A DNA stretch of 64,000 nt from Labilibacter marinus (lineage in GTDB: Bacteria > Bacteroidota > Bacteroidia > Bacteroidales > Marinilabiliaceae): contig NZ_LXYE02000035.1 in assembly GCF_001659685.2 (NCBI RefSeq), forward strand, positions 1 to 64,000. Direction: 5' to 3'. Each line of letters begins with the position of its first letter. The first letter of the stretch is position 1. The translations under genes and the position numbers were made by a program. Under the pieces are notes generated by a model. It did not search any database. It was not told the DNA's origin and saw nothing but the letters and a program-made list of their open reading frames with translations. Below are positions 1 to 64,000 of the stretch, in pieces.

Positions 1-94
1 TTACCAAGCAAACGTTTTTCAAGCTTTTTTGTATCTTCAGAACCCCAATTAAGAAGCAATTAAACTTTAATACCAAACCTATACATCACCAACA

Positions 95-634
95 ATGAAT
101 TTCAAGTTTCACATTATCAAAAACCCTTTGCACCTAGTATTAGCCATTATAATATGTATATTCTTATACCTATTTTTAATCATCCTATTCGGTAATATTC
201 ACTACCCTGCTTTACTAACTACCTTATTTATTTTCCTCCTATATTTAGTTCGAAAGCCTCTTTTTTGGAAACTATTGGATATTGAAATAAATACAGAAAC
301 CAGCACCATACAAATTAACGAACAGCTATTTAGCTTTAAAGAAATTAAATATTACCAACATTCGATTGGTCAATTCATGAGCAATGGAATAGGAAGACAA
401 GTGATGATTTTATATTTGAATACTGGGAGAAAAATACAAATTACACCATGCAAGTCATCTGAATTTATTGCTGAATACGATAGTTTTTTCGGTGAGATGA
501 CTAAATGCCTTAAAGCAGAAAGCATCTCTACTTATACAATAACACTAGCTAAGTTTGGTCGTATGCTTCTGAAAATACTTTTGATAACCACATTAGCTTG
601 CGTGGCAATATGGCTCCTACTCTCCTTAATATAA
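95..634 (+). CDS. Hypothetical membrane protein, 179 aa
   Basis: I do not recognise a family. Two hydrophobic segments lie near residues 13-33 and 37-52 and a third at about 157-178, with a mixed beta-rich soluble region between them. This suggests a small inner-membrane protein with a cytoplasmic PH-like or regulatory middle domain (inference). It is the only plus-strand gene in the left 38 kb and lies outside the catabolic locus. The start is an ATG with no clear Shine-Dalgarno sequence, which is normal for Bacteroidota. No function is assigned. Confidence 0.6.
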   Translation: MNFKFHIIKNPLHLVLAIIICIFLYLFLIILFGNIHYPALLTTLFIFLLYLVRKPLFWKLLDIEINTETSTIQINEQLFSFKEIKYYQHSIGQFMSNGIGRQVMILYLNTGRKIQITPCKSSEFIAEYDSFFGEMTKCLKAESISTYTITLAKFGRMLLKILLITTLACVAIWLLLSLI

Positions 635-669
635 TCGTGCAAAAAGCTATTTAAACAATATCATCTTCT

Positions 670-1254
670 TCATACCATCATATCATATACAGCTTCAATA
701 AGTACATGTATTGCTAAACTGTAAGTGTAGCTATCTAACATTCTTAAATAATCGGCCTCTAAAGCCAACACATCTTCTTCGTAAAACTCAACCAGTATTT
801 CTTTTGCTTTATCGTGCAATTCTTTTTTAAACCGTTGATGTTTTATTTCTTCCTCATAATCTTCCCAATGTATTTCTTCAGCATAAGCTATGTCTGCTTC
901 AAAGTCGCCTTTAATTTCGTTTATTTGAGCTATAAAGGCCTGAAGCTCCTTTTCGCTTTCTGCTCTTGTTTTTACCTTGGGCGCTCTACTACCCTCCTTA
1001 AAAGGCGTATTGTCCTTTTGACTAGAAATAACGTTTGAAAGCATATCTAACATGCGAGCAGAGCAATATGCACACTTATCCTTTAACTCAGCCGATACCT
1101 TAGTACGATAAACTTCAAATTCTGGATAATACTCAAATACAAACCTAAAGAGCTCCTCCGAAAGCTTTTTCTTAAAAGCCTTTTCTATGGCCATCGCTTC
1201 TTTTAATTCGCGATCGGATTTCTTGATGAAATTTAAAAATTCTTCTGGATCCAT
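670..1254 (-). CDS. Hypothetical acidic helical protein, 194 aa
   Basis: I do not recognise a family. The protein is rich in Glu, Lys and Asp and is predicted mostly helical. It has no signal peptide or membrane segment, so it should be cytoplasmic. A Cys pair (CAYC) sits near residue 62, but no second pair makes a clear zinc site. It converges with the membrane protein that ends at 634 and probably forms its own unit. Codon use and length look genuine. Confidence 0.55.
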   Translation of the reverse strand: MDPEEFLNFIKKSDRELKEAMAIEKAFKKKLSEELFRFVFEYYPEFEVYRTKVSAELKDKCAYCSARMLDMLSNVISSQKDNTPFKEGSRAPKVKTRAESEKELQAFIAQINEIKGDFEADIAYAEEIHWEDYEEEIKHQRFKKELHDKAKEILVEFYEEDVLALEADYLRMLDSYTYSLAIHVLIEAVYDMMV

Positions 1255-1340
1255 AAGTTAGTTGTAATGGTTAAATTACTGTATCATTTGATATAGTCGT
1301 GCGATAGCTGAGTATTAGCTTTTATTTGCAACTGTAGTTT

Positions 1341-1892
1341 TTAACTTACCCATTCATTAAATGTCTTTATTAAAATCCATTTTTTATTTTCCTGTCGATA
1401 AATACGACATGAACCCACCCCACTAAGAGGTCCTGCTAGCGCATATTCATAAACGAAAGCATATTCAAAATTGTCTGTAAATATTGGAATAGAATATCCT
1501 TTCATGCAACCATACTTTTCCGCCAATTCATTCCAGAAAGAAAGGTCTTTGCTTTTCAATTCCTTCTTAAAATTATTGAACTCACTAATTGCTACCTGAT
1601 TCCTAAAAACTTCAATGTCATTTTCGAACGACTTACTGAGATCACGCTGTACTTTTATTCGTGTCCATACATTATCTCCAAAGTATGGTGCCAAATCTTT
1701 TTCTAGTTGTTCTGCAGTCACCATTGGAGTCGAGAATGCACCATATGAGTGTGTCATAAAAGTACACGAACTGTCACTTAATTCGCCAACAACCTGTTTT
1801 AAAAATTTCTTAGATTCAAACATGTAGTTCCCATTATTCTTGCAAGAGAATAAACAAGTCAAGGCTATTACTATAATTATTACATTCTTCAT
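1341..1892 (-). CDS. Hypothetical lipoprotein, 183 aa
   Basis: The N-terminus is a typical SPII signal: a short hydrophobic stretch, then LFSC, with Cys17 as the lipidation site. The rest has no family I recognise. The ATG lies at the edge of a cassette-like palindromic region (1894-2100), so the gene may have arrived as a discrete unit with that repeat (inference). It lies outside the polysaccharide locus. Confidence 0.6.
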   Translation of the reverse strand: MKNVIIIVIALTCLFSCKNNGNYMFESKKFLKQVVGELSDSSCTFMTHSYGAFSTPMVTAEQLEKDLAPYFGDNVWTRIKVQRDLSKSFENDIEVFRNQVAISEFNNFKKELKSKDLSFWNELAEKYGCMKGYSIPIFTDNFEYAFVYEYALAGPLSGVGSCRIYRQENKKWILIKTFNEWVS

Positions 1893-1893
1893 T

Positions 1894-2100
1894 CTATAGT
1901 TACTAACGTTTGGCTAGATGAAGCGTTTGGCGATTTAACGAACCAAACATTCCAATCTGCACTGAGCCAAATCTTTTATTTGTTTTTATCTTTTCATTTC
2001 TAAAGCCAAATCAAAGATTTGGCGGTGTTCAATTCGAGAACTACACTTCCTAAAAGCTACGAACGCCATATGCTTTATACTAGCGTGTTGGCAACTGCTA
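1894..2100. repeat. Cassette-like imperfect palindrome, about 200 bp
   Basis: The gap between the 183-aa and 129-aa genes is bounded by complementary ends. CGCCATATGCTT plus CTAG near 2067-2087 matches AAGCGTTTGGCG plus CTAG near 1911-1934 as an imperfect inverted repeat. GTTGGCAAC (about 2088-2096) lies at the outer right end and a GTTACTAACGTT stretch (about 1897-1908) at the left. A further GTTGCCAAC lies at 2871-2879, just before the 120-aa gene. The layout resembles folded recombination or cassette repeats, but it does not fit the canonical integron attC core exactly. Confidence 0.4.
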
Positions 2101-2104
2101 TTTT

Positions 2105-2494
2105 CTATTCATTTATTATTAGCTTCCCAGATTTGTTTACCAGCAATGGAAGAGTCTTCTTTAGTTCTCTATATTCTTTAGCGGTCGGACTTATCGAAAC
2201 TATAATTTTTCCTTCTGTTTGGTCCAGTTCTAAGCATTGTTTTGACAATGTAATTTCATAATCAACGAGTTCACCAGCAAAATTCCCATCGTGAGTTTCA
2301 TAATAAACATATTCGTTTTCATCTTCATAGTCTGCATATGACCTTTGAATTAACAAATACTTACCTGTTGAATCAATGATTTCTTGAACCGACATATTAG
2401 CAGCCTTTTCTCCTAAGCTCCTTTTTTCAGAGAAAGTTACTTGACAGCCTAACTCTTCATTGTTTATTGAGATTTCAATACAGTTTAGTTTCAT
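2105..2494 (-). CDS. Hypothetical protein, 129 aa
   Basis: I do not recognise a family. The protein is small, acidic and soluble, with no signal peptide and a beta-rich middle that has many Tyr, Asp and Glu. It starts 6 bp after the end of the 120-aa gene, so the two are probably co-transcribed. The size, pairing and flanking GTTGGCAAC repeats suggest a mobile accessory pair, for example an effector/immunity or stress module, but nothing in the sequence proves this. Confidence 0.5.
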   Translation of the reverse strand: MKLNCIEISINNEELGCQVTFSEKRSLGEKAANMSVQEIIDSTGKYLLIQRSYADYEDENEYVYYETHDGNFAGELVDYEITLSKQCLELDQTEGKIIVSISPTAKEYRELKKTLPLLVNKSGKLIINE

Positions 2495-2500
2495 GCTATG

Positions 2501-2863
2501 TCATTTTTCAAAATTTATTCTACTGTACTCAGGATTCTTTGATGAGTACTCAACGAAAACACTATCTCCAATATTAATTCTATGCTTTCCTAAAGCTTCA
2601 TGATTCTGGTATTTAATTCCTTTAATGTTAATTTCATAAACACATGTTTCACCTCGTGAGCTTTGGGAATACACATCAATAACAACTCCTTTCATTGTCT
2701 TCAGATTGTTATCAATTTCTTTATTTTCTTTTCTGCTAAGATAAAATCCAGTCCCCATTGCTGAAAATAAACAAATTGCCAAGATTATTGTAAATACCTT
2801 CTTGGTTGTGCTAACTTCCTCTTTTTGCATTTTTATATTATCATTTTTTCTTGCGTAATGCAT
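2501..2863 (-). CDS. Hypothetical single-pass membrane protein, 120 aa
   Basis: A transmembrane segment at about residues 23-44 is followed by a beta-rich domain of about 75 residues with a DUF3592-like look (weak resemblance). The first ATG (2863) sits at the border of a GTTGCCAAC repeat. Met12 (2830) is an alternative start that still keeps the membrane segment. It is followed after 6 bp by the 129-aa gene, so the two likely form a small operon. Confidence 0.5.
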   Translation of the reverse strand: MHYARKNDNIKMQKEEVSTTKKVFTIILAICLFSAMGTGFYLSRKENKEIDNNLKTMKGVVIDVYSQSSRGETCVYEINIKGIKYQNHEALGKHRINIGDSVFVEYSSKNPEYSRINFEK

Positions 2864-3022
2864 TTATAGTTGTTGCCAACTCCCCAGTAAATACACCTAA
2901 GGTGTTGTTATTTCTCTTTTATCGCTCCTAAAAATAATATTTTACACTACTAATCATATAGATTATTTCATATCAATAAATATTCTAAATAAGCCTTTTT
3001 TGTTTTTATTTACCCGGGCACA

Positions 3023-3138
3023 AAACCGGCTAACCTGTCACCTAAACCAGCCAACCCGTCATATTTACCAACTAAAACACCAGTTAAACCGGTTAACCTG
3101 TCATGTTTACCATTAAAAACACCTCCAAAACCGCTGTA
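3023..3138. repeat. Tandem repeat with 21/42-bp period
   Basis: The word AAACCRGYYAACCYGTCA starts at 3023, 3044 and 3086, and a shortened AAACCG copy starts at 3128. The spacings are 21, 42 and 42 bp. The second half of each 42-bp unit is TTACCA plus AAAACACC. The 21-bp phase places each copy on the same face of the helix, as in a regulator-binding array or an iteron set. It lies upstream of the 120-aa gene and downstream of the PUL. Confidence 0.6.
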
Positions 3139-3209
3139 TTACTAGCTTCCAGTTATTTATCCTGCACTTATTATAGATATTAACCCATAATTGATAAAAC
3201 CCACTAAAC

Positions 3210-3243
3210 AAAACAAGGGTTGAATAGCTTCAACCCTTGTTTT
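3210..3243 (-). terminator. Strong hairpin terminator, possibly bidirectional
   Basis: A perfect stem of about 14 bp (AACAAGGGTTGAA paired with TTCAACCCTTGTT around a TAGC loop) has T-rich tails on both strands. It lies about 60 bp past the stop of the last PUL gene (GH2a) and probably ends that transcript. Confidence 0.8.
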
Positions 3244-3257
3244 AAATTATATATGTG

Positions 3258-3280
3258 AGCGACTTTATTATAAGGTCGCT
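3258..3280 (+). terminator. Second hairpin with a T-tract on the plus strand
   Basis: AGCGAC...GTCGCT forms a stem of about 8 bp with one G-U pair, followed on the plus strand by TTTTTTG. It sits between the GH2a stop and the stronger hairpin, so it could block readthrough into GH2a antisense. Confidence 0.5.
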
Positions 3281-3302
3281 TTTTTGTTCGCAAAAGACGC
3301 TA

Positions 3303-5732
3303 TTACTTTTCCGTGGTATGTAGTTTTAAGCTAGCTGCTTTTAGTCCTTTTCCTGAAACTTTAAGCGTTATTTCGCCCGCCTCGTTTAACGATTGCACCA
3401 ACACCACTAGCTTTCCGCTAAAGGCTTTCATGGTGGGTTGGTGAAACATTTCTAAGGATGATGCATCGCCATTACAAGCTGCTTTATATGTTCCTTGCCC
3501 CGATACTTTAAAGTTTAACTGATGGTCTGCATTCGGACATACATTACCGTCTTTATCCACTACCGTAACCGTTACGTAACTTAAATCTTCGCCATCGGCT
3601 TGTATGGTTTCTCTATCTGCCGATAACTTTAATTGGTACGGTGCACTGGCTGTATGCACTTCTTTTTCGGCCACTGCTTTTCCTTCTTTATCAAAGGCCA
3701 CCACTTTAATGCTACCCGGCTCGTATTTTACATCCATCCACATTAAACGATAACGATGCTGATTGCTTTGGTGGCTTTTCTTTTGTACCCCTTGACTTTT
3801 TCCATTGACAAAAAGCTCGGCACTATCGTAATTGGTATATACAAAAACTGGTGTTGTTTCCCCTTCGCGGCCTTCCCAATTCCAGTGGGGCAAAATATGT
3901 AAAGTTTCATCTTCGGTATTCCAACGACTTCTGTACAGATAGAATCTATCCTTAGGCAAGCCCGCTAAGTCGCAAATACCAAAATACGAGCTACGGCTTG
4001 GCCATTGACGATCGTACGGCGTTGGCTCGCCCAGATAATCAAAACCTGTCCAAACAAATTCGCCAATCACCCAATCCTTATCATCTTGCAAAACAAAATC
4101 ATCGTCTGGCACATTACTCCAATTACAACGGCCAAAATCGTACGAACAACATTGGTTATCCGCATAACGCTTCATATTTGTAAACTCAACAGGGAATTTA
4201 TATTTACCTCTGGAGGATATGGTTGAAGCCGTTTCGGAACCCAATAAAAACCCTTGCGGAAATTTGTCGTAGGCCTCTTCGTACAGGTGCACTCGGTAAT
4301 TTAAGCCCGGCACATCGGTGATAGAACCAAATCCGCTTTCCATAACCGCTTTAACCTGATCCATACCCACTGTAACAGGTCGCGTAGGATCTTCTCTATG
4401 AAAAATATCCTGCAGCCACTTGGCTCTCTTTACCCCTACACTTCCGTGCTGATCGGGCACTTCATTACCCGAACTCCACATAACAATACTCGGATGATTA
4501 CGCGTAGCCCTAACCAAACTAACCACATCCTTTTCTGCCCACTCCTCAAAATACAGGTTATAACCATTTTCAACTTTTGGTTTAGCCCATTCATCAAAGC
4601 TCTCCGCCAAAAACAAAAAGCCCATTTCATCGGCCAGTTCCAATTGCTCAAACGATGGCATATTATGCGCCGAGCGGATGGCATTACAGCCCATATCTTT
4701 CATAATAGTAAGCTGACGACGCAAAGCTGCCACATTAACCGCAGCACCTAATGGACCCAAATCGTGATGCAAACACACACCTTTAAACTTGGTGGTTTTG
4801 CCATTTAACTGAAAACCTTTTTCGGCCGAATAAGAGATAGAACGGATTCCAAATCGAATGCTTTGAGCATCCACTAACTTTTTATTCTGATAAAGATTTA
4901 ATTCAGCCGTATATAACACAGGCGTTTCTGTACTCCACAGCTGCGGGTTTTTAACGGCGATATTTTGCTCTAACGCATCACCAAAACGCTGGCTAGATGA
5001 ATGCTTTGCCACCACTTTACCCTGCATGTTTTTAATGATGGTTTCTACCTCTACATCCTCACCTGTCACTTCCGTTTTAATATTTACTTGCGCTTGCTCG
5101 GCATCTATAAAAGGCGTGGTAATAAAAGTCCCCCACTTGGTAAAGCAAAACTGATTTTTCACCTCCAGTTGCACCTTACGATACAAACCTGCACCAGGAT
5201 ACCAGCGCGATGCTTTAGAAGGATTTTCGAGTCGGACGGCTAAGGTATTTTTCCCCTCAGTATTTAAGTGATCCGTGATATCAAAGTAAAAATAGCTATA
5301 ACCATATGGGTTGTATCCTACTTTTGTACCATTAACAAACACTTGCGCATTGCTCATGGCGCCATCAAACGACAACAGCACTTTTTTACCTTGCTCATAT
5401 TCCGAAACCGTAAAATCAGTGCGATACCAGGCCACTCCAACATGCGGTAAAGCTCCTGTTCTACCGTATTTTTCGGTCGCTTTTTTCTCTTGGTTCTGAA
5501 CTATTCTAACGGTTTGTTTATCTACTTCTTTATCAAAAGGGCCATAAATAGCCCAATCGTGAGGCACAGAAACTGTTGACCATTTTTTATCTTCGAAATC
5601 CACTTCCTCTGCTCCTTTTACATCTCCTTTATAAAATTTCCAGTTATCCGATAAAGTGATGACAGAACGCGTTTGTGCACCCACCAAAGTCGTTAATGCA
5701 ACAAATAACCCTAAGCATACTTTTTTTACCAT
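3303..5732 (-). CDS. GH2 beta-galactosidase-like enzyme (GH2a), 809 aa
   Basis: An SPI-type signal (about residues 1-19, ending VGAQ) points to the periplasm or cell surface. A sugar-binding jelly roll, an Ig-like domain and a TIM barrel follow in the usual GH2 order. The barrel has the HHDLGP and NAIRSAHN motifs. The acid/base is Glu424 in SSGNEVP and the likely nucleophile is Glu500 in LLGSETAS. After the barrel come Ig-like domains of the DUF4982 and invasin-like types. Family knowledge supports retaining hydrolysis of non-reducing beta-galactosides; the exact sugar cannot be read from the sequence. It is the last gene of unit G, after GH27, and a strong hairpin follows. Confidence 0.9.
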   Translation of the reverse strand: MVKKVCLGLFVALTTLVGAQTRSVITLSDNWKFYKGDVKGAEEVDFEDKKWSTVSVPHDWAIYGPFDKEVDKQTVRIVQNQEKKATEKYGRTGALPHVGVAWYRTDFTVSEYEQGKKVLLSFDGAMSNAQVFVNGTKVGYNPYGYSYFYFDITDHLNTEGKNTLAVRLENPSKASRWYPGAGLYRKVQLEVKNQFCFTKWGTFITTPFIDAEQAQVNIKTEVTGEDVEVETIIKNMQGKVVAKHSSSQRFGDALEQNIAVKNPQLWSTETPVLYTAELNLYQNKKLVDAQSIRFGIRSISYSAEKGFQLNGKTTKFKGVCLHHDLGPLGAAVNVAALRRQLTIMKDMGCNAIRSAHNMPSFEQLELADEMGFLFLAESFDEWAKPKVENGYNLYFEEWAEKDVVSLVRATRNHPSIVMWSSGNEVPDQHGSVGVKRAKWLQDIFHREDPTRPVTVGMDQVKAVMESGFGSITDVPGLNYRVHLYEEAYDKFPQGFLLGSETASTISSRGKYKFPVEFTNMKRYADNQCCSYDFGRCNWSNVPDDDFVLQDDKDWVIGEFVWTGFDYLGEPTPYDRQWPSRSSYFGICDLAGLPKDRFYLYRSRWNTEDETLHILPHWNWEGREGETTPVFVYTNYDSAELFVNGKSQGVQKKSHQSNQHRYRLMWMDVKYEPGSIKVVAFDKEGKAVAEKEVHTASAPYQLKLSADRETIQADGEDLSYVTVTVVDKDGNVCPNADHQLNFKVSGQGTYKAACNGDASSLEMFHQPTMKAFSGKLVVLVQSLNEAGEITLKVSGKGLKAASLKLHTTEK

Positions 5733-5879
5733 ATCCTTATTTTAAATTAATCCTATAAACAACAGAAGAGTTTCCATCCCGAAAACCCTTTCTGCTTAAA
5801 ACATATTTATTAGTGCCGCCAAACGGTTTAATACCTCTAGGCTTGCCCTGAGGTGGCTCACTTAGCTATATAGCCCAAT

Positions 5880-7466
5880 TTATTTAATTTTTACTAAAAC
5901 CACACCATGAGGTGGTACATTGGCAGAAAAGCTATCGGTAAATGTGCCCATATCTTGATGACGCCAGATATCACGTAATTGCTTCTCACCTTCTAATCCC
6001 GCTATCTTCCAATCTAAAGTAATCACCTGGTCCTCATCTTTAATATTAAACAAACCAATGGCTTTGCTTCCGTCTGCCAGATCCTTCATAAATATCTCAT
6101 ATAAATCTGAACGTAAGATGGATTTGGCAGGGATTGCTTTTTCGTCTTGTTGAATAGCCAACACCTCGCTATTGGTTAATAATTTAACCGTAAACTCATC
6201 CATTAACTCAATGGGAGCTCCTATAAGTAAGGGCGCCGACCATAAACTCCATAAGGAGATATGACTATATTGCTCATCGGCCGTTAAGCGGGATGACTTG
6301 GGCTCAATATCTTTACCTACTGGTGCTACGTGGCCCACTACCAACATGTCAGGATCGGGAAAATGACCCGGTCCGCCTCTAAAACCAGACTCCATCCAAT
6401 TGCGATGCAACACCCATTGCTCACGAATATTTAAATGTGGTCCGTCCTGATTCCAACGATCTTTTAAGTCACCCGCTGTACGAAAACAATTTACATGCTG
6501 CCCAAATAACTTGGCATGTGGAAGCGGCGCCGTATTTGAAAGCGAATACACAATATCACGACCGCTTGCCTTAAGTGCATCTGCCATACGTATGGTACTT
6601 GCTGGCTCATTGGGGTTCCAGTCGTACTTTAGGTAATCAATACCCCATTCTGCCCATTGCTTGGCATCTTCCGTATCAAAAGTATATTCAGCAATTCGCT
6701 GGTTCGCTTGCTTTGTTTTTTTATCAGCTACCATAGCTTTAGTCCAACAGCCATCTTTATAATCGCTCGAACCGCCTATATAACCGCCATAACTCACTAC
6801 CCAAGGTGTTGAGTAAATACCTACTTTTAATCCCATGGCATGAATCTCATCACACATCTCTTTCATATTCGGAAAGGTTTCTGGATTAGCCTGAATGGCA
6901 TTATATTCTCCTCCACGCTCTCCTTGCCACACATCATCAATATTCATGTAGGTCCAGCCATAATCTTTTAGGCCTTTATCTACCATGGCTTTCGCCGATG
7001 CCAGTACATTTTTTTGACTCACGTTATGCGACCAACAATTCCACGAGTTCCAACCCAATGGAGGTGTTAAACATATTTCATCTCCTACCTTAATTTTAAA
7101 GCTTCTCTCTGCTTGCCCTAGGGCATTGCTCACCTTAAAAAGAATGCTATAATCCTTCTTTTCTGCAGCTGTTATCTTTCCCGAAATAACTCCTGTTTTT
7201 TCGTTTACCGAGATACCTTCGGGCAAACCTTCCGCCATAAACTTTAAAGGCTTTTCTCCAGTAGCTGGTATGGTATATAAAAACGGAGAATTAGGTCGAA
7301 CACCAAACACGGAAGCTCCATGAATTTTAGGTTCTTTTTTCTCTTTAGGGGTCAACACATACATCCCTTCTCCTCTGCTTGGGTTGTATATTTTTGTTGT
7401 CTTGGTACATCCAGCAAATAGTAGTGTAATAACTATTAGCGATGCGATGGCTCTTAGTTGGTTCAT
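5880..7466 (-). CDS. GH27 alpha-galactosidase-like lipoprotein, 528 aa
   Basis: I chose the ATG at 7466 because it gives a clean lipoprotein signal ending LLFAGC; a TTG at 7490 would only add eight residues. After lipidation comes a putative Ig domain (about residues 40-125), then a clan GH-D barrel beginning TPPLGWNSWN, a GH27 hallmark. The nucleophile is Asp282 in YLKYDW and the acid/base is Asp333 in RTAGDLKDRW. The family removes terminal alpha-D-galactose, and some members take beta-L-arabinopyranose or alpha-N-acetylgalactosamine. It sits between two GH2 genes in the same direction, so alpha and beta galactosides are probably removed in turn in the periplasm. Confidence 0.9.
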   Translation of the reverse strand: MNQLRAIASLIVITLLFAGCTKTTKIYNPSRGEGMYVLTPKEKKEPKIHGASVFGVRPNSPFLYTIPATGEKPLKFMAEGLPEGISVNEKTGVISGKITAAEKKDYSILFKVSNALGQAERSFKIKVGDEICLTPPLGWNSWNCWSHNVSQKNVLASAKAMVDKGLKDYGWTYMNIDDVWQGERGGEYNAIQANPETFPNMKEMCDEIHAMGLKVGIYSTPWVVSYGGYIGGSSDYKDGCWTKAMVADKKTKQANQRIAEYTFDTEDAKQWAEWGIDYLKYDWNPNEPASTIRMADALKASGRDIVYSLSNTAPLPHAKLFGQHVNCFRTAGDLKDRWNQDGPHLNIREQWVLHRNWMESGFRGGPGHFPDPDMLVVGHVAPVGKDIEPKSSRLTADEQYSHISLWSLWSAPLLIGAPIELMDEFTVKLLTNSEVLAIQQDEKAIPAKSILRSDLYEIFMKDLADGSKAIGLFNIKDEDQVITLDWKIAGLEGEKQLRDIWRHQDMGTFTDSFSANVPPHGVVLVKIK

Positions 7467-7615
7467 ATTATATTTTTTATTATCCTGCAAAATACCATCC
7501 AGGCCGTTCCTGTACTTATTCGTCCGTAAATTTTTAATGCCTCTGCGTTATTTCAAACAAAATATTTACTGCTCACAACTTATTAAAGCAAAGCCTAAGC
7601 AATTTTCTTATCGCC

Positions 7616-10249
7616 TTACTTCTTCAGCCGACTTCTTAGCTCCATCACCTCCTGCTCTTTACCAACAATATCTAATCGCAACTGCTTAACTTCCTTTTGA
7701 AGTTCCTGCACATCCATCGGCAAATCGCTACGTTCTTTTTGAATAATTACAGAGGTTTCGGCAGATGGCTTCATAGATGTTTCGGCATACCTTTTATCCA
7801 ACAATACTTTATCCTTACATGCGAATGAACTAAAAATAACTTCTCCAGATTTTAAGCCATTACTATGGGCTGTCACCTTTATTTCACCCGCCTCGCCGGT
7901 AGCCCGAATAAGAGCGGTAGCTACACCAAATTCAGTTTTTATTGGATTACCCTGATTGGCATTCCCTCCTATTATTTCTGCCGGCCCCTCCACTTGAAAT
8001 AATACATACTCCGAGGCCAATACTTTTTTATTTCCTTTTCCATCAACCACCGTTGCTCGTACTGGTATAAAATCAGATCCACCTGCCGTTAAGGACATGC
8101 CTTCATCCGAAACGCTCAAAGCTAAACCCACAGATTGCTCAGGATAATCTCTTTCTTCTCTTAAAACAACCTGACCGTCTATTAAACCTTCAACAATCAT
8201 TTTTACCTCAGGTATTTTATTACGCCATTCCGTTTTAATAACACCAAAATCAAACACATTTTTAAAAATAAATGGAGGATGAGGTAAACTACTATATTTA
8301 GAATCGGTACTTGGCTTTTGGGTGCTTAGCACTTCATCTAACCAGGTAATACGTATTTCGTCGCAATTACTAAAAACTACTACATCCGATGGCGAAACTT
8401 GTGTTAGTTCGTGGCATACATACATCATAGGCCCCGTTTTAATTCCGGAAACCTTATAATTGATATCGTATTGACTTTTATACAGGTGATACACATACTT
8501 TGGAATGCGTAAGCCATTTAAAAAACCACCCCAAAACGGATCGGGATGATAACCACGCTGATGGTCGATACCAGCCCACTTTGCTCCTCCAATACGAAAG
8601 GTAGGCGTAGGATAACGGTTATTCAGCACTTCTGCCTGAATCAAAGCTTGCTCAAGCATAGCTTTTTCGCCCCATTCAATTTTAACACGTGTGGTAGCAT
8701 TTTGCGAGTGCCAGTTATCCACCTCACCTCCATCGCCATATTCCCTATTAAAAGAACACACGGTTGAATCATGACCATGATAGTGCATATCCAAACCACC
8801 CTTTACAGCTTCGTGATAATCGGTAACGGTATACATTCCCGGAAAAGGAAACTCTTCGTGTGCGGCTTTGTGCATATTATTCATAGCATGCCCCGGCTGA
8901 TATGGCGTTTCGTTCAAAGCTGTTTCCCACATTAAAATAGATGCATAATTTCTTCCTGCACGCACAAGGTTGCGCGTATCCTCATATAAACGCTGCTCAA
9001 AAATTGGCTGTTCATTATTATAAAAGTGCCAACCAGGATTGGCTGTGGTGGTAAACATACCCAACTCATCGCAAGCATCATAAAAAGCTGGATCCTGCGG
9101 ATAATGACCTACTCTAATGATTCTACTTCCACCCTCGCGCAAAAGCTTTACATCGCGCCACTGTCCTGAATTGGGCAAAGCATTTCCAACAAAAGTATAA
9201 TCCTGATGGCGGTTACAGCCAATGATTTTTTCCTTGTAAGGCTCCTTATTGACAAAAAGCCCTTTTGAACCCCTCATCTGAAACAAACGAATACCAACAC
9301 GAGTACGTAGTTCATCTACCACTTTGCCATTTACGATAATTTCAGTTTTCAGATAATGAAGATAAGGATCATCGGGATGCCATAGGTGAACATTTTTAGC
9401 TTCAAACTTTTTCTCTAACTGAAACGAAGCTCCTGCTTTTACTTTTGCTTTTTGAGTGAATGATTGTAATGCTTTTTGCTCAGCGTTTTCTAAGGTGGAT
9501 TTTACCACGATATTTTGCGTTGTTGAAGCATTGTTTTTTATCTCTGTGCGTGCAATCATCTTTGCGTTTTTACCATCCACATCAAGCGTAGCTACAAAAA
9601 CACCTCCACCAGCAACCCTTGAACTTAATTCTGGTAGCGTTACACACACATTCGATGTTTGAATTAAAAAAGCATCGCGATAAATACCTCCAAAATAGGT
9701 AAAATCCAGACCTCCTTGTATCTTCCCAGGCGGATATAGTTTACTATCGCTATTATCTGCTTTTACCGCCACAAAATTAGCTCCTTCCTTATTTATTAAT
9801 TCAGTAATATCTGCCGCAAAAGGAAGGTAACCTCCAAAATGCTCTGTTACCTTTTTACCATTTACCCACAGTTCCGCTTTTCCCATTACGCCCTCAAAAT
9901 ACATCAGCGTTCGTTGATCTATATTCGGCACTTCAAACTTTTTTCGATACCAGGCAATCCCCTGATAATTTCTACCCCCACTAGCATTTTCAGGTAATAT
10001 CTCCAGACCATGAGGTAGGTTTGCAGCCTCCCACTGGCTGTCGTCAAATTCAAACGCCTCAGCCCCTTTTGCGTCTCCTTTATAAAAACGCCATCCCTGA
10101 TTAAAGTTGTACACTTTTCGAGCACCATCTTTTACTTCGTAAAAACCAGCAGTTGAAAAGTTTTGTGAGTTTAATTTATTTTCCTGTATTGCCCACATTA
10201 CTAATAGGGCAATAACCATCTTAAATGATAATTGTACGTTGTGTTTCAT
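7616..10249 (-). CDS. GH2 enzyme with C-terminal coiled coil (GH2b), 877 aa
   Basis: Signal peptide at about residues 1-28. The order is sugar-binding domain (about 45-200), Ig-like domain, TIM barrel (about 325-620) and beta domains. The acid/base is Glu447 in TALNET and the nucleophile is Glu503 in FNREYG. The NRHQDY and RVGHYPQ motifs resemble those of GH2g and differ from the HHD..GP type of GH2a and GH2c. The last 33 residues are a charged heptad helix with a possible coiled coil, unusual for GH2, which could drive oligomer or partner contacts (inference). The likely role is exo-beta-galactosidase or a related activity on imported oligosaccharides. It is the first gene of unit G, 149 bp before GH27. 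Confidence 0.88.
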   Translation of the reverse strand: MKHNVQLSFKMVIALLVMWAIQENKLNSQNFSTAGFYEVKDGARKVYNFNQGWRFYKGDAKGAEAFEFDDSQWEAANLPHGLEILPENASGGRNYQGIAWYRKKFEVPNIDQRTLMYFEGVMGKAELWVNGKKVTEHFGGYLPFAADITELINKEGANFVAVKADNSDSKLYPPGKIQGGLDFTYFGGIYRDAFLIQTSNVCVTLPELSSRVAGGGVFVATLDVDGKNAKMIARTEIKNNASTTQNIVVKSTLENAEQKALQSFTQKAKVKAGASFQLEKKFEAKNVHLWHPDDPYLHYLKTEIIVNGKVVDELRTRVGIRLFQMRGSKGLFVNKEPYKEKIIGCNRHQDYTFVGNALPNSGQWRDVKLLREGGSRIIRVGHYPQDPAFYDACDELGMFTTTANPGWHFYNNEQPIFEQRLYEDTRNLVRAGRNYASILMWETALNETPYQPGHAMNNMHKAAHEEFPFPGMYTVTDYHEAVKGGLDMHYHGHDSTVCSFNREYGDGGEVDNWHSQNATTRVKIEWGEKAMLEQALIQAEVLNNRYPTPTFRIGGAKWAGIDHQRGYHPDPFWGGFLNGLRIPKYVYHLYKSQYDINYKVSGIKTGPMMYVCHELTQVSPSDVVVFSNCDEIRITWLDEVLSTQKPSTDSKYSSLPHPPFIFKNVFDFGVIKTEWRNKIPEVKMIVEGLIDGQVVLREERDYPEQSVGLALSVSDEGMSLTAGGSDFIPVRATVVDGKGNKKVLASEYVLFQVEGPAEIIGGNANQGNPIKTEFGVATALIRATGEAGEIKVTAHSNGLKSGEVIFSSFACKDKVLLDKRYAETSMKPSAETSVIIQKERSDLPMDVQELQKEVKQLRLDIVGKEQEVMELRSRLKK

Positions 10250-10346
10250 AGCTTAATTTTTTATTCCAATGGCCATATAGAGCTCTTAAAAAAATCTAAT
10301 CATCCTAGTTTGTGCAAAAATTGGATGCCGATTTTTCATGCCAGTT

Positions 10347-10485
10347 TTATCTTATTATTATATCTTTTTTACGGTTTGCTGGAAACTCGTCCATGTCTTC
10401 AACTTTTCCTTTTGTTATTTTTCCTTTAACAACTGTACCCTTGGGAGCATGTAGTTTAAAAACACAAGAATATGGACGACTCCTT
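10347..10485 (-). pseudogene. C-terminal relic of a DUF5703/GH95-like gene
   Basis: On the minus strand a reading frame of about 45 codons ending in TAA at 10347-10349 encodes VFKLHAPKGTVVKGKI, then KGKVEDMDEFPAN and KKDIIIR. This matches the C-terminus of the intact DUF5703 protein at 39774-42167, which has DFKLHAPQNTTVEVVL, then NGEITKL and SDVIIS. Nothing upstream of the fragment continues the homology before the GH29a terminator. It is therefore the tail of a deleted paralog. Confidence 0.7.
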
Positions 10486-10525
10486 TTTTACCCTTTTTTT
10501 TTATCGATATTTCATTAAAAAATAA

Positions 10526-10556
10526 ATGCACGGGAATGGATATATTCCTCGTGCAT
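10526..10556 (-). terminator. Terminator after GH29a
   Basis: ATGCACG paired with CGTGCAT, extended by a bulged GGAAT/ATTCC, forms a hairpin 60 bp past the GH29a stop. On the minus strand it is followed by a T-rich run (TTTATTTTTT). Confidence 0.7.
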
Positions 10557-10616
10557 CATCAAATAAACCTTATTGTGGTTGACTCCCTCTGGAGCCAAAC
10601 CAATAATCTTAGTCGT

Positions 10617-12218
10617 TTATTTAAGCGATGGTATACTTTCTTTAAATGTCATTTTTATAGGATAGGCGTATCCATAGTTTGGTTTCTTAGGCAATTGAAG
10701 TTGCAGCCCATTGTCCGTTTTTTTATAACTTACTTTACCCTTTCCTCCTACTAACTTCATCGATTTTAAATCCTTTAGATCGATATCAGATAAGGACTCT
10801 ATCACTACTTTTCCATCTTGTGGCCATTTTAAAATTGTGGCATATAAAACGGTATTTTCTTTATTTCTGGTAAAACGGACATCTTCACTTGTGGCCGTAT
10901 ACATCTTATGACCTGTTTCATTTTTCTCACCCCACTTATCTCCTACCTGACCAAATATTTCATACGGACGAGTTGCATACACTGCTTCTCCACACACTTT
11001 TAACCAAGCACCTAACTCGTACATCATTGTTTTTTGCTCCTCAGGAAAAGTTCCATCTGCCTTAGGCGCAAAAGAGAGCATCAACACCCCTCGTTTACTA
11101 ATAATATCCATTAGCTGATCCACAATTAAATTAGTTGGTTTAATAGGCGTACCTTCTACAAATCCCCAATTATGATCATCGTAAACACAATCATCGGTTT
11201 GCCATACCATCGGAGCAATATCTTTCATTCCGCCACGCTCAAAATCACGCACGGCTGCACCTTCTTTCCATGTAGCCCAACCCTTATAGTTTAAAACCAC
11301 GTTAGGATTCCCCACCTCTCCTTTTCCTGCTTCGATGGCATTATTATAATAAAACGAACCAAACTCTTGCTTGCGCGACTCCCATATTTTTGGGTTAAAA
11401 CCCCAATCGAAATAATACAAATCGGGTTTATACATATCGGCCAACTCTTTGGTACGGGCTAACCAACGATCCATATCCCTTTGGGAGGGCTGCACTGCGC
11501 CACGTGAGCGAGGAATCCACGTTTTACGTTCTTCTCCCTGATAGATTCTAATGGTATCGGCACTGGGTTGAACGATTGGATTGCCATACAAATCCTGATA
11601 CTCTGGATTAATCGCATCGTAACGGTTAATATGATTCCACTGAAAAAAGCTGTAATTCCAGGCCGTGTGATTGGAGACTCCAAACTTTAATCCTTTGGTT
11701 CGAGCTGCTTTGGCCATTTCTCCAACTAAATCACGCTTGGGCCCCATATTAACCGAATTCCATTTGCTTAATTTGGTATCCCACAAGCAAAAAGCATCGT
11801 GATGAGCTCCCATCATGGTAAAAAACTTTGCTCCACCTTTTACGCATAAATCAGCCCACTCGTCGGCATTAAAATTCTCTGCCTTAAACATGGGAATAAA
11901 ATCTTTATACCCAAATTGATCTGGCGCTCCGTACTTTTTATTGTGGTGCAGATGAGTTGCCAATCCTTGGTTATCTCTGCTACTCTGGCCTTTTTGACAA
12001 TACATCCAGCGCCCATACCATTCTGCAGCATGACTGCCTTTAAAGGCTGGAACCGAATATACTCCCCAGTGTACCCAAAAGCCAAGCTTGGCATCTTCGT
12101 ACCATTCTGGTGCTTCGTAATTTTGTAAGGATTCCCAATCGCTTGTGTATTTTTGTTGCGCTTTTAATTGAAGTGTTAGCATTAATATGAATGCTAATAA
12201 TGTAAATTTTGCCATCAT
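10617..12218 (-). CDS. GH29 alpha-L-fucosidase-like enzyme (GH29a), 533 aa
   Basis: Signal peptide of about 20 residues ending LKAQ, then a GH29 TIM barrel and a C-terminal beta-sandwich. Compared with Thermotoga fucosidase, the fucose-contacting residues are present: His50 in VHWG, Glu66-Trp67 in AAEWYGRW and His139-His140 in AHHDAF. The nucleophile is Asp271 in YYFDWGF, and a DFERG motif lies downstream. It should release terminal alpha-L-fucose, or possibly L-galactose, with retention. It follows GH2c by 65 bp and is closed by its own terminator. It is the most canonical of the four GH29 proteins here. Confidence 0.92.
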   Translation of the reverse strand: MMAKFTLLAFILMLTLQLKAQQKYTSDWESLQNYEAPEWYEDAKLGFWVHWGVYSVPAFKGSHAAEWYGRWMYCQKGQSSRDNQGLATHLHHNKKYGAPDQFGYKDFIPMFKAENFNADEWADLCVKGGAKFFTMMGAHHDAFCLWDTKLSKWNSVNMGPKRDLVGEMAKAARTKGLKFGVSNHTAWNYSFFQWNHINRYDAINPEYQDLYGNPIVQPSADTIRIYQGEERKTWIPRSRGAVQPSQRDMDRWLARTKELADMYKPDLYYFDWGFNPKIWESRKQEFGSFYYNNAIEAGKGEVGNPNVVLNYKGWATWKEGAAVRDFERGGMKDIAPMVWQTDDCVYDDHNWGFVEGTPIKPTNLIVDQLMDIISKRGVLMLSFAPKADGTFPEEQKTMMYELGAWLKVCGEAVYATRPYEIFGQVGDKWGEKNETGHKMYTATSEDVRFTRNKENTVLYATILKWPQDGKVVIESLSDIDLKDLKSMKLVGGKGKVSYKKTDNGLQLQLPKKPNYGYAYPIKMTFKESIPSLK

Positions 12219-12248
12219 TTATTATAGGTTAAAAATCTATTTATAATT

Positions 12249-12259
12249 AGGATAATCCT
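12249..12259. promoter_or_regulatory. Palindrome AGGATAATCCT upstream of GH29a
   Basis: A perfect 5+1+5 palindrome lies 31-41 bp before the GH29a ATG. A longer version, AGGATAATTTATCCT, occurs upstream of the 855-aa enzyme gene at 17511-17525. It could be a shared operator, but two sites are weak evidence. Confidence 0.3.
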
Positions 12260-12283
12260 GTCAAAAATTAAATAACCAACACT

Positions 12284-14686
12284 TTACAACTTCACTATTT
12301 TAGTTTTCACCCCTTCGGCAGAAACGATCAACTTACATTCTGATTCAGGCTGATTTATTTTAATAAGTACCGCACATTTTCCTTGATGGGTAATTCTATT
12401 TTCATGATTTTTAAAAGGAGTAATACAAGCCATATCTCCATTATGGATACCTATTATTTCGCAAGGCCCTTCTAGCGCAAAACCCAACTCCTTTTCAATA
12501 TGAATCACACTAGTGCCTTTTTTATCTGAAAGCTGAAGTTCAACTCGCACAATATCATTATTATGGATTACCTTTTCTTTTATTTTTTTAGTTTCTCCAG
12601 CTGTTTTTAAACTATGCTCGCAAACTTCTTTACCATCTACAACCCCTTTGGCAGTTAAAGTACCAGCTTTAAAAGCTACTTGCTTCCACTTCATAATCCA
12701 ATTATTGAACTCAGCTAGTTTTTTATTTCCTAGTAATTTTCCGTTGAGGTAAAGATTAACCGATTCACAATTTGTATAGGTTACCAAATCTAATTGAGTT
12801 CCTGCATTATGATTCCAATTGGTGCTCATTGGCGGCCATCCCCATCGTCCAGAAGTTGAAAAGTCATCCGCATCTCCATCATACACCTCCATATGTACCA
12901 TAGGCTTTTCGCTCCAAAAAGCTTCGTACAAGTACGAACTATTCTTACGAAATCCTCCCATATCAATTAAACCAGCATTGGTTCCTGTTTTAGGAAAAGT
13001 GCGTGACTCGCCCAAGTAATCTAAACCAACCCACAAGAACAGTCCCATGTTGCTTTCATTGTCCATTACATCAAGCCAAGGACTGCGCTCAATATTGGCA
13101 AAGCGCTTTTCTAGTTCGCTATTAAAATAGGTATAACTCTCGGTACTCACATAAGGCATTCCTGGTTTTTGTTCGCTAATTAATTTACACCATTGCTCGC
13201 CATAATTAAGCGCAATTACATCCATGTATTTACACGTTTCTATAATCGCATTTACTTTATCCTGCACTGGCATATCCTTCCCTCTCTCCATACCAGAAAT
13301 AACTGGACGTGTTGGATCTAAATCACGCACAAAAGATGCATACCTGCGTAATCCATTTTTTTGCTCACCTGTACCTGGAGAAAAGTTCTCGTTACCAACA
13401 CTCCAGAAAATAACTGATGGATGGTTTCTATCTCTTTTGATAGTAGTTTCGAAATTTCGTTGCCATTCCACATCATAATTTGGATCGGCAAAAGGCTCTT
13501 TATAATATGCAAAAGCTTGATCGGTGCTTGATCGATATTGATTCGTCCATTTATCTACAAACTCATTCATCACTAAAAAACCCATCTCATCACATAAGTC
13601 TAAAAATTCAGGAGATACTGGATTATGCGCCGTACGAATGGCATTACAGCCCATATCTTTTAACAAGCTCAAACGATTTTCCCAAACTTCAATAGGTACA
13701 GCTCCTCCTAAAGGGCCTGCATCATGGTGTAAACAAACACCTTTCATCTTTACACCCTTACCATTTAAGAAAAATCCCTTTTCTGCATCAAACTTTAATG
13801 TTCTTATTCCAAATTTTGACTCATACACATCTGTATACTCACCATTACATTTAAGTTTCGTAATAAGTTTATACTGATTAGCTGTTGTTAAATCCCATAA
13901 CATGGGCGTTTCTATCTCAAATTCTTGAAGCACCTCAACCGAACGATAACGTAGTGCTTTAACCACACTCTTCTCCATGGCTACTATATTATCTGAGGCA
14001 TCATAAACTGTAGCCTCCACCTCAATCTCTTTGGCCTCATCAAAGTTCTCAATACTGGTAGCTACCTTCACTAAAGCCTTTTCTTTACTTACTTCTGGTG
14101 TTGTGATGTACGTACCCCAGTTAGCTACGTGCGTATTTTCGGTAATTGTTAGCCAAACATTTCGGTATATTCCAGAACCAGTATACCATCTACAATTAGG
14201 TTGAATGAAATTATCAACTCGAACTGCCAAGGTGTTTTCTCCTACTATTAATAACTCAGAGATATCGTAATAGAAACTGGTAAATCCATCTCTTTGCGTT
14301 CCTACATGATGATTATTCAACCAAATGCTTGCATTTTTATATATGCCATCAAACTGGAGTTCAACATGCTTGCTGGAAAGATCTTCTTTTACCTCAAAGG
14401 TTTTACGATACCAAGCTATTCCTCCTGGTAAAAAAGCATTTCTACCAGAATGGTCCTTATTGAATTCGGCCTCCACACTCCAGTCGTGAGGCAAAGTAAG
14501 CGCTCGCCATTCCTCATCATTAAATGCCTTATCGCAATAATCACGATGATCGTCGAGCTTAAATTTCCATCCTTCGTTAAAATTCTTTTTAATTCTAACT
14601 TCTTGTTCTGTATTTTGAGCCTGAAGAGCTAAACTGCTTAAAAGAATTATTACTATAAAACTGACAGATAATTTCATCTTCATCAT
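12284..14686 (-). CDS. GH2 beta-galactosidase-like enzyme (GH2c), 800 aa
   Basis: Signal peptide (about residues 1-23, ending LQAQ). Domain order is GH2 sugar-binding, Ig-like, TIM barrel, then Ig-like C-terminal domains (DUF4982-type). The barrel has HHDAGPLGG and NAIRTAHN. The acid/base is Glu433 in SVGNENF and the nucleophile is Glu516 in VSTESYTY. It is close in plan to GH2a and probably cleaves a related terminal beta-D-galactoside. An 8-bp inverted repeat sits just upstream of its start, and GH29a follows in the same direction. Confidence 0.9.
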   Translation of the reverse strand: MMKMKLSVSFIVIILLSSLALQAQNTEQEVRIKKNFNEGWKFKLDDHRDYCDKAFNDEEWRALTLPHDWSVEAEFNKDHSGRNAFLPGGIAWYRKTFEVKEDLSSKHVELQFDGIYKNASIWLNNHHVGTQRDGFTSFYYDISELLIVGENTLAVRVDNFIQPNCRWYTGSGIYRNVWLTITENTHVANWGTYITTPEVSKEKALVKVATSIENFDEAKEIEVEATVYDASDNIVAMEKSVVKALRYRSVEVLQEFEIETPMLWDLTTANQYKLITKLKCNGEYTDVYESKFGIRTLKFDAEKGFFLNGKGVKMKGVCLHHDAGPLGGAVPIEVWENRLSLLKDMGCNAIRTAHNPVSPEFLDLCDEMGFLVMNEFVDKWTNQYRSSTDQAFAYYKEPFADPNYDVEWQRNFETTIKRDRNHPSVIFWSVGNENFSPGTGEQKNGLRRYASFVRDLDPTRPVISGMERGKDMPVQDKVNAIIETCKYMDVIALNYGEQWCKLISEQKPGMPYVSTESYTYFNSELEKRFANIERSPWLDVMDNESNMGLFLWVGLDYLGESRTFPKTGTNAGLIDMGGFRKNSSYLYEAFWSEKPMVHMEVYDGDADDFSTSGRWGWPPMSTNWNHNAGTQLDLVTYTNCESVNLYLNGKLLGNKKLAEFNNWIMKWKQVAFKAGTLTAKGVVDGKEVCEHSLKTAGETKKIKEKVIHNNDIVRVELQLSDKKGTSVIHIEKELGFALEGPCEIIGIHNGDMACITPFKNHENRITHQGKCAVLIKINQPESECKLIVSAEGVKTKIVKL

Positions 14687-14703
14687 TTATTTTTTTGTAG
14701 ATA

Positions 14704-14726
14704 TTTTCCCTATGCAAATAGGGAAA
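14704..14726. promoter_or_regulatory. Inverted repeat before GH2c start
   Basis: TTTCCCTA-TGCAAA-TAGGGAAA forms a perfect 8-bp inverted repeat centred about 29 bp before the GH2c ATG. It has no T-tract on the minus strand, so it looks more like an operator or a 5' mRNA hairpin than a terminator. Confidence 0.4.
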
Positions 14727-14803
14727 TAATTACAATTTATTTTTACCTCTGAGTCATTTAAAGGAACCTGAGCGTACATTAAAAGAATAGGAAAAATTAA
14801 AAA

Positions 14804-14821
14804 GGAGGCGATTTCGCCTCC
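14804..14821 (-). terminator. Terminator after the 855-aa GH42-like gene
   Basis: GGAGGCG/CGCCTCC forms a 7-8 bp GC-rich stem with a tight loop. On the minus strand it is followed by TTTTTAATTTTT. It lies 34 bp past the stop of the 855-aa gene and separates units E and F. Confidence 0.85.
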
Positions 14822-14854
14822 CTTACAGGTAACTTTGGAAATAGACTATATAAA

Positions 14855-17422
14855 CTATAGTTTGCTATGCATAAAACTTTGATAGAGTTCTCCGGAAAAT
14901 ACTTTCACTAAATAATTCCCTTTCGGAAAGTCTCCCATGTCAACTCGCACTGTATCCACGCTCTTGTATTCTTTGTTTAATACCGTTTGCCCTGACATAT
15001 TAAAAACGCTTAATTCTATTGCATTCTGAAATTCATAAAACTTAATATTAAACCTTCCGTTAGATGGATTTGGAAATAACGAAGCCATATCAGTCTGAAG
15101 ACCAGCGGAAGGTCCAAAAATCCCTAAACCTTCTTCATCCTTAATTTCTATAAAATAAACCTCGTTAGGTTTAAGTGTAGGCTGGTTACTCACTTTAACT
15201 CCATTGAGTAAATCAAAACAAGCTGTACCAACAAAAGCATCCTTTAATACAATATTTAGTTTAGCATCGGTTTTACCTAGATTAACAATAGACAATACAT
15301 CATTACCGTCCTGGTTTTTAATACATTTCCATGCGCATCCTTTTTTATAAATGCCATTTGTTTCCGTTACACTTACCGCTGGCATTAATCCTTTAGCCTC
15401 TACTAACTCAAAGGCTTTTTTATGCATCTCCTCTAATGTATTGGCATTAATAATTGTTCCTACTCCAGCTGTTAAACTTCCTAAAGATTGACTGTATTCA
15501 TTCTTTGCCAGACTTGCATTATCAGTTATTACAGTACCTCCTCCATTTAAATACGACTGTAAGGCATCCAGTTCATCCTGGGTAACAAATTGTGTTTTAT
15601 ATACCAAAATAACATCCCAAGTATCATACTGCTGGTTTGTAATAATGTTTTTTGTAGCAAAACCTATAGGCACTCCTTCAAAATTTAAGTGCTCATATAA
15701 TTCAAACACGTCATCCATGTGCTTAGCCTTATTAATGGCCGATGTTTCTGAATGAAAAATTCTGATAGGTTTTCGCTGACGTTGCATTGCCGTAATCTCT
15801 TCGGAATATGAGTTTAAGTCCATATGAACAGAGTGCACCTCATTGATAATACGTGGCTGTTGATTGTTAGATCCAGCATAACCATTTCCAACGTTGTTTT
15901 TAATTGAACCATCCTCTAATCTTCCCCAAACCCAAATTTGATTGGCATTTAAGCCATGCGTAGCTGCTGCCCAAAAGGTAGCCCTTGCATATAAAGGGTC
16001 TTGAAATAAATCACGTGATCTTCCTGTAGACAAATAATGTGTTTCTGTATTATATGAAATCTTTTCGGGGCTTACCGATTTATAAAAATCAAATCCCATA
16101 TATAACTCTCTCCAATCAAAGGCATAATGTTCTTGCCACTCATGCGGCTCTCCCCACATAGGTGCATTTTCCGAACCAGAATCATTTCCTATTATCTCGC
16201 TCAATTCGGTTAACGCCTCCATATCAATTCCGTGACCTCGTTTATTATCTGTCCAAAGGTTAGGCATTATTTTAAGATGAACTTTAGCATCGGCATCATA
16301 TTTTTGAATGGTATCTTTTACATCACTATACCATTGTGTTACTCTAACTCTATTAAACTTAACCCAATCGTACCACTTCGGAGATCCTATTAAACCCGTA
16401 TAAATTGGGATATCAATACTTACGTCATCAAATGAAGCAAAACTGGTTCCCCAATGCGAATTTAATTCGGCTATATCCCCATGCTTATCTTTTAGCCAAA
16501 TTTTAAACTTATCAATTGTATAATCTGAAACTGGACCGCTTGCCCAATCCCAGTCATCTTCATTATCGGTATCTTTACTTTTAGTGGTGTAAAAATGAGG
16601 CTCGTTACATAACATATACCCTAACTCGCTATATTTTTTGCCAGCAGCAACTGGAACTATTTTTCTTAATAGTTTACCTTGAATATCTCTTGCTCCAGGA
16701 TTATCAATATCATACCCAGTATATGTATTCTCTCTCATTCTAAAACCTGGACCATACTCATCTTCTGCCCATTGCGGTACATTTTTATTTCCGATAAAAA
16801 TAAAACCAACGGTTCCTGATGGCTTTGCATTTATCGCATTCCAGGTTCCTGCATTAATATCACCATTAACATTACTTACTTTGTTTTGGTCAATATAAAA
16901 TCCATCCTCATTTCCATGGAATTCGGTTAACTTAGCCGTTGCTGGTTTCCAGGTATAATCAGCCGTAAAACAAGGCCTACCATTAAATGTTAACTGATCA
17001 CCTTCATGTGAAACCTGCGACCAATCTAAATTCGGAATTACTTTTCTTGTATAAATGCCTTCCTTTAATTTTGTTAGGTAAGCTATTGCATCATCTAACA
17101 TAACGATGACTTCTCGTCTTTCAAAGTCTGGCAAAAACTCTGCTGCCTTGGCTGCTGTATCTTTATATATTTTAACGAGCTTAAACGCATCAATATTCTC
17201 CGTTTGATGAGACTCATCCCAGTCTGCAAAATCTAAAAACACCTCCGCTGTTCTAACGGTCATTTTTTCTTTTAATGCATCAATACCTTGCAACTCACAC
17301 TCTGTTATTAGGGTTTCAAGAGTATTGATTTTTGCTTGAGCTTTTTCCTTTAGTGTTTGTCCCTGTAATATTAAAGAGCAGGTAACAAAAACTACTAACA
17401 TTGTTATTCGTAGATTATTCAT
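14855..17422 (-). CDS. GH42-like clan GH-A enzyme with T9SS sorting domain, 855 aa
   Basis: Signal peptide (about residues 1-22), then a helical domain (about 25-120) with KMTVRTAEVFL, then a TIM barrel. The barrel has the clan GH-A acid/base motif MLCNEPHFY (Glu274), and a likely nucleophile Glu460 in SYNTETHYL. A domain resembling the GH42 trimerisation/GATase-like fold follows (about 585-690), then a small beta domain and a C-terminal T9SS sorting domain (about 780-855). It is therefore exported to the surface or medium, where a polymer-degrading enzyme would act. I cannot place it in a specific GH family; GH42, GH50, GH86 and GH167 are relatives worth testing. A paralog of 1313 aa lies at 44708. 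Confidence 0.75.
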   Translation of the reverse strand: MNNLRITMLVVFVTCSLILQGQTLKEKAQAKINTLETLITECELQGIDALKEKMTVRTAEVFLDFADWDESHQTENIDAFKLVKIYKDTAAKAAEFLPDFERREVIVMLDDAIAYLTKLKEGIYTRKVIPNLDWSQVSHEGDQLTFNGRPCFTADYTWKPATAKLTEFHGNEDGFYIDQNKVSNVNGDINAGTWNAINAKPSGTVGFIFIGNKNVPQWAEDEYGPGFRMRENTYTGYDIDNPGARDIQGKLLRKIVPVAAGKKYSELGYMLCNEPHFYTTKSKDTDNEDDWDWASGPVSDYTIDKFKIWLKDKHGDIAELNSHWGTSFASFDDVSIDIPIYTGLIGSPKWYDWVKFNRVRVTQWYSDVKDTIQKYDADAKVHLKIMPNLWTDNKRGHGIDMEALTELSEIIGNDSGSENAPMWGEPHEWQEHYAFDWRELYMGFDFYKSVSPEKISYNTETHYLSTGRSRDLFQDPLYARATFWAAATHGLNANQIWVWGRLEDGSIKNNVGNGYAGSNNQQPRIINEVHSVHMDLNSYSEEITAMQRQRKPIRIFHSETSAINKAKHMDDVFELYEHLNFEGVPIGFATKNIITNQQYDTWDVILVYKTQFVTQDELDALQSYLNGGGTVITDNASLAKNEYSQSLGSLTAGVGTIINANTLEEMHKKAFELVEAKGLMPAVSVTETNGIYKKGCAWKCIKNQDGNDVLSIVNLGKTDAKLNIVLKDAFVGTACFDLLNGVKVSNQPTLKPNEVYFIEIKDEEGLGIFGPSAGLQTDMASLFPNPSNGRFNIKFYEFQNAIELSVFNMSGQTVLNKEYKSVDTVRVDMGDFPKGNYLVKVFSGELYQSFMHSKL

Positions 17423-17510
17423 TCCAGATATATTTAGTTTTAATTATCGAATGGCAATTAATTAAAAAGCCACAATAATGAATTGTATCAGAATAAATAA
17501 AAAGTACCGC

Positions 17511-17525
17511 AGGATAATTTATCCT
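17511..17525. promoter_or_regulatory. Palindrome upstream of the 855-aa gene
   Basis: AGGATAA-T-TTATCCT is a perfect 7-bp palindrome about 90 bp upstream of the 855-aa gene start, in a 243-bp intergenic region that probably carries its promoter. It resembles the shorter site at 12249-12259. Confidence 0.3.
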
Positions 17526-17665
17526 ATTTCAAATGTCCTCAACAGTCTTTTCTTTATTTCAGGAGTCCTATCACATTAATTTCATTACCTAACAATGCTC
17601 AAAACAAAAACACACTAACCCTTAACTTACAACACAATAGGAACACCTTAGTAAACGAAAAACAA

Positions 17666-19744
17666 TTATTTTACAAATACCTTTTTAAACCCAGCATGCA
17701 TGTGTTCGCTATCGTGAAAATGCATTTGCACCGCCTTTATTACAAACCAATAGCTATGCTTTGGATTAAGTGGCTTACCTGCATCATATACCAACTTCTG
17801 TTTACCACTTTTCCAATAACGTTTGCGCAAAACTTTATATTTTTCACCGTTTTGTACACATTCTAATTCTACCCACACATCAGCAGTACGAACGGACTCA
17901 ATTTCCGCTTCAAATTCTATTATCCCTGATGAAGGAATAGTGTCAGGGAAGGTATGCATCACAATGCCATCTTTTGCAGGATGGCCATAATTGTGCGCGT
18001 CTGCATTTTTAAATCGGGCTAAACTTTTGTTGGGTGCTCCATTGGAGGTGGAAGCCATTCCAACATAAAATTCATCTCCCAAATCAAGTTCAGTTTCTCC
18101 CATAAAATCCCAGTTCATACGATTACTGGTAGACGTATAGCAAGTAATAGTATTGGCTTTTTTATCCAAACGAACCCAATAGGGTGTTTGAAGGTTTGCT
18201 GTTTTTAACTTGGAAACCTTTTCTCCAAGATTAGCCCGCTGTTTATAGGTAAACTTTCCATTTTTGGTAAATGATGCCAAAACAAAGGGTGCACCTGCAT
18301 CTAAACTTTTGCGCATCATCAAACCCGACTGGATATCTCCTCCTGAAATTTCGTCGGAAAGCAAAAACACTTTTGTAGATACATCGCCACTCATCTTTTG
18401 GTAAGTAAAATGAAAAGCATCCGTTTTTTCATCCAACCGATTACCTGTGGCTTTAATGCGTATGGTGTTCACTACTTCATCGTATCCAGCATTTCCTTTT
18501 GAATGAACCGTTCCGATATCCACCGATTGCCAGGAAGTAGGGGGCGGCGTGGCGTCTGCCGTTTTATGCTCAGTATCTACCAAATTTCGCATATGCCTAC
18601 CAAAAGCAGCTCCATCAAAAGGCACCACCATTACTTTGCTTCCATTTTCATCGTTTCCTGCATCATCGCCTTTATGCACATCAATAACAGAAAAATTAAA
18701 AGCTTTTACTTCATTATTCTCGGTATAAACGGTTGGGCGCTGTACCGTAAACCACTTCTCCTGTGTTCCATCTTTATGACGAAAAACACCATGGTCATTA
18801 CTATAGGCCAAACCTCTATTTTTCCAATTGTGCATCCCATCTTCCGATGTTAGATGGTAGGTTCTGTCATGTTGGTAATGGTTCACCACAATATGATAAA
18901 GGCTGTCGCTATACCATACTGTTGGATCTTCGTTTTTAAATTGTGGCATATCTTTTACACCCAACCAGGCTTTGTCCGACATCATTTTGTATGGCCCTAA
19001 AATTCCATCATCGGAAATTATGGCCACACAATGGCGCGCAATCATCATATACCTACCATCAGGACGAAGTATTATCATTACATTAGCTAAATTTCCAACA
19101 CCGCCACCTCTTAAAGCTCCATCATCCAACTCGTTGTATCGACCCCAACCTGGATAATACCCATTGGGGTCTATTTTAAACTCGCCCAACAATTCGAAGG
19201 GGCCATACGGAGAATCGGATACAAAAACCTGACCTGGAACTACCTCACTGGCCACTAAAGCATACCGACCATCGTGCATGCGCAAACCAATTACATTATG
19301 ACCTTTGCTATTGTTCCATTGCGGCCAAGCTTCGCCTAAATCATTGTATGGTCCATATAGATGATCACTCACGGAATGCATAGCCTTTGAACCTTTGGTC
19401 CAGCCTTGCCCATGGTGCCACGATTGCTCCCAACGGCTGGCATACATATGATATTTACCTTCGTCATCTTTAACAATACTTCCATCCCAATAGCACCAGT
19501 TTGCAGGGCGGTTTTTTCCCAATTTCTCATCGAAAACAGACTTATCTTCCAATCCATTTGCTGTATCGCGAGGTAACACATCTTCGTGCCCCCAAACTCC
19601 AACAGAAACTAAAGGTGCTTGCTGTTCGAAGGGTTGAAAAAAATCTATCAGCGTTTTTGCTTGCTCATCTTGATTGGTTTCTACGTTTATTTGGCATGCC
19701 GTAAAAAACATCAATATGGCACAAATGAAAAAAGTCTGTTTCAT
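17666..19744 (-). CDS. Five-bladed propeller glycosidase-like lipoprotein, 692 aa
   Basis: An SPII signal (FFTAC, Cys17) is followed by a GH43/GH117-type beta-propeller (about residues 50-410). Repeated blade motifs include YWDGSIVKDDEGKYHMY, SPYGPFE, GRYMMIAR and NEDPTVWYS. A DUF1349/concanavalin-like sandwich (about 420-590) and a C-terminal beta domain follow. The propeller has acidic residues in blade positions typical of GH43-like catalysis, but I cannot assign the reaction. A truncated paralog lies immediately upstream (19774-20286). In this PUL it could remove an anhydro-sugar or arabinose-like side residue (inference). Confidence 0.6.
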   Translation of the reverse strand: MKQTFFICAILMFFTACQINVETNQDEQAKTLIDFFQPFEQQAPLVSVGVWGHEDVLPRDTANGLEDKSVFDEKLGKNRPANWCYWDGSIVKDDEGKYHMYASRWEQSWHHGQGWTKGSKAMHSVSDHLYGPYNDLGEAWPQWNNSKGHNVIGLRMHDGRYALVASEVVPGQVFVSDSPYGPFELLGEFKIDPNGYYPGWGRYNELDDGALRGGGVGNLANVMIILRPDGRYMMIARHCVAIISDDGILGPYKMMSDKAWLGVKDMPQFKNEDPTVWYSDSLYHIVVNHYQHDRTYHLTSEDGMHNWKNRGLAYSNDHGVFRHKDGTQEKWFTVQRPTVYTENNEVKAFNFSVIDVHKGDDAGNDENGSKVMVVPFDGAAFGRHMRNLVDTEHKTADATPPPTSWQSVDIGTVHSKGNAGYDEVVNTIRIKATGNRLDEKTDAFHFTYQKMSGDVSTKVFLLSDEISGGDIQSGLMMRKSLDAGAPFVLASFTKNGKFTYKQRANLGEKVSKLKTANLQTPYWVRLDKKANTITCYTSTSNRMNWDFMGETELDLGDEFYVGMASTSNGAPNKSLARFKNADAHNYGHPAKDGIVMHTFPDTIPSSGIIEFEAEIESVRTADVWVELECVQNGEKYKVLRKRYWKSGKQKLVYDAGKPLNPKHSYWFVIKAVQMHFHDSEHMHAGFKKVFVK

Positions 19745-19773
19745 ATTAGTTCTTGTTTTTGAATTGATCCTGA

Positions 19774-20286
19774 TTACTTCTTTGATCTTGCTGCCTTTTC
19801 TTGGTCAACAATTTTCTGCATATCTCTATCAAACGCTTCTCCATCAAAAGGAACTACCACAATTTTACTTCCGTGTTTGTCATTACCTTGATCGCCACCT
19901 TTACCTACATCAATTACCGAGAAGTTAAAGTGAGTAACATGCCCTGTTTCTGCATCTACATGCGCTGTTGGTCGTTCAACAAACTCCCACATATTTACCG
20001 TGCCATCAGTATATTTAAATATTTTAGATTCTCCTTTTTTATAGGCTATACCGCGGTAAGTCCAATCGTTTATGCCATCCTCGGAAGAGAAAAAGTGACA
20101 GGTTTTGGAAGGCCAGTGGTTATACATGATATAATATCGTCCACCACTGTACCAAACAGTTGGATCTTCGTTATTGTGTTTATGTAAGTCTGGTCGATTA
20201 TGGAAAACTGGGCCAGCAACTATTTTATACGGGCCTTGAATGCCATCTTCGCTAATCATTACGGATGTATAGCGAGGAACTAACAT
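19774..20286 (-). pseudogene. Truncated propeller enzyme, C-terminal half only
   Basis: The 170 residues match about residues 225-400 of the neighbouring 692-aa protein, including NEDPTVWYS, SEDG, FNFSVIDV and VVVPFDG. The first half, the signal peptide and the catalytic blade are missing. The apparent ATG start is simply an internal Met of the family (the FMLVPRY region). It begins exactly where a sulfatase N-terminus ends (20292), in another frame. This points to a deletion that fused two genes out of frame, and the product is unlikely to work. Confidence 0.8.
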
Positions 20287-20291
20287 AAAAA

Positions 20292-20513
20292 TCAGTAAAG
20301 CACACCTTCCGATGCCAGTTTATCTAGAAATGGAGTTTTAATTAATTTTTGACCATAACAACCTAATTCTCCATAGCCCATATCATCGGCCAAAAGAATA
20401 ATGATGTTTGGTTTTGCCAAATTCTTTTTTGCAGGTTTATTTTCTGATGTGCTTGTGCAAGCATTTAAGCACATGCACAAAACTATTACAACGCTTGTGA
20501 TTACTTTATTCAT
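20292..20513 (-). pseudogene. Truncated sulfatase, N-terminal 73 aa only
   Basis: A lipoprotein signal (NAC, Cys19) is followed by the S1-sulfatase start [20 protein letters not shown] and [10 protein letters not shown], then TGA. The metal-binding Asp pair is present, but the C-x-P-x-R formylglycine motif and everything after it are gone. In another frame the next codons read TDFYVSS, the usual continuation of a sulfatase, so homology persists for a few codons before joining propeller sequence. It is a relic of a third sulfatase gene. Confidence 0.85.
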
Positions 20514-20909
20514 GGTTTTTTTCGGTTAATGTGTAAATGCAAAAAAGTCTATCTTTTATTAGATAAGCATATATATGAGTAATATTATTTTGCTTTAGAG
20601 TACATTTAGTGATTACTTCTATTCTACATCGGTATTACTTAAGCAGAATGTATAGATTATGAATATTATTGAAGAATGTGGTACCGAATTATTGTTACAC
20701 CCAAATGGTATTATCAGATACCTTTAAGTAATATATGATTAGAAAACATCAAGGATATAGAAACTTGGTAATCGATATTTATCTAGCGATACAAAAGAAA
20801 GCATAAGCAGTAAAATAAAAATATCCCCGAGGTCATAATTAATACGAACTCGGGGATAACAGTTTTGACTTACTTAAGAACAGTCAATTACAAATGTGAT
20901 TTTTCTGTT
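20514..20909. other. Intergenic stretch between SusD and the relic genes
   Basis: The 396 bp contain no gene I can support. They hold the SusCD terminator (20822-20858) and presumably the promoter of the former sulfatase gene. No strong TTTG-N19-TAnnTTTG match was found. Confidence 0.6.
20822..20858 (-). terminator. Terminator after SusD
   Basis: TATCCCCGAG pairs perfectly with CTCGGGGATA across a 17-nt loop. On the minus strand it is followed by TTTTTATTTT. It lies about 50 bp beyond the SusD stop and closes the SusCD unit. Confidence 0.8.
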
Positions 20910-22568
20910 TTAATTGTAAGGAGGATACTGTTCTAAATTTGCATTTAAAAGAATTTCTCCTGCCGGAATTGGCATATAATAACGCCCTTTATCTATTGAA
21001 TTTAGAGGAGGCAAATCAAATAATCTGCGCGCAGGATAAGGTTCATCAGTATTTGTTCCATCATTATTGAAAGTTAAATCAGAACCATCTTCATTATACA
21101 TAAAATCAGCTTTTCTGGCATTTGCCCATTCTACCTTCTCGGTTCGTTGCAAATCAAACCAACGTTTATTTCCATCACCTCCAATTTCAAAAGATACTTC
21201 TTCCAAAACAGCATCTCTAAATGCTTCAGCTGATAATCCGGCCTCTAAGTGAAAACTTATAGGATCTGCACCTGCATCAATTTTAGATTTATTTGCTCTC
21301 TCACGTACCGAGTTAATGGCAGCATATGCATCTGCACTAACGTCGTTATCTACCATGGCATCAGCTTCGGCAAACATCAACAATACCTCGGTATAACGGT
21401 ATACATCAAAATTCCGATAATTATCCCTAAACCACTCAAATGGAATCAACCAGTTATACTGCAACCTCTTAAAAGTTGGATGTCCTGAATTAAATTGTTG
21501 CCATGGTACAGTTTCATTTGGATTTGGTTCGTTATCCGTAGGGCGCTGATGACCAAACTCATTAAATGTAAACGCAAAACGATCATCGCGTGGGAAACGT
21601 TGAAAATACCCAATCTCAACAACAATATCGTTCCAACCACCAAATCTACTATCTACATATGAAACCCCCATATTGGTCGCATAACCATACCCTTGCACTG
21701 TTCTATAAATTCCTATTAGCTGAAAAATAAATTCATTATTATATTCTGCTTCTTTAACGTAGTTCTTTCCTTCATCAAAATGATAGGTATACAAGGTAGC
21801 ATAATCTGGCTCAAGCGAAGCTCCAGATTTATCTTTTACATCAGTCAGTAAAGTAAGTGCTTTACCATAATATTCCGCACCCATTTTCAAAGGCCATCCT
21901 GCCATGGTCATATAAACATCGGCCAATAAGGTTTTTGCAGCCCAAACTGTTGGATATGCTCTATTAGAACCTTGCTGATTAGGTAACCATTTTATAGCCT
22001 CTTCCAAGTCATTTGCTACAAGATTAAAAACATCAGCAGCAGGACTTCTTGCTAATTTTGTATCTACAACGGATGAAGTAGGCATAGGAATATCTCCCCA
22101 ACCTCTTACCAATTCAAAATAATACAAAGCCCTATAAAAACGCGCAATTGAAACCATAGCCTCAACCTCAGTTAAGTTTGATTCTGTTATAGCACTTTCA
22201 TAATTACCCAACACTGCATTTGCCTGATTGATTACCTCATATGAACCATTCCATGCATCGTTTAACTGACTATTTCCTACCGAAACATTAAATTGGTCTA
22301 TTTCTCTTTGTTGAGCTTTATTCTCACCATGATTAGTCGTCATGATATCATCGCCATACGCTATGGCAGAAAAACCTCGACTACCCATTGTACCACTACC
22401 GCTAAGCGCTCTTTCAACAGTACCATTTACAGCAAGGGTAATATCATTCATATCTTTATAAAAAGATTCGACGGCCAAATTTGCCTTAGGCTCTTCTTCT
22501 AAGAAATCTTCACATGAAGAAAACAAGCCCAATAAAACTAATCCAAATAATAAATATATTGCTTTCAT
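20910..22568 (-). CDS. SusD-like glycan-binding lipoprotein, 552 aa
   Basis: I chose the ATG at 22568, which gives a lipoprotein signal ending LFSSCEDFLEEEP, typical of SusD (RagB/SusD family); a TTG two codons upstream is unlikely. The helical TPR-like N-terminal part and the C-terminal KRWFDLQR and FDLPPLN stretches also fit. SusD proteins sit on the outer surface as the lid of the SusC channel and bind oligosaccharides. It lies 20 bp after SusC and ends at a strong terminator. It is the only SusD in the window, although the locus is more than 60 kb long. Confidence 0.95.
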   Translation of the reverse strand: MKAIYLLFGLVLLGLFSSCEDFLEEEPKANLAVESFYKDMNDITLAVNGTVERALSGSGTMGSRGFSAIAYGDDIMTTNHGENKAQQREIDQFNVSVGNSQLNDAWNGSYEVINQANAVLGNYESAITESNLTEVEAMVSIARFYRALYYFELVRGWGDIPMPTSSVVDTKLARSPAADVFNLVANDLEEAIKWLPNQQGSNRAYPTVWAAKTLLADVYMTMAGWPLKMGAEYYGKALTLLTDVKDKSGASLEPDYATLYTYHFDEGKNYVKEAEYNNEFIFQLIGIYRTVQGYGYATNMGVSYVDSRFGGWNDIVVEIGYFQRFPRDDRFAFTFNEFGHQRPTDNEPNPNETVPWQQFNSGHPTFKRLQYNWLIPFEWFRDNYRNFDVYRYTEVLLMFAEADAMVDNDVSADAYAAINSVRERANKSKIDAGADPISFHLEAGLSAEAFRDAVLEEVSFEIGGDGNKRWFDLQRTEKVEWANARKADFMYNEDGSDLTFNNDGTNTDEPYPARRLFDLPPLNSIDKGRYYMPIPAGEILLNANLEQYPPYN

Positions 22569-22588
22569 ATTCAATTCTTTCTTATGAT

Positions 22589-25500
22589 TTAAAAGGATAA
22601 ATTAACACCAAGACTAAATGTGCGCGGAATTGGGTAGGCTCCCCATGCAACACCTTGCTTTAAATCTTCGGTACCAGTAGATGTTACACTTGGATCAAGA
22701 CCTGAGAAACCTGTAATAGTAAATAAGTTTTGACCATTAGCATATACTCTACAATTGCTCAATCCAATTTTTTGTATTACACTCTCGGGAAGCGTATAAC
22801 CTAATGTCAGGTTATTTAATCGAAGGTAATCTCCTTTTTCTAGATAGTCTGTAGACGATGCTGTTACGAAACTGTCATAATGCGACCATATATCAGATTC
22901 GTTTTGCGAAGTATATCGGTTATCCATTCTTTTAGATATCATATAATTCTGCGTCATGAATTTATCAATATACAGAATGTCGAAATCCAACGCACCTTGA
23001 AATAAAGCTGACAGATCGAAGTTTTTGTAAACCATGTTAACACTAAATCCAACATTATACTTTGGCAATCCATTACCAAGTACCCTCGCATCGTCATTAC
23101 TATACTTATAATCCACGCTACCATCTTCTCCTGGCACATCTAGATACTTAGGATGCCCAGGTAAAGCATTGTATAATGCTGCTTGAGACGCTTCACTTTG
23201 CTTCCAGGTACCTAAATAGTCCAAACCATGAATATCACCTAACGAATGCCCCGGAGTTAGATAAAAAACCTGAATACCATTCATTGAACTACCCGCCTGA
23301 CTATTAGACAATGCAATTCTTTCTTCATCAGCCAACACGCCACTGAATCCAACAAAAGTATTGTTGTTATACGACATATTTGCACCTAATTCAAGCATAA
23401 AATCTTTTGAGCTGAAGATTATTCCTCTTAAATCAACCGTATACCCCTTATTTTCCATTTCTCCAACATTCATCAATTGCTCTGCAGGTTGATTCCAGCT
23501 TTTTCGCGGCACTCCGGCAAAACGAGGAAATGGCACTCCATATAATAGGTCTGTTGTGTTTTTATGGTAATAATCAAAATCTAATGTTAATCTACCCTCA
23601 AAAAAAGAAGAATTGAACCCAACATTAGTTTGCGTGGTCGTTTCCCACTTTAAATCAGGATTCGCAGGAGCACCTAATTGTGCAGCATTCGAAAGCGTTT
23701 TGCTATCCAGAGCTATTGTCTTTGGAATTAAACTTGACATAGTAGCATAACTATCTATAGCCTGACTACCAACCTGACCGTGACTAAACCTCACTTTAAA
23801 GGAATTTACTGTCTCTCGCAAGGATTCAAAAAATGGTTCTTTATGCATATGCCAAGCAATTGCACCAGAAGGGTAATAAGCCCATTGGTTGCCTGGAGCA
23901 AACTTTGATGAACCATCGGCACGCATTGAAAGACTCAATAAATATTTATTGGCAAATGAGTAATTAGCTCTACCCAAAAAAGAAGCCAATTGACTGTTTA
24001 CATAACCAGAACCAACACTTGGAGTAGATCCCACTCCAATATTATAATACCCTAATGAATTGGTAAGCAAAGTACTATTTGAAGCATTATCATTCAAGCC
24101 TTCACTTTTTGCAGCTTCCTGTACCAGTACTAAATTCAGGTTATGATCTCCTGACTCCACCTGATATGTCAGCTGGTTATTTATCTGCCAAGAATAACTG
24201 GTAGTACTATTGTTATTAACAGATGATGAACTAGGAGATTCACCTGCTTTATATCGGCTAAATCCTCTACCATTGCTATTATAAAAAACAGAACCCAAGT
24301 AAAAACTATACTTTAGTCCTTTAAGTATTTCGTAATCTAAACCAAAATTTGCCTGAAACTTATTTGAGATAGACACATTATCCTTAATTTCTACTGTCTG
24401 CACTGGATTTTCGGCAGTTGAAGAACCATAAGGCCCTGCCAGAGAATAATCTCCAGTTTCTGGATCAATAACCGGAATATTTGGGGAGAAGGTATAAACA
24501 TCCTGCATCCTGTCTGGATAATAATACCCTTGACTACCTTCTTTTCGCATAAAATTAACATTTAAAGTAGTAGTTACTTTTTCATTAATTTTATGCTCAT
24601 AATTTGATCGAAATGTGATGCGCTGAAACTCATCATTTAGCATAATTCCGGCCATCTCTGAATAACCAATACTATTAAAGAATTTACTCTTATCATTTCC
24701 TCCAGAGAATGAAACCTGATGTTCCTGTTTAAATCCTGTTCTAAAAACAGCATCTTGCCAGTCTGTACCTTGCTTGCTTCCATTGCGGTAAGCATCAATC
24801 TCAGCATCAGAGAACCATTTGTTATTAATTCCAGACTCTTCAAAACCAATCTGATTATGTAGCTCCATATAATCAACAGCTCCATAAAGATCCATCTTAT
24901 TATAAATCTTATCCCATCCTACATTGCCATTATAGGAAACTTTCACTTTTCCGGCTTTACCTTTTTTGGTGGTAACCAGAATAACACCATTAGAACCTCT
25001 CGAACCATAAATAGATGTAGCAGAAGCATCACTCAATACCTCCATCGATGCAACATCCTGTGGATTAATCTCGCCGAGGTTGCCACCTAAAAAACCATCA
25101 ACAACAATTAGTGGTTGGTTGTTTCCTGTTATAGAGTTCGTTCCTCTAATTCGAATTTTCATATCGTCTCGCGCCACATTTCCGCCTGAACGCTGAACTA
25201 CAACACCGGGAGAACGCCCCTGAAGCGCATGTTCGATACGAGCAGTAGGCTGCTCTTCCAGCACGTCATTCGAAATGGTAGAGACCGCCCCTGTAAGGTC
25301 ACTTTTCTTAACTGTACCATAACCAATTGCTACAACCTCATCTAACCCAATTGATGAAGTTTCTAAGGCCACATCTACTGTTGTTTTGCCAGTAATATCA
25401 ACCTCCTTGATTTCAAAACCGATAAAAGAGAATACCAATGTGCTAGCATCAGAAGAAACCGATAAATTAAACTTACCATTAACATCCGTTGCCGTACCTA

Positions 25501-25657
25501 TGCTAGTACCTTTAACAACTGCAGAAACACCTGGTAAGGGCAAACCATCATCTTTGGATATTACCTTTCCGGTAATCTGTTTTTGTTGGCCATATGAAAA
25601 TACGGACCATGTCATCAGTACAAGAAGTACTAATTTAAATTTGTTTAGTTTTTCCAT
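22589..25657 (-). CDS. SusC-like TonB-dependent outer-membrane receptor, 1022 aa
   Basis: Signal peptide (about residues 1-24), a CarboxypepD-regulatory-like Ig domain (about 27-105), a TonB plug (about 115-225, with SIYGSRGSNGVILVTTKKG) and a long beta-barrel ending in an aromatic (NLSF). The family imports oligosaccharides in partnership with SusD, powered by TonB/ExbBD. It has no N-terminal STN signalling domain, so it is unlikely to signal through an anti-sigma factor. A TAnnTTTG-like element lies about 30 bp upstream. Confidence 0.96.
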   Translation of the reverse strand: MEKLNKFKLVLLVLMTWSVFSYGQQKQITGKVISKDDGLPLPGVSAVVKGTSIGTATDVNGKFNLSVSSDASTLVFSFIGFEIKEVDITGKTTVDVALETSSIGLDEVVAIGYGTVKKSDLTGAVSTISNDVLEEQPTARIEHALQGRSPGVVVQRSGGNVARDDMKIRIRGTNSITGNNQPLIVVDGFLGGNLGEINPQDVASMEVLSDASATSIYGSRGSNGVILVTTKKGKAGKVKVSYNGNVGWDKIYNKMDLYGAVDYMELHNQIGFEESGINNKWFSDAEIDAYRNGSKQGTDWQDAVFRTGFKQEHQVSFSGGNDKSKFFNSIGYSEMAGIMLNDEFQRITFRSNYEHKINEKVTTTLNVNFMRKEGSQGYYYPDRMQDVYTFSPNIPVIDPETGDYSLAGPYGSSTAENPVQTVEIKDNVSISNKFQANFGLDYEILKGLKYSFYLGSVFYNSNGRGFSRYKAGESPSSSSVNNNSTTSYSWQINNQLTYQVESGDHNLNLVLVQEAAKSEGLNDNASNSTLLTNSLGYYNIGVGSTPSVGSGYVNSQLASFLGRANYSFANKYLLSLSMRADGSSKFAPGNQWAYYPSGAIAWHMHKEPFFESLRETVNSFKVRFSHGQVGSQAIDSYATMSSLIPKTIALDSKTLSNAAQLGAPANPDLKWETTTQTNVGFNSSFFEGRLTLDFDYYHKNTTDLLYGVPFPRFAGVPRKSWNQPAEQLMNVGEMENKGYTVDLRGIIFSSKDFMLELGANMSYNNNTFVGFSGVLADEERIALSNSQAGSSMNGIQVFYLTPGHSLGDIHGLDYLGTWKQSEASQAALYNALPGHPKYLDVPGEDGSVDYKYSNDDARVLGNGLPKYNVGFSVNMVYKNFDLSALFQGALDFDILYIDKFMTQNYMISKRMDNRYTSQNESDIWSHYDSFVTASSTDYLEKGDYLRLNNLTLGYTLPESVIQKIGLSNCRVYANGQNLFTITGFSGLDPSVTSTGTEDLKQGVAWGAYPIPRTFSLGVNLSF

Positions 25658-26215
25658 AAAAAAAAATTTAGATTTTTGATGCTTTCAAAAGTATCCGCAC
25701 AAGCCCCCTTTATTCATGTCTTAGAGTAAATATTTGCAGTCTATCAGTCTATTTTCCCTAGTGCATTCTAGGCAATACATGGCGGAACAATTTCATATAA
25801 TAAAGACGCACCAAACAACGCACTAAACACTCACAGAGTGCCACTTACAAAACTCCACCCAACCAATAGTATCAACTCATATTTTGGTCAATGTCAGTCT
25901 TATTTCGTTTACCGCTAGCACCCTTTCACCGAGAGTTGGGATTTTATATATAAAAGGGGTATATTTTCGTAGTTTTTGCATCATAAAAACACTTCATGAC
26001 TCTCTTTTTCTTCATCTAAGCATTATTTTTTCTCCTCACAAACAAGAAAAATACACTGCTACCATGATTTTTATTAATGCAATAATTAATTTAGGAAGTC
26101 TTGTGGGATTTATTTATCAAATAGAGTTTCTCATCACTTCTCCTGTTAAGGTAACTCTAATTATATAATAGTAATTGGCAATACTATAAAATGAGTATTT
26201 TGACTAAACACATTA
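25658..26215. other. Intergenic stretch upstream of SusC
   Basis: This 558-bp region contains no convincing gene. A plus-strand frame at 25884-26168 (94 codons) has no recognisable content and looks fortuitous. The region should contain the SusC promoter and the end of the sulfatase transcript. CTAG-TGCATT-CTAG near 25758-25771 is a small symmetric word. Confidence 0.6.
25686..25693 (-). promoter_or_regulatory. Candidate -7 element for SusC
   Basis: On the minus strand this reads TACTTTTG, an exact match to the Bacteroidota TAnnTTTG element, 29 bp before the SusC ATG. The tetramer expected 19 bp upstream is TGAA rather than TTTG, so the promoter may depend on an activator. Confidence 0.35.
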
Positions 26216-27772
26216 CTAATCATTCTTCTTTTTCTTAAGTTTTCCTGCAGATGTACACGGACCAGACATTTGGCCTTGCCAAGTTTCATAAATCCGAGTC
26301 ATTTCTTGTACTTTATTGGGGTATTCATGTGCCAGATTGATAGTTTCTCCAATATCCTCATTAAGATTAAAAAGTTGTTTTCCTCCTGGGTAAGTATAAT
26401 CCTCGGCTCTTATACACTGTCCATTCTCAATACTAAAACCACTGTGCTGCCAATCTCCATTATTAATGAGTTTCCAGTTACCTTGTCGTACCACCCAAGT
26501 ATCGTCCTGACCTTTTGCCCAACAAAGGGATGCGTGATGATGAGCCTTTTTTGTACCCAATACATTCAATAGGCTTTTCCCATCAAGATCGACAGGTTTA
26601 CTTGTTTCGGTTAAATCCAGCAGAGTTGGAAAAATATCCATTGCAGAAACTAAGCAATTATTAGTTTGTCCTTTAGGTAGGCTTTTAGGGTAAGAAACTA
26701 TCATTGGAATACGAATTCCTCCTTCCCCAAACATATACTTATAGCCTCGTAATGGAGCATTATTTGCAAAAGTATTTATGGTTCCTCCATTATCCGAAAG
26801 AAATACAAGAATGGTATTCTCCAGCTTTTTGGCCTTTTTTAAGCTTTTATATAATTCTCCTATATTATCGTCAAGGGCTTTTAGTTGTGCTAAATATGCT
26901 TTTCGTCCATAAGGATCTACTTCCCCCATATGCCCCCACTTTTTATGAAATTCAGTGTGCGGCTCGTCGGTCGGTTCCCAGTAAGGATACTCCCATTTCT
27001 CTGCATTTCTATCAAAGGGTTTAAATGGAATACCAAATTGATTCGCATATTTTTCAGGAACAACATAGGTAGGCTGATGCACTGCGTTGTATTCTAACTG
27101 AATATAAAACGGCGTATCTCCTCTTTCTCTCTGAATGTATTCTATCGCTTCTTGGGTAAATATTTCCGTTGTAAAACCATTTTCATATGATACCTTTTCT
27201 TTGTTTGCATTTTTTACCAAAGGTCCTATTACCTGACATCCTAAATCCGTGGCTCCTTTTTTGCGGTAAGCTTCTACATCTTTCTCACTCAAACGAATGT
27301 AATCCCAACTATGGTGCAAAAAACCTAAAAATTCATCGAATCCATGGTCGGTAGGATATTCTACAGGTCCGCCATTAAGGTGTGTTTTTCCTATTTTTTT
27401 GGTAGCATATCCTGCTGTTTTTAAAACTTGTGGTAAAGTAAATTCATCAGCTGGTAATCCACCTTCGTTATACCAATAATTTCCCCAACGCTGCTGATAT
27501 TTCCCTGTAATTAAACCTGTACGAGATGGACTGCAAATAGGAGCTGTTGCATAGGCATTGCTAAAGTAAGTTCCACTTTTTGCAATTTTGTCTATCGCAG
27601 GTGTTTTTACTTTTTTCACATCAGCAGGAGCCTGAGGTAAAAAGCTTAAATCTGCATAACCAAGGTCATCTACCACAATCACAATAATGTTTGGCCTTTG
27701 GGACGCCTCAGCACCTAGCCAACTACACGCAAAAAATGAGACAAAAAATAGGACTTTAGAAATCGGTTTCAT
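26216..27772 (-). CDS. S1-family sulfatase, 518 aa
   Basis: Signal peptide (about residues 1-23), then PNIIVIVVDDLGYADL with the calcium-binding Asp pair. The formylglycine site is Cys80 in ICSPSR, which needs a maturase (anSME or FGE) that is not in this window. The later LENTILVFLSDNGG motif completes the alkaline-phosphatase-like fold. It should remove a sulfate ester from a galactan oligosaccharide in the periplasm; the position is unknown. It is the last gene of unit C, 100 bp after GH2d, with an inverted repeat in that gap. Confidence 0.93.
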   Translation of the reverse strand: MKPISKVLFFVSFFACSWLGAEASQRPNIIVIVVDDLGYADLSFLPQAPADVKKVKTPAIDKIAKSGTYFSNAYATAPICSPSRTGLITGKYQQRWGNYWYNEGGLPADEFTLPQVLKTAGYATKKIGKTHLNGGPVEYPTDHGFDEFLGFLHHSWDYIRLSEKDVEAYRKKGATDLGCQVIGPLVKNANKEKVSYENGFTTEIFTQEAIEYIQRERGDTPFYIQLEYNAVHQPTYVVPEKYANQFGIPFKPFDRNAEKWEYPYWEPTDEPHTEFHKKWGHMGEVDPYGRKAYLAQLKALDDNIGELYKSLKKAKKLENTILVFLSDNGGTINTFANNAPLRGYKYMFGEGGIRIPMIVSYPKSLPKGQTNNCLVSAMDIFPTLLDLTETSKPVDLDGKSLLNVLGTKKAHHHASLCWAKGQDDTWVVRQGNWKLINNGDWQHSGFSIENGQCIRAEDYTYPGGKQLFNLNEDIGETINLAHEYPNKVQEMTRIYETWQGQMSGPCTSAGKLKKKKND

Positions 27773-27809
27773 ATTTTTTCATTTCTGTAACTACAAAACA
27801 CCTTCACCT

Positions 27810-27852
27810 CCGAAATAATTCATTAATATAAATGGTTTAATAATTACTTCGG
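27810..27852. repeat. Intergenic inverted repeat between GH2d and sulfatase
   Basis: CCGAAATAATT and AATTACTTCGG form an 11-bp stem with one mismatch around a 21-nt loop. There is no clear T-tract, so it may be an mRNA-processing or attenuating hairpin rather than a full terminator. Confidence 0.4.
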
Positions 27853-27872
27853 CGATGTAGGTTCTGCATCTA

Positions 27873-30611
27873 TTATTTAAACAATAAGGCTAATTGCTCC
27901 AATGGTAGCTCTTGCTTAGGCGCAAAATTCTCACTTCCCATATATGATAGAATTGAATTACGCATTTGAATTGCCTCGGGTCTGTTGCCTAGATTCCTTT
28001 CAATATCCATACTGCAAATCATCAAACTTCCTTTCCCAACTTTCACTTCTAGCAAACTTGCCAATTTGTGGTTTCTTCCGTAATTATCAATAACACGAAT
28101 GATAGGTTCGATATTTGTTTGTAGCGTATCAAGTACAATAGTATTTGAGTTTTTCTTAAGACTCCACCATTGCCAATTACTGTGCTGTTCGGTTGGAAAA
28201 CTCTTAAATACTGGATGAGCAGGATTACATAAAACACTCATCGTAGTATTGCCTCCTCGCGGTTTTGTAAACCACCAAGTAGGGCTCCAGAATACTGATT
28301 TAGGATTACCTTTTAAACTGTTTTTCAGATTTTCTTCAGCGGGCAATAACAATACTTTTTTACCTTGAGCAAGTGCTTTTTTTACACTGTTATCCAATGT
28401 TCTTCGCACAACAATATCACTAGGCCACACTTTTGCCTTTTCTGCAGTATAACACCATACATCCCAACTATTTTCACAATCAACTCCTTCCAGGCCAACT
28501 GTTATACTAAGTTTTGAAGCAGATTGAACAAAGGATAAGTCCACTTCAATTTCACCCAATGCAACACGTTCTCCTTGAGGAATATCTTTTACGTCAAATT
28601 TTCCATTTTTTAATACCTCCCCTGTTTCATTTGTAATCTTCCAAAATGGTTGAGCCTGATTTAGTTTGCCTGGTCCATAATTTAAAATTTCAGCACTTGC
28701 CTTAAATGGTTCATTATTAGAATATGTTCTTTTAGGCATGCGTAACAAAGCAACGGTTGGCGCATTAAACTTGCGAAATTCCTCAGGCGTAATGCCGCCT
28801 TTGTTATCCCAAAATGCATCGAACAAACCTACATGTGCGGTTCCTTGCCCAGGATAATCGTGCAACGAAAGCAACTGAAAACCCGCATGCCCTTCTGTCC
28901 GCATCAAAATCTCAATTTCTTCTTTATACATTATAGCTGCATGCCTTGCTGTAGCATCCAAAAAGGCAGGTGCTAGGTCTAACATTCCTTTCGCTTTTAA
29001 ATCATTTTTTATAGCCTCAAGATTTACAGGTTTTAAAACTCCAGTATATTTAGAAATCTCATCCATGTTTGGATAAACCCCATGCTGCCCAACTTCATGC
29101 GTTAAAGATGCCCATGGACATTTTGTGTAATACTCTCTATGATCACCCGCTGTACCAGGCTTGTAAAAACCTCGTGCTCCACCCACTCGATACTGATCAA
29201 TATTCGATCTACTTTGTTTATGATCCATCCCTCTTCCTCCTGAAGTGGTAGTGTATAAATGTCGATTATCATCTTTCATTGCTGTAGCAATCATATGTAC
29301 ATTTACAGGATCTTCCTCTTCATCTTCCGACAGCTCATTTCCTCCAGACATAAACATAAAAGAAGGGTTATTACCATAGGCCTTATTGATTAGCAATAAT
29401 TCATTCTGGATAAATTTGTCGCGTATAGGTTCATTATTCACATTGGCACGAGGTGCTTCTGCCTGAATATACATTCCCACTATATCGGCAGCATCAAAAG
29501 CAGCTTTTGGCGGACACCATGAATGAAAGCGAACATGGTTCATACCTATTTCTTTTTGCGTTCTTAGAATCTTCACCCAACTCTTTGTATCCATCGAAGG
29601 ATATCCCGTTAAGGGAAAAATACAGCATTCCAAATTACCACGCATGTAAGTACGCTTGCCATTTATGGTAAAAATGGTGTTATCTACCCCAACTTCACGC
29701 ATTCCAAAGTTGGTGGTATATTCATCTATGAAATCATTAGATTTTAAGCTTGCTGTAATGTTATATAAGGTAGGTGTAAATTCGTCCCACAACTCAACAT
29801 CTTCGCCCATATCAATAAGAGCTCCAACAATTTGCTTTCCTTTTTTTAGAGATACATTAATGGTTTGAGATGCAACTTCTGCAGTCTCTCCTTTTTTACA
29901 AACCAACAAATCAATAATAGCATCGCCTGAAACTCCTGACGTATTTTTGATATTAACAACAACTTTTGCTTGCTTCTTGTTAACATCGGGATAAATACGT
30001 AAGTCTTCCATCCAAACTTTATCTTTAACCTGCAGCTCTATTCGTCCTACAATACCATTCCAATTACTTTGTGTATGTTCCGATACCGAAGATGCAAATC
30101 CTCCTAATGTAAAAGGATATTTATTGTTTACACAAATAGTTAAGGTGTGCTTCCCTGGGTATAGAAAAGAAGACAAATCGTATTCATGAGCAGCACACAG
30201 ACTATTTTGAGTACCTACATACTGATTGTTCACCCAAACCTTTGTAATCCAATGACAACGTTCAAGCAACAAAATAAAGTTCTTCTCCTCCCAGTTTTGA
30301 GGAATTTCTATTTCGCGTTGATACCAGGCTTTTCCCACATAATAATGCGGACGAACAAGTGCATTATATGGGTCTTTAACTATTTCTGGCTGACCAAGCT
30401 TAGCCTCATCGGTAGTACCAGGAAGCTGCATAGGGGTTTTAAAAGTTGTATTATACCATTCTTGCTTTTCGCCTTTATTATCTGGATCGAGTTGTACAGA
30501 CCAAGTGCCAGCTAGGTTTAGCACATTGTTCTGCTGAGTATTTGTACATCCACTGGAAAAGAGAAGTAAACTAAGGCAAGCAAATATTGATACTATATTT
30601 TTGCGTTTCAT
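27873..30611 (-). CDS. GH2 enzyme with GATase-like C-terminus (GH2d), 912 aa
   Basis: An SPII lipoprotein signal (FSSGC, Cys22) precedes the GH2 sugar-binding, Ig-like and TIM-barrel domains. The acid/base is Glu426 in SGGNELS and the likely nucleophile is Glu506 in SLTHEVGQ. The barrel has FHSWCPPKAAFDAAD, which replaces the more usual HNP-type loop. After about residue 740 lies an extra alpha/beta domain with VLLLPAEEN and FPTEQHSNWQWW, resembling the class I amidotransferase-like domain of some glycosidases. GH2e (34096) is a clear paralog with the same plan. Substrate unknown; beta-galactoside or beta-glucuronide are options. Confidence 0.85.
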   Translation of the reverse strand: MKRKNIVSIFACLSLLLFSSGCTNTQQNNVLNLAGTWSVQLDPDNKGEKQEWYNTTFKTPMQLPGTTDEAKLGQPEIVKDPYNALVRPHYYVGKAWYQREIEIPQNWEEKNFILLLERCHWITKVWVNNQYVGTQNSLCAAHEYDLSSFLYPGKHTLTICVNNKYPFTLGGFASSVSEHTQSNWNGIVGRIELQVKDKVWMEDLRIYPDVNKKQAKVVVNIKNTSGVSGDAIIDLLVCKKGETAEVASQTINVSLKKGKQIVGALIDMGEDVELWDEFTPTLYNITASLKSNDFIDEYTTNFGMREVGVDNTIFTINGKRTYMRGNLECCIFPLTGYPSMDTKSWVKILRTQKEIGMNHVRFHSWCPPKAAFDAADIVGMYIQAEAPRANVNNEPIRDKFIQNELLLINKAYGNNPSFMFMSGGNELSEDEEEDPVNVHMIATAMKDDNRHLYTTTSGGRGMDHKQSRSNIDQYRVGGARGFYKPGTAGDHREYYTKCPWASLTHEVGQHGVYPNMDEISKYTGVLKPVNLEAIKNDLKAKGMLDLAPAFLDATARHAAIMYKEEIEILMRTEGHAGFQLLSLHDYPGQGTAHVGLFDAFWDNKGGITPEEFRKFNAPTVALLRMPKRTYSNNEPFKASAEILNYGPGKLNQAQPFWKITNETGEVLKNGKFDVKDIPQGERVALGEIEVDLSFVQSASKLSITVGLEGVDCENSWDVWCYTAEKAKVWPSDIVVRRTLDNSVKKALAQGKKVLLLPAEENLKNSLKGNPKSVFWSPTWWFTKPRGGNTTMSVLCNPAHPVFKSFPTEQHSNWQWWSLKKNSNTIVLDTLQTNIEPIIRVIDNYGRNHKLASLLEVKVGKGSLMICSMDIERNLGNRPEAIQMRNSILSYMGSENFAPKQELPLEQLALLFK

Positions 30612-30691
30612 GCGATTTATTTTTTTGAAGATTCTTCCTTATTTACATTGATGACTTTTGTAACTGAAGGGATAGTTAAATATTTGATTTA

Positions 30692-33600
30692 TTATTTTAT
30701 CAATTTACTATGAACAAGTGCTCCTATGTGGTAATTATCAGCCACCTTTACAACATCAAATGCCTGAATAGCTTTATTCCGGTTCTCTAATCCTAGGTGT
30801 CCTAAACCCATTAGGTAATGACAGTAGTTTTCATGTCGTTTCTGCAAGTCCTCTTCAAAAATGAGCAAATCAGGTAAGGATACTGCAAAATAATCCATCT
30901 TAAAGGGTATAAACAATTGCTTTTCACCAAACTTTAAGAGCTTATTAAAACGACTACGAGCTTCTTCTTCCCTATTTAACTTTTGCAATGCCAAGCCCTG
31001 ATAGAATATTTTATCTGGTTGCTGATCATTGTAATACATTGCAGGTGCAGGCTCCGATAAACCTACCGATGCTTTTTGCCAAAAATGAATGGCCTTTTGC
31101 TCGTCTTCAATGCCTTTGTATGCACAACCTAACCAATAGTGAATATCATTTTCCTGCGTTCCAAATAATTTACCTTCACCTAAATTATGTGGATATGTTT
31201 CACAAGCTTCTAAATGTTGAATTGCCAACTTAAATTCTTTTTTCAAGATGCATTTTTTAGCTATCTCGGTATGACTATACAGAAACTGGCCAATTACTTT
31301 TCCTTCGCCACCTTCCCATGGATGAAACTGACGTTGCATTAATAATTCTAAGGCTCGTTCTTCCTCTCCTTGGAGGTTTAAAAGCGTGATTCGTTCTAAA
31401 TACAAATCATCACGGGCATCTACTTCCCTAGAATGATTATTTAGAAGTGCCAGACGTTCCTGTGCCGAAATATTTAGCTTTTTATAGAGTTGATCCAGTT
31501 CCATAAGCACTCTAGCGTCTGATTCATCAAGCGAAAAAGCTTTCTCCAAAGACTGTTTGGCTGCATCAGAATTCTGTTCCTTATTGTAGTACGCAAGTGC
31601 TAAATTTCTATGAACCGTTGGTAAGGAATCATCTAATTTACGTGATGTTTCCCAACATTGTACAGCTTCTTTATATTGGCGAGCCCCGTACCAAAAGTTT
31701 CCCATGTAATAAAATGCTTTGGCATCTTTAGAGTTAATATTGGTAGCTGTTTGCAAAACCACTAACTCCTCTAAACGGTGAGGAAAGCAATAGTTTGATG
31801 ACTGTTGCATGGCAATTTCAAAAGATTTTTTTGCTGATTCTGCATCATTATCCATTAGAAGATAATACCCTCTAAAATACCATGCCATTGGATAAGCAGA
31901 TACTTTTTCTTCAAGATGTAAAGCTAAAAATTCTATAGCCTCCTGATAGAAACCAGCATCGGCATAATCGAGTGAAAAATCGATGTAATTATGTACATTA
32001 TCTCGCATTAAGTCTTTTAATTGCGTAAGCACAACATCCTCTTTTGCAAGAGCATACTTCTCAAAAAGCACAGCAAAATTAAACTGATCCATTTCAAGAC
32101 TTTCGTTAATCAGTTGCATGGCTTTTTTATACTGCGCTGTTTTATTGAGCAATACAATTTTTAGATGACGTACCTTTTGATTAAGCCAATTGCGGTGTAA
32201 TGAACGGTCGCACATTTCTAATGCGCGAACATAATCACCTCGTTTAGCATCTAACTGTGCACACTGAAAAAATCCACTATCCTGCCAAGCTCCATTCCAT
32301 GTAGACTTAAAGAAATTATCATATGCCTCTTCATCTTTTCCTTGAAATTTTAAACAAAGCCCTAAATTAAACAAAGGCTCTCCATCATAAGGGTTTGGAT
32401 TGCGTTCTGTTAAGGTTTCAATGGCTTTTGAGAAATAAGTTTCAGCTTTTGAAAATTGTCCACGTTTCATGAGCCATAGCCCCATAGCATTATTGTTACG
32501 CACATCGCTAGGTTCACGTTTTAATGCCTCAAAGTAATATTCTGTGGGCTTGTAGGTGGCATGGCGATATTGCTCTAAATGTAAGCCTCGTAAATATAAT
32601 TGCTCTACTGAGTTAATTTCTTCAGGAGATTTTGCAGCTTTTGCTGGATCAGGGATCGGCTTTATAGTTTCCTTCTCTGATTGCCATTCTACCAATACTT
32701 TGGCTGCACTACTTTTTACGCAAATGCTGGTATCTTCAATATCAATACTACCCTCTATAATTTTACTAAAGCTCATTTCTGGCGAAAGATCCGCAGTGCA
32801 ATCTACCAAGATTTCACCCTTAGAATTAAGGGTAATTTGAGCATTGGTATATTCGGCAGTAGCAAAAACCTTAAGCACCATTTTGCCTTCCTCCTCCTCA
32901 ATATTTACCATCGCATCTTTCGAAGCATTTTTAACCACGCCTAAATCGCGGTAAGGCATAAAATATTGAGTAAAACTTTTTTCTTCGTATGGCTGTAACC
33001 ATGTAAAATCAGGTTGATTGTCGGTATACACTCCACACATCAATTCAATATATGGTCCATCCTGATCCGTTAAGTTTCTATCCCAAGCTTGTCCAAAATC
33101 ACTGTTTCCCCAGGTCCATTGCTTCTTACCTGGACTTTGATGATGATCTGCAACGTGCAATAAACCACCCATACTATCGTTTTCGAATCCCCCAACAAAA
33201 TTGTATTTAGATTTGATAGCCATATACGATGTAGGAACCGGTATATTTTTATAACGCGAAATATCTACTCCAGAAGAATAATCGACCTTATAATATTCAC
33301 CCGTTGCAATTGGAAAGCTAGATACATCGCGCTTTCCATGATCGAAAACCGCATTTACATCAGGCGGAAAAACCGACTGGTAATGATCGTTTACAGCCAC
33401 CGCCGGATTAGCCCACCATAAAAAGCTTTGCGGGTGCGGAGTTCGATTATACAACTTCACTTTAATCTCTAAATAAGCCTTATCGGAGTGAAGGGTGAAC
33501 CCTGCCATACCTCTAGTACGAAACATGCGTTCAACCTCGCTACACCACACAGTTATACTTCCATCCTCATTCTCTTCTATTAAAGAATCTACAGGATCGT

Positions 33601-33982
33601 ATGTAGATGGACGATGGTGCTGTGGCCAATTGAATTCAATTCCTCCAGAAATCCACGGACCAGTTAAACCCACCAAAGCTGGCTTTATTACTTGGTTGTA
33701 ATACACAAAATGGCGCTCTTTAATTTTATCATAGGCCATTTGCACCCTACCTCCTAACTCGGGCAACAGCATTATTTTTATGTATTTGTTTTCAATGTAA
33801 ATTGCATTCCAAGTTTTATCTACTTTTTCGTCGCTGATTTTTTCAATTACAGGAAGCGGGTACACCGAACCACTGCTACCTTGATAAACACGATTTTCTA
33901 GGAAAATAGGATTTTTCTCTGGTTCTCCTACCTCATATGTTGGAATTACAACCTGCTCGCGCCAAGCTTTTACCTTATCCAT
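30692..33982 (-). CDS. DUF5107 domain protein with TPR repeats, 1096 aa
   Basis: It has no signal peptide, so it should be cytoplasmic, unlike most of its neighbours. The N-terminal part (about residues 30-360) is a DUF5107 domain, related to the aldose-1-epimerase/galactose mutarotase fold, with LPELGGRVQMAYD and WWANPAVAV. From about residue 440 to the end it is a long array of TPR-type helical repeats. Such proteins recur in PULs next to GH2 genes, but their reaction is not established. A role in handling the anomer or binding of the imported sugar is an inference. It lies between GH2e and GH2d in unit C. Confidence 0.8.
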   Translation of the reverse strand: MDKVKAWREQVVIPTYEVGEPEKNPIFLENRVYQGSSGSVYPLPVIEKISDEKVDKTWNAIYIENKYIKIMLLPELGGRVQMAYDKIKERHFVYYNQVIKPALVGLTGPWISGGIEFNWPQHHRPSTYDPVDSLIEENEDGSITVWCSEVERMFRTRGMAGFTLHSDKAYLEIKVKLYNRTPHPQSFLWWANPAVAVNDHYQSVFPPDVNAVFDHGKRDVSSFPIATGEYYKVDYSSGVDISRYKNIPVPTSYMAIKSKYNFVGGFENDSMGGLLHVADHHQSPGKKQWTWGNSDFGQAWDRNLTDQDGPYIELMCGVYTDNQPDFTWLQPYEEKSFTQYFMPYRDLGVVKNASKDAMVNIEEEEGKMVLKVFATAEYTNAQITLNSKGEILVDCTADLSPEMSFSKIIEGSIDIEDTSICVKSSAAKVLVEWQSEKETIKPIPDPAKAAKSPEEINSVEQLYLRGLHLEQYRHATYKPTEYYFEALKREPSDVRNNNAMGLWLMKRGQFSKAETYFSKAIETLTERNPNPYDGEPLFNLGLCLKFQGKDEEAYDNFFKSTWNGAWQDSGFFQCAQLDAKRGDYVRALEMCDRSLHRNWLNQKVRHLKIVLLNKTAQYKKAMQLINESLEMDQFNFAVLFEKYALAKEDVVLTQLKDLMRDNVHNYIDFSLDYADAGFYQEAIEFLALHLEEKVSAYPMAWYFRGYYLLMDNDAESAKKSFEIAMQQSSNYCFPHRLEELVVLQTATNINSKDAKAFYYMGNFWYGARQYKEAVQCWETSRKLDDSLPTVHRNLALAYYNKEQNSDAAKQSLEKAFSLDESDARVLMELDQLYKKLNISAQERLALLNNHSREVDARDDLYLERITLLNLQGEEERALELLMQRQFHPWEGGEGKVIGQFLYSHTEIAKKCILKKEFKLAIQHLEACETYPHNLGEGKLFGTQENDIHYWLGCAYKGIEDEQKAIHFWQKASVGLSEPAPAMYYNDQQPDKIFYQGLALQKLNREEEARSRFNKLLKFGEKQLFIPFKMDYFAVSLPDLLIFEEDLQKRHENYCHYLMGLGHLGLENRNKAIQAFDVVKVADNYHIGALVHSKLIK

Positions 33983-34095
33983 ATTTATATGTATTTTTTA
34001 TTTCTATTTTTTTATTTTTTAGGCATAACTCCCCCATTTCAAATGCTAATACAATTGATTAAGTGGGCATTATGATTTTCTTCTTTTAAATTATC

Positions 34096-37059
34096 TTACT
34101 CTAACGGCAGACCTTGTAGGTTTAATTTTTGAGTTGCTTTTGTTTGATCAAATAAAGCTTCAATAATTTCATCTCCTACACTATGAGTTGGATTAAATTT
34201 CGCTGACATTATATATTGATTTAATGACATCCTAAACTGCTTTGCTACTGGGCGTTTATCTAAATTACTTTCAATATCCATGGAACAAACAAGTAGCTTC
34301 CCTTTTCTGACTTTAGCTTCTACAACTAAAGCTAATTTGCGGTTTGACTTCCACGAATCAATTGCCTGAATAATTGGGATGTACTCTTTTGGCCAAGGGT
34401 GAGATTCTTCAAATTGATCTAAAATCATTGGTTGGCACTGTGTAAGCAAATCCCACCATTGCCAATTGGCGTGAGTCTCAGTAGGAAAGCTTTCGAATAA
34501 AGGATGTTTATTATCCATCATTATACCACAAGCCGATGATTGTCCACCTTTTTCCCCAAAGCTAGTCCAGTAAAAAGTTGTAAAACATTGAGGAAGGTTC
34601 CCCTTTAAAGATCCAATCTTAGGCAATAAAAGCACGGTTTCGCCATTTTCCAGAGCATCCTTAGCTTTAGAATCCCATTCATGACACACATTTATCTTTG
34701 GAGAAAAGGGAGTAAGTTCTTTGTTCGATGGATACAACCAGAAGTCGTAATTATTATGAACTTTACCATTATGAGAACTAATTTTTATATTGTATTTAGC
34801 TGGAGCAGAAAACTGCTTGAGTGATATTACTAAATTTCCTATTGCAGTGTTACCATTTACACATGATTTCATGTTAAAGACTTCCTTTTTTAATATCTTC
34901 TGCTCGCTATTTGTGATGGTAACGATATACTCTGAAGGACTTAGATTTTTTCTCCCGTGATGAAATACTTCAAAACTCACCTTTAGATTTTCATCGTTTG
35001 TAAACACCCGTTTTGGCAAACGAGCCAACAAAACCGTACTATCGCAAAACTGTTTCATATCATTACCCGACACATATGGCTTATCATTATAAAAAGCATC
35101 TGTAAAACCAACTGGCGCTGTATTTTGTCCTGTAAAATCATTTAAGGCAAGCCACTGAAATCCTGCATATGAGTTTGTACGCAGCGATGCTTCAATTTCT
35201 TCTCGCGTTAGTAACACTTGCCACCTTCCAGAGTTTTCTACAAAATCTTGCAACTGATGCGTCATTCCACGCTCTTCCAATTGATCTGCCGCAATTTCTA
35301 GGTAAGTTGGACGAAGGTAACCTGTATATTTTTTCATTTCGTTAAACACATCGGGGTATGCACAAAACTGAGCCGTCTCGTGTGCTAAGAGTGCACGTTG
35401 TTTAAACTTTTTGTTGTAAAATTCAATTCCTTCGTTCCAGTCAACAGAAGTTTGTGGCGCTTTAGCGGTGAATTCTGAATGTTTAGGTATTGGAGGCCAA
35501 AAAGCTTGATAGCGGGTACGAATACGGTCTCTTTCATCATCCGTTCCCACATTGCTTAGCACCTCAAAATCCATCTCTTCGGGCATACCTGCATTCCACC
35601 CTGCACTTGCTTTTATAGTATAAAGTCGTCTATTATCTATACTCTTCCATTGGTTGAGAATATCTGTGCTATATTCAACAGATATACCAGATTCATTACC
35701 TAAACCCATTAATACGAACGATGCGTGGTTTCCGAACTCTTCCAATATCTTAGCTGATTCTTTTTTAAGATAAGCCAATTGCTCAGATTTAGCTACAGCG
35801 CTCCATTCGTGTACTTCAGGTGCTAAATACATTCCTAGCTCATCAGCCGCTTCAAATGCAGCCTTTGGCGGACACCAACTATGGTATCGCACATGGTTTA
35901 ATCCGTACTGCTTGTGTATCTTAAATACACGTCGCCAAGCATCTACATCCATTGGTGCATAGCCTGTTTTTGGATATACAGCACAATCTACATTTCCTCT
36001 AAAATACCTCTTTACACCGTTTACATAAAAGGAGCCATTCTCTTGTTTGATTTCTCGCAAGCCAAAAGTCGTTTTTGCACTGTGCGAAAATGCACCATTT
36101 TTTATTGTAAGCTGCAACTTATAAAGGTTTGGTTCAAACTCATCCCAAAGCTTTGCATCATTTCCCAGCTCATATGTAAATTGTATGGTCTGCAAAGTAT
36201 CTCCATTGAGCTTTGCATCAAAACTATGAGCGTTTGGAACATGCGTATTGTTATTATTATATCCAGTAGCATTGGCTTCTATTTTTAATATACCAAGATA
36301 ATTACTCGCATTTGAAAGGTTAACCTTCACTAAAACCGATTTATTGTGTATGTTAGGATATGTAGTGATCTTTTTTATATAAACGTCATCTTTTGCTTCA
36401 ATAAATATATCACCTACAATGCCATTCCATGATCCAGCCGTTTGATCGGATACACTATGCGGCATATTGCCAAGATTTACAATTTTTCCATTATCAATTC
36501 TTATTGACAACAAATGCCTTCCTGGCTTTAACTGGCTTAAATTATATATATGTGCGGCAGCTAAGGACGCATTTTTACCAAGATAAATCCCGTCTACCCA
36601 TACTTGCGATTCCCAATGGCAACGTTCTAGATTTAAGAACAACTGTTTTCCTTCAAATGATGTTGGTATTTCAATTTCTTTTTGATACCATGCTGCACCG
36701 ATATAATGATGGCGAGGCATTAAAAACTGAACCAACTTAAAACAAGTATCTGCTTGTGCATATTTTTTAAGTGATGGATGACGCAACTTTAAATCTAACA
36801 AACTCCACCATTGCGTTGATGGGCCAGGTTTCTCTCCATAACCATAAGCTTGTAAACATCCAGGTAACTGCAAAGTACTTTCCGCTTTATTTAAAAACCA
36901 TTTGTTAGCAACTCCAATATTTTCAGCATCAAGACGTACACTCCATTCGCCAGATAAATCAATTTTCGTTGGATGATCTACTGCGCATGAAGCAAGAATA
37001 AAGCACACCGACACAATAATGCTCCTCTCCAATAAAGATTTTATTTTTTTATAATTCAT
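34096..37059 (-). CDS. GH2 enzyme with GATase-like C-terminus (GH2e), 987 aa
   Basis: Lipoprotein signal (ILASC, Cys25). GH2 order as in GH2d: sugar-binding domain with LERCHWESQVWVDG, Ig-like domain, then barrel with YHSWCPPKAAFEAADELG. The acid/base is Glu456 in GLGNESG and the nucleophile is Glu561 in LLAHETAQ. A C-terminal alpha/beta domain has FPTETHANWQWW. An insertion near residues 70-115, absent from GH2d, adds an aromatic loop (QWWSLLDLK). The gene starts 4 bp after the MFS porter stop, so the two are co-transcribed. The pair GH2d/GH2e probably acts on related but distinct linkages. Confidence 0.85.
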   Translation of the reverse strand: MNYKKIKSLLERSIIVSVCFILASCAVDHPTKIDLSGEWSVRLDAENIGVANKWFLNKAESTLQLPGCLQAYGYGEKPGPSTQWWSLLDLKLRHPSLKKYAQADTCFKLVQFLMPRHHYIGAAWYQKEIEIPTSFEGKQLFLNLERCHWESQVWVDGIYLGKNASLAAAHIYNLSQLKPGRHLLSIRIDNGKIVNLGNMPHSVSDQTAGSWNGIVGDIFIEAKDDVYIKKITTYPNIHNKSVLVKVNLSNASNYLGILKIEANATGYNNNNTHVPNAHSFDAKLNGDTLQTIQFTYELGNDAKLWDEFEPNLYKLQLTIKNGAFSHSAKTTFGLREIKQENGSFYVNGVKRYFRGNVDCAVYPKTGYAPMDVDAWRRVFKIHKQYGLNHVRYHSWCPPKAAFEAADELGMYLAPEVHEWSAVAKSEQLAYLKKESAKILEEFGNHASFVLMGLGNESGISVEYSTDILNQWKSIDNRRLYTIKASAGWNAGMPEEMDFEVLSNVGTDDERDRIRTRYQAFWPPIPKHSEFTAKAPQTSVDWNEGIEFYNKKFKQRALLAHETAQFCAYPDVFNEMKKYTGYLRPTYLEIAADQLEERGMTHQLQDFVENSGRWQVLLTREEIEASLRTNSYAGFQWLALNDFTGQNTAPVGFTDAFYNDKPYVSGNDMKQFCDSTVLLARLPKRVFTNDENLKVSFEVFHHGRKNLSPSEYIVTITNSEQKILKKEVFNMKSCVNGNTAIGNLVISLKQFSAPAKYNIKISSHNGKVHNNYDFWLYPSNKELTPFSPKINVCHEWDSKAKDALENGETVLLLPKIGSLKGNLPQCFTTFYWTSFGEKGGQSSACGIMMDNKHPLFESFPTETHANWQWWDLLTQCQPMILDQFEESHPWPKEYIPIIQAIDSWKSNRKLALVVEAKVRKGKLLVCSMDIESNLDKRPVAKQFRMSLNQYIMSAKFNPTHSVGDEIIEALFDQTKATQKLNLQGLPLE

Positions 37060-37063
37060 TACC

Positions 37064-38455
37064 TTATTTTGTAAGTTGTTGTTCTAATTCTTCTAATGAT
37101 TTACCTTTTGTTTCTGGTAGTTTTCGGTACACAAAAAGCCATCCCGCAAAACATATTCCTCCATACATCCAGAAAGTTCCCGAAGTACCAAGCGAACTGT
37201 TCAATAACGGGAAAGTATATGTTAGAATAAAACATGCTGTCCATAACGAGAAGGTAGAAATTGCCATAGCTGCACCCCGAATCTTGTTTGGAAATATTTC
37301 GGAAATAATTACCCAAGTAACAGGCGCTAAAGACATAGCATATATCGAAATTGCTAATAAAACAAAGAGCATAAGTATCCACCCAGATATTTGAAAATAA
37401 TAAGCACCTCCAATAAGTATATAAATAAAAGATAGCCCTGCTGATCCAACTAGCATAAGTTTACGTCTTCCGAATTTATCAACAGTGTAAATGGCTATAA
37501 AGGTGAACACTAAATTAATTACTCCAGTAATAACAATATTAAAAAGCATATCAGACACAGAAAAACCTGCAGCTGTAAATACCTCTTCGGCATAATTGTA
37601 AATTACGTTAATCCCACACCATTGTTGAAAGATGGCCAAAACAACACCAAGCACTAATACTGGGCGAACCTTTCTATTTTTGAGCTGCGAGAAACTGAAT
37701 TTTTCAGCTTTAGTTTGTAGGTTTTTTTGAATCTGAGCATATTCTTTTTGCGCATACGCTTTCCCTCCAACTTTTTCAAGGGTGAGTAGCACATCTGCCT
37801 TACTTCCAGACTGTGCTAACCAACGAGGGCTCTCAGGTACGAAAAACATTAATAAGAAAAATAAACCTGCAGGAATGGTTTCTGCCCAAAACATATAGCG
37901 CCACCCCATTTGTCCGTTCCAAGAGTTGAGTATATCTGCGTTGGTAAAACTGTCGGGAATTACTTCCGCTATTTGCCAATTAGCTATTTGAGCTAGTAAA
38001 ATTCCAACAACAATGGTAAGTTGATTTAACGATACTAAACGCCCTCGTAAATGACTAGGAGCTAACTCGGCAATATACATTGGAGACAAGTTAGATGCTA
38101 GGCCGATACCAACCCCACCCAACAAGCGGTAAATTATAAAGGTGGAAAAAACACTAGTTGCACCTGTGCCAACTGCTGACAACGTGAATAGAAATGCCGA
38201 AAATATTAAAAGACGTTTTCTCCCATATTTATCACTAAGAAGTCCTGAGAGCATAGCTCCAAACAAACACCCTATTAAGGCACTGCTCATAGCCCAGCCT
38301 TGCAGAGCTTCTTGGTTAGCAATTCCGAAGAATTGTTCATAAAAAGGTTTTGCTCCTCCAATCACCACCCAGTCGTAACCAAACAGTAATCCACCAAGCG
38401 CACTAACTGCAGAAAGGGCGGTTATATATTTGATGTTAAAATTGTGTTTTTCCAT
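37064..38455 (-). CDS. MFS sugar porter, 463 aa
   Basis: Twelve hydrophobic segments are visible, with all the sugar-porter signatures: GGLLFGYD near the N-terminus, SDKYGRKRLL, VPESPRWL, DKFGRRKLM and PETKGKSLEELE. This subfamily (XylE/GalP-like) is a proton-coupled monosaccharide importer in the inner membrane. Here it should take up galactose, fucose or another end product from the periplasm. It leads unit C, sits behind a near-consensus promoter, and is divergent from the AraC regulator 93 bp away. Confidence 0.93.
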   Translation of the reverse strand: MEKHNFNIKYITALSAVSALGGLLFGYDWVVIGGAKPFYEQFFGIANQEALQGWAMSSALIGCLFGAMLSGLLSDKYGRKRLLIFSAFLFTLSAVGTGATSVFSTFIIYRLLGGVGIGLASNLSPMYIAELAPSHLRGRLVSLNQLTIVVGILLAQIANWQIAEVIPDSFTNADILNSWNGQMGWRYMFWAETIPAGLFFLLMFFVPESPRWLAQSGSKADVLLTLEKVGGKAYAQKEYAQIQKNLQTKAEKFSFSQLKNRKVRPVLVLGVVLAIFQQWCGINVIYNYAEEVFTAAGFSVSDMLFNIVITGVINLVFTFIAIYTVDKFGRRKLMLVGSAGLSFIYILIGGAYYFQISGWILMLFVLLAISIYAMSLAPVTWVIISEIFPNKIRGAAMAISTFSLWTACFILTYTFPLLNSSLGTSGTFWMYGGICFAGWLFVYRKLPETKGKSLEELEQQLTK

Positions 38456-38471
38456 ACTAATATTTGTGATA

Positions 38472-38502
38472 TAAAAGTAATGCTACTAAGGTTGAATTCA
38501 AA
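38472..38502 (-). promoter_or_regulatory. Bacteroidota-type promoter for the MFS operon
   Basis: On the minus strand TTTG (38502-38499) is followed after exactly 19 nt by TACTTTTA (38479-38472), one mismatch from the TTTG-N19-TAnnTTTG consensus. It lies 17 bp before the MFS start, so the leader would be short. It shares the intergenic region with the AraC gene. Confidence 0.6.
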
Positions 38503-38548
38503 TGGAGAATGTTTTTATTAAAATGGATTATTTTCTTATTTTTGAGAC

Positions 38549-39430
38549 ATGTCAAAAAGAATAGATTTTGAAGGTCAGAAAATGTTAGTATTTCCTCCAA
38601 AAATAAGAGAAATACTACAAACCAACATAATAACTAAAGATTTATATCTTACTGACATTGGATATTACCCTACAGCAAAAAATCACTTTCGCGCACGTAA
38701 CAAAGGGTGCCAAGAGAATATTCTTATACTTTGCACCAATGGAAGAGGATGGATAGAACTAAATGGTTCTCATTATACACTTAAGGAAAATCAATATTTC
38801 ATCATTCCCAAAAACACCATACATAAATATGCTTCGGAAAACCAAGAACCATGGACTATCTACTGGATTCACTTTGCAGGCACCGAAGATATTCGATTTA
38901 AGGAAATCTATGGGAAGGTACACAACTTAAGTGATTCACAATTTGCAAGACATGAAGATAGAATTCAAATGTTTGATGAACTTCTGATTGTTCTAGAAGA
39001 AGACACCTCGGTGGCTAGTGTAGAGTATGCTAGCATATTACTGACTCACCTTCTGGGAACGCTGAAATATGTATCTCAATTCAGAAAAATAAAGGAGGTA
39101 AATCAAAAGGATGAGATATATCGCTCTATTGATTTTATGAAAAATAACCTGAATAAAAAAATCGCTTTAAATGAGTTGGCAAAAATAAGCGGTCTTTCAG
39201 TATCACACTATTGCCTTCGCTTTAAGAAACAAACTTCGAAAGCCCCAATGGATTATTTGATTATGCTAAAAATTCAGCGAGCATGTCATTTACTCATCTT
39301 TAGCACACATAAGATAAAAGGTATAGCTGAAGAATTAGGCTATGATGATCCGTATTATTTCTCCAGACTATTTAGCAATTATATTGGAAAATCACCTCGA
39401 CAGTACCGTAAGGAAGAAACAGGTGGTTAA
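38549..39430 (+). CDS. AraC-family transcriptional regulator, 293 aa
   Basis: An N-terminal cupin-like sugar-sensing domain (about residues 40-110, with GRGWIELNGSHYTLKENQY) is followed by a linker and two helix-turn-helix motifs (about 190-290), including ALNELAKISGLSVSHY and IAEELGYDDPYYFSRLF. The FGY-type SPRQYRKE end is typical of AraC/XylS proteins. It is cytoplasmic and probably activates the divergent MFS operon when a monosaccharide is present. A TATTTTTG word ends 4 bp before this ATG, so translation could instead start at Met12. Confidence 0.92.
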   Translation: MSKRIDFEGQKMLVFPPKIREILQTNIITKDLYLTDIGYYPTAKNHFRARNKGCQENILILCTNGRGWIELNGSHYTLKENQYFIIPKNTIHKYASENQEPWTIYWIHFAGTEDIRFKEIYGKVHNLSDSQFARHEDRIQMFDELLIVLEEDTSVASVEYASILLTHLLGTLKYVSQFRKIKEVNQKDEIYRSIDFMKNNLNKKIALNELAKISGLSVSHYCLRFKKQTSKAPMDYLIMLKIQRACHLLIFSTHKIKGIAEELGYDDPYYFSRLFSNYIGKSPRQYRKEETGG

Positions 39431-39700
39431 GTAATTTTTTAATGGATATGTTCCATAGCTTTGAACTCACATGTGTAAAAGTATCGCCATTGTAGGTAAG
39501 CGCATCGTGTTTCGATGGCATACACACCGGCAGCAATCTCCGTTGCCGAGTGGTATTTGTCCGATTTCGTTGATTGATGGAGTATGCCAAATAACATTGT
39601 AGATACTAAAATAAGGTTACACCTGTACGGCAATCATTAATATAGCAAAACAGACAACTAATGACAGTTTAACCGATTTCATATTCATTTTATTAATCTT
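39430..39700 (-). pseudogene. Eroded N-terminal relic of a DUF5703/GH95-like gene
   Basis: Four pieces of one protein appear in order but in different frames on the minus strand. First is a signal-like MKSVKLSLVVCFAILMIAV with an early stop. Then comes IWHTPSINEIGQIPLGNGD, then EIAAGVYAIE, then KHDALTYNGDTF. The intact downstream-family member at 39774-42167 has the matching ILWKTPSKNSSESMPFG and IGCNIWVENG. Frameshifts, a stop and a short deletion make it a clear pseudogene. It sits directly after the intact gene in the same direction. Confidence 0.75.
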
Positions 39701-39773
39701 ATTAATTAAAATTTATACGTATGTGTAACTCGGCTAATCAATAAAAACCACATATTCGAGTATTAGGCATTCC

Positions 39774-42167
39774 CTACAATCCTGAAATTATAACATCACT
39801 TTCTCGCTCTTTAGGCATTACGTTTAGTTTAGTGATTTCCCCATTTTTTAGCACCACTTCAACAGTTGTATTCTGAGGTGCATGTAACTTAAAATCAACA
39901 TCCCATTCTTTAGGCCATGCAGGGAATAGCAAAATTTTATCTCCTGCGGTTTGCAAAAGCATCTCCTGAAGCCCAATCATTCCAGAACCGCCCCAATTAT
40001 GGTCAGGCACCCAATCGTGGCCGGGCCCCCAAAAGGTTGGGAAACGACGTTTGCTACTTTTTAGTTTGGCAGTGTTAAAAGATTTTGCATCTTCGGTCAT
40101 TCCCATACGGGCATAAAAAATACCATTCTGATGCCAGCTTACCACATTGCCTTTTGAGAAAGTCCCGTGTTTCCAAGTGTTTTTGAAAATTTCAATTGTG
40201 TCATTATCGGCTCCAAGTTCAAATAGATTAAAAGGAAACAGCGGATAAAACTGAGGGCATTCGCTGTTGCCATAGTGCGACCATGTTTTTGCGGGGTTAA
40301 TAATTTTGTCGCCTTTAACTTCATCATAAGTTAATGGAGGAATGCGTGTTTGCAGCTTTTTGAAATACTGTTTTTCAGTTGCACTCACATATTTTTCGGG
40401 AAGTTGAAGCAAACTATTTACGCAGCTCATTAAACCAGAGCATGCATCAACGGGGTTGGTTGCACCTTTGTAACTCTCACAAGCGGTTGATGGGTATATG
40501 ACCAATTTGCCATTTTCATCCAAGGTATTTCCAGAAGTGTTTTTGTAACGCATTTGGTAATGCTCATCATAAAAACGAATGGAGTTTTTGATGAAATCCA
40601 TGTATTTAGAGATGTCATTTCCAGTAAAACGATGGTATTCTAAAATCATGAAAGAAAACTCTAACTGACTTTCGTAATGAAATTTTATGGAATTATTAAC
40701 CATTGTACCATGTGGTGTATCTTTTCCCCTTCTTCTCCCTTTTGCGTTGGGTTCTGTCCAACCCCAGCCAGCTGCTATGGGTAAGCCAAAGTTTTCCATT
40801 TGCTCGGTAAAACAACATCCACCGTGCCCCCAATATTCTTTTACACGTGTTTTGGCAGATGGCAGGGCACGATGATAAAAATCGAATTGCGGTAGCATTC
40901 CTTCAAAATCGCCCGATTTTAACATAGGCCAGTAAACCAAACGTTGATTTTGTGCGGTAAAACTACCACCGCCCCACGAACGCCAATCGGGAGTACCACA
41001 AGGAGAAAAGAAATCTCCAGGTTTCCAGTTTTTGAATACGAGAATTGGGTCGAATGTAAAATTTCCGCCGTTAAACTTTGTAGGATAATCGCCGTAGTAA
41101 TTACACCCTAATTGATATCTGAATAACTGATAATTGCGCGCAATTTCCCAGCCTTTTGGGTCTTTATCTTTATTTGCAGGGTTTATCCTTATCCTACTTT
41201 TATCCCAAAACTTTAACCACCATGCTTTGGTTTGTTTTTTAGCTACTTTATTTGAAACCGAATTGTTTACAGATGATAGCAGTTCGTTTTCCCATTGGTC
41301 TGCAGTATTTGTTTGGTTTATGTGGGTATATATTTTAATTGTGTGCTTTTTCTTAGGCTTTTTCGATTTAATGTGCCATGCCTTAAAGTCACCATTTGCG
41401 TAATTGCCACCAGACATTCCATTTGTAACATAACCGTCGCCGCACATAAATCCACCAAAAGTTCTACCCTTTTGTGTATTTACAATATCCTCTTCCACAT
41501 TAGTTAAACCCTGCTGTTTTATCATGTAATCAAAAAGCAACTTGTCATCGGGGTTACGGTGGTAAAACATAACTCCATTTTTTTGGAAATCAACAACATC
41601 TTTGTGTCTGTAAATTGAATCGGGGTAACACATCCAGCTAAAACAGCCAAATGCAGGACCATAGTTTTGTTCGGTATTTAAGTGCTTGGTTTCCATTCTC
41701 CAATTCTCATAAGAAACTTGCGCATCTATTTTCATTGTGCTTTCAATATCGAGATGCACTATTGGGTTGAGTGCATCTACCCAAAGGGTCAGCAATACAG
41801 GTTCTTCGTTTACCTTTCCTCTAATTTCTACATGTCCTTCTTTTAGATTGAGTTCTTGCTCAAAAAAATCGGTTTGCTCAAAAGGATTGGGCGTCATTTT
41901 TAATCGGAACCTACCGAGTTTAAAATATTCATTATTTTCGCTAAAGCTTCCACTACGTTGTGCATAAAAAAGCACTTCTCCATTTTCAACCCATATATTA
42001 CAGCCAATGCTATGTCCACCGAACGGCATAGATTCGGAGGAATTTTTGCTCGGCGTTTTCCACAAAATATTATAGTCATCTAACCAATGATTCTCATTAA
42101 TTTCCAACTGCTTGTTACAAGAAACGAATAGGATTATGCTTATAGTTAGAAGAATTTTACCGGTCAT
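39774..42167 (-). CDS. DUF5703 (GH95-like) glycosidase lipoprotein, 797 aa
   Basis: SPII signal (FVSC, Cys16). The N-terminal beta-sandwich has LWKTPSKNSSESMPFGG and LGRFRLKMTPNPF, typical of the DUF5703 N-terminal domain. It is followed by an (alpha/alpha)6 barrel (about residues 300-680) and a C-terminal beta domain with LHAPQNTTVEV. The fold plan is that of GH95 (alpha-L-fucosidase/L-galactosidase), but the GH95 Asn-Asp catalytic motifs are not clearly kept, so the reaction is unknown. It follows the GH95 gene in unit B, and relics of two more family members occur in the window. Confidence 0.78.
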   Translation of the reverse strand: MTGKILLTISIILFVSCNKQLEINENHWLDDYNILWKTPSKNSSESMPFGGHSIGCNIWVENGEVLFYAQRSGSFSENNEYFKLGRFRLKMTPNPFEQTDFFEQELNLKEGHVEIRGKVNEEPVLLTLWVDALNPIVHLDIESTMKIDAQVSYENWRMETKHLNTEQNYGPAFGCFSWMCYPDSIYRHKDVVDFQKNGVMFYHRNPDDKLLFDYMIKQQGLTNVEEDIVNTQKGRTFGGFMCGDGYVTNGMSGGNYANGDFKAWHIKSKKPKKKHTIKIYTHINQTNTADQWENELLSSVNNSVSNKVAKKQTKAWWLKFWDKSRIRINPANKDKDPKGWEIARNYQLFRYQLGCNYYGDYPTKFNGGNFTFDPILVFKNWKPGDFFSPCGTPDWRSWGGGSFTAQNQRLVYWPMLKSGDFEGMLPQFDFYHRALPSAKTRVKEYWGHGGCCFTEQMENFGLPIAAGWGWTEPNAKGRRRGKDTPHGTMVNNSIKFHYESQLEFSFMILEYHRFTGNDISKYMDFIKNSIRFYDEHYQMRYKNTSGNTLDENGKLVIYPSTACESYKGATNPVDACSGLMSCVNSLLQLPEKYVSATEKQYFKKLQTRIPPLTYDEVKGDKIINPAKTWSHYGNSECPQFYPLFPFNLFELGADNDTIEIFKNTWKHGTFSKGNVVSWHQNGIFYARMGMTEDAKSFNTAKLKSSKRRFPTFWGPGHDWVPDHNWGGSGMIGLQEMLLQTAGDKILLFPAWPKEWDVDFKLHAPQNTTVEVVLKNGEITKLNVMPKERESDVIISGL

Positions 42168-42282
42168 TTTTGTTTGTTTTTATAGTTTAAATGGCATCAA
42201 GTATCAATAGTTTACTCTTGTTTAATTATAACTATTAATTGGATGAAGTAGAATAGCTGCAACCCATTATCCTCTTATTAAG

Positions 42283-44583
42283 TTAATTTTGTATTGGTTT
42301 AATCACACATTCTGGCGCCTTATTGCCTGTCCAAAGAATCGCTTCTTCTCCTTTTTTTAGCTTAAGCTCGAATACTCCTATTTCTATCTCCTTTGGTTTT
42401 ATAGCGCTATTAGAATATACTTTTGTATCACTTTTAAAGCCTGGACGTATTTTGCAGGGAGCACCAGCTAAACTTTTAATTCGTACAAACTCTGTTGTTC
42501 CATATTTACGAGTAGCACTTACAAGAAAAGCACCTTCGCCTCTGTAATTATGGAATGTAAAATCTTTCCATTCATCGGGCATGGCAGGAAAAACACGTAT
42601 TACATCTCCCCAACTTTGTAAGGCCATTTCTTGTACGGTAGTAACTCCACCCAACGATGCCTCAAGACAAATTGTATTCGGATGCCAAAGTCCGCTTGGG
42701 TGCAAATCTGGAATTAAATCGTTTATTTCCTTTAAAGCCCAATCTCCTCTTTCAAGAGCAGCTGCCATGGGACCAGCATGCGAAGTAACCATCGCGGGTA
42801 GCCTTTCGTCTAGGTTGCGAAAATGGTCAACGGACTTCTCCAGCAACTCACGCTTTTGTTCATCTTCGGTTGTAACTAAGCGTAGGGGATATATCATGAG
42901 CAAATGTGATGCATGACGGTGGTTTGAAGGACCAATTACTTTACCATCTTTTTTCCCGTAGGCATATCCATTTTTTTTACTAATTGGGTATTCTTCTAAA
43001 CGGTTCAGAATATCTTGCCACTTTGGAGCTAAAGGGTCATTTGCTTCAAGTATTTTGTTTATTTCCAACAAGGTATGGCAGCTCCACTTAATTAAAGCCA
43101 AATCGAAATTTGAATCTTTATACACCCCTGTTTCTGGCGAATAGCCTTTGGGAAGGTGCAATACGCCCTTTTCATCAACCAGTAATTTGCTATAAAGGTT
43201 TAATGACCTACGAAGCAAGGGATATACCGTTTCTCTTAATATACTTTCATCCATTGAGTATCGGTACTGTAGCCAACAATTGCTTAGCACCCAAGGCAGG
43301 CATCCGTAAAGTTGAGAATAACGGGCATCCTGGTCCATTTCGCCAATCATATCTAATGCAGTTGTGATATGCAGAAATGCACAATCCTCACGCCATTCGG
43401 CCGGTTTTACATTGTTGATAAGTGTTTGTGTATTTTTATGTAAATACTCGACCAGGGGTTTACCTAAATCCAATCGGTTGGCGGTATAAACAGGCCATAA
43501 TACAGCTTCAGTATTCCAATCGTTAGTTGCATAAGGCCATCCATTATTAAAATACCACAATCCTTGTGTAGAGGTGAAAACACGTCCAGAACGCGAGTTG
43601 CATCCCAACGTGTATATCATGTGCCAATAATAGTTTTCGATTGTTCGGTCAGGAATGCTTACAAAGCTTTGTTTGTAATATTTATGCCACCAGTTAGCAT
43701 GCAACTCGTCTGATTGAGTCTTTTCTCTTTTGGCAAACTGTTGCACATTTTGTATTGCTTTTTCTGTTGCTTCTGCTTCAGGGTATGTATTTTCGATGGA
43801 TACGATTAACCTTCTGGTATTATTGTATTTAATTTCTTTCCAAGCAGTAGCAAATTGCCCTCCTCCAAAAAGGTTTTGGGTAGCGGTATTAATGCCCTGT
43901 GAACGCTTAGTTTTGGGCCTTGGATTTTTAGGGGGAACTTTTACATTGGCAAATACATCCCCATACATTTGTATGAATTTAGCTTTTCGTTCTTCATTAG
44001 AGGGAGAGCCACCACGACCACTTTTTGCTTCTGCTGGTGTCCATTTCCATTCACAATTTCCCTCTTCACCTTTTCCTGTTATGTCCGTAACAATAATCAT
44101 GTCATCGGCATGGACATAATGTCTGATTTCTACAGCACCTTTGTTAGTTGTTATGGTGCCTTTAAGTTCTGCATTCCATAAGTCTTGCGTCCAATCAATA
44201 GACTGGATGGTTCCTTTAAGCTCTAAATCAAAATCGCCAATTTCGAAACGGTTCCTGGAGTGCGCCGTCCAACCATACTCGTATGTTGGTAAATGGCCAT
44301 GCACATCGGCTCTACTCACGTGCAGACGTAAACGTTTACTTTCTTGCGCTTTTGGATTATTAGCACGCTTTTGGGGTTTAACATAGAGCATTGAACCCAA
44401 CATGGCATTTCCAAAGTACGGGGCATCTTTCCATCCTGATGGGATGTATTTTATTTCTCGCCTGTTCTTTTTCATAAACTCAGGCCAATCAACCTGAACA
44501 TCTAACTTTGTTGTTTTAGGTAAGTTATTGCATGAGAATAGAAGTACTACAGAAACAATTAAGATGTTTTTAATAGTATGCAT
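42283..44583 (-). CDS. GH95-family alpha-L-fucosidase/L-galactosidase-like lipoprotein, 766 aa
   Basis: I prefer the ATG at 44583, which gives a compact lipoprotein signal ending LLFSCNN; two ATGs at 44610 and 44607 would add nine residues. The N-terminal sandwich has FGNAMLGSMLYV. The helical barrel has ATNDWNTEAVLWP, matching the GH95 NxNxE..YWP motif, and HRHASHLLMIYP, matching the HRHLSHL motif. GH95 is inverting and acts on alpha-1,2-L-fucose or alpha-L-galactose, the latter relevant for agaran/porphyran. It lies in unit B after the 1313-aa enzyme gene. Confidence 0.85.
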   Translation of the reverse strand: MHTIKNILIVSVVLLFSCNNLPKTTKLDVQVDWPEFMKKNRREIKYIPSGWKDAPYFGNAMLGSMLYVKPQKRANNPKAQESKRLRLHVSRADVHGHLPTYEYGWTAHSRNRFEIGDFDLELKGTIQSIDWTQDLWNAELKGTITTNKGAVEIRHYVHADDMIIVTDITGKGEEGNCEWKWTPAEAKSGRGGSPSNEERKAKFIQMYGDVFANVKVPPKNPRPKTKRSQGINTATQNLFGGGQFATAWKEIKYNNTRRLIVSIENTYPEAEATEKAIQNVQQFAKREKTQSDELHANWWHKYYKQSFVSIPDRTIENYYWHMIYTLGCNSRSGRVFTSTQGLWYFNNGWPYATNDWNTEAVLWPVYTANRLDLGKPLVEYLHKNTQTLINNVKPAEWREDCAFLHITTALDMIGEMDQDARYSQLYGCLPWVLSNCWLQYRYSMDESILRETVYPLLRRSLNLYSKLLVDEKGVLHLPKGYSPETGVYKDSNFDLALIKWSCHTLLEINKILEANDPLAPKWQDILNRLEEYPISKKNGYAYGKKDGKVIGPSNHRHASHLLMIYPLRLVTTEDEQKRELLEKSVDHFRNLDERLPAMVTSHAGPMAAALERGDWALKEINDLIPDLHPSGLWHPNTICLEASLGGVTTVQEMALQSWGDVIRVFPAMPDEWKDFTFHNYRGEGAFLVSATRKYGTTEFVRIKSLAGAPCKIRPGFKSDTKVYSNSAIKPKEIEIGVFELKLKKGEEAILWTGNKAPECVIKPIQN

Positions 44584-44707
44584 TACATGTATTCGTTTAA
44601 ATAGCATCATTTCTGATTATGTTTTTTATATATTGCTTCATGCAATCCAAAAATAGATTAGCAAAACTGGCATGTTTTTATCGGCTCTTTCAAAATTGAT
44701 TGTTTCA

Positions 44708-47700
44708 CTACTGTAGTTCAAGTTTTTGTATTGCATACCCTTTATCAGACTTAAACTGCAAAATATATAGCCCTGATTGTAAGTCTGAAACTTGAACTGT
44801 ATGTTTTTTTGACTTTTGCTCTTTTTGTTTACAAATTCTACCCTGAATATCAAACAGTTTATAAGTGCCAGCCTCTTTTGATTTTATGGTAAATTGATGT
44901 TTAGCCGGGTTTGGGAATACCTTTAAAGAATTATCAGCTTCAATTACATTTACATTTGTGTTTGACGCTACACTAATATAAATGCTTGTATCGGCTCTCA
45001 ATCCGAGAGCGTTTTCAGCAACTGCTTTTAGCGTATAGTTTCCTGTTGGTAAATTTTGCAACAATGGTTCTTTTTCTCCCCATGAGAATGGAGGTAATAT
45101 TTTTTGCCCAAGCAATGTTTCGTTTACATATAATTTTACGTTTGCAATACCAAAGTTACTAAATGCATCTATTGTTATATTTAAATCAGAACCTTGATAA
45201 AATTCTGAATTATGCAATGGTGTTTGGAAAGATACTGTAGGTTTTTGTGCTGCTGCAACAGAGACTTGCAGGCTTGTTTCGTTGGTAATTCCGGCAAAAT
45301 CTTTAGCTATGGCTTTTAATGTGTAAACTCCTTCTTTCATGTTTTGCATGAGCAAATTGTCTTTTCCCCACTGAAATGGCGCGACTTCTTTTTGCCCTAC
45401 TAATTCGTTGTTTAAGAATAGTTGTACATGCGCAATCCCTGTTTCGCTTTGTGCGCCAATTTTTACAAACAAATTAGAATCGGCCACTGCATAGCTGTTT
45501 TTTATGGGTGACATAAAATAAACCTTGGGTTTTGGCTTGTCCATATTGCTATTAAACAGGCTTATCCCAAAATGATATGTGCGCTTTAAAGTTGTGATGG
45601 CAGATTCTCCAGGTGTGGGTTCAGCATTAAGCAATACACTGCCAGAGGTGCTTCCTTCTTTTCCCCCTGTATACCATATTTCATCGGCTTCAGCTTCTTG
45701 GTCAAAAGAAATAACAGAACTTGAGCCTCCTCCTGTGCCATCGGCATTTGCATCAAGAAAGCCAATGGCTATGGTATCCCCATCGGCCAAAGCTAATTTT
45801 GTTGGAGATGCACTAAATTTGACGGAATTGCTACCAACAACATAGTCCGAGTTTGTGCGAGTAGTACCTATTGCTAGCACAGTAAAATCATTATCTCCAT
45901 TTACTTTTACCACAAATGGTGTGATTGGATCGCTTTTGCGAAGTGCGTAAAAATTGAAATTATCCAGGGTAAAGTTTTGTTCGGCTCCTGTAGTATTAAT
46001 GTAAGTATCGGTTTCGTTTATTACCATGTTGGAACTCCAACCATCGACGGTTTCGCCATTCGAAAAATCATTACCAACTTCGAAAGATGTTACCATACAC
46101 TCTGCTGTTGTAACAGAAACAGATGAAGAAATATCGGATTGGTTTTCATCATTATCAAGTGCAATTACCGAAAAGCTGTAGTTTGTATTACAGGCCAAGT
46201 CGCTTATTTGGGCATAAGTACTCGTTACGGTTTGAAGGTAAACGCCGTCTTGTTTCACAATATATCCAGCCACACCATCTTTGTCTTTTGATGCACTCCA
46301 ACGCAATACACATCCGTTTTTTGAAATATTTGAAACGTTGAGATTTTGTGGAGTTGTAGGGGTTTCTGGCAGCGCTTTGTATGGCGAAATTTTGTAAAAC
46401 AATACGCCAAATTTTGGAATGGTAACCGTGTCGTTTACTGTGGTTCCATTAAGCATATCAGTAATTACAAAAGGAGCTATGTTTTTAGGTTTAATTACAA
46501 GCTCTACTGCCGATTTACCTAAATTTACAATGGATAAAACAGGATTGCCGTTTTCATCTTCAACACATTTCCAGGCACAGGTTTTCTTCCCTATATTACT
46601 TTTTTCACTTATTTTAACTGCTGGGCTATGTTCGCTCTGTTCGATTAATGCGAAGGTTTCATTATACATTTGGTCTAGCGAGCTTACTTTAATTAAGTTC
46701 CCGTCTCCTTTGGTTAAAGGAGTGATCGGCCTTCCATATTCATCTTTTAATAAACTTACATTATCGATAATAACCGTTCCACCATTATTTAAGTACGACT
46801 GAAGTGCATCAAGCTCACTTGGGGTGACAAATTCTGTTTTATGAACAAGTACCACATCCCAGCTGCTGTTGTCTTGCTTTTGTATAATATTTTTGGTCAC
46901 AAAACCCACAGGAACCCCTTCGAAGTTACAACGTTCGTATACTTCATACACATCTTCCATGTGTTCGGCTTTATTGGTTGCCGATGTCTCGGAGTGAAAA
47001 ATACGAATGGGTTTACGTTGCCTTTGCATAGCCATGATAACATCGGCATGGGTATTTAAATCCATGTGAACAGATGCAATTTCGTTGACAATACGTGGTT
47101 GGTGATTGTTTGAACCTGCGTAACCATTGCCAGGATTCGATTTAACCGAGCCGTCGGCCAAACGTGCCCAAAACCAAATTTGGTTGGCGCTTATACCTTG
47201 CGTTGCCGATGCCCAGAAACATGCCCTTGCATATTCTGGTTTTTGATATAAGTCTCTAGACCTTCCGCCTGATAAATAATGTGTTTCGGAATTGAAAGAC
47301 AATTTTTCAGGACTCACTGATTTTAAGAAATCCATGCTCATAAAAATATCGCGCCATTCGAATCCATAATATTCTTGCCATTCGTGTTCTCCCCACATTG
47401 GAGCATCTTGTGCTCCTGCATCATGTCCAATAATGTCGCTCAACTCAGTTAATGCTTCTACATCAATCCCTTGACCACGATAACTACCTGCCCAATGGTT
47501 TGGTATAATTTTTAGATGCACTTTTCCATTAGGGTCATATTTCCTTACAATTCCTTTCAGGTTGGTATACCATTGTGTAACCCTAAAGCAATTAAATGTA
47601 ATCCAATCGTACCATTTTGGAGTTCCAATTAAACTTCTGTCTATAGGAATCTCTATTGTAACATCGTCAAAACTGGCAAAACTGCTTCCCCATAAAGTGT

Positions 47701-48649
47701 TTAGTGCTTGGATGGAGGCATGTTTATCCTTAAGCCACAATTTAAACTTTTCTTTTGTATGTGAAGTTACTTCGCCACTTGCCCAATCCACTTTATCGCC
47801 CGTTTTTGTGGTGTAAAAGTGAGGCTCGTTACATAACATATAGCCTAATTCGCTATTTTTTTTACCAGCAGTAAGGGGCACAGTACTTTTTAGTAATAAC
47901 TCATTTAGTTCTAAGGCACCGGTATTATCAATATCATAAACCGTATACCGTTCGATAGGAAGCCTAAAATCAGCTCCATATTCTTCCAAAGTCCAATCTA
48001 ATACACCTTTATTTCCCAAAAAAACATACCCTATCGAATTGCTTTCCCTTTCGTTCAGGTTTTTCATCGTCCAATAGTTAATATCACCATCGGCATTTGT
48101 CACTTTACTTTGGTCCAAATACACCCCATCGAAATTACCATAATATTCGCTCAATTCGCTTGTGCTGGGTTTCCAAATATAATCTTCGATAAATACCGGC
48201 TTGCCATTATGGGTTAATTGGTCTCCTTCATGCTTTATGTTATTCCAATCCAGTTTTTGAATTGGTTTTCTTAAATAGTCTCCACTTTTTAATTTATGCA
48301 AAAAATCAATGGCATCATCGAGCATAATAATTATTTCATCCCTTTCGAATTTTGGCAATATTGTGGCCATCTCTTCTGCATTGTCTTTATAGCGAGAAAC
48401 CATTTTAAAATGCCCTGTGTTTTCAGCGATATTTTCTTCATCCCATTCTGCATATTTTAAAAAAACTTCTGCTGTTCGGATGGTCATTTTTTCTTTGGTC
48501 GCATCTAAGCCCATGCCTTCTACCTCAACAATTAAACTGTTCAGGGTGTCTATCTTTTGTCGTGCTAATGTTTCTTCGGGCGAAACAGAAAAAGCTTGCT
48601 GTAAGCCTAGTACTAAACTAATTATAAGTAAATATATTTTTTGATGCAT
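44708..48649 (-). CDS. GH42-like secreted enzyme with FN3, Ig repeats and T9SS domain, 1313 aa
   Basis: Paralog of the 855-aa enzyme with the same N-terminal signal peptide, helical domain (KMTIRTAEVFL) and barrel. The acid/base lies in MLCNEPHFY and the likely nucleophile in SFNSETHYL. After the trimerisation-like domain it adds an FN3 domain (about residues 765-850), a beta-sandwich of unknown type (about 855-1040), two homologous Ig-like repeats (each with PF.WG...LLQN) and a T9SS sorting domain at the end. The additions look like spacers or carbohydrate-binding units for a surface or secreted enzyme. It may be the polymer-cutting enzyme of unit B (inference). Confidence 0.75.
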   Translation of the reverse strand: MHQKIYLLIISLVLGLQQAFSVSPEETLARQKIDTLNSLIVEVEGMGLDATKEKMTIRTAEVFLKYAEWDEENIAENTGHFKMVSRYKDNAEEMATILPKFERDEIIIMLDDAIDFLHKLKSGDYLRKPIQKLDWNNIKHEGDQLTHNGKPVFIEDYIWKPSTSELSEYYGNFDGVYLDQSKVTNADGDINYWTMKNLNERESNSIGYVFLGNKGVLDWTLEEYGADFRLPIERYTVYDIDNTGALELNELLLKSTVPLTAGKKNSELGYMLCNEPHFYTTKTGDKVDWASGEVTSHTKEKFKLWLKDKHASIQALNTLWGSSFASFDDVTIEIPIDRSLIGTPKWYDWITFNCFRVTQWYTNLKGIVRKYDPNGKVHLKIIPNHWAGSYRGQGIDVEALTELSDIIGHDAGAQDAPMWGEHEWQEYYGFEWRDIFMSMDFLKSVSPEKLSFNSETHYLSGGRSRDLYQKPEYARACFWASATQGISANQIWFWARLADGSVKSNPGNGYAGSNNHQPRIVNEIASVHMDLNTHADVIMAMQRQRKPIRIFHSETSATNKAEHMEDVYEVYERCNFEGVPVGFVTKNIIQKQDNSSWDVVLVHKTEFVTPSELDALQSYLNNGGTVIIDNVSLLKDEYGRPITPLTKGDGNLIKVSSLDQMYNETFALIEQSEHSPAVKISEKSNIGKKTCAWKCVEDENGNPVLSIVNLGKSAVELVIKPKNIAPFVITDMLNGTTVNDTVTIPKFGVLFYKISPYKALPETPTTPQNLNVSNISKNGCVLRWSASKDKDGVAGYIVKQDGVYLQTVTSTYAQISDLACNTNYSFSVIALDNDENQSDISSSVSVTTAECMVTSFEVGNDFSNGETVDGWSSNMVINETDTYINTTGAEQNFTLDNFNFYALRKSDPITPFVVKVNGDNDFTVLAIGTTRTNSDYVVGSNSVKFSASPTKLALADGDTIAIGFLDANADGTGGGSSSVISFDQEAEADEIWYTGGKEGSTSGSVLLNAEPTPGESAITTLKRTYHFGISLFNSNMDKPKPKVYFMSPIKNSYAVADSNLFVKIGAQSETGIAHVQLFLNNELVGQKEVAPFQWGKDNLLMQNMKEGVYTLKAIAKDFAGITNETSLQVSVAAAQKPTVSFQTPLHNSEFYQGSDLNITIDAFSNFGIANVKLYVNETLLGQKILPPFSWGEKEPLLQNLPTGNYTLKAVAENALGLRADTSIYISVASNTNVNVIEADNSLKVFPNPAKHQFTIKSKEAGTYKLFDIQGRICKQKEQKSKKHTVQVSDLQSGLYILQFKSDKGYAIQKLELQ

Positions 48650-48672
48650 GTTTGTATTGTTTACGGTTCTGT

Positions 48673-50235
48673 CTACTTAATTATTGAAAATTTCGGATAA
48701 CCTCCATTTTTCCAATCGCCATCGCACTCTTTCAACAGTATCGATTTTAACGCTTCCATTTTTTCGGGAAATCGCGCATTCAATACTTTCTCTTCCCTGT
48801 AATCATCTTTTAGATTATACAATTGAAAAACTTTTTTGCGGGTGTAATATCTTAGCTTCCAACCATCATTGGTAACAATGGCTGGTCCCATTACCGAAGC
48901 GAAAACGGTATATTTATGCTCCTCGCTTTTGTTGCCCAATAAGGTTTGGGCATACGATTTACTGTCTTTTCCTTTTACAATTTCACCGCCTGTGAGTTCA
49001 GCAATGGTGTTTAGCAAATCATAGTTGGCCACCAGTTGGTCCGACTGAGTTCCAGGTTTTATTTTTCCTTTCCAATACCAAATAAGAGGCACACGCACAC
49101 CACCTTCCCAGTTGGAACGTTTAAGTCCGGCCATGCCATCGTTTCCATCAAAAACATCTCCGTTTATTTCGCTATAAAACTTCGTATGGATATCATCAAA
49201 TTTACCTCCATCTAATGTGGCACGCCCATGTTCTGTTTTTCCTGCTTGACGGGTGTACACCTCATGCCCATTATCGCCCGTAAAAATGATAATGGTATTT
49301 TCTAAAATGCCCAGTTCTTTGCATTTTGCATAGATTTTACCCACATCTTCATCCAGAATTTTCACCATGGTTCCGTATTCTTTTTCAAATTCTGTAAGTG
49401 CTTTATTGTTCTTTAATTCAGGATGCACTTCAGGTACAGATATTGGGCCATGAGGCAACTGTGATGGAAGATGTATGAAAAATGGCTGACCTGTTTTTTG
49501 AGGATTGTTGTTTTCCATAAAAGCCAATAGTTTGTCCATAATTATTTTGTCGGAATAAACTGCTTTCCCCGTCATATCCCAGCGCTTTTTATATTCTTCG
49601 GGAGATTCGAACGAAGCCGTTTTTCCACAGTCAGCATGGGTGTTCCCTTCAATGGATACAACCTCTCCGTTTTCAAATAAAAAGGGTGGATAAAATCCAT
49701 GGCAGCGCACATGGTCGTAGAAACCAAAATGGTAATCCCAACCATGACTTTTAACTCTTTCGGCCGTAGTTGCAAACCCCCATTCTAATTTGCCAAATTC
49801 GGCCGTTATGTAGCCTTGCCTTTTGGCCACATCGGCTAAAAATACTTCACCTTCGTTTTCGGGTGGAGCCAGTTTATGTATCTTCTCTTCAATTTGGTTA
49901 TATGTTAAACTTTTTCCCAATTCTTTGTAAATACCAGCATCGGTAAGGCTCCATATTTGTTTGTGGCAATCGTGCATTCCGTTGAGCAAACTAGCACGGG
50001 CAGGTGCACAAAACATACATCCATACACATTTGAAAAGCGCATTCCTTCATTGGCCAGTTTATCAATATTTGGTGTTGTTAAATGCTTTTGGCCATAAGA
50101 GCTTAACATGCCACGCCCTAAATCATCGGCATAAATGAGGATAATATTGGGGTTTTGTTGTGTTGTTTTGCTTTTGGGATTACATGCGAGCAAAGCTGTA
50201 AACATGCAGTAGAGCAGTATTTTTAGTGGTTTCAT
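48673..50235 (-). CDS. S1-family sulfatase lipoprotein, 520 aa
   Basis: SPII signal (LLAC, Cys18). PNIILIYADDLGRGML supplies the metal-binding Asp pair. The formylglycine site is Cys76 in FCAPARASLL (C-x-P-x-R with Ala in the third position). NTIIIFTGDNGHE completes the metal site. It should act on sulfated sugars in the periplasm; the regiospecificity is unknown. It lies between GH2f and the 1313-aa enzyme, 23 bp from the latter, so co-transcription is likely. It differs enough from the sulfatase at 26216 to belong to another S1 subfamily (inference). Confidence 0.93.
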   Translation of the reverse strand: MKPLKILLYCMFTALLACNPKSKTTQQNPNIILIYADDLGRGMLSSYGQKHLTTPNIDKLANEGMRFSNVYGCMFCAPARASLLNGMHDCHKQIWSLTDAGIYKELGKSLTYNQIEEKIHKLAPPENEGEVFLADVAKRQGYITAEFGKLEWGFATTAERVKSHGWDYHFGFYDHVRCHGFYPPFLFENGEVVSIEGNTHADCGKTASFESPEEYKKRWDMTGKAVYSDKIIMDKLLAFMENNNPQKTGQPFFIHLPSQLPHGPISVPEVHPELKNNKALTEFEKEYGTMVKILDEDVGKIYAKCKELGILENTIIIFTGDNGHEVYTRQAGKTEHGRATLDGGKFDDIHTKFYSEINGDVFDGNDGMAGLKRSNWEGGVRVPLIWYWKGKIKPGTQSDQLVANYDLLNTIAELTGGEIVKGKDSKSYAQTLLGNKSEEHKYTVFASVMGPAIVTNDGWKLRYYTRKKVFQLYNLKDDYREEKVLNARFPEKMEALKSILLKECDGDWKNGGYPKFSIIK

Positions 50236-50363
50236 ATTTTTTATTTAGAATCAAAACACAGAAATCAAGGCACAGGGCACCGAAATTAATCATACCCTTG
50301 TGCACTAAAATTCCATATTCATTGAAGTTTCAATTTATAATAGTCATAAAATTTAAGGTGTAT

Positions 50364-52952
50364 TTATGGCTTTATAATTTCTACAAAACCTACATCCAAT
50401 ACGCCACCTTTTTCGGGCGTATTGGCAATTATCGAAATGGTATGTTTTCCTGGTTTTAGTTCGCCAAGTCGCTCTTTTACTGGAATGAGACGATAATCTT
50501 CAAAACCTTCTTCAAGGGTTAGAATCGCTTTCTCATCTATGGCAATTGAAATTCTTCCGGCATTTTCTTTAGACAATGCGGCTGTTTGTTTTAAGTAGAT
50601 ATGAGGATTAATAATGGAAGAACCTGTAACTTCAAATGTTTTTGTAAGATATACCATTTTACCCGGCCAATTTCCACTCGATGTTTGCGTTTTGGTAGAT
50701 AATGGCAGCTGTACTTCATCCCAAGTAGAACTTGAACTCCAAACATCTAATGAGGCATTAAAAGTTGCATTTATTTCTTCGCCTGGAATTCCTGAGCCTC
50801 GCTTCTTTTTGGTTTCCTCTTGTTCTTCCCTAAACAGCGCATTCCACTTATCGCTGTACTTTACCAGTTCTTTTACCCGTTTGTTAGTATGCATATCTTC
50901 TACAAAGGTCCAAGTAGCGCTTTCTTGATACGATTTGCCATCTTGATTTGAACTTACAACAATGTTATTGTTACCTGCTTTTAAGGGAATATTGTTCCAC
51001 CTAAAAACACCGTTTTCTGCATTTTTAAGTGTTCCATAATCTACCCCGTCTACCGCTAATTTTACCGCATCTAAATTTGAGTATACGGTAACTTCCGCTT
51101 CATCATTCAGACGTATATCAAATTGTTTATAGGCTAAATGAAAAACAGGTTCTTTTTTCCAGTTGGCTTTATAAAAGTAATAGGCATCTTTTTTGTCGGT
51201 GTGGTTTTCTCCCACCAAAGCTTTGTCATGCAAGTAGGTAGCACTTCCCTGGTCGTAACCTGGAACAAGAAACTCTGTTAAAGTCCATATAAAGGTACCC
51301 CACAGCCATGGTCGTTTTTGTATTGCTTTCCAGTGCTCCTCGTGACTATAGTTATAAAAATCGACAGGGTGGAATTGGTCTTGATTATAAGGTGCTGCTT
51401 TTCGGTTTTCATCAAAATGATGAACAGTTCCGCCACCGCCATATTCTGTAATGCCGTATTTACGGTTGGGGAATTCTTTGCGCATGTTATCCAACCAGGT
51501 AAAGTCACCAGGGCTACCGGGGTATGCATTCCAATACCAACCCTGATAGCGATTCCAACCCGAAAGGTCGGCAACATCATTACGCTCACCGGCTTTCCAG
51601 CTTACCCCACAAGTAAGACGTGAAGGATCAATTTCTTTGGCAATGCCATTCAGTTCGTTTACTAAAGGGATACAACTAAAGCCCCTCTTAACGTCACTTG
51701 TAATTTCGTTAAACAAGCCCCAAATGGCCACAGAAGGATGATTGATTTGCTGATACACCATTTCATGAATTTGCTGCTTGCAATTATCTGTAAAAGCTTC
51801 TGTTTCATTAAACCAACCAATAAATGCTATTTCTGAAAAAGCTATAATACCGTGTTTATCGCATAAATCTAACCTGTATTTACTGTGCGGATAATGAGAG
51901 AAACGCATGGCATTCAATCCGATATCAAGCATAAGTTCCAAATCTTCATCAAAGTGCTCGGGGCGCATAGCCGAACCAACTCCCGGGTAATATTGATGCT
52001 GGGCAGCTCCATAAAGTGGATAAGCATTCCCATTTAAAAAGAAACCTTTATCCCTGTCTACATGTACATTTTTGAAGCCCGTAGTTTCTGTAATTTCATC
52101 GAGCAAATGGTTATTGTTGTACAGCTCTACTTTTACAGTATAAAGGGCCGGATTCTCCAAGCCATTCCATAGTTCAGGGTTTTCAACAGTAATGGGTATG
52201 TTTATGTGCCACTGTCCTTGCTCTTTACGTTTAACCTTAAAAGTTTCTTTGGCAACAAGCTTTTTGTTCTCATTATAAATCGCACAAACCACTTTTGATT
52301 TTCCACTTAAATTCTGGGAACTATTTAAAACGGTTTCGATTTCTAATTCTGCTTTTTCTTTAGTTATGTTCTTTGGTTTACAGTACACACCTGTTGTCGC
52401 ATAATGTACAGGGCTGATACAAAATTTTTCTTTAACAATAAGTGAAACGGGGCGCGTGATGCCTCCGAACTTGATATATCCACCACTTAAAGGTGTAATT
52501 TCGGGGTTGTATTTATTGGATACACTTACCGAAATAAGATTTTCAGAACCATACTTTACCTTATCGGTAATTTCAAAGGCGAAAGCAGAGTAGCCTCCTT
52601 TATGATTCCCAATTCTCTCGCCATTTATATACACATTGGCATCGATGTACACCGCATCAAAATGTAAAAAGAGCCTTTTGCCTTTTAGTTTATTATCCAC
52701 CATTAGACTTTTTCGGTACCAAGCTTGGCCGGTATAACTCACATCCACTTTTTGCTCGCGATAAACCTCTGCAGACCCAGATGGGTTATAGGTGTGTGGC
52801 AATTCAACTTCTTTCCATTCTTTTAAATCGACTGTTTTATCCAAAGCGTTTTCAGCTTCTCCTTTTTTAAAAAACCAATTGCTGTTTATGTTTTGTTGTG
52901 CCTTTATAGAAAGCCCCAAAACAAATAGCGCGATAAATATTCGTGTTTTCAT
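50364..52952 (-). CDS. GH2 enzyme with extra C-terminal sandwich (GH2f), 862 aa
   Basis: Signal peptide (about residues 1-18). Sugar-binding domain with QAWYRKSL, Ig-like domain, then barrel with NAMRFSHYPHSKYRLDLCD. The acid/base is Glu416 in GLFNEIT and the nucleophile is Glu503 in GITEYGG. After the Ig domain a linker and a galactose-binding-like sandwich (about 710-862) follow, which may bind the polymer. The motifs differ from all the other GH2 copies here, so a separate specificity is likely. It is in unit B, downstream of GH29b across a REPIN-like repeat. Confidence 0.88.
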   Translation of the reverse strand: MKTRIFIALFVLGLSIKAQQNINSNWFFKKGEAENALDKTVDLKEWKEVELPHTYNPSGSAEVYREQKVDVSYTGQAWYRKSLMVDNKLKGKRLFLHFDAVYIDANVYINGERIGNHKGGYSAFAFEITDKVKYGSENLISVSVSNKYNPEITPLSGGYIKFGGITRPVSLIVKEKFCISPVHYATTGVYCKPKNITKEKAELEIETVLNSSQNLSGKSKVVCAIYNENKKLVAKETFKVKRKEQGQWHINIPITVENPELWNGLENPALYTVKVELYNNNHLLDEITETTGFKNVHVDRDKGFFLNGNAYPLYGAAQHQYYPGVGSAMRPEHFDEDLELMLDIGLNAMRFSHYPHSKYRLDLCDKHGIIAFSEIAFIGWFNETEAFTDNCKQQIHEMVYQQINHPSVAIWGLFNEITSDVKRGFSCIPLVNELNGIAKEIDPSRLTCGVSWKAGERNDVADLSGWNRYQGWYWNAYPGSPGDFTWLDNMRKEFPNRKYGITEYGGGGTVHHFDENRKAAPYNQDQFHPVDFYNYSHEEHWKAIQKRPWLWGTFIWTLTEFLVPGYDQGSATYLHDKALVGENHTDKKDAYYFYKANWKKEPVFHLAYKQFDIRLNDEAEVTVYSNLDAVKLAVDGVDYGTLKNAENGVFRWNNIPLKAGNNNIVVSSNQDGKSYQESATWTFVEDMHTNKRVKELVKYSDKWNALFREEQEETKKKRGSGIPGEEINATFNASLDVWSSSSTWDEVQLPLSTKTQTSSGNWPGKMVYLTKTFEVTGSSIINPHIYLKQTAALSKENAGRISIAIDEKAILTLEEGFEDYRLIPVKERLGELKPGKHTISIIANTPEKGGVLDVGFVEIIKP

Positions 52953-53030
52953 GTTGTTTTTATTCCTTTGATTTGTCTGTTACTCGTAATTTTGTTGTTG
53001 ATATTCGCATCAAACGTTGAAAGAATAACA

Positions 53031-53128
53031 CCGTTCCTACGGAACTTTTTATGAGATTAATAAGAATTTACTACCATAACATCGTGCCTCTAGCACTTTT
53101 CAGCACCATGGTGCAGGTAGTTATGGTA
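53031..53128. repeat. REPIN-like hairpin cluster after GH29b
   Basis: GTTCCTACGGAAC (53033-53045) is a perfect small hairpin. GTGC-CTCTA-GCAC (53084-53096) is a second. GCACCATGGTGC (53103-53114) is a third. TACCATAAC (53072-53080) and GTTATGGTA (53120-53128) are perfect outer arms. The form, a hairpin followed by G-R-TGTTAT, resembles the REP/REPIN elements mobilised by RAYT (TnpA-REP) transposases. No such transposase gene is present here. Confidence 0.55.
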
Positions 53129-53162
53129 ATAAAATCATAAATCTTGAATGCTATTCTTTGAG

Positions 53163-54755
53163 CTATGGTACTTTGCTTTTAAACTCCAGTTTTACAGGAT
53201 ACGCGAACTTATAATCTGGCTCATTGGGCATTGTAATCTCCAGCCCTTTTGGCGTTTGTTTCCATTTTAATTTCTTTTTTGAGCCCATAAGCGAAACTTT
53301 TTCAAGTTGGGATAAATCAGCTGTAGCCAAGGTTTTTATGCGCATCGTTTCGCCGGGCCATTCCAAAGCTGTTGCGTATAAAATGGTATTGGCCTTATTG
53401 CGTGTAAAACGAATGTCTTCTGCAGTGGTTTCGTATTTTTTATGTCCGTGCTCATCTTTTTCGAGCCAATGTTCGCCTAACTCTCCAAAAACCTCATACG
53501 GACGAGTTGCGTACACTGCTTCGCCACACACTTTTAACCAAGCTCCCATTTCGCGGATAAACTGCTTTTGGTCTTCGGGAAATGTACCATCTCCTTTTGG
53601 CGCAATGGCAAGCATCAAAACTCCACGTTTGCTTATTATGTCCATAAACTGGTCAATTACCATATTTACGGGTTTTATCTCAATTCCCTCAGCATAGCCC
53701 CAATTGTGACCAAAATAAATGCTTTCGTCGGTTTGCCATACCATGTTGTGGATGTGGTCAAATGCACCATGTTCAAAATCGCGCACGGCACTTCCTTCTG
53801 CATACATTTTGCTTTTATAATTTATAACCACGTTGGGCTTCCCAAATTCTCCATTATTCCACTTTACAGCTTGGTTGTAATAATGCGCCCCAAATGCCAA
53901 TCGGTAAGGTTCCCAATGTGTAGTTTTAAAGCCCCAATCAAAATAATGGAGGTCGGGTTGATAGAGGTCGGTGACTTCTTTGGTGCGTTGAAGCCAACGT
54001 TCTAAATCTCGTTTACTTGGCTGTATGGTTGTTCCCCAGCGTGTACGCGCTAAAAAATGATTACGCTCTTCTCCTTTAAAAATACGAACCGTATCCATGC
54101 TGCGCGGAAAAATTGGATTACCGTATAAATCCTGATTAGCCGTATCTACAGCATCATAACGGTTGACGTGGTTCCACTGAAAAAAACAGTAATTCCATGC
54201 CGAGTGATTTGATACACCAAACTTAAGCCCTTGCTTGCGTGCTTCAGTTGCTAGTTCGCCTACTATATCACGCTTTGGCCCCATGTTTACCGAATTCCAT
54301 TTTGTGGATGGAGAATTCCACATACAAAAGGCATCGTGAAACACGGCAAGTGTTGTAAAATACTTTGCTCCACCATCTTTACATATGGAAATCCATTCTG
54401 CAGCATCAAATTTTTTTGCGGTAAATAGGGGTATTAAATCTTTGTATCCGAAATCCTCAGGTGGTCCGTAAGTTTCGTGATGATGAAGGTGTGTTGCCAA
54501 ACCTTGATTATTTCTTGAACTTTGTCCTTTTTGGCAATACATCCATCGGCCATACCATTCGGCCGCATGGTCACCCTTGAATGCAGGAACTGAGTATACA
54601 CCCCAAATTGGCCAAAAACCAAGTTTGGCATCTTCATACCATTCGGGGGCTTCATAATTTTGAAGCGATTCCCAATTGGGCGTATAAGTGTTTTGAGCGC
54701 TGCAAAAAACAGACAAGAAGAAAAACACTGCAACACTGTATATTATCTTATTCAT
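53163..54755 (-). CDS. GH29-like enzyme with altered fucose pocket (GH29b), 530 aa
   Basis: I chose the ATG at 54755; a TTG at 54779 would lengthen the signal peptide (residues 1-21, ending CSAQ). The GH29 barrel keeps Glu66-Trp67 and the nucleophile Asp in HYFDWGF. His50 of GH29a is Ile50 (WPIWG) and His139 is Phe139 (AVFHDAF). In characterised GH29 enzymes these histidines contact the fucose hydroxyls, so the substrate may differ: sulfated or anhydro L-sugar, or L-galactose. It starts unit B, divergent from the membrane-bound regulator, and its 3' end and downstream flank closely match those of GH29c. Confidence 0.88.
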   Translation of the reverse strand: MNKIIYSVAVFFFLSVFCSAQNTYTPNWESLQNYEAPEWYEDAKLGFWPIWGVYSVPAFKGDHAAEWYGRWMYCQKGQSSRNNQGLATHLHHHETYGPPEDFGYKDLIPLFTAKKFDAAEWISICKDGGAKYFTTLAVFHDAFCMWNSPSTKWNSVNMGPKRDIVGELATEARKQGLKFGVSNHSAWNYCFFQWNHVNRYDAVDTANQDLYGNPIFPRSMDTVRIFKGEERNHFLARTRWGTTIQPSKRDLERWLQRTKEVTDLYQPDLHYFDWGFKTTHWEPYRLAFGAHYYNQAVKWNNGEFGKPNVVINYKSKMYAEGSAVRDFEHGAFDHIHNMVWQTDESIYFGHNWGYAEGIEIKPVNMVIDQFMDIISKRGVLMLAIAPKGDGTFPEDQKQFIREMGAWLKVCGEAVYATRPYEVFGELGEHWLEKDEHGHKKYETTAEDIRFTRNKANTILYATALEWPGETMRIKTLATADLSQLEKVSLMGSKKKLKWKQTPKGLEITMPNEPDYKFAYPVKLEFKSKVP

Positions 54756-55123
54756 AAATAGATTTTTTAATATTTTCAATTTAATAAGCCTGTTAAGAGT
54801 TTGTACAACTACTTCGTTATTGCTTATTTTCTAATTCCTCAATTTTAATATTCATGATTTTGACCGGAAATAAGTTCGTATAGTCAAATATGCCACATTC
54901 CATTTTTAAACACGAAGAAATTGGCTGTTCAACGGTAGGTGAAACGGTTATCACAAACATATTCAACTCATATGCTAACACATACAAAGCTTTTTTGACA
55001 AATCGAAACCCTATTAAAATGTGGTGAATTAAACGGTAAATCAACAGTTAAATAGCTTGTTTTTACTTATGAATAATGTTAATTTCGATGAATTAATATT
55101 ACAGCGTATTCAACGAATTACAC
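54756..55123. promoter_or_regulatory. Divergent control region between GH29b and the membrane regulator
   Basis: The 368 bp contain no convincing gene. On the minus strand TATGTTTG (54961-54954) matches TAnnTTTG, with a TTTG 23 bp upstream, giving a possible GH29b promoter with a long leader. A 75-codon minus-strand frame (54817-55044) ends in a plausible-looking peptide but has no recognised family. The regulator's own binding site would be expected here. Confidence 0.45.
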
Positions 55124-56278
55124 ATGCTCAATCCTGAAAAGAAAAAAGAACTACTTCAACAAATATTAGACAGCGATATCTTTAAAAAATCACCTTCAAG
55201 TTCGGCCTTGTTACGTTATCTGGTTGAAAAGAATATTGAGGGCGCTCATTTAAAAGAAAATGTGATAGAAGTAGAGCTTTATGGAGACAGGCAAGATTCT
55301 GACGTCATAAACCCCAGGGTACGCGTAAATATATATCACCTCAGGAAAAAGCTAACAGCTTATTACCAAGGTGAGGGAAAAAATAACGAGTATGAAGCAA
55401 TAATTAAAAAGGGGCAATATAATTTAAAGTTTAAACAAAGGTTTTCGAAAAAAGAAGAACGAAAGTCGAGGCCAAAATTTGATGCTAAATTCGTACCCTA
55501 TTTTGTTATTGTTCTCTTGATTGCAATGCTTGTATTCCAAAATTTACCAAAAAAACCTTTGACGTTATGGGGAGGGCTTATTTCAAACAATTACAAAACA
55601 ACACTTTATGTTTCTGACATTTATGGGTTAATAGGACGGACGGACGAAAATAAGCCATATTTTATAAAATACTTTCACTACAACTCAAAAGAAGAATACC
55701 AGGAACATGTACAAAAGCAGGACAGCAGTAAAAACCTTCGACTATCTAATTATTCATACATTACAGGTGATGGGGCACTTGCCTGTAAAAATATTATGCG
55801 ACTTTTTGGACAGTACAATTCCGACTTTAACATAGAGTTTTCGAGCAGGGCACAATATAGCCGAATAAAGGAAGAGGATTTTATTTACGTAGGTGTCCTT
55901 ACAAATCCTATGTTTACAGGTTTATTTAATTCATCAAATCCATATTGTAAAATAACAGAAAAGAATAATTTAGAAATAAAATCTCACTCCCTTATAAACG
56001 ATACAACTATTAATATTTTATCGTCAGGATTAGGCGACTTTGATTATGCGATTGTTTCTCTCGTTCCGGGGCCTCACAATACAACGCAGTTCTACTTTTT
56101 TTCACAACATGAGATTGGAAACAGGGCAATGATTGAGCATTTTACCAATTTGAATTCAATTTCTGAGTTTAGTAAACACCACTTAAAAGCGAATAAATAC
56201 TTTACTGCTGTTTACAAGGTGTATGGCAAAGAACGTATTGACCTTACATTTAAAGAGATTGCAGTACTTCCTTTCTAA
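55124..56278 (+). CDS. Membrane-tethered winged-helix regulator, 384 aa
   Basis: The N-terminal 105 residues have a winged-helix look: SSALLRYLVEKNIEG, KENVIEVELYG, then NPRVRVNIYHLRKKL and a KKGQYNLKF wing. The pattern resembles the OmpR/ToxR-like domain found in some membrane-bound regulators of Acidobacteria. A basic linker leads to one transmembrane helix (about 123-139), then a periplasmic domain of about 245 residues with no family I recognise. This is the topology of ToxR/CadC: DNA binding inside, sensing outside. It is divergent from unit B and convergent with unit A, so it is well placed to control both. No kinase or HTCS gene is present. Confidence 0.7.
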   Translation: MLNPEKKKELLQQILDSDIFKKSPSSSALLRYLVEKNIEGAHLKENVIEVELYGDRQDSDVINPRVRVNIYHLRKKLTAYYQGEGKNNEYEAIIKKGQYNLKFKQRFSKKEERKSRPKFDAKFVPYFVIVLLIAMLVFQNLPKKPLTLWGGLISNNYKTTLYVSDIYGLIGRTDENKPYFIKYFHYNSKEEYQEHVQKQDSSKNLRLSNYSYITGDGALACKNIMRLFGQYNSDFNIEFSSRAQYSRIKEEDFIYVGVLTNPMFTGLFNSSNPYCKITEKNNLEIKSHSLINDTTINILSSGLGDFDYAIVSLVPGPHNTTQFYFFSQHEIGNRAMIEHFTNLNSISEFSKHHLKANKYFTAVYKVYGKERIDLTFKEIAVLPF

Positions 56279-56321
56279 CAGAGCTTATTAATACTGATTT
56301 TAGGAGTGTTTATCCTGAAAC

Positions 56322-58838
56322 TTATATTGGATAAATTTCAATGGCCGTAATTTTTAATTCTCCAGCATCATATTGTAAATAAAGCTTATTGCAATTGTTG
56401 CATTTAAACTTAATTTTTGTTGGAGTATTTCCGTTCGATTGCACTGTAGCAATTTCTTTGTTATTGGAAAGAATTCGAATATTACCTTTTGAGGTTCCCT
56501 GGGTGCAAAGGCTTAGTTCATATTCTCCCGGAACCAAATTTTGTCCGTGCATGGTACGTAGTTTATAAGTACTTGTATCGCCTAAAAGAAGTGCCTCTTC
56601 TTCATTATTCACAAATTTATTGTTCGGAAGCTCGTGTTCCCATTTACATATCCACCATTTTCCGTTATCGTCAATAGTGTAAGTATTATTGCCCTTGCCT
56701 TGTGCCAGAGGGTCGTGTTTGGTGTTTGAAAAACGGATACGGACAGGTTCAAGTGCCACGCGTTGTTTTAAATTAAGGTAATCAACCAACCAACGGGTGT
56801 TTAAGGATAGCACTAAAGCTTCTTCTCCCGCAGTGAAACCAATGATTTTGGTGGCATCCACAAATTTTTGAATGGTTTCGTATGGATGGGTTCCTTTCAT
56901 TAATTCAGCAGCTTCTATCATTTTTCCATCTTCGGCCAATTTGTAAGCTTCGGTGAAAGCAGACTGGTTCTTGAAAAATGAAATATAGAACTGCTCCATA
57001 CCTCTTTGATATTTCCAGTAATCGTTTTGCTGTTGGAGCGGAACAGCATCGAGCATTTTTATTCGGGCTTCGGCCTCAGGAATAAGTTCGGGCCAAGATT
57101 TAACTATATACTTCCAATGTAGCTTGCCCAAATCGATAAAATTATCGGATGTTTCACGACCAAAAATGGGGCCTTTGCTTATCCACTCGTAATAGTATTT
57201 TGAGAGTTGAGGTGATGATGTTCCAAATCGTGCAAACACATAATTATCCACCGTAGTATGTAAGGGTTCATTGGCCGATGCCTCCCAAAGTTGTTTGGCA
57301 ATACCCGTAAAATACAAATCGAGCGGATGTGTGGTCCAATGGATGATACCCACACCCTGAATTTTGCGCTCTTGTGCCTTAGTTGTAAAATTCTGATTTG
57401 GTGTAAATGGGCGTCCTATATAGGCAAAATCGTCATGATGTGCCCAAATTATAGGATACACCTGTCGTTTTTCATCAACAGAGGTGAAATATTTTATTGA
57501 TTTTTTCGAATCGAAATCTACATCCAAAGGTCTGAATGGTACTCCCTCAGGCATTAACACATCGGCCATATCGAGCCAGTTGGAACCCCATGAGCCATAG
57601 CCCAGTTTTAATTCAGGTTTTACTTCGCCTGCTGCTTTTAATAATGCCTTCACAATTTTCGAAAAGGTAAACATTCCTTGCGAATACAGTTCGTGCTTTA
57701 GAGCGTGATTTTCCTTCACAAGCTGGTCGTATTCCTTCTTCCACTGCTCAGGAAATTCCTCATACGGAAACTCCATCCAGATAGACCCTAAAACTGATAT
57801 TTTTTTGTTTTTTGGAGAGCGCGACCACACCGTTAGTTCATCAATCTGCGGGTATTTTTTCACCAACTCCTGTACCTGATGTTTATAATATTTATATCCT
57901 TCCGGATGTTCCGGGTTCGGTGTCAGGTAACCATTTATATTTAATAGGGCTTCCTTTGGTAACTTCTTCACAATGTTTTGGGGATGCGACATCCACGTAT
58001 CAAAATCTAGCGCAAAAATTACTTTGGTGCCACACGCTTCGGCATATTCAAAAACATCGTGCATCATGCGGGAGGCTACTTCAACCTTTTTACCTTCATC
58101 TGCCAACGATGGCTTGGCTCCATAAACCGGAGCATCGAAAATATCGCCTGCTACCATTCGGCGTACATCGTTAATGTGCTGGTTACCCCAGTCGCGACCG
58201 TTGATTGAGCTATTAAAAGACCCGGTGGTTTTGGTTTCGCCCAAATACTCATAGCTGAACATTGGGTTATTGCCATAAGCATGCACCATAATGCCATTGT
58301 AACGCATTTTATTGGCCTGGTCAATGTATGCCTTCCAATCCTCTAAATCCCATCCGGTACAACCGCTTAAAAAATTGTGCCAGTTAAATAGCGACCTGTC
58401 CTGTAAGACAGGGTTATCCTTCATACTCCAATCTGAAAATCCGTCCCAGTCTTTTGGGGCAGGAACTACATCGCCACCAATAAAGAAGCCACAGCCCTGT
58501 TTTTCCAAAAGTGCGTAAACGGCGTTTAACAATCCTCTTTCATCGGAGGCAATAATGTATACCTTATCATCTTTACAGGAGATTAAAAAGCTTTCTTTTT
58601 TAATAGGTAAGTTTGATATTCCCAAATCTCCTGCCTGAGAAGCTAGCATAAGTTGGATGTCGGCATTTGTTTCCAAAACTTCAAACTCTGTATCTATATA
58701 GATTTCATTCAAATATTTATGAAGTTCTTCTGTTGCATGCTGACCCACTTTTGTGTTGGAAAGGTTCGCTATTTGTACGGTTTGTTTCTCGCAAGAAATA
58801 AATACAATAGCTATGAAGAGGATATAAATATTTTTCAT
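56322..58838 (-). CDS. GH67/DUF4838-like putative glycosidase lipoprotein, 838 aa
   Basis: SPII signal (FISC, Cys16). The N-terminal alpha/beta domain (about residues 20-125, with ERGLLNAVYALLE) resembles the N-domain of GH67/GH20-type enzymes. A TIM-like barrel follows (about 145-560, with FNWHNFLSG, IFALDFDTW and GIIHWTTHP), then helices and a C-terminal beta-sandwich. Related proteins are often named alpha-glucuronidase-like, but no catalytic pair can be assigned with confidence. In this PUL a uronic-acid or N-acetylhexosamine side residue are options. It is the last gene of unit A and converges with the regulator. Confidence 0.65.
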   Translation of the reverse strand: MKNIYILFIAIVFISCEKQTVQIANLSNTKVGQHATEELHKYLNEIYIDTEFEVLETNADIQLMLASQAGDLGISNLPIKKESFLISCKDDKVYIIASDERGLLNAVYALLEKQGCGFFIGGDVVPAPKDWDGFSDWSMKDNPVLQDRSLFNWHNFLSGCTGWDLEDWKAYIDQANKMRYNGIMVHAYGNNPMFSYEYLGETKTTGSFNSSINGRDWGNQHINDVRRMVAGDIFDAPVYGAKPSLADEGKKVEVASRMMHDVFEYAEACGTKVIFALDFDTWMSHPQNIVKKLPKEALLNINGYLTPNPEHPEGYKYYKHQVQELVKKYPQIDELTVWSRSPKNKKISVLGSIWMEFPYEEFPEQWKKEYDQLVKENHALKHELYSQGMFTFSKIVKALLKAAGEVKPELKLGYGSWGSNWLDMADVLMPEGVPFRPLDVDFDSKKSIKYFTSVDEKRQVYPIIWAHHDDFAYIGRPFTPNQNFTTKAQERKIQGVGIIHWTTHPLDLYFTGIAKQLWEASANEPLHTTVDNYVFARFGTSSPQLSKYYYEWISKGPIFGRETSDNFIDLGKLHWKYIVKSWPELIPEAEARIKMLDAVPLQQQNDYWKYQRGMEQFYISFFKNQSAFTEAYKLAEDGKMIEAAELMKGTHPYETIQKFVDATKIIGFTAGEEALVLSLNTRWLVDYLNLKQRVALEPVRIRFSNTKHDPLAQGKGNNTYTIDDNGKWWICKWEHELPNNKFVNNEEEALLLGDTSTYKLRTMHGQNLVPGEYELSLCTQGTSKGNIRILSNNKEIATVQSNGNTPTKIKFKCNNCNKLYLQYDAGELKITAIEIYPI

Positions 58839-58887
58839 TTGATTAATTTTTACTTTTCAATAAAGCATTCTTTTTGTGAGAAGAATT

Positions 58888-58950
58888 TACCATAACATCG
58901 TGCCTCTGGCACCTTTAATCACCACGATAACAGGTAGCTATAGTGGTAAA
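58888..58950. repeat. REPIN-like hairpin after GH29c
   Basis: A second copy of the element at 53031-53128. TACCATAAC (58888-58896) is followed by hairpin GTGCC-TCT-GGCAC (58900-58912), and ATCGTG (58897-58902) pairs with CACGAT (58923-58928). The right arm is degenerate (TATAGTGGTA). Homology to the first copy runs into the GH29 stop region. Confidence 0.5.
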
Positions 58951-58967
58951 ATCATAAATATTGAATA

Positions 58968-60569
58968 CTATTCTTTGGACGATGGCACTTTTCTTTTAAA
59001 CTCCAATTTTACAGGATACGCGAACTTATAATCTGGCTCATTGGGCATTGTAATCTCCAGCCCTTTAGGGGTTTGTTTCCATTTTAATTTCTTTTTTGAG
59101 CCTATAAGCGACACGTTTTCTAGTTGGGACAAATCAGCTGTAGCCAAGGTTTTTATGAGCATAGTTTCGCCGGGCCACTCCAAAGCGGTTGCGTATAAAA
59201 TGGTATTGGCCTTATTGCGTGTAAAACGAATGTCTTCAGGTGTAGTTTCGTATTTTTTCTGATTGTGGTGATCACGTTCGTTCCAACGATCTCCGAGTTC
59301 CCCAAAAACCTCATACGGGCGGGTGGCGTACACGGCTTCGCCGCATATTTTAAGCCAGGCACCCATTTGGCGAATAAACTGTTTTTGGTCTTCAGGAAAT
59401 GTTCCATCGGCTTTTGGGGCAATGGCCAACATGAGTACACCTCGTTTACTGATAACATCCATAAACTGATCAATAACCATATTGACAGGCTTAATCTCAA
59501 TGCCTTCTGCATAGCCCCAATTATGGCCAAAATAAATGCTCTCGTCAGTTTGCCACACCATGTTGTGGATGTCGTCAAATGCTCCATGCTCAAAATCGCG
59601 AACTGCAGCGCCCTCTTTCCATGTAGACCATCCTTTGTAATTGATTACTACGTTGGGCTTCCCATATTCACCCTTCCCGGCTTCAATGGCATTATTGTAA
59701 TAAAAGGCACCAAACTGTTGGCGGTAAGGCTCCCAAACTGTTGGATTAAATCCCCAATCAAAATAGTGGAGGTCGGGTTTGTAGAGGTCACTTACTTCTT
59801 TGGTACGTTCCAACCAGCGGTCAAAATCGCGTTGGCTAGGCTGTACCAAACCTCGCGAACGTGGAATCCATGTTTTACGCCCCTCTCCTTTGGCTATGCG
59901 CACCGTATCAGCACTTTTTGCCACTATCGGGGTGCCGTATAAATCCTGGTTGTCGGCGTTTATAGCATCGTAACGGTTTATATGGTTCCATTGAAAAAAG
60001 GCGTAGTTCCATGCCGAGTGGTTAGACACTCCAAACTTTAAACCCTGTTTACGCGTTTCGGATGCCAATTCCGCAACAATATCACGTTTAGGCCCCATTT
60101 CTACAGAGTTCCATTTTGAGGTTGGAGAATTCCACATGCAAAACGCATCATGAAAAACGGCAAGCGTCGTAAAATATTTGGCACCACCTTCTTTGCAAAG
60201 GGATATCCATTCTTTAGCATTAAATTTTTCGGCTGTAAACATAGGAATAAAATCCTTGTACCCGAATTCTTCTGGTGGGCCGTAGGTTTTGTTATGATAC
60301 AGATGGGTTGCAAGCGCCTGATTATTGCGAGAGCTTTGGTCTTTCTGGCAATACATCCAACGGCCATACCACTCTGCCGCATGGTCGCCTTTAAATGCGG
60401 GAACTGAATATACTCCCCAAATGGGCCAGAAACCAAGTTTGGCATCTTCATACCACTCCGGGGCTTCGTAATTTTGAAGCGATTCCCAACTGTCCGTATA
60501 GATGTCTTGTGCATTGCAGCACACAGACATTAGAAAAAACAGTACAATACTGAACATTATCTTACTCAT
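58968..60569 (-). CDS. GH29-like enzyme with altered fucose pocket (GH29c), 533 aa
   Basis: Signal peptide (residues 1-21, ending CNAQ). The barrel keeps Glu66-Trp67 and the nucleophile Asp in HYFDWGF, but carries Ile50 (WPIWG) and Phe139 (AVFHDAF) instead of the two fucose-binding histidines, as in GH29b. Its middle is closer to GH29a (WIPRSRG, NAIEAGKGE, GWSTWKEGAAVRDFE), while the N-terminal third and the last third follow GH29b, so it looks mosaic. It should share the substrate type of GH29b. It lies 24 bp after GH2g in unit A. Confidence 0.88.
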   Translation of the reverse strand: MSKIMFSIVLFFLMSVCCNAQDIYTDSWESLQNYEAPEWYEDAKLGFWPIWGVYSVPAFKGDHAAEWYGRWMYCQKDQSSRNNQALATHLYHNKTYGPPEEFGYKDFIPMFTAEKFNAKEWISLCKEGGAKYFTTLAVFHDAFCMWNSPTSKWNSVEMGPKRDIVAELASETRKQGLKFGVSNHSAWNYAFFQWNHINRYDAINADNQDLYGTPIVAKSADTVRIAKGEGRKTWIPRSRGLVQPSQRDFDRWLERTKEVSDLYKPDLHYFDWGFNPTVWEPYRQQFGAFYYNNAIEAGKGEYGKPNVVINYKGWSTWKEGAAVRDFEHGAFDDIHNMVWQTDESIYFGHNWGYAEGIEIKPVNMVIDQFMDVISKRGVLMLAIAPKADGTFPEDQKQFIRQMGAWLKICGEAVYATRPYEVFGELGDRWNERDHHNQKKYETTPEDIRFTRNKANTILYATALEWPGETMLIKTLATADLSQLENVSLIGSKKKLKWKQTPKGLEITMPNEPDYKFAYPVKLEFKRKVPSSKE

Positions 60570-60593
60570 AATTAAAAGTTTAAAAATACTATA

Positions 60594-62933
60594 TTAAATA
60601 GGCATAAAACGAAACTCCCCGGATCCTGTTTTAGAATCCACTTTAATTACACATTCCTCTTTATTTTCACCAATTTGAACCAAAAGGGTAGCCACCCCGG
60701 CTTCCATTTTTTTATTGTCAACATTTAATATGGAAATATTTTTGGTATCCAGCACATTTATTTCATCCATACAGGATGGAACAATTGTACCGTTTTCATC
60801 CGTGGCTGCCACATAAACGAACAATACATCGTTGCACGCATGTTCAGGTTTCTTTCCACTTTCATCCAGCCAAATTTTAAGTTTATGGGCTTTCTTAGGA
60901 CTTTGAATAATACTTCGAGTTATTTCTTTTCCATCCACAGACCCTATTGCTTCTAGTTTTCCCTCCTCATACCTATCTAATTTAAAGGTAAACGGCGGAT
61001 GACTGAGCTTAAAGCTATTTTCATCCATATCGGGCTTTTGCTGGCCGAGTGATTTCCCATTTAGTACCATCTCAACTTCCTCACAATTGGAATATACTTT
61101 TACATCTAGTGTCGATTCTGGCGTCCAGTAGCTGGCAATATGTAACACAGTATCCTCATCCAAACTCCTTTGACTTTGATAAAACCAGCTGGAGAATTTT
61201 CGAAGCCTATTCATATCCATCACACCAGAACAACAATGCTCTGAATGTATGCCACTGTTATAGTCGTACATTACCCAAAAGCCATCACCAAAAGCCAATG
61301 TGTTTGCAAGGTTGTCCGTGTATGCTTCCTGAAGATTATAGCACTGCTGTAGCATTCTGCCCTCTCCATATTTTCGCAACTGACGACTACTTTTTTCAAT
61401 GCGTAAATTTTTAGGTAAATTATGCTGATTCAATCCTGCATTACGTGAATAATACTCCCAATCGCCATACTCCGAAACTATATAGGGTTGGTTTATTGAT
61501 TCGTTTAGATGTAATAATCGATGCTGGCGGGCTTGCAAATAGATATCGTATGCCCCAGGCTTCCATCCAGCTGAATATGCATTGGGCTGTGGATATTCTT
61601 CATGAACAATTTCATGGAGTTTTTGCATAAAAAAACTTGGCATATGGGTTTCGTTTAAAGAAACCTCCCAGGCCAAAACACATGGATGATTACGATCGCG
61701 ACGAATAAGTTGCCTTGCTGAATTATAACAGTAGTCACGAAAATGTCCATCATTCAAATAATACTGCCATCCTAAAATGGCATCGAGCACTACCAAGCCC
61801 AATTCGTCACATGCATCCATAAATGCTTTTGAGTGTGGATAATGCGACAATCTAACGTAATCAAAACCAGATTTTTTAATTTTGTAAGCATCGCGATATT
61901 GGGCATTGTCTGACAAAGCATAACCTATGTAAGGATATTCCTGATGTCGATTAGTTCCACGCAGGTATGTTTTTTTGCCATTAATGTAAAGTTGATTATC
62001 CACAAACTTAAACTCACGGATTCCCACGTTGGTTGTTGTTACTTCTGTTTCCAAACCATTCACTAAAAGCTTAGTTTCTAGGGTGTACAAATTGGGGTGC
62101 TTTGGCGACCAAAGTTGGGTGTTTTGTACGTTTATTTGCTGAATTAACTCTTTATCATTTTTTTTATCTAAATGTATAATTTCAGATGCTATATTTTCAA
62201 TAACTTGATTCTTGTACTTTAGAGTGTGCACTACTTGTATGTTTGCAGGTTCACTGTGCTCGTTGGAAATATGCGTTTTCACTTCTACAATCGATATTGC
62301 TTTCGATACTTTTGGAGTATGCACAAATATGCCACCTCCAGCAATTTTATTAGCAATGACAGGGTGAGAAATATGCACTTTATCCTTCACGATAAGATGT
62401 GCATTGCGATATAGTCCCCCGTAAAAACAGAAGTCGAGTTTCTTAAGAGGTTTGGGTCCGGTTAACGGATTGTCGGTATTATTTAGCTTAACGGCAATCG
62501 TATTTTCTTTTCCATATGTTACGTAATCAGAGATATCAAAAACAACAGGGAGATATCCACCTTGATGTTTCTTTACTTTTATACCGTTAATCCAAAACTC
62601 CGACCTTCCCATAGCTCCTTCAAATTCAAGAATAAGCTTCTTCCCTTTAAATGCCAATGGGATATTAAAGATTTTACGGTACCAACAGGTACCTTGCCAC
62701 ATATCATTGCAAACATATTTTTCGAGCTTGGCAGAATGTGGCAAGCATACGCTTGCCCAGGATTCAGCATTATATGTTACCATTTCATATTGTTGAGATT
62801 CATTTTGATTATCCACCAAAAGAAAACTCCAACCATCATTAAAGTTTATTTTCCCATTTCGGATATCTTGCTTGCAGGATATAGAAGTCATGATGAGTAC
62901 AATGAAAAATATAGTGTTTATTGGATTCTTCAT
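60594..62933 (-). CDS. GH2 beta-galactosidase-like lipoprotein (GH2g), 779 aa
   Basis: I chose the ATG at 62933, which overlaps the upstream GH29d stop as TAATG; a GTG at 62942 would add three residues. SPII signal ending SISC. Sugar-binding domain with GRSEFWINGIKV, Ig-like domain, barrel with RGTNRHQEYPYIG and RLSHYPHSKAFMDACDELG. The acid/base is Glu428 in SLNETHM and the nucleophile is Glu488 in VSEYGDW. It is closest in plan to GH2b. The overlapping stop and start suggest translational coupling with GH29d, implying the two act together on one oligosaccharide. Confidence 0.9.
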   Translation of the reverse strand: MKNPINTIFFIVLIMTSISCKQDIRNGKINFNDGWSFLLVDNQNESQQYEMVTYNAESWASVCLPHSAKLEKYVCNDMWQGTCWYRKIFNIPLAFKGKKLILEFEGAMGRSEFWINGIKVKKHQGGYLPVVFDISDYVTYGKENTIAVKLNNTDNPLTGPKPLKKLDFCFYGGLYRNAHLIVKDKVHISHPVIANKIAGGGIFVHTPKVSKAISIVEVKTHISNEHSEPANIQVVHTLKYKNQVIENIASEIIHLDKKNDKELIQQINVQNTQLWSPKHPNLYTLETKLLVNGLETEVTTTNVGIREFKFVDNQLYINGKKTYLRGTNRHQEYPYIGYALSDNAQYRDAYKIKKSGFDYVRLSHYPHSKAFMDACDELGLVVLDAILGWQYYLNDGHFRDYCYNSARQLIRRDRNHPCVLAWEVSLNETHMPSFFMQKLHEIVHEEYPQPNAYSAGWKPGAYDIYLQARQHRLLHLNESINQPYIVSEYGDWEYYSRNAGLNQHNLPKNLRIEKSSRQLRKYGEGRMLQQCYNLQEAYTDNLANTLAFGDGFWVMYDYNSGIHSEHCCSGVMDMNRLRKFSSWFYQSQRSLDEDTVLHIASYWTPESTLDVKVYSNCEEVEMVLNGKSLGQQKPDMDENSFKLSHPPFTFKLDRYEEGKLEAIGSVDGKEITRSIIQSPKKAHKLKIWLDESGKKPEHACNDVLFVYVAATDENGTIVPSCMDEINVLDTKNISILNVDNKKMEAGVATLLVQIGENKEECVIKVDSKTGSGEFRFMPI

Positions 62934-64000
62934 TATTTCCACTCAATTTTAAAAACAGGTATTACTGTACAGGCCGAAAGGTTTGGTAACTTAATGACAA
63001 GTGCTTTACTGCTTTGTTTCCATTTTATTTTTTGATTTGAACCTAAGAGCGTGACCGATGATACTTTTCCTGCTTCTTTCGTAACTTCTTTTAGTACTAT
63101 ATCTTCGGTTGGCATGCCCATTGTTGCTGCATATAGAAATGTATTCTCTTTATTTTGGGTATAACGGATATCTTTTGGGGTGTAATCAAAATCTTCTTTC
63201 CAATCGGCTGCTCCTTCTCGTTCCTGAGGACCTTCGCCATATACTGTCCAGGGGCGTGATCCGAAAATCGATTCGCCATTTGCATCCATCCATGCTGCAA
63301 GCGTTTCTAGCAATTCAACCACTTCTTTATCTACGGTTCCATCGGGGCGTTGCAATACATTTAGTAGCATGTTCCCGTTTTTACTTACTACATCAATTAA
63401 GGTGCTTAACACCCAAAATGGAGAGCGGTACATGGTTCCAGTATCATCGTTTTTCCAGTTTACGTTGTAAAACCAATCACCAATAGACGTATCGGTTTGC
63501 CATGGTTCAGGGCTAATATCAGCCAAGCCACCACGTTCGCGGTCTTCAACGCAGGTTTCGCCATCAAACACATTCCAGCCTTTATTGTGACGAGCAGGTT
63601 TTGCCAGATACACGGCTTCTAACTGACCCTTGTTTTTCTCTATATCCGCATTGTAAAAATTGGCTAACATTTCTTCGCCGTAAGTTCCAAAGGGTAAAGC
63701 GCCATCAGAGTACAATAAGTCGGGCTCATAATTCTCGAGCAAATCAGTCATTCGGGCAAACCATAATTGAGCAAACATACCGTTGTTGGTAACCCAGCTT
63801 TCGTGTTTTGCGGTAGATTTACTGTAGTATAAGTCCCATAGTTTTGGATCAGCACCATCGTATGGTACTCCTGCTTTAGGGCCATCGATATCGGCTCCTT
63901 TATTGGCTTGCCACCAACCGTAACCAGCCGAAAGGTGCTCCGATACACCAAACTTTAAACCATGCTTTTTTGCCGCTTTCGACCATGCTCCTACAATGTC
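62933..64000 (-). CDS. GH29 enzyme, N-terminus beyond the window (GH29d), 355 residues visible
   Basis: The frame is open from the TAA at 62933-62935 to the right edge. It encodes KHGLKFGVSEHLSAGYGWW, then LWFARMTDLLENYEPDLLYSDG, in which Asp of LLYSDG fits the GH29 nucleophile. DRERGGLADI and a C-terminal beta-sandwich follow. The ATG at 63776-63778 is internal; upstream codons keep GH29 homology (HESWVTNNGMFAQ). It is clearly more distant from GH29a-c, so it probably belongs to another GH29 subgroup. The fucose-binding His and Glu-Trp positions lie outside the window and cannot be checked. Confidence 0.88.
   Translation of the reverse strand, partial: DIVGAWSKAAKKHGLKFGVSEHLSAGYGWWQANKGADIDGPKAGVPYDGADPKLWDLYYSKSTAKHESWVTNNGMFAQLWFARMTDLLENYEPDLLYSDGALPFGTYGEEMLANFYNADIEKNKGQLEAVYLAKPARHNKGWNVFDGETCVEDRERGGLADISPEPWQTDTSIGDWFYNVNWKNDDTGTMYRSPFWVLSTLIDVVSKNGNMLLNVLQRPDGTVDKEVVELLETLAAWMDANGESIFGSRPWTVYGEGPQEREGAADWKEDFDYTPKDIRYTQNKENTFLYAATMGMPTEDIVLKEVTKEAGKVSSVTLLGSNQKIKWKQSSKALVIKLPNLSACTVIPVFKIEWK

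Follow-up and report, generated by a model that had tools for sequence, protein, structure and literature searches.

To our knowledge, many carbohydrate clusters of environmental Bacteroidota are still without an assigned regulator. Among the closest described systems, SusR of Bacteroides, as presented in PMC3878776, sits in the membrane, senses on the periplasmic side, binds DNA on the cytoplasmic side and activates operons for polysaccharide utilisation; its DNA-binding domain is C-terminal, and the predicted sites lie 67 or 77 bp apart. The HTCS are likewise membrane sensors controlling polysaccharide clusters. Transmembrane regulators are abundant in Bacteroidota generally, according to PMC10269533, and PMC13316777 describes ChiS and TfoS of Vibrio cholerae as acting when chitin is present. 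The DNA-binding domain of CadC, a ToxR-like protein, has the OmpR-type topology b1-b2-b3-b4-a1-a2-a3-b5-b6-b7, as given in PMC5430869.

We analysed a stretch of 64,000 nucleotides of the Labilibacter marinus genome (contig NZ_LXYE02000035.1, positions 1 to 64,000), hereafter the window, which contains a regulator gene divergent from a run of carbohydrate genes (Table 1). We conclude that its product is probably a one-component, sugar-responsive transmembrane activator of the divergent carbohydrate operon, and a member of a family not previously named.

Table 1. Position and supporting evidence of the regulator, its neighbours and the candidate control sites in the window
Feature	Position	Strand	Basis
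DUF5703 protein, GH95 enzyme and GH42-like multidomain protein, co-directional with unit A	39774..48649	-	
Sulfatase, presumed third gene of unit A	48673..50235	-	PF00884, E=9.2e-47
GH2 enzyme, presumed second gene of unit A	50364..52952	-	PF02836 and PF02837
GH29 alpha-L-fucosidase, first gene of divergent unit A	53163..54779	-	PF01120, E=1.5e-81; ORF from TTG 54779
Candidate -7 box CATATTTG of the divergent GH29 operon, one mismatch to TAnnTTTG	54885..54892	-	within family-preferred spacing
Putative operator 1, AACGGT-N6-AACGGT, AACGGTAGGTGAAACGGT, 12-bp-spaced direct repeat	54931..54948	+	one of five exact genome matches
Alternative -7 box TATGTTTG, exact TAnnTTTG, between both operators	54954..54961	-	
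Putative operator 2, AAACGGTAAATCAACAGTTA, degenerate second copy	55031..55050	.	best 23-bp motif match in the region
Transmembrane transcription regulator gene, 384 aa	55124..56278	+	intact ORF, ATG start; 11 paralogues in the same genome; 79 homologous loci elsewhere
Predicted winged-helix DNA-binding domain, residues 1-105	55124..55438	+	AlphaFold DSSP; Trans_reg_C matches in the family; conservation
Single transmembrane helix, residues 121-139, N-in/C-out by the positive-inside rule	55484..55540	+	AlphaFold model; hydrophobicity and charge bias
Alpha/beta sensor domain without named family, residues 146-384	55559..56275	+	model; no Pfam/NCBIfam match; no PDB match at E<=0.001

The AlphaFold model of the whole protein (mean pLDDT 91.6, pTM 0.69) predicts, by DSSP, an N-domain made of helices 4-15, 18-21, 24-38, 45-53 and 65-82 followed by strands 90-94 and 101-105. 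Helix 65-82 stands in the place of the recognition helix, which it likely is, and the two strands form a two-stranded wing (likely residues 90-105). Beyond the wing, the model contains one helix (121-139) and then an alpha/beta domain (147-383); modelled alone (146-384), this C-domain reached a pLDDT of 91.9 and a pTM of 0.89. The window protein itself matches Pfam Trans_reg_C weakly (E=0.023, 15.2 bits; cut-off 26.2) whereas 62/80 family members match it at E<=0.1 (best E=1.3e-6); hence the winged-helix call is sound, yet the domain is divergent. Across the 80 members, the most hydrophobic 19-residue segment scored from 1.19 to 3.25 (median 2.31), and Lys and Arg were commoner on the N-side than on the C-side of the hydrophobic helix in 68, equal in 7 and fewer in 5. 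This bias predicts an N-in, C-out orientation, and the C-domain would thus be periplasmic. Residues 61-105 are the most conserved part of the protein (mean pairwise identity 0.49, versus 0.27 for the sensor), as would be expected if the DNA site is kept while the ligand varies.

No Pfam or NCBIfam family matched the C-domain, in the window protein or in the family, and Foldseek searches of the PDB with the whole model and with the C-domain alone gave no match at E<=0.001. Searching the PDB by sequence returned only a chance ferritin match for the single sequence and nothing for the profile. As fold relatives of the C-domain, BcsB (best Foldseek row, E=4.4e-3, TM 0.30; other BcsB rows in the C-domain search, TM up to 0.38) and, ranked behind it, the N-domains of GH67/GH115 were rejected as too weak to name the fold, and these matches were not taken as evidence for sugar binding. 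An earlier note, made from the sequence of the window, had read the protein as an N-terminal winged helix, one transmembrane helix and a C-terminal domain of no recognised family; the model and the searches bear out all three, the last with a confident alpha/beta prediction.

The divergence of the gene from a GH29-GH2-sulfatase run (unit A), claimed in the same note, is real. The GH29 gene likely starts at the ATG at 54755, and the DUF5703, GH95 and GH42-like genes beyond the sulfatase may belong to one transcript with unit A. The description of the regulator as guarding a PUL holds for the presence of a carbohydrate cluster but not for a SusC/SusD pair, none of which adjoins the regulator (the nearest found within the window lies at 20910-25657); 'CAZyme/sulfatase cluster' is therefore the safer term. 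Unit B (56322 onward) and the regulator converge, so only unit A can have its promoter in the shared intergenic region; no exact tandem operator occurs within unit B, whose control by the regulator we do not claim. The GH29 fucosidases at 53163-54779 and 58968-60569, which flank the regulator region, are 81% identical to each other and are probably, to judge from this identity, products of a duplication; a third GH29 of the window (10617-12218) shares 61-67% identity with these two. An AraC-type regulator (38549-39430) in the same cluster adjoins a gene for a sugar transporter (37064-38455), and the carbohydrate region of the window may thus have two regulators. A protein in which DUF5107 is fused to TPR repeats (30692-33982) is also encoded within the cluster.

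The L. marinus genome carries 12 copies of the regulator, the 11 paralogues being 27-41% identical to the query. Scanning genome contigs yielded 93 confirmed relatives, the best 80 of which represent 79 distinct loci; as the scan used one peptide pattern, this family set is a sample. Seventy of the 79 loci belong to Bacteroidota, including Lutibacter, Zobellia, Labilibaculum, Saccharicrinis, Flammeovirga and Echinicola, and the other nine to Melioribacteraceae/Ignavibacteriae (4), KSB1 (3), a gammaproteobacterial MAG (1) and one further bacterium. The family is uncommon: 5/148 genomes of an even phylum sample matched, among them L. marinus and one whose match was confined to the N-domain, and a search with the C-domain within the order matched 2/119 genomes, again including L. 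marinus. In another genome, a 527-aa protein (L103:301-1884) has a related N-domain followed by TPR-like sequence, judged as such by eye, in place of the membrane helix and sensor; the DNA-binding domain is therefore common to another architecture. Elsewhere (L046:9935-12332), two family members lie tail to tail, the second being 96% identical to the protein of locus L059.

The earlier note expected homologues to be linked to carbohydrate genes, and this expectation was borne out. The upstream neighbour is divergent in 12/12 cases in L. marinus and in 78/79 of the other loci, and this neighbour is a carbohydrate enzyme or sulfatase in 9/12 and 55/79, respectively. The L. marinus neighbours are GH29 (3), GH2 (3), GH88 (1), GH43 (1) and sulfatase (1), the remainder being two Gfo/Idh/MocA oxidoreductases and one protein without family (L018). 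In the 79 loci, where classes rest on clustering and on Pfam matches of representatives, most cluster members not having been scanned singly, the neighbours are GH2 (20), 3-keto-disaccharide hydrolase (8), GH115 (5), GH88 (4), sulfatase (4), GH3 (3), GH28 (3), GH31 (2), GH43 (2, one of them below the cut-off) and one each of agarase-like protein, GH141, alginate lyase and glucuronate isomerase. The other neighbours are Gfo/Idh/MocA proteins (7), TonB receptors (6), PSD1/planctomycete-cytochrome proteins (5) and PhyH (1); two further neighbours are without family (L072, L074) and three are unclassified (L052, L058, L083), the L058 neighbour matching no family when scanned. The PSD1/PSCyt (planctomycete-cytochrome type) genes that adjoin the regulator in L089, L090, L092, L094 and L097, in Arenibacter and Membranihabitans, were assigned by a scan for L089 and by similarity for the other four; their position suggests that PSD1/PSCyt proteins are under carbohydrate-type control.

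GH29, GH2 and sulfatase genes make up a few percent of the 6-Mb L. marinus genome (gene count estimated), yet they provide 7/12 of the divergent neighbours. The genome gave 27 match rows for GH29, 40 for GH2 and 99 for sulfatase, some rows being pieces of one gene, and the sulfatase and GH29 rows point to a life on sulfated, fucose-rich polysaccharides. On the regulator tree (FastTree, with some long branches), the neighbour class changes 36 times (n=87), whereas 300 shuffles gave 60.8 changes on average and never fewer than 55. Neighbour class thus tracks the regulator tree beyond shuffled labels, but it changes often, so that the neighbour cannot serve to identify the ligand.

What is new here is a putative operator common to the divergent intergenic regions of the family. 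From the intergenic regions before 90 of the 91 regulators (all but L095, whose gene overlaps the neighbouring one), we removed near-duplicates and those shorter than 60 bp, which left 78. The 8-mers AACGGTTA and AACCGTTA are present in 41/78 and 40/78 of these regions, where dinucleotide shuffles give an expectation of 1.1 for each. The operator takes one of two forms, either a tandem repeat with 12-bp spacing, TAACGGT-N5-TAACGGTTAA, or a palindrome, TTAACSGTTAA. The core AAC[CG]GTTA occurs in 47/78 regulator regions, and AACGGT-N6-AACGGT in 14/78 versus 0/456 other intergenic regions of the same loci. We also trained motifs on 66 regions of other genomes and applied them to L. marinus against 66 control regions: the 23-bp motif placed 10 of the 12 own regions above all controls (Mann-Whitney p=4e-8), the regions of paralogues L012 and L016 failing, and the 15-bp motif placed 5/12 above the best control while 7/12 failed (p=4e-7), these p-values being optimistic since the sets behind the motif and spacing counts were only partly cleared of related sequences.

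Could the shared motif be an element that carbohydrate operons have in general, part of the promoter or a site for a global regulator, rather than the operator of this protein? Of the eight exact TTAACSGTTAA sites in L. marinus, four are intergenic, and two of these are away from any copy of the regulator (one before a GH2 gene at L115, one in another intergenic region at L118), as such an element would have it; two lie beside family members and four inside ORFs. However, AAC[CG]GTTA is found in only 7 of the 456 other intergenic regions of the same loci (divergent 3/85, co-directional 4/286, convergent 0/85). Moreover, the strict form of the operator, tandem in 18 and palindromic in 16 of 34 members, switches twice on the regulator tree, a count made with no shuffle control. 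We therefore regard a general element as highly improbable and retain the motif as the putative operator of the regulator.

At the scale of the 6.03-Mb genome, AACGGT-N6-AACGGT has five exact sites: three beside family members, one before a GH88 gene and one inside an ORF. Two of the four found outside the window region precede the two nearest paralogues (C29:96618 and C28:32401). Allowing up to one mismatch, the pattern is not enriched genome-wide (33 matches versus 56 for the reversed control), nor is the exact palindrome TTAACSGTTAA (8 sites versus 11); only context and exactness therefore discriminate operators. A large regulon was rejected, given the few exact sites and a one-mismatch pattern below its reversed control.

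The remote GH88 gene (L120:5265-6371; PF07470, E=5.4e-87) has its tandem operator upstream at L120:5106 (C28:207105). The spacer of this operator reads ACTTAT, and it reads ACTTGT at the paralogue whose own neighbour is a GH88 gene; going by the site, the remote gene is probably a target in trans. The palindrome at L115:4944, TTAACGGTTAA, precedes the GH2 gene at L115:5066-7990, away from the 12 family members. The tetramer GTTA recurs at -4, +8 and +19 from the operator centre, which hinted at a third half-site. The corresponding three-repeat form, CCGTTA-N7-GTTAAA, was rejected and the two-repeat form kept: it has 7 exact sites, and 60 at up to one mismatch versus 61 for the reversed control. 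Two of the seven exact sites are the operators of paralogues L009 and L010; two of the other five (C39, C40) and the one-mismatch sites C6 and C69 are all inside ORFs and look like chance.

Bacteroidota promoters carry a -7 box with the consensus TAnnTTTG. We located such boxes in the 68 of the 78 regions that have an operator site of at least 10 bits. At offsets of 46-51 bp from the operator centre toward the divergent gene, there are 30 boxes with up to one mismatch (shuffle mean 5.4, maximum 13 in 300 shuffles) and 11 exact boxes, versus 0.39 in shuffles. This range was chosen after a first look; in the selection-free form of the comparison, which takes the best 6-bp window anywhere, the 30 boxes stand against at most 16 in shuffles. 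Toward the regulator, no peak of -7 boxes was found (4 versus 3.7 in shuffles). Activation is thus the best reading, since the operator keeps a preferred distance to the -7 box that follows it on the side of the divergent gene, with no such preference on the side of the regulator. The opposite sign of control, in which the same membrane protein keeps the divergent operon (and its own gene) repressed until freed by a signal, finds some footing in the position of the operator, whose median distance is 68.5 bp from the regulator start versus 115.5 bp from the divergent gene (68 sites); such proximity to the regulator's own start would fit autorepression. The spacing peak, however, concerns the -7 boxes of the divergent gene and puts the operator about 50 bp upstream of them, outside the core promoter and therefore in the position of an activator, so that repression appears quite unlikely.

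Within the window, a conserved predicted site lies in the divergent region upstream of the regulator, in two putative copies. With the 23-bp motif derived from the other genomes, operator 2 ranks higher than every one of the 66 control regions, and it outscores operator 1. The candidate box CATATTTG is 51 bp from operator 1, centre to centre, while the exact box TATGTTTG is outside the preferred spacing from operator 2; only operator 1 with the one-mismatch box fits. With its best-scoring operator off-peak from the exact box, the window is therefore no clean example by itself.

Activation as the preferred reading implies a mechanism in which we infer physical binding, activation, the ligand and a dimerisation switch. 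The cytoplasmic winged helix would bind the TAACGGT repeats of the divergent intergenic region, as 12-bp tandem or as palindrome TTAACSGTTAA, presumably as a dimer or more. Bound just upstream of the divergent promoter, it would recruit or position RNA polymerase for the carbohydrate operon, which in the window would be the GH29-GH2-sulfatase unit. The periplasmic domain would steer this activity through the single membrane helix. The earlier note suggested that the periplasmic signal may be an oligosaccharide; most likely it would be an oligosaccharide or a monosaccharide freed from the substrate, the binding of which would change dimerisation. A membrane activator could instead answer to a non-sugar signal, namely a partner protein, envelope stress, an ion state or proteolysis. 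The C-domain has no recognisable ligand-binding family, and transmembrane regulators controlled by partners exist, such as ToxR with ToxS and CadC with LysP in the account of PMC10269533. Nevertheless, the copies adjoin differing enzyme clusters across paralogues, which is hard to reconcile with one common envelope signal, and we consider a non-sugar signal unlikely. The view of the protein as a one-component transmembrane regulator of the divergent operon, put forward in the earlier note, is well supported by the linkage, the shared operator and the promoter spacing.

A broader proposal stands about an even chance of being right: the protein would belong to a separate, widely scattered family of membrane-anchored activators of carbohydrate operons, which would combine a winged helix lacking the N-terminal beta-sheet with a new periplasmic sensor fold, read freed sugars directly and have spread from cluster to cluster (12 copies here) with a near-constant operator. 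Since the protein signature and the operator are both recognisable, target operons would become predictable from sequence, and the remote GH88 gene with its near-identical operator shows how members of the regulon could be recognised in this way. In its sensor domain, the family would offer a new candidate among the folds that sense carbohydrates in the periplasm, and the preferred operator-promoter spacing makes activation directly testable.

Among the matches listed in searches of the open-access literature, we found no description of the family or of its operator; those for CadC or ToxR together with PUL terms were only reviews on engineered bacteria, and those for the text of the operator motif looked unrelated by title. 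Compared with known systems, the protein as predicted fits the definition of the transmembrane transcription regulators, which join a DNA-binding domain to one or more membrane helices in the same chain; part of this class acts in polysaccharide responses. The domain order, an N-terminal cytoplasmic winged helix, a single helix and a C-terminal periplasmic sensor, is predicted to be that of the ToxR-like proteins (ToxR, CadC, TcpP, TfoS), and to this extent the ToxR/CadC-like label of the earlier note was apt. Strict OmpR-type membership is not supported: in the model, the DNA-binding domain begins with helices, without the N-terminal strands of the CadC/OmpR type, and hhalign gave no match between the N-domain and the DNA-binding domain of CadC. 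For these two reasons we did not file the family as ToxR-like; it also differs in having another sensor domain and in its linkage, in Bacteroidota, Ignavibacteria and KSB1, to carbohydrate operons. A search of the window protein detected none of the domains of an HTCS (histidine kinase, receiver, AraC). The idea that a transmembrane one-component sensor would be new for PULs needs trimming, since SusR, by its description in PMC3878776, is already a membrane sensor and a precedent for a one-component protein of this kind running a PUL. Compared with SusR as described, however, this family has its DNA-binding domain at the N-terminus and operator repeats 12 bp apart. If our proposal is true, polysaccharide loci would have in this family a fourth type of membrane-bound control, in addition to SusR, HTCS and ECF/anti-sigma systems.
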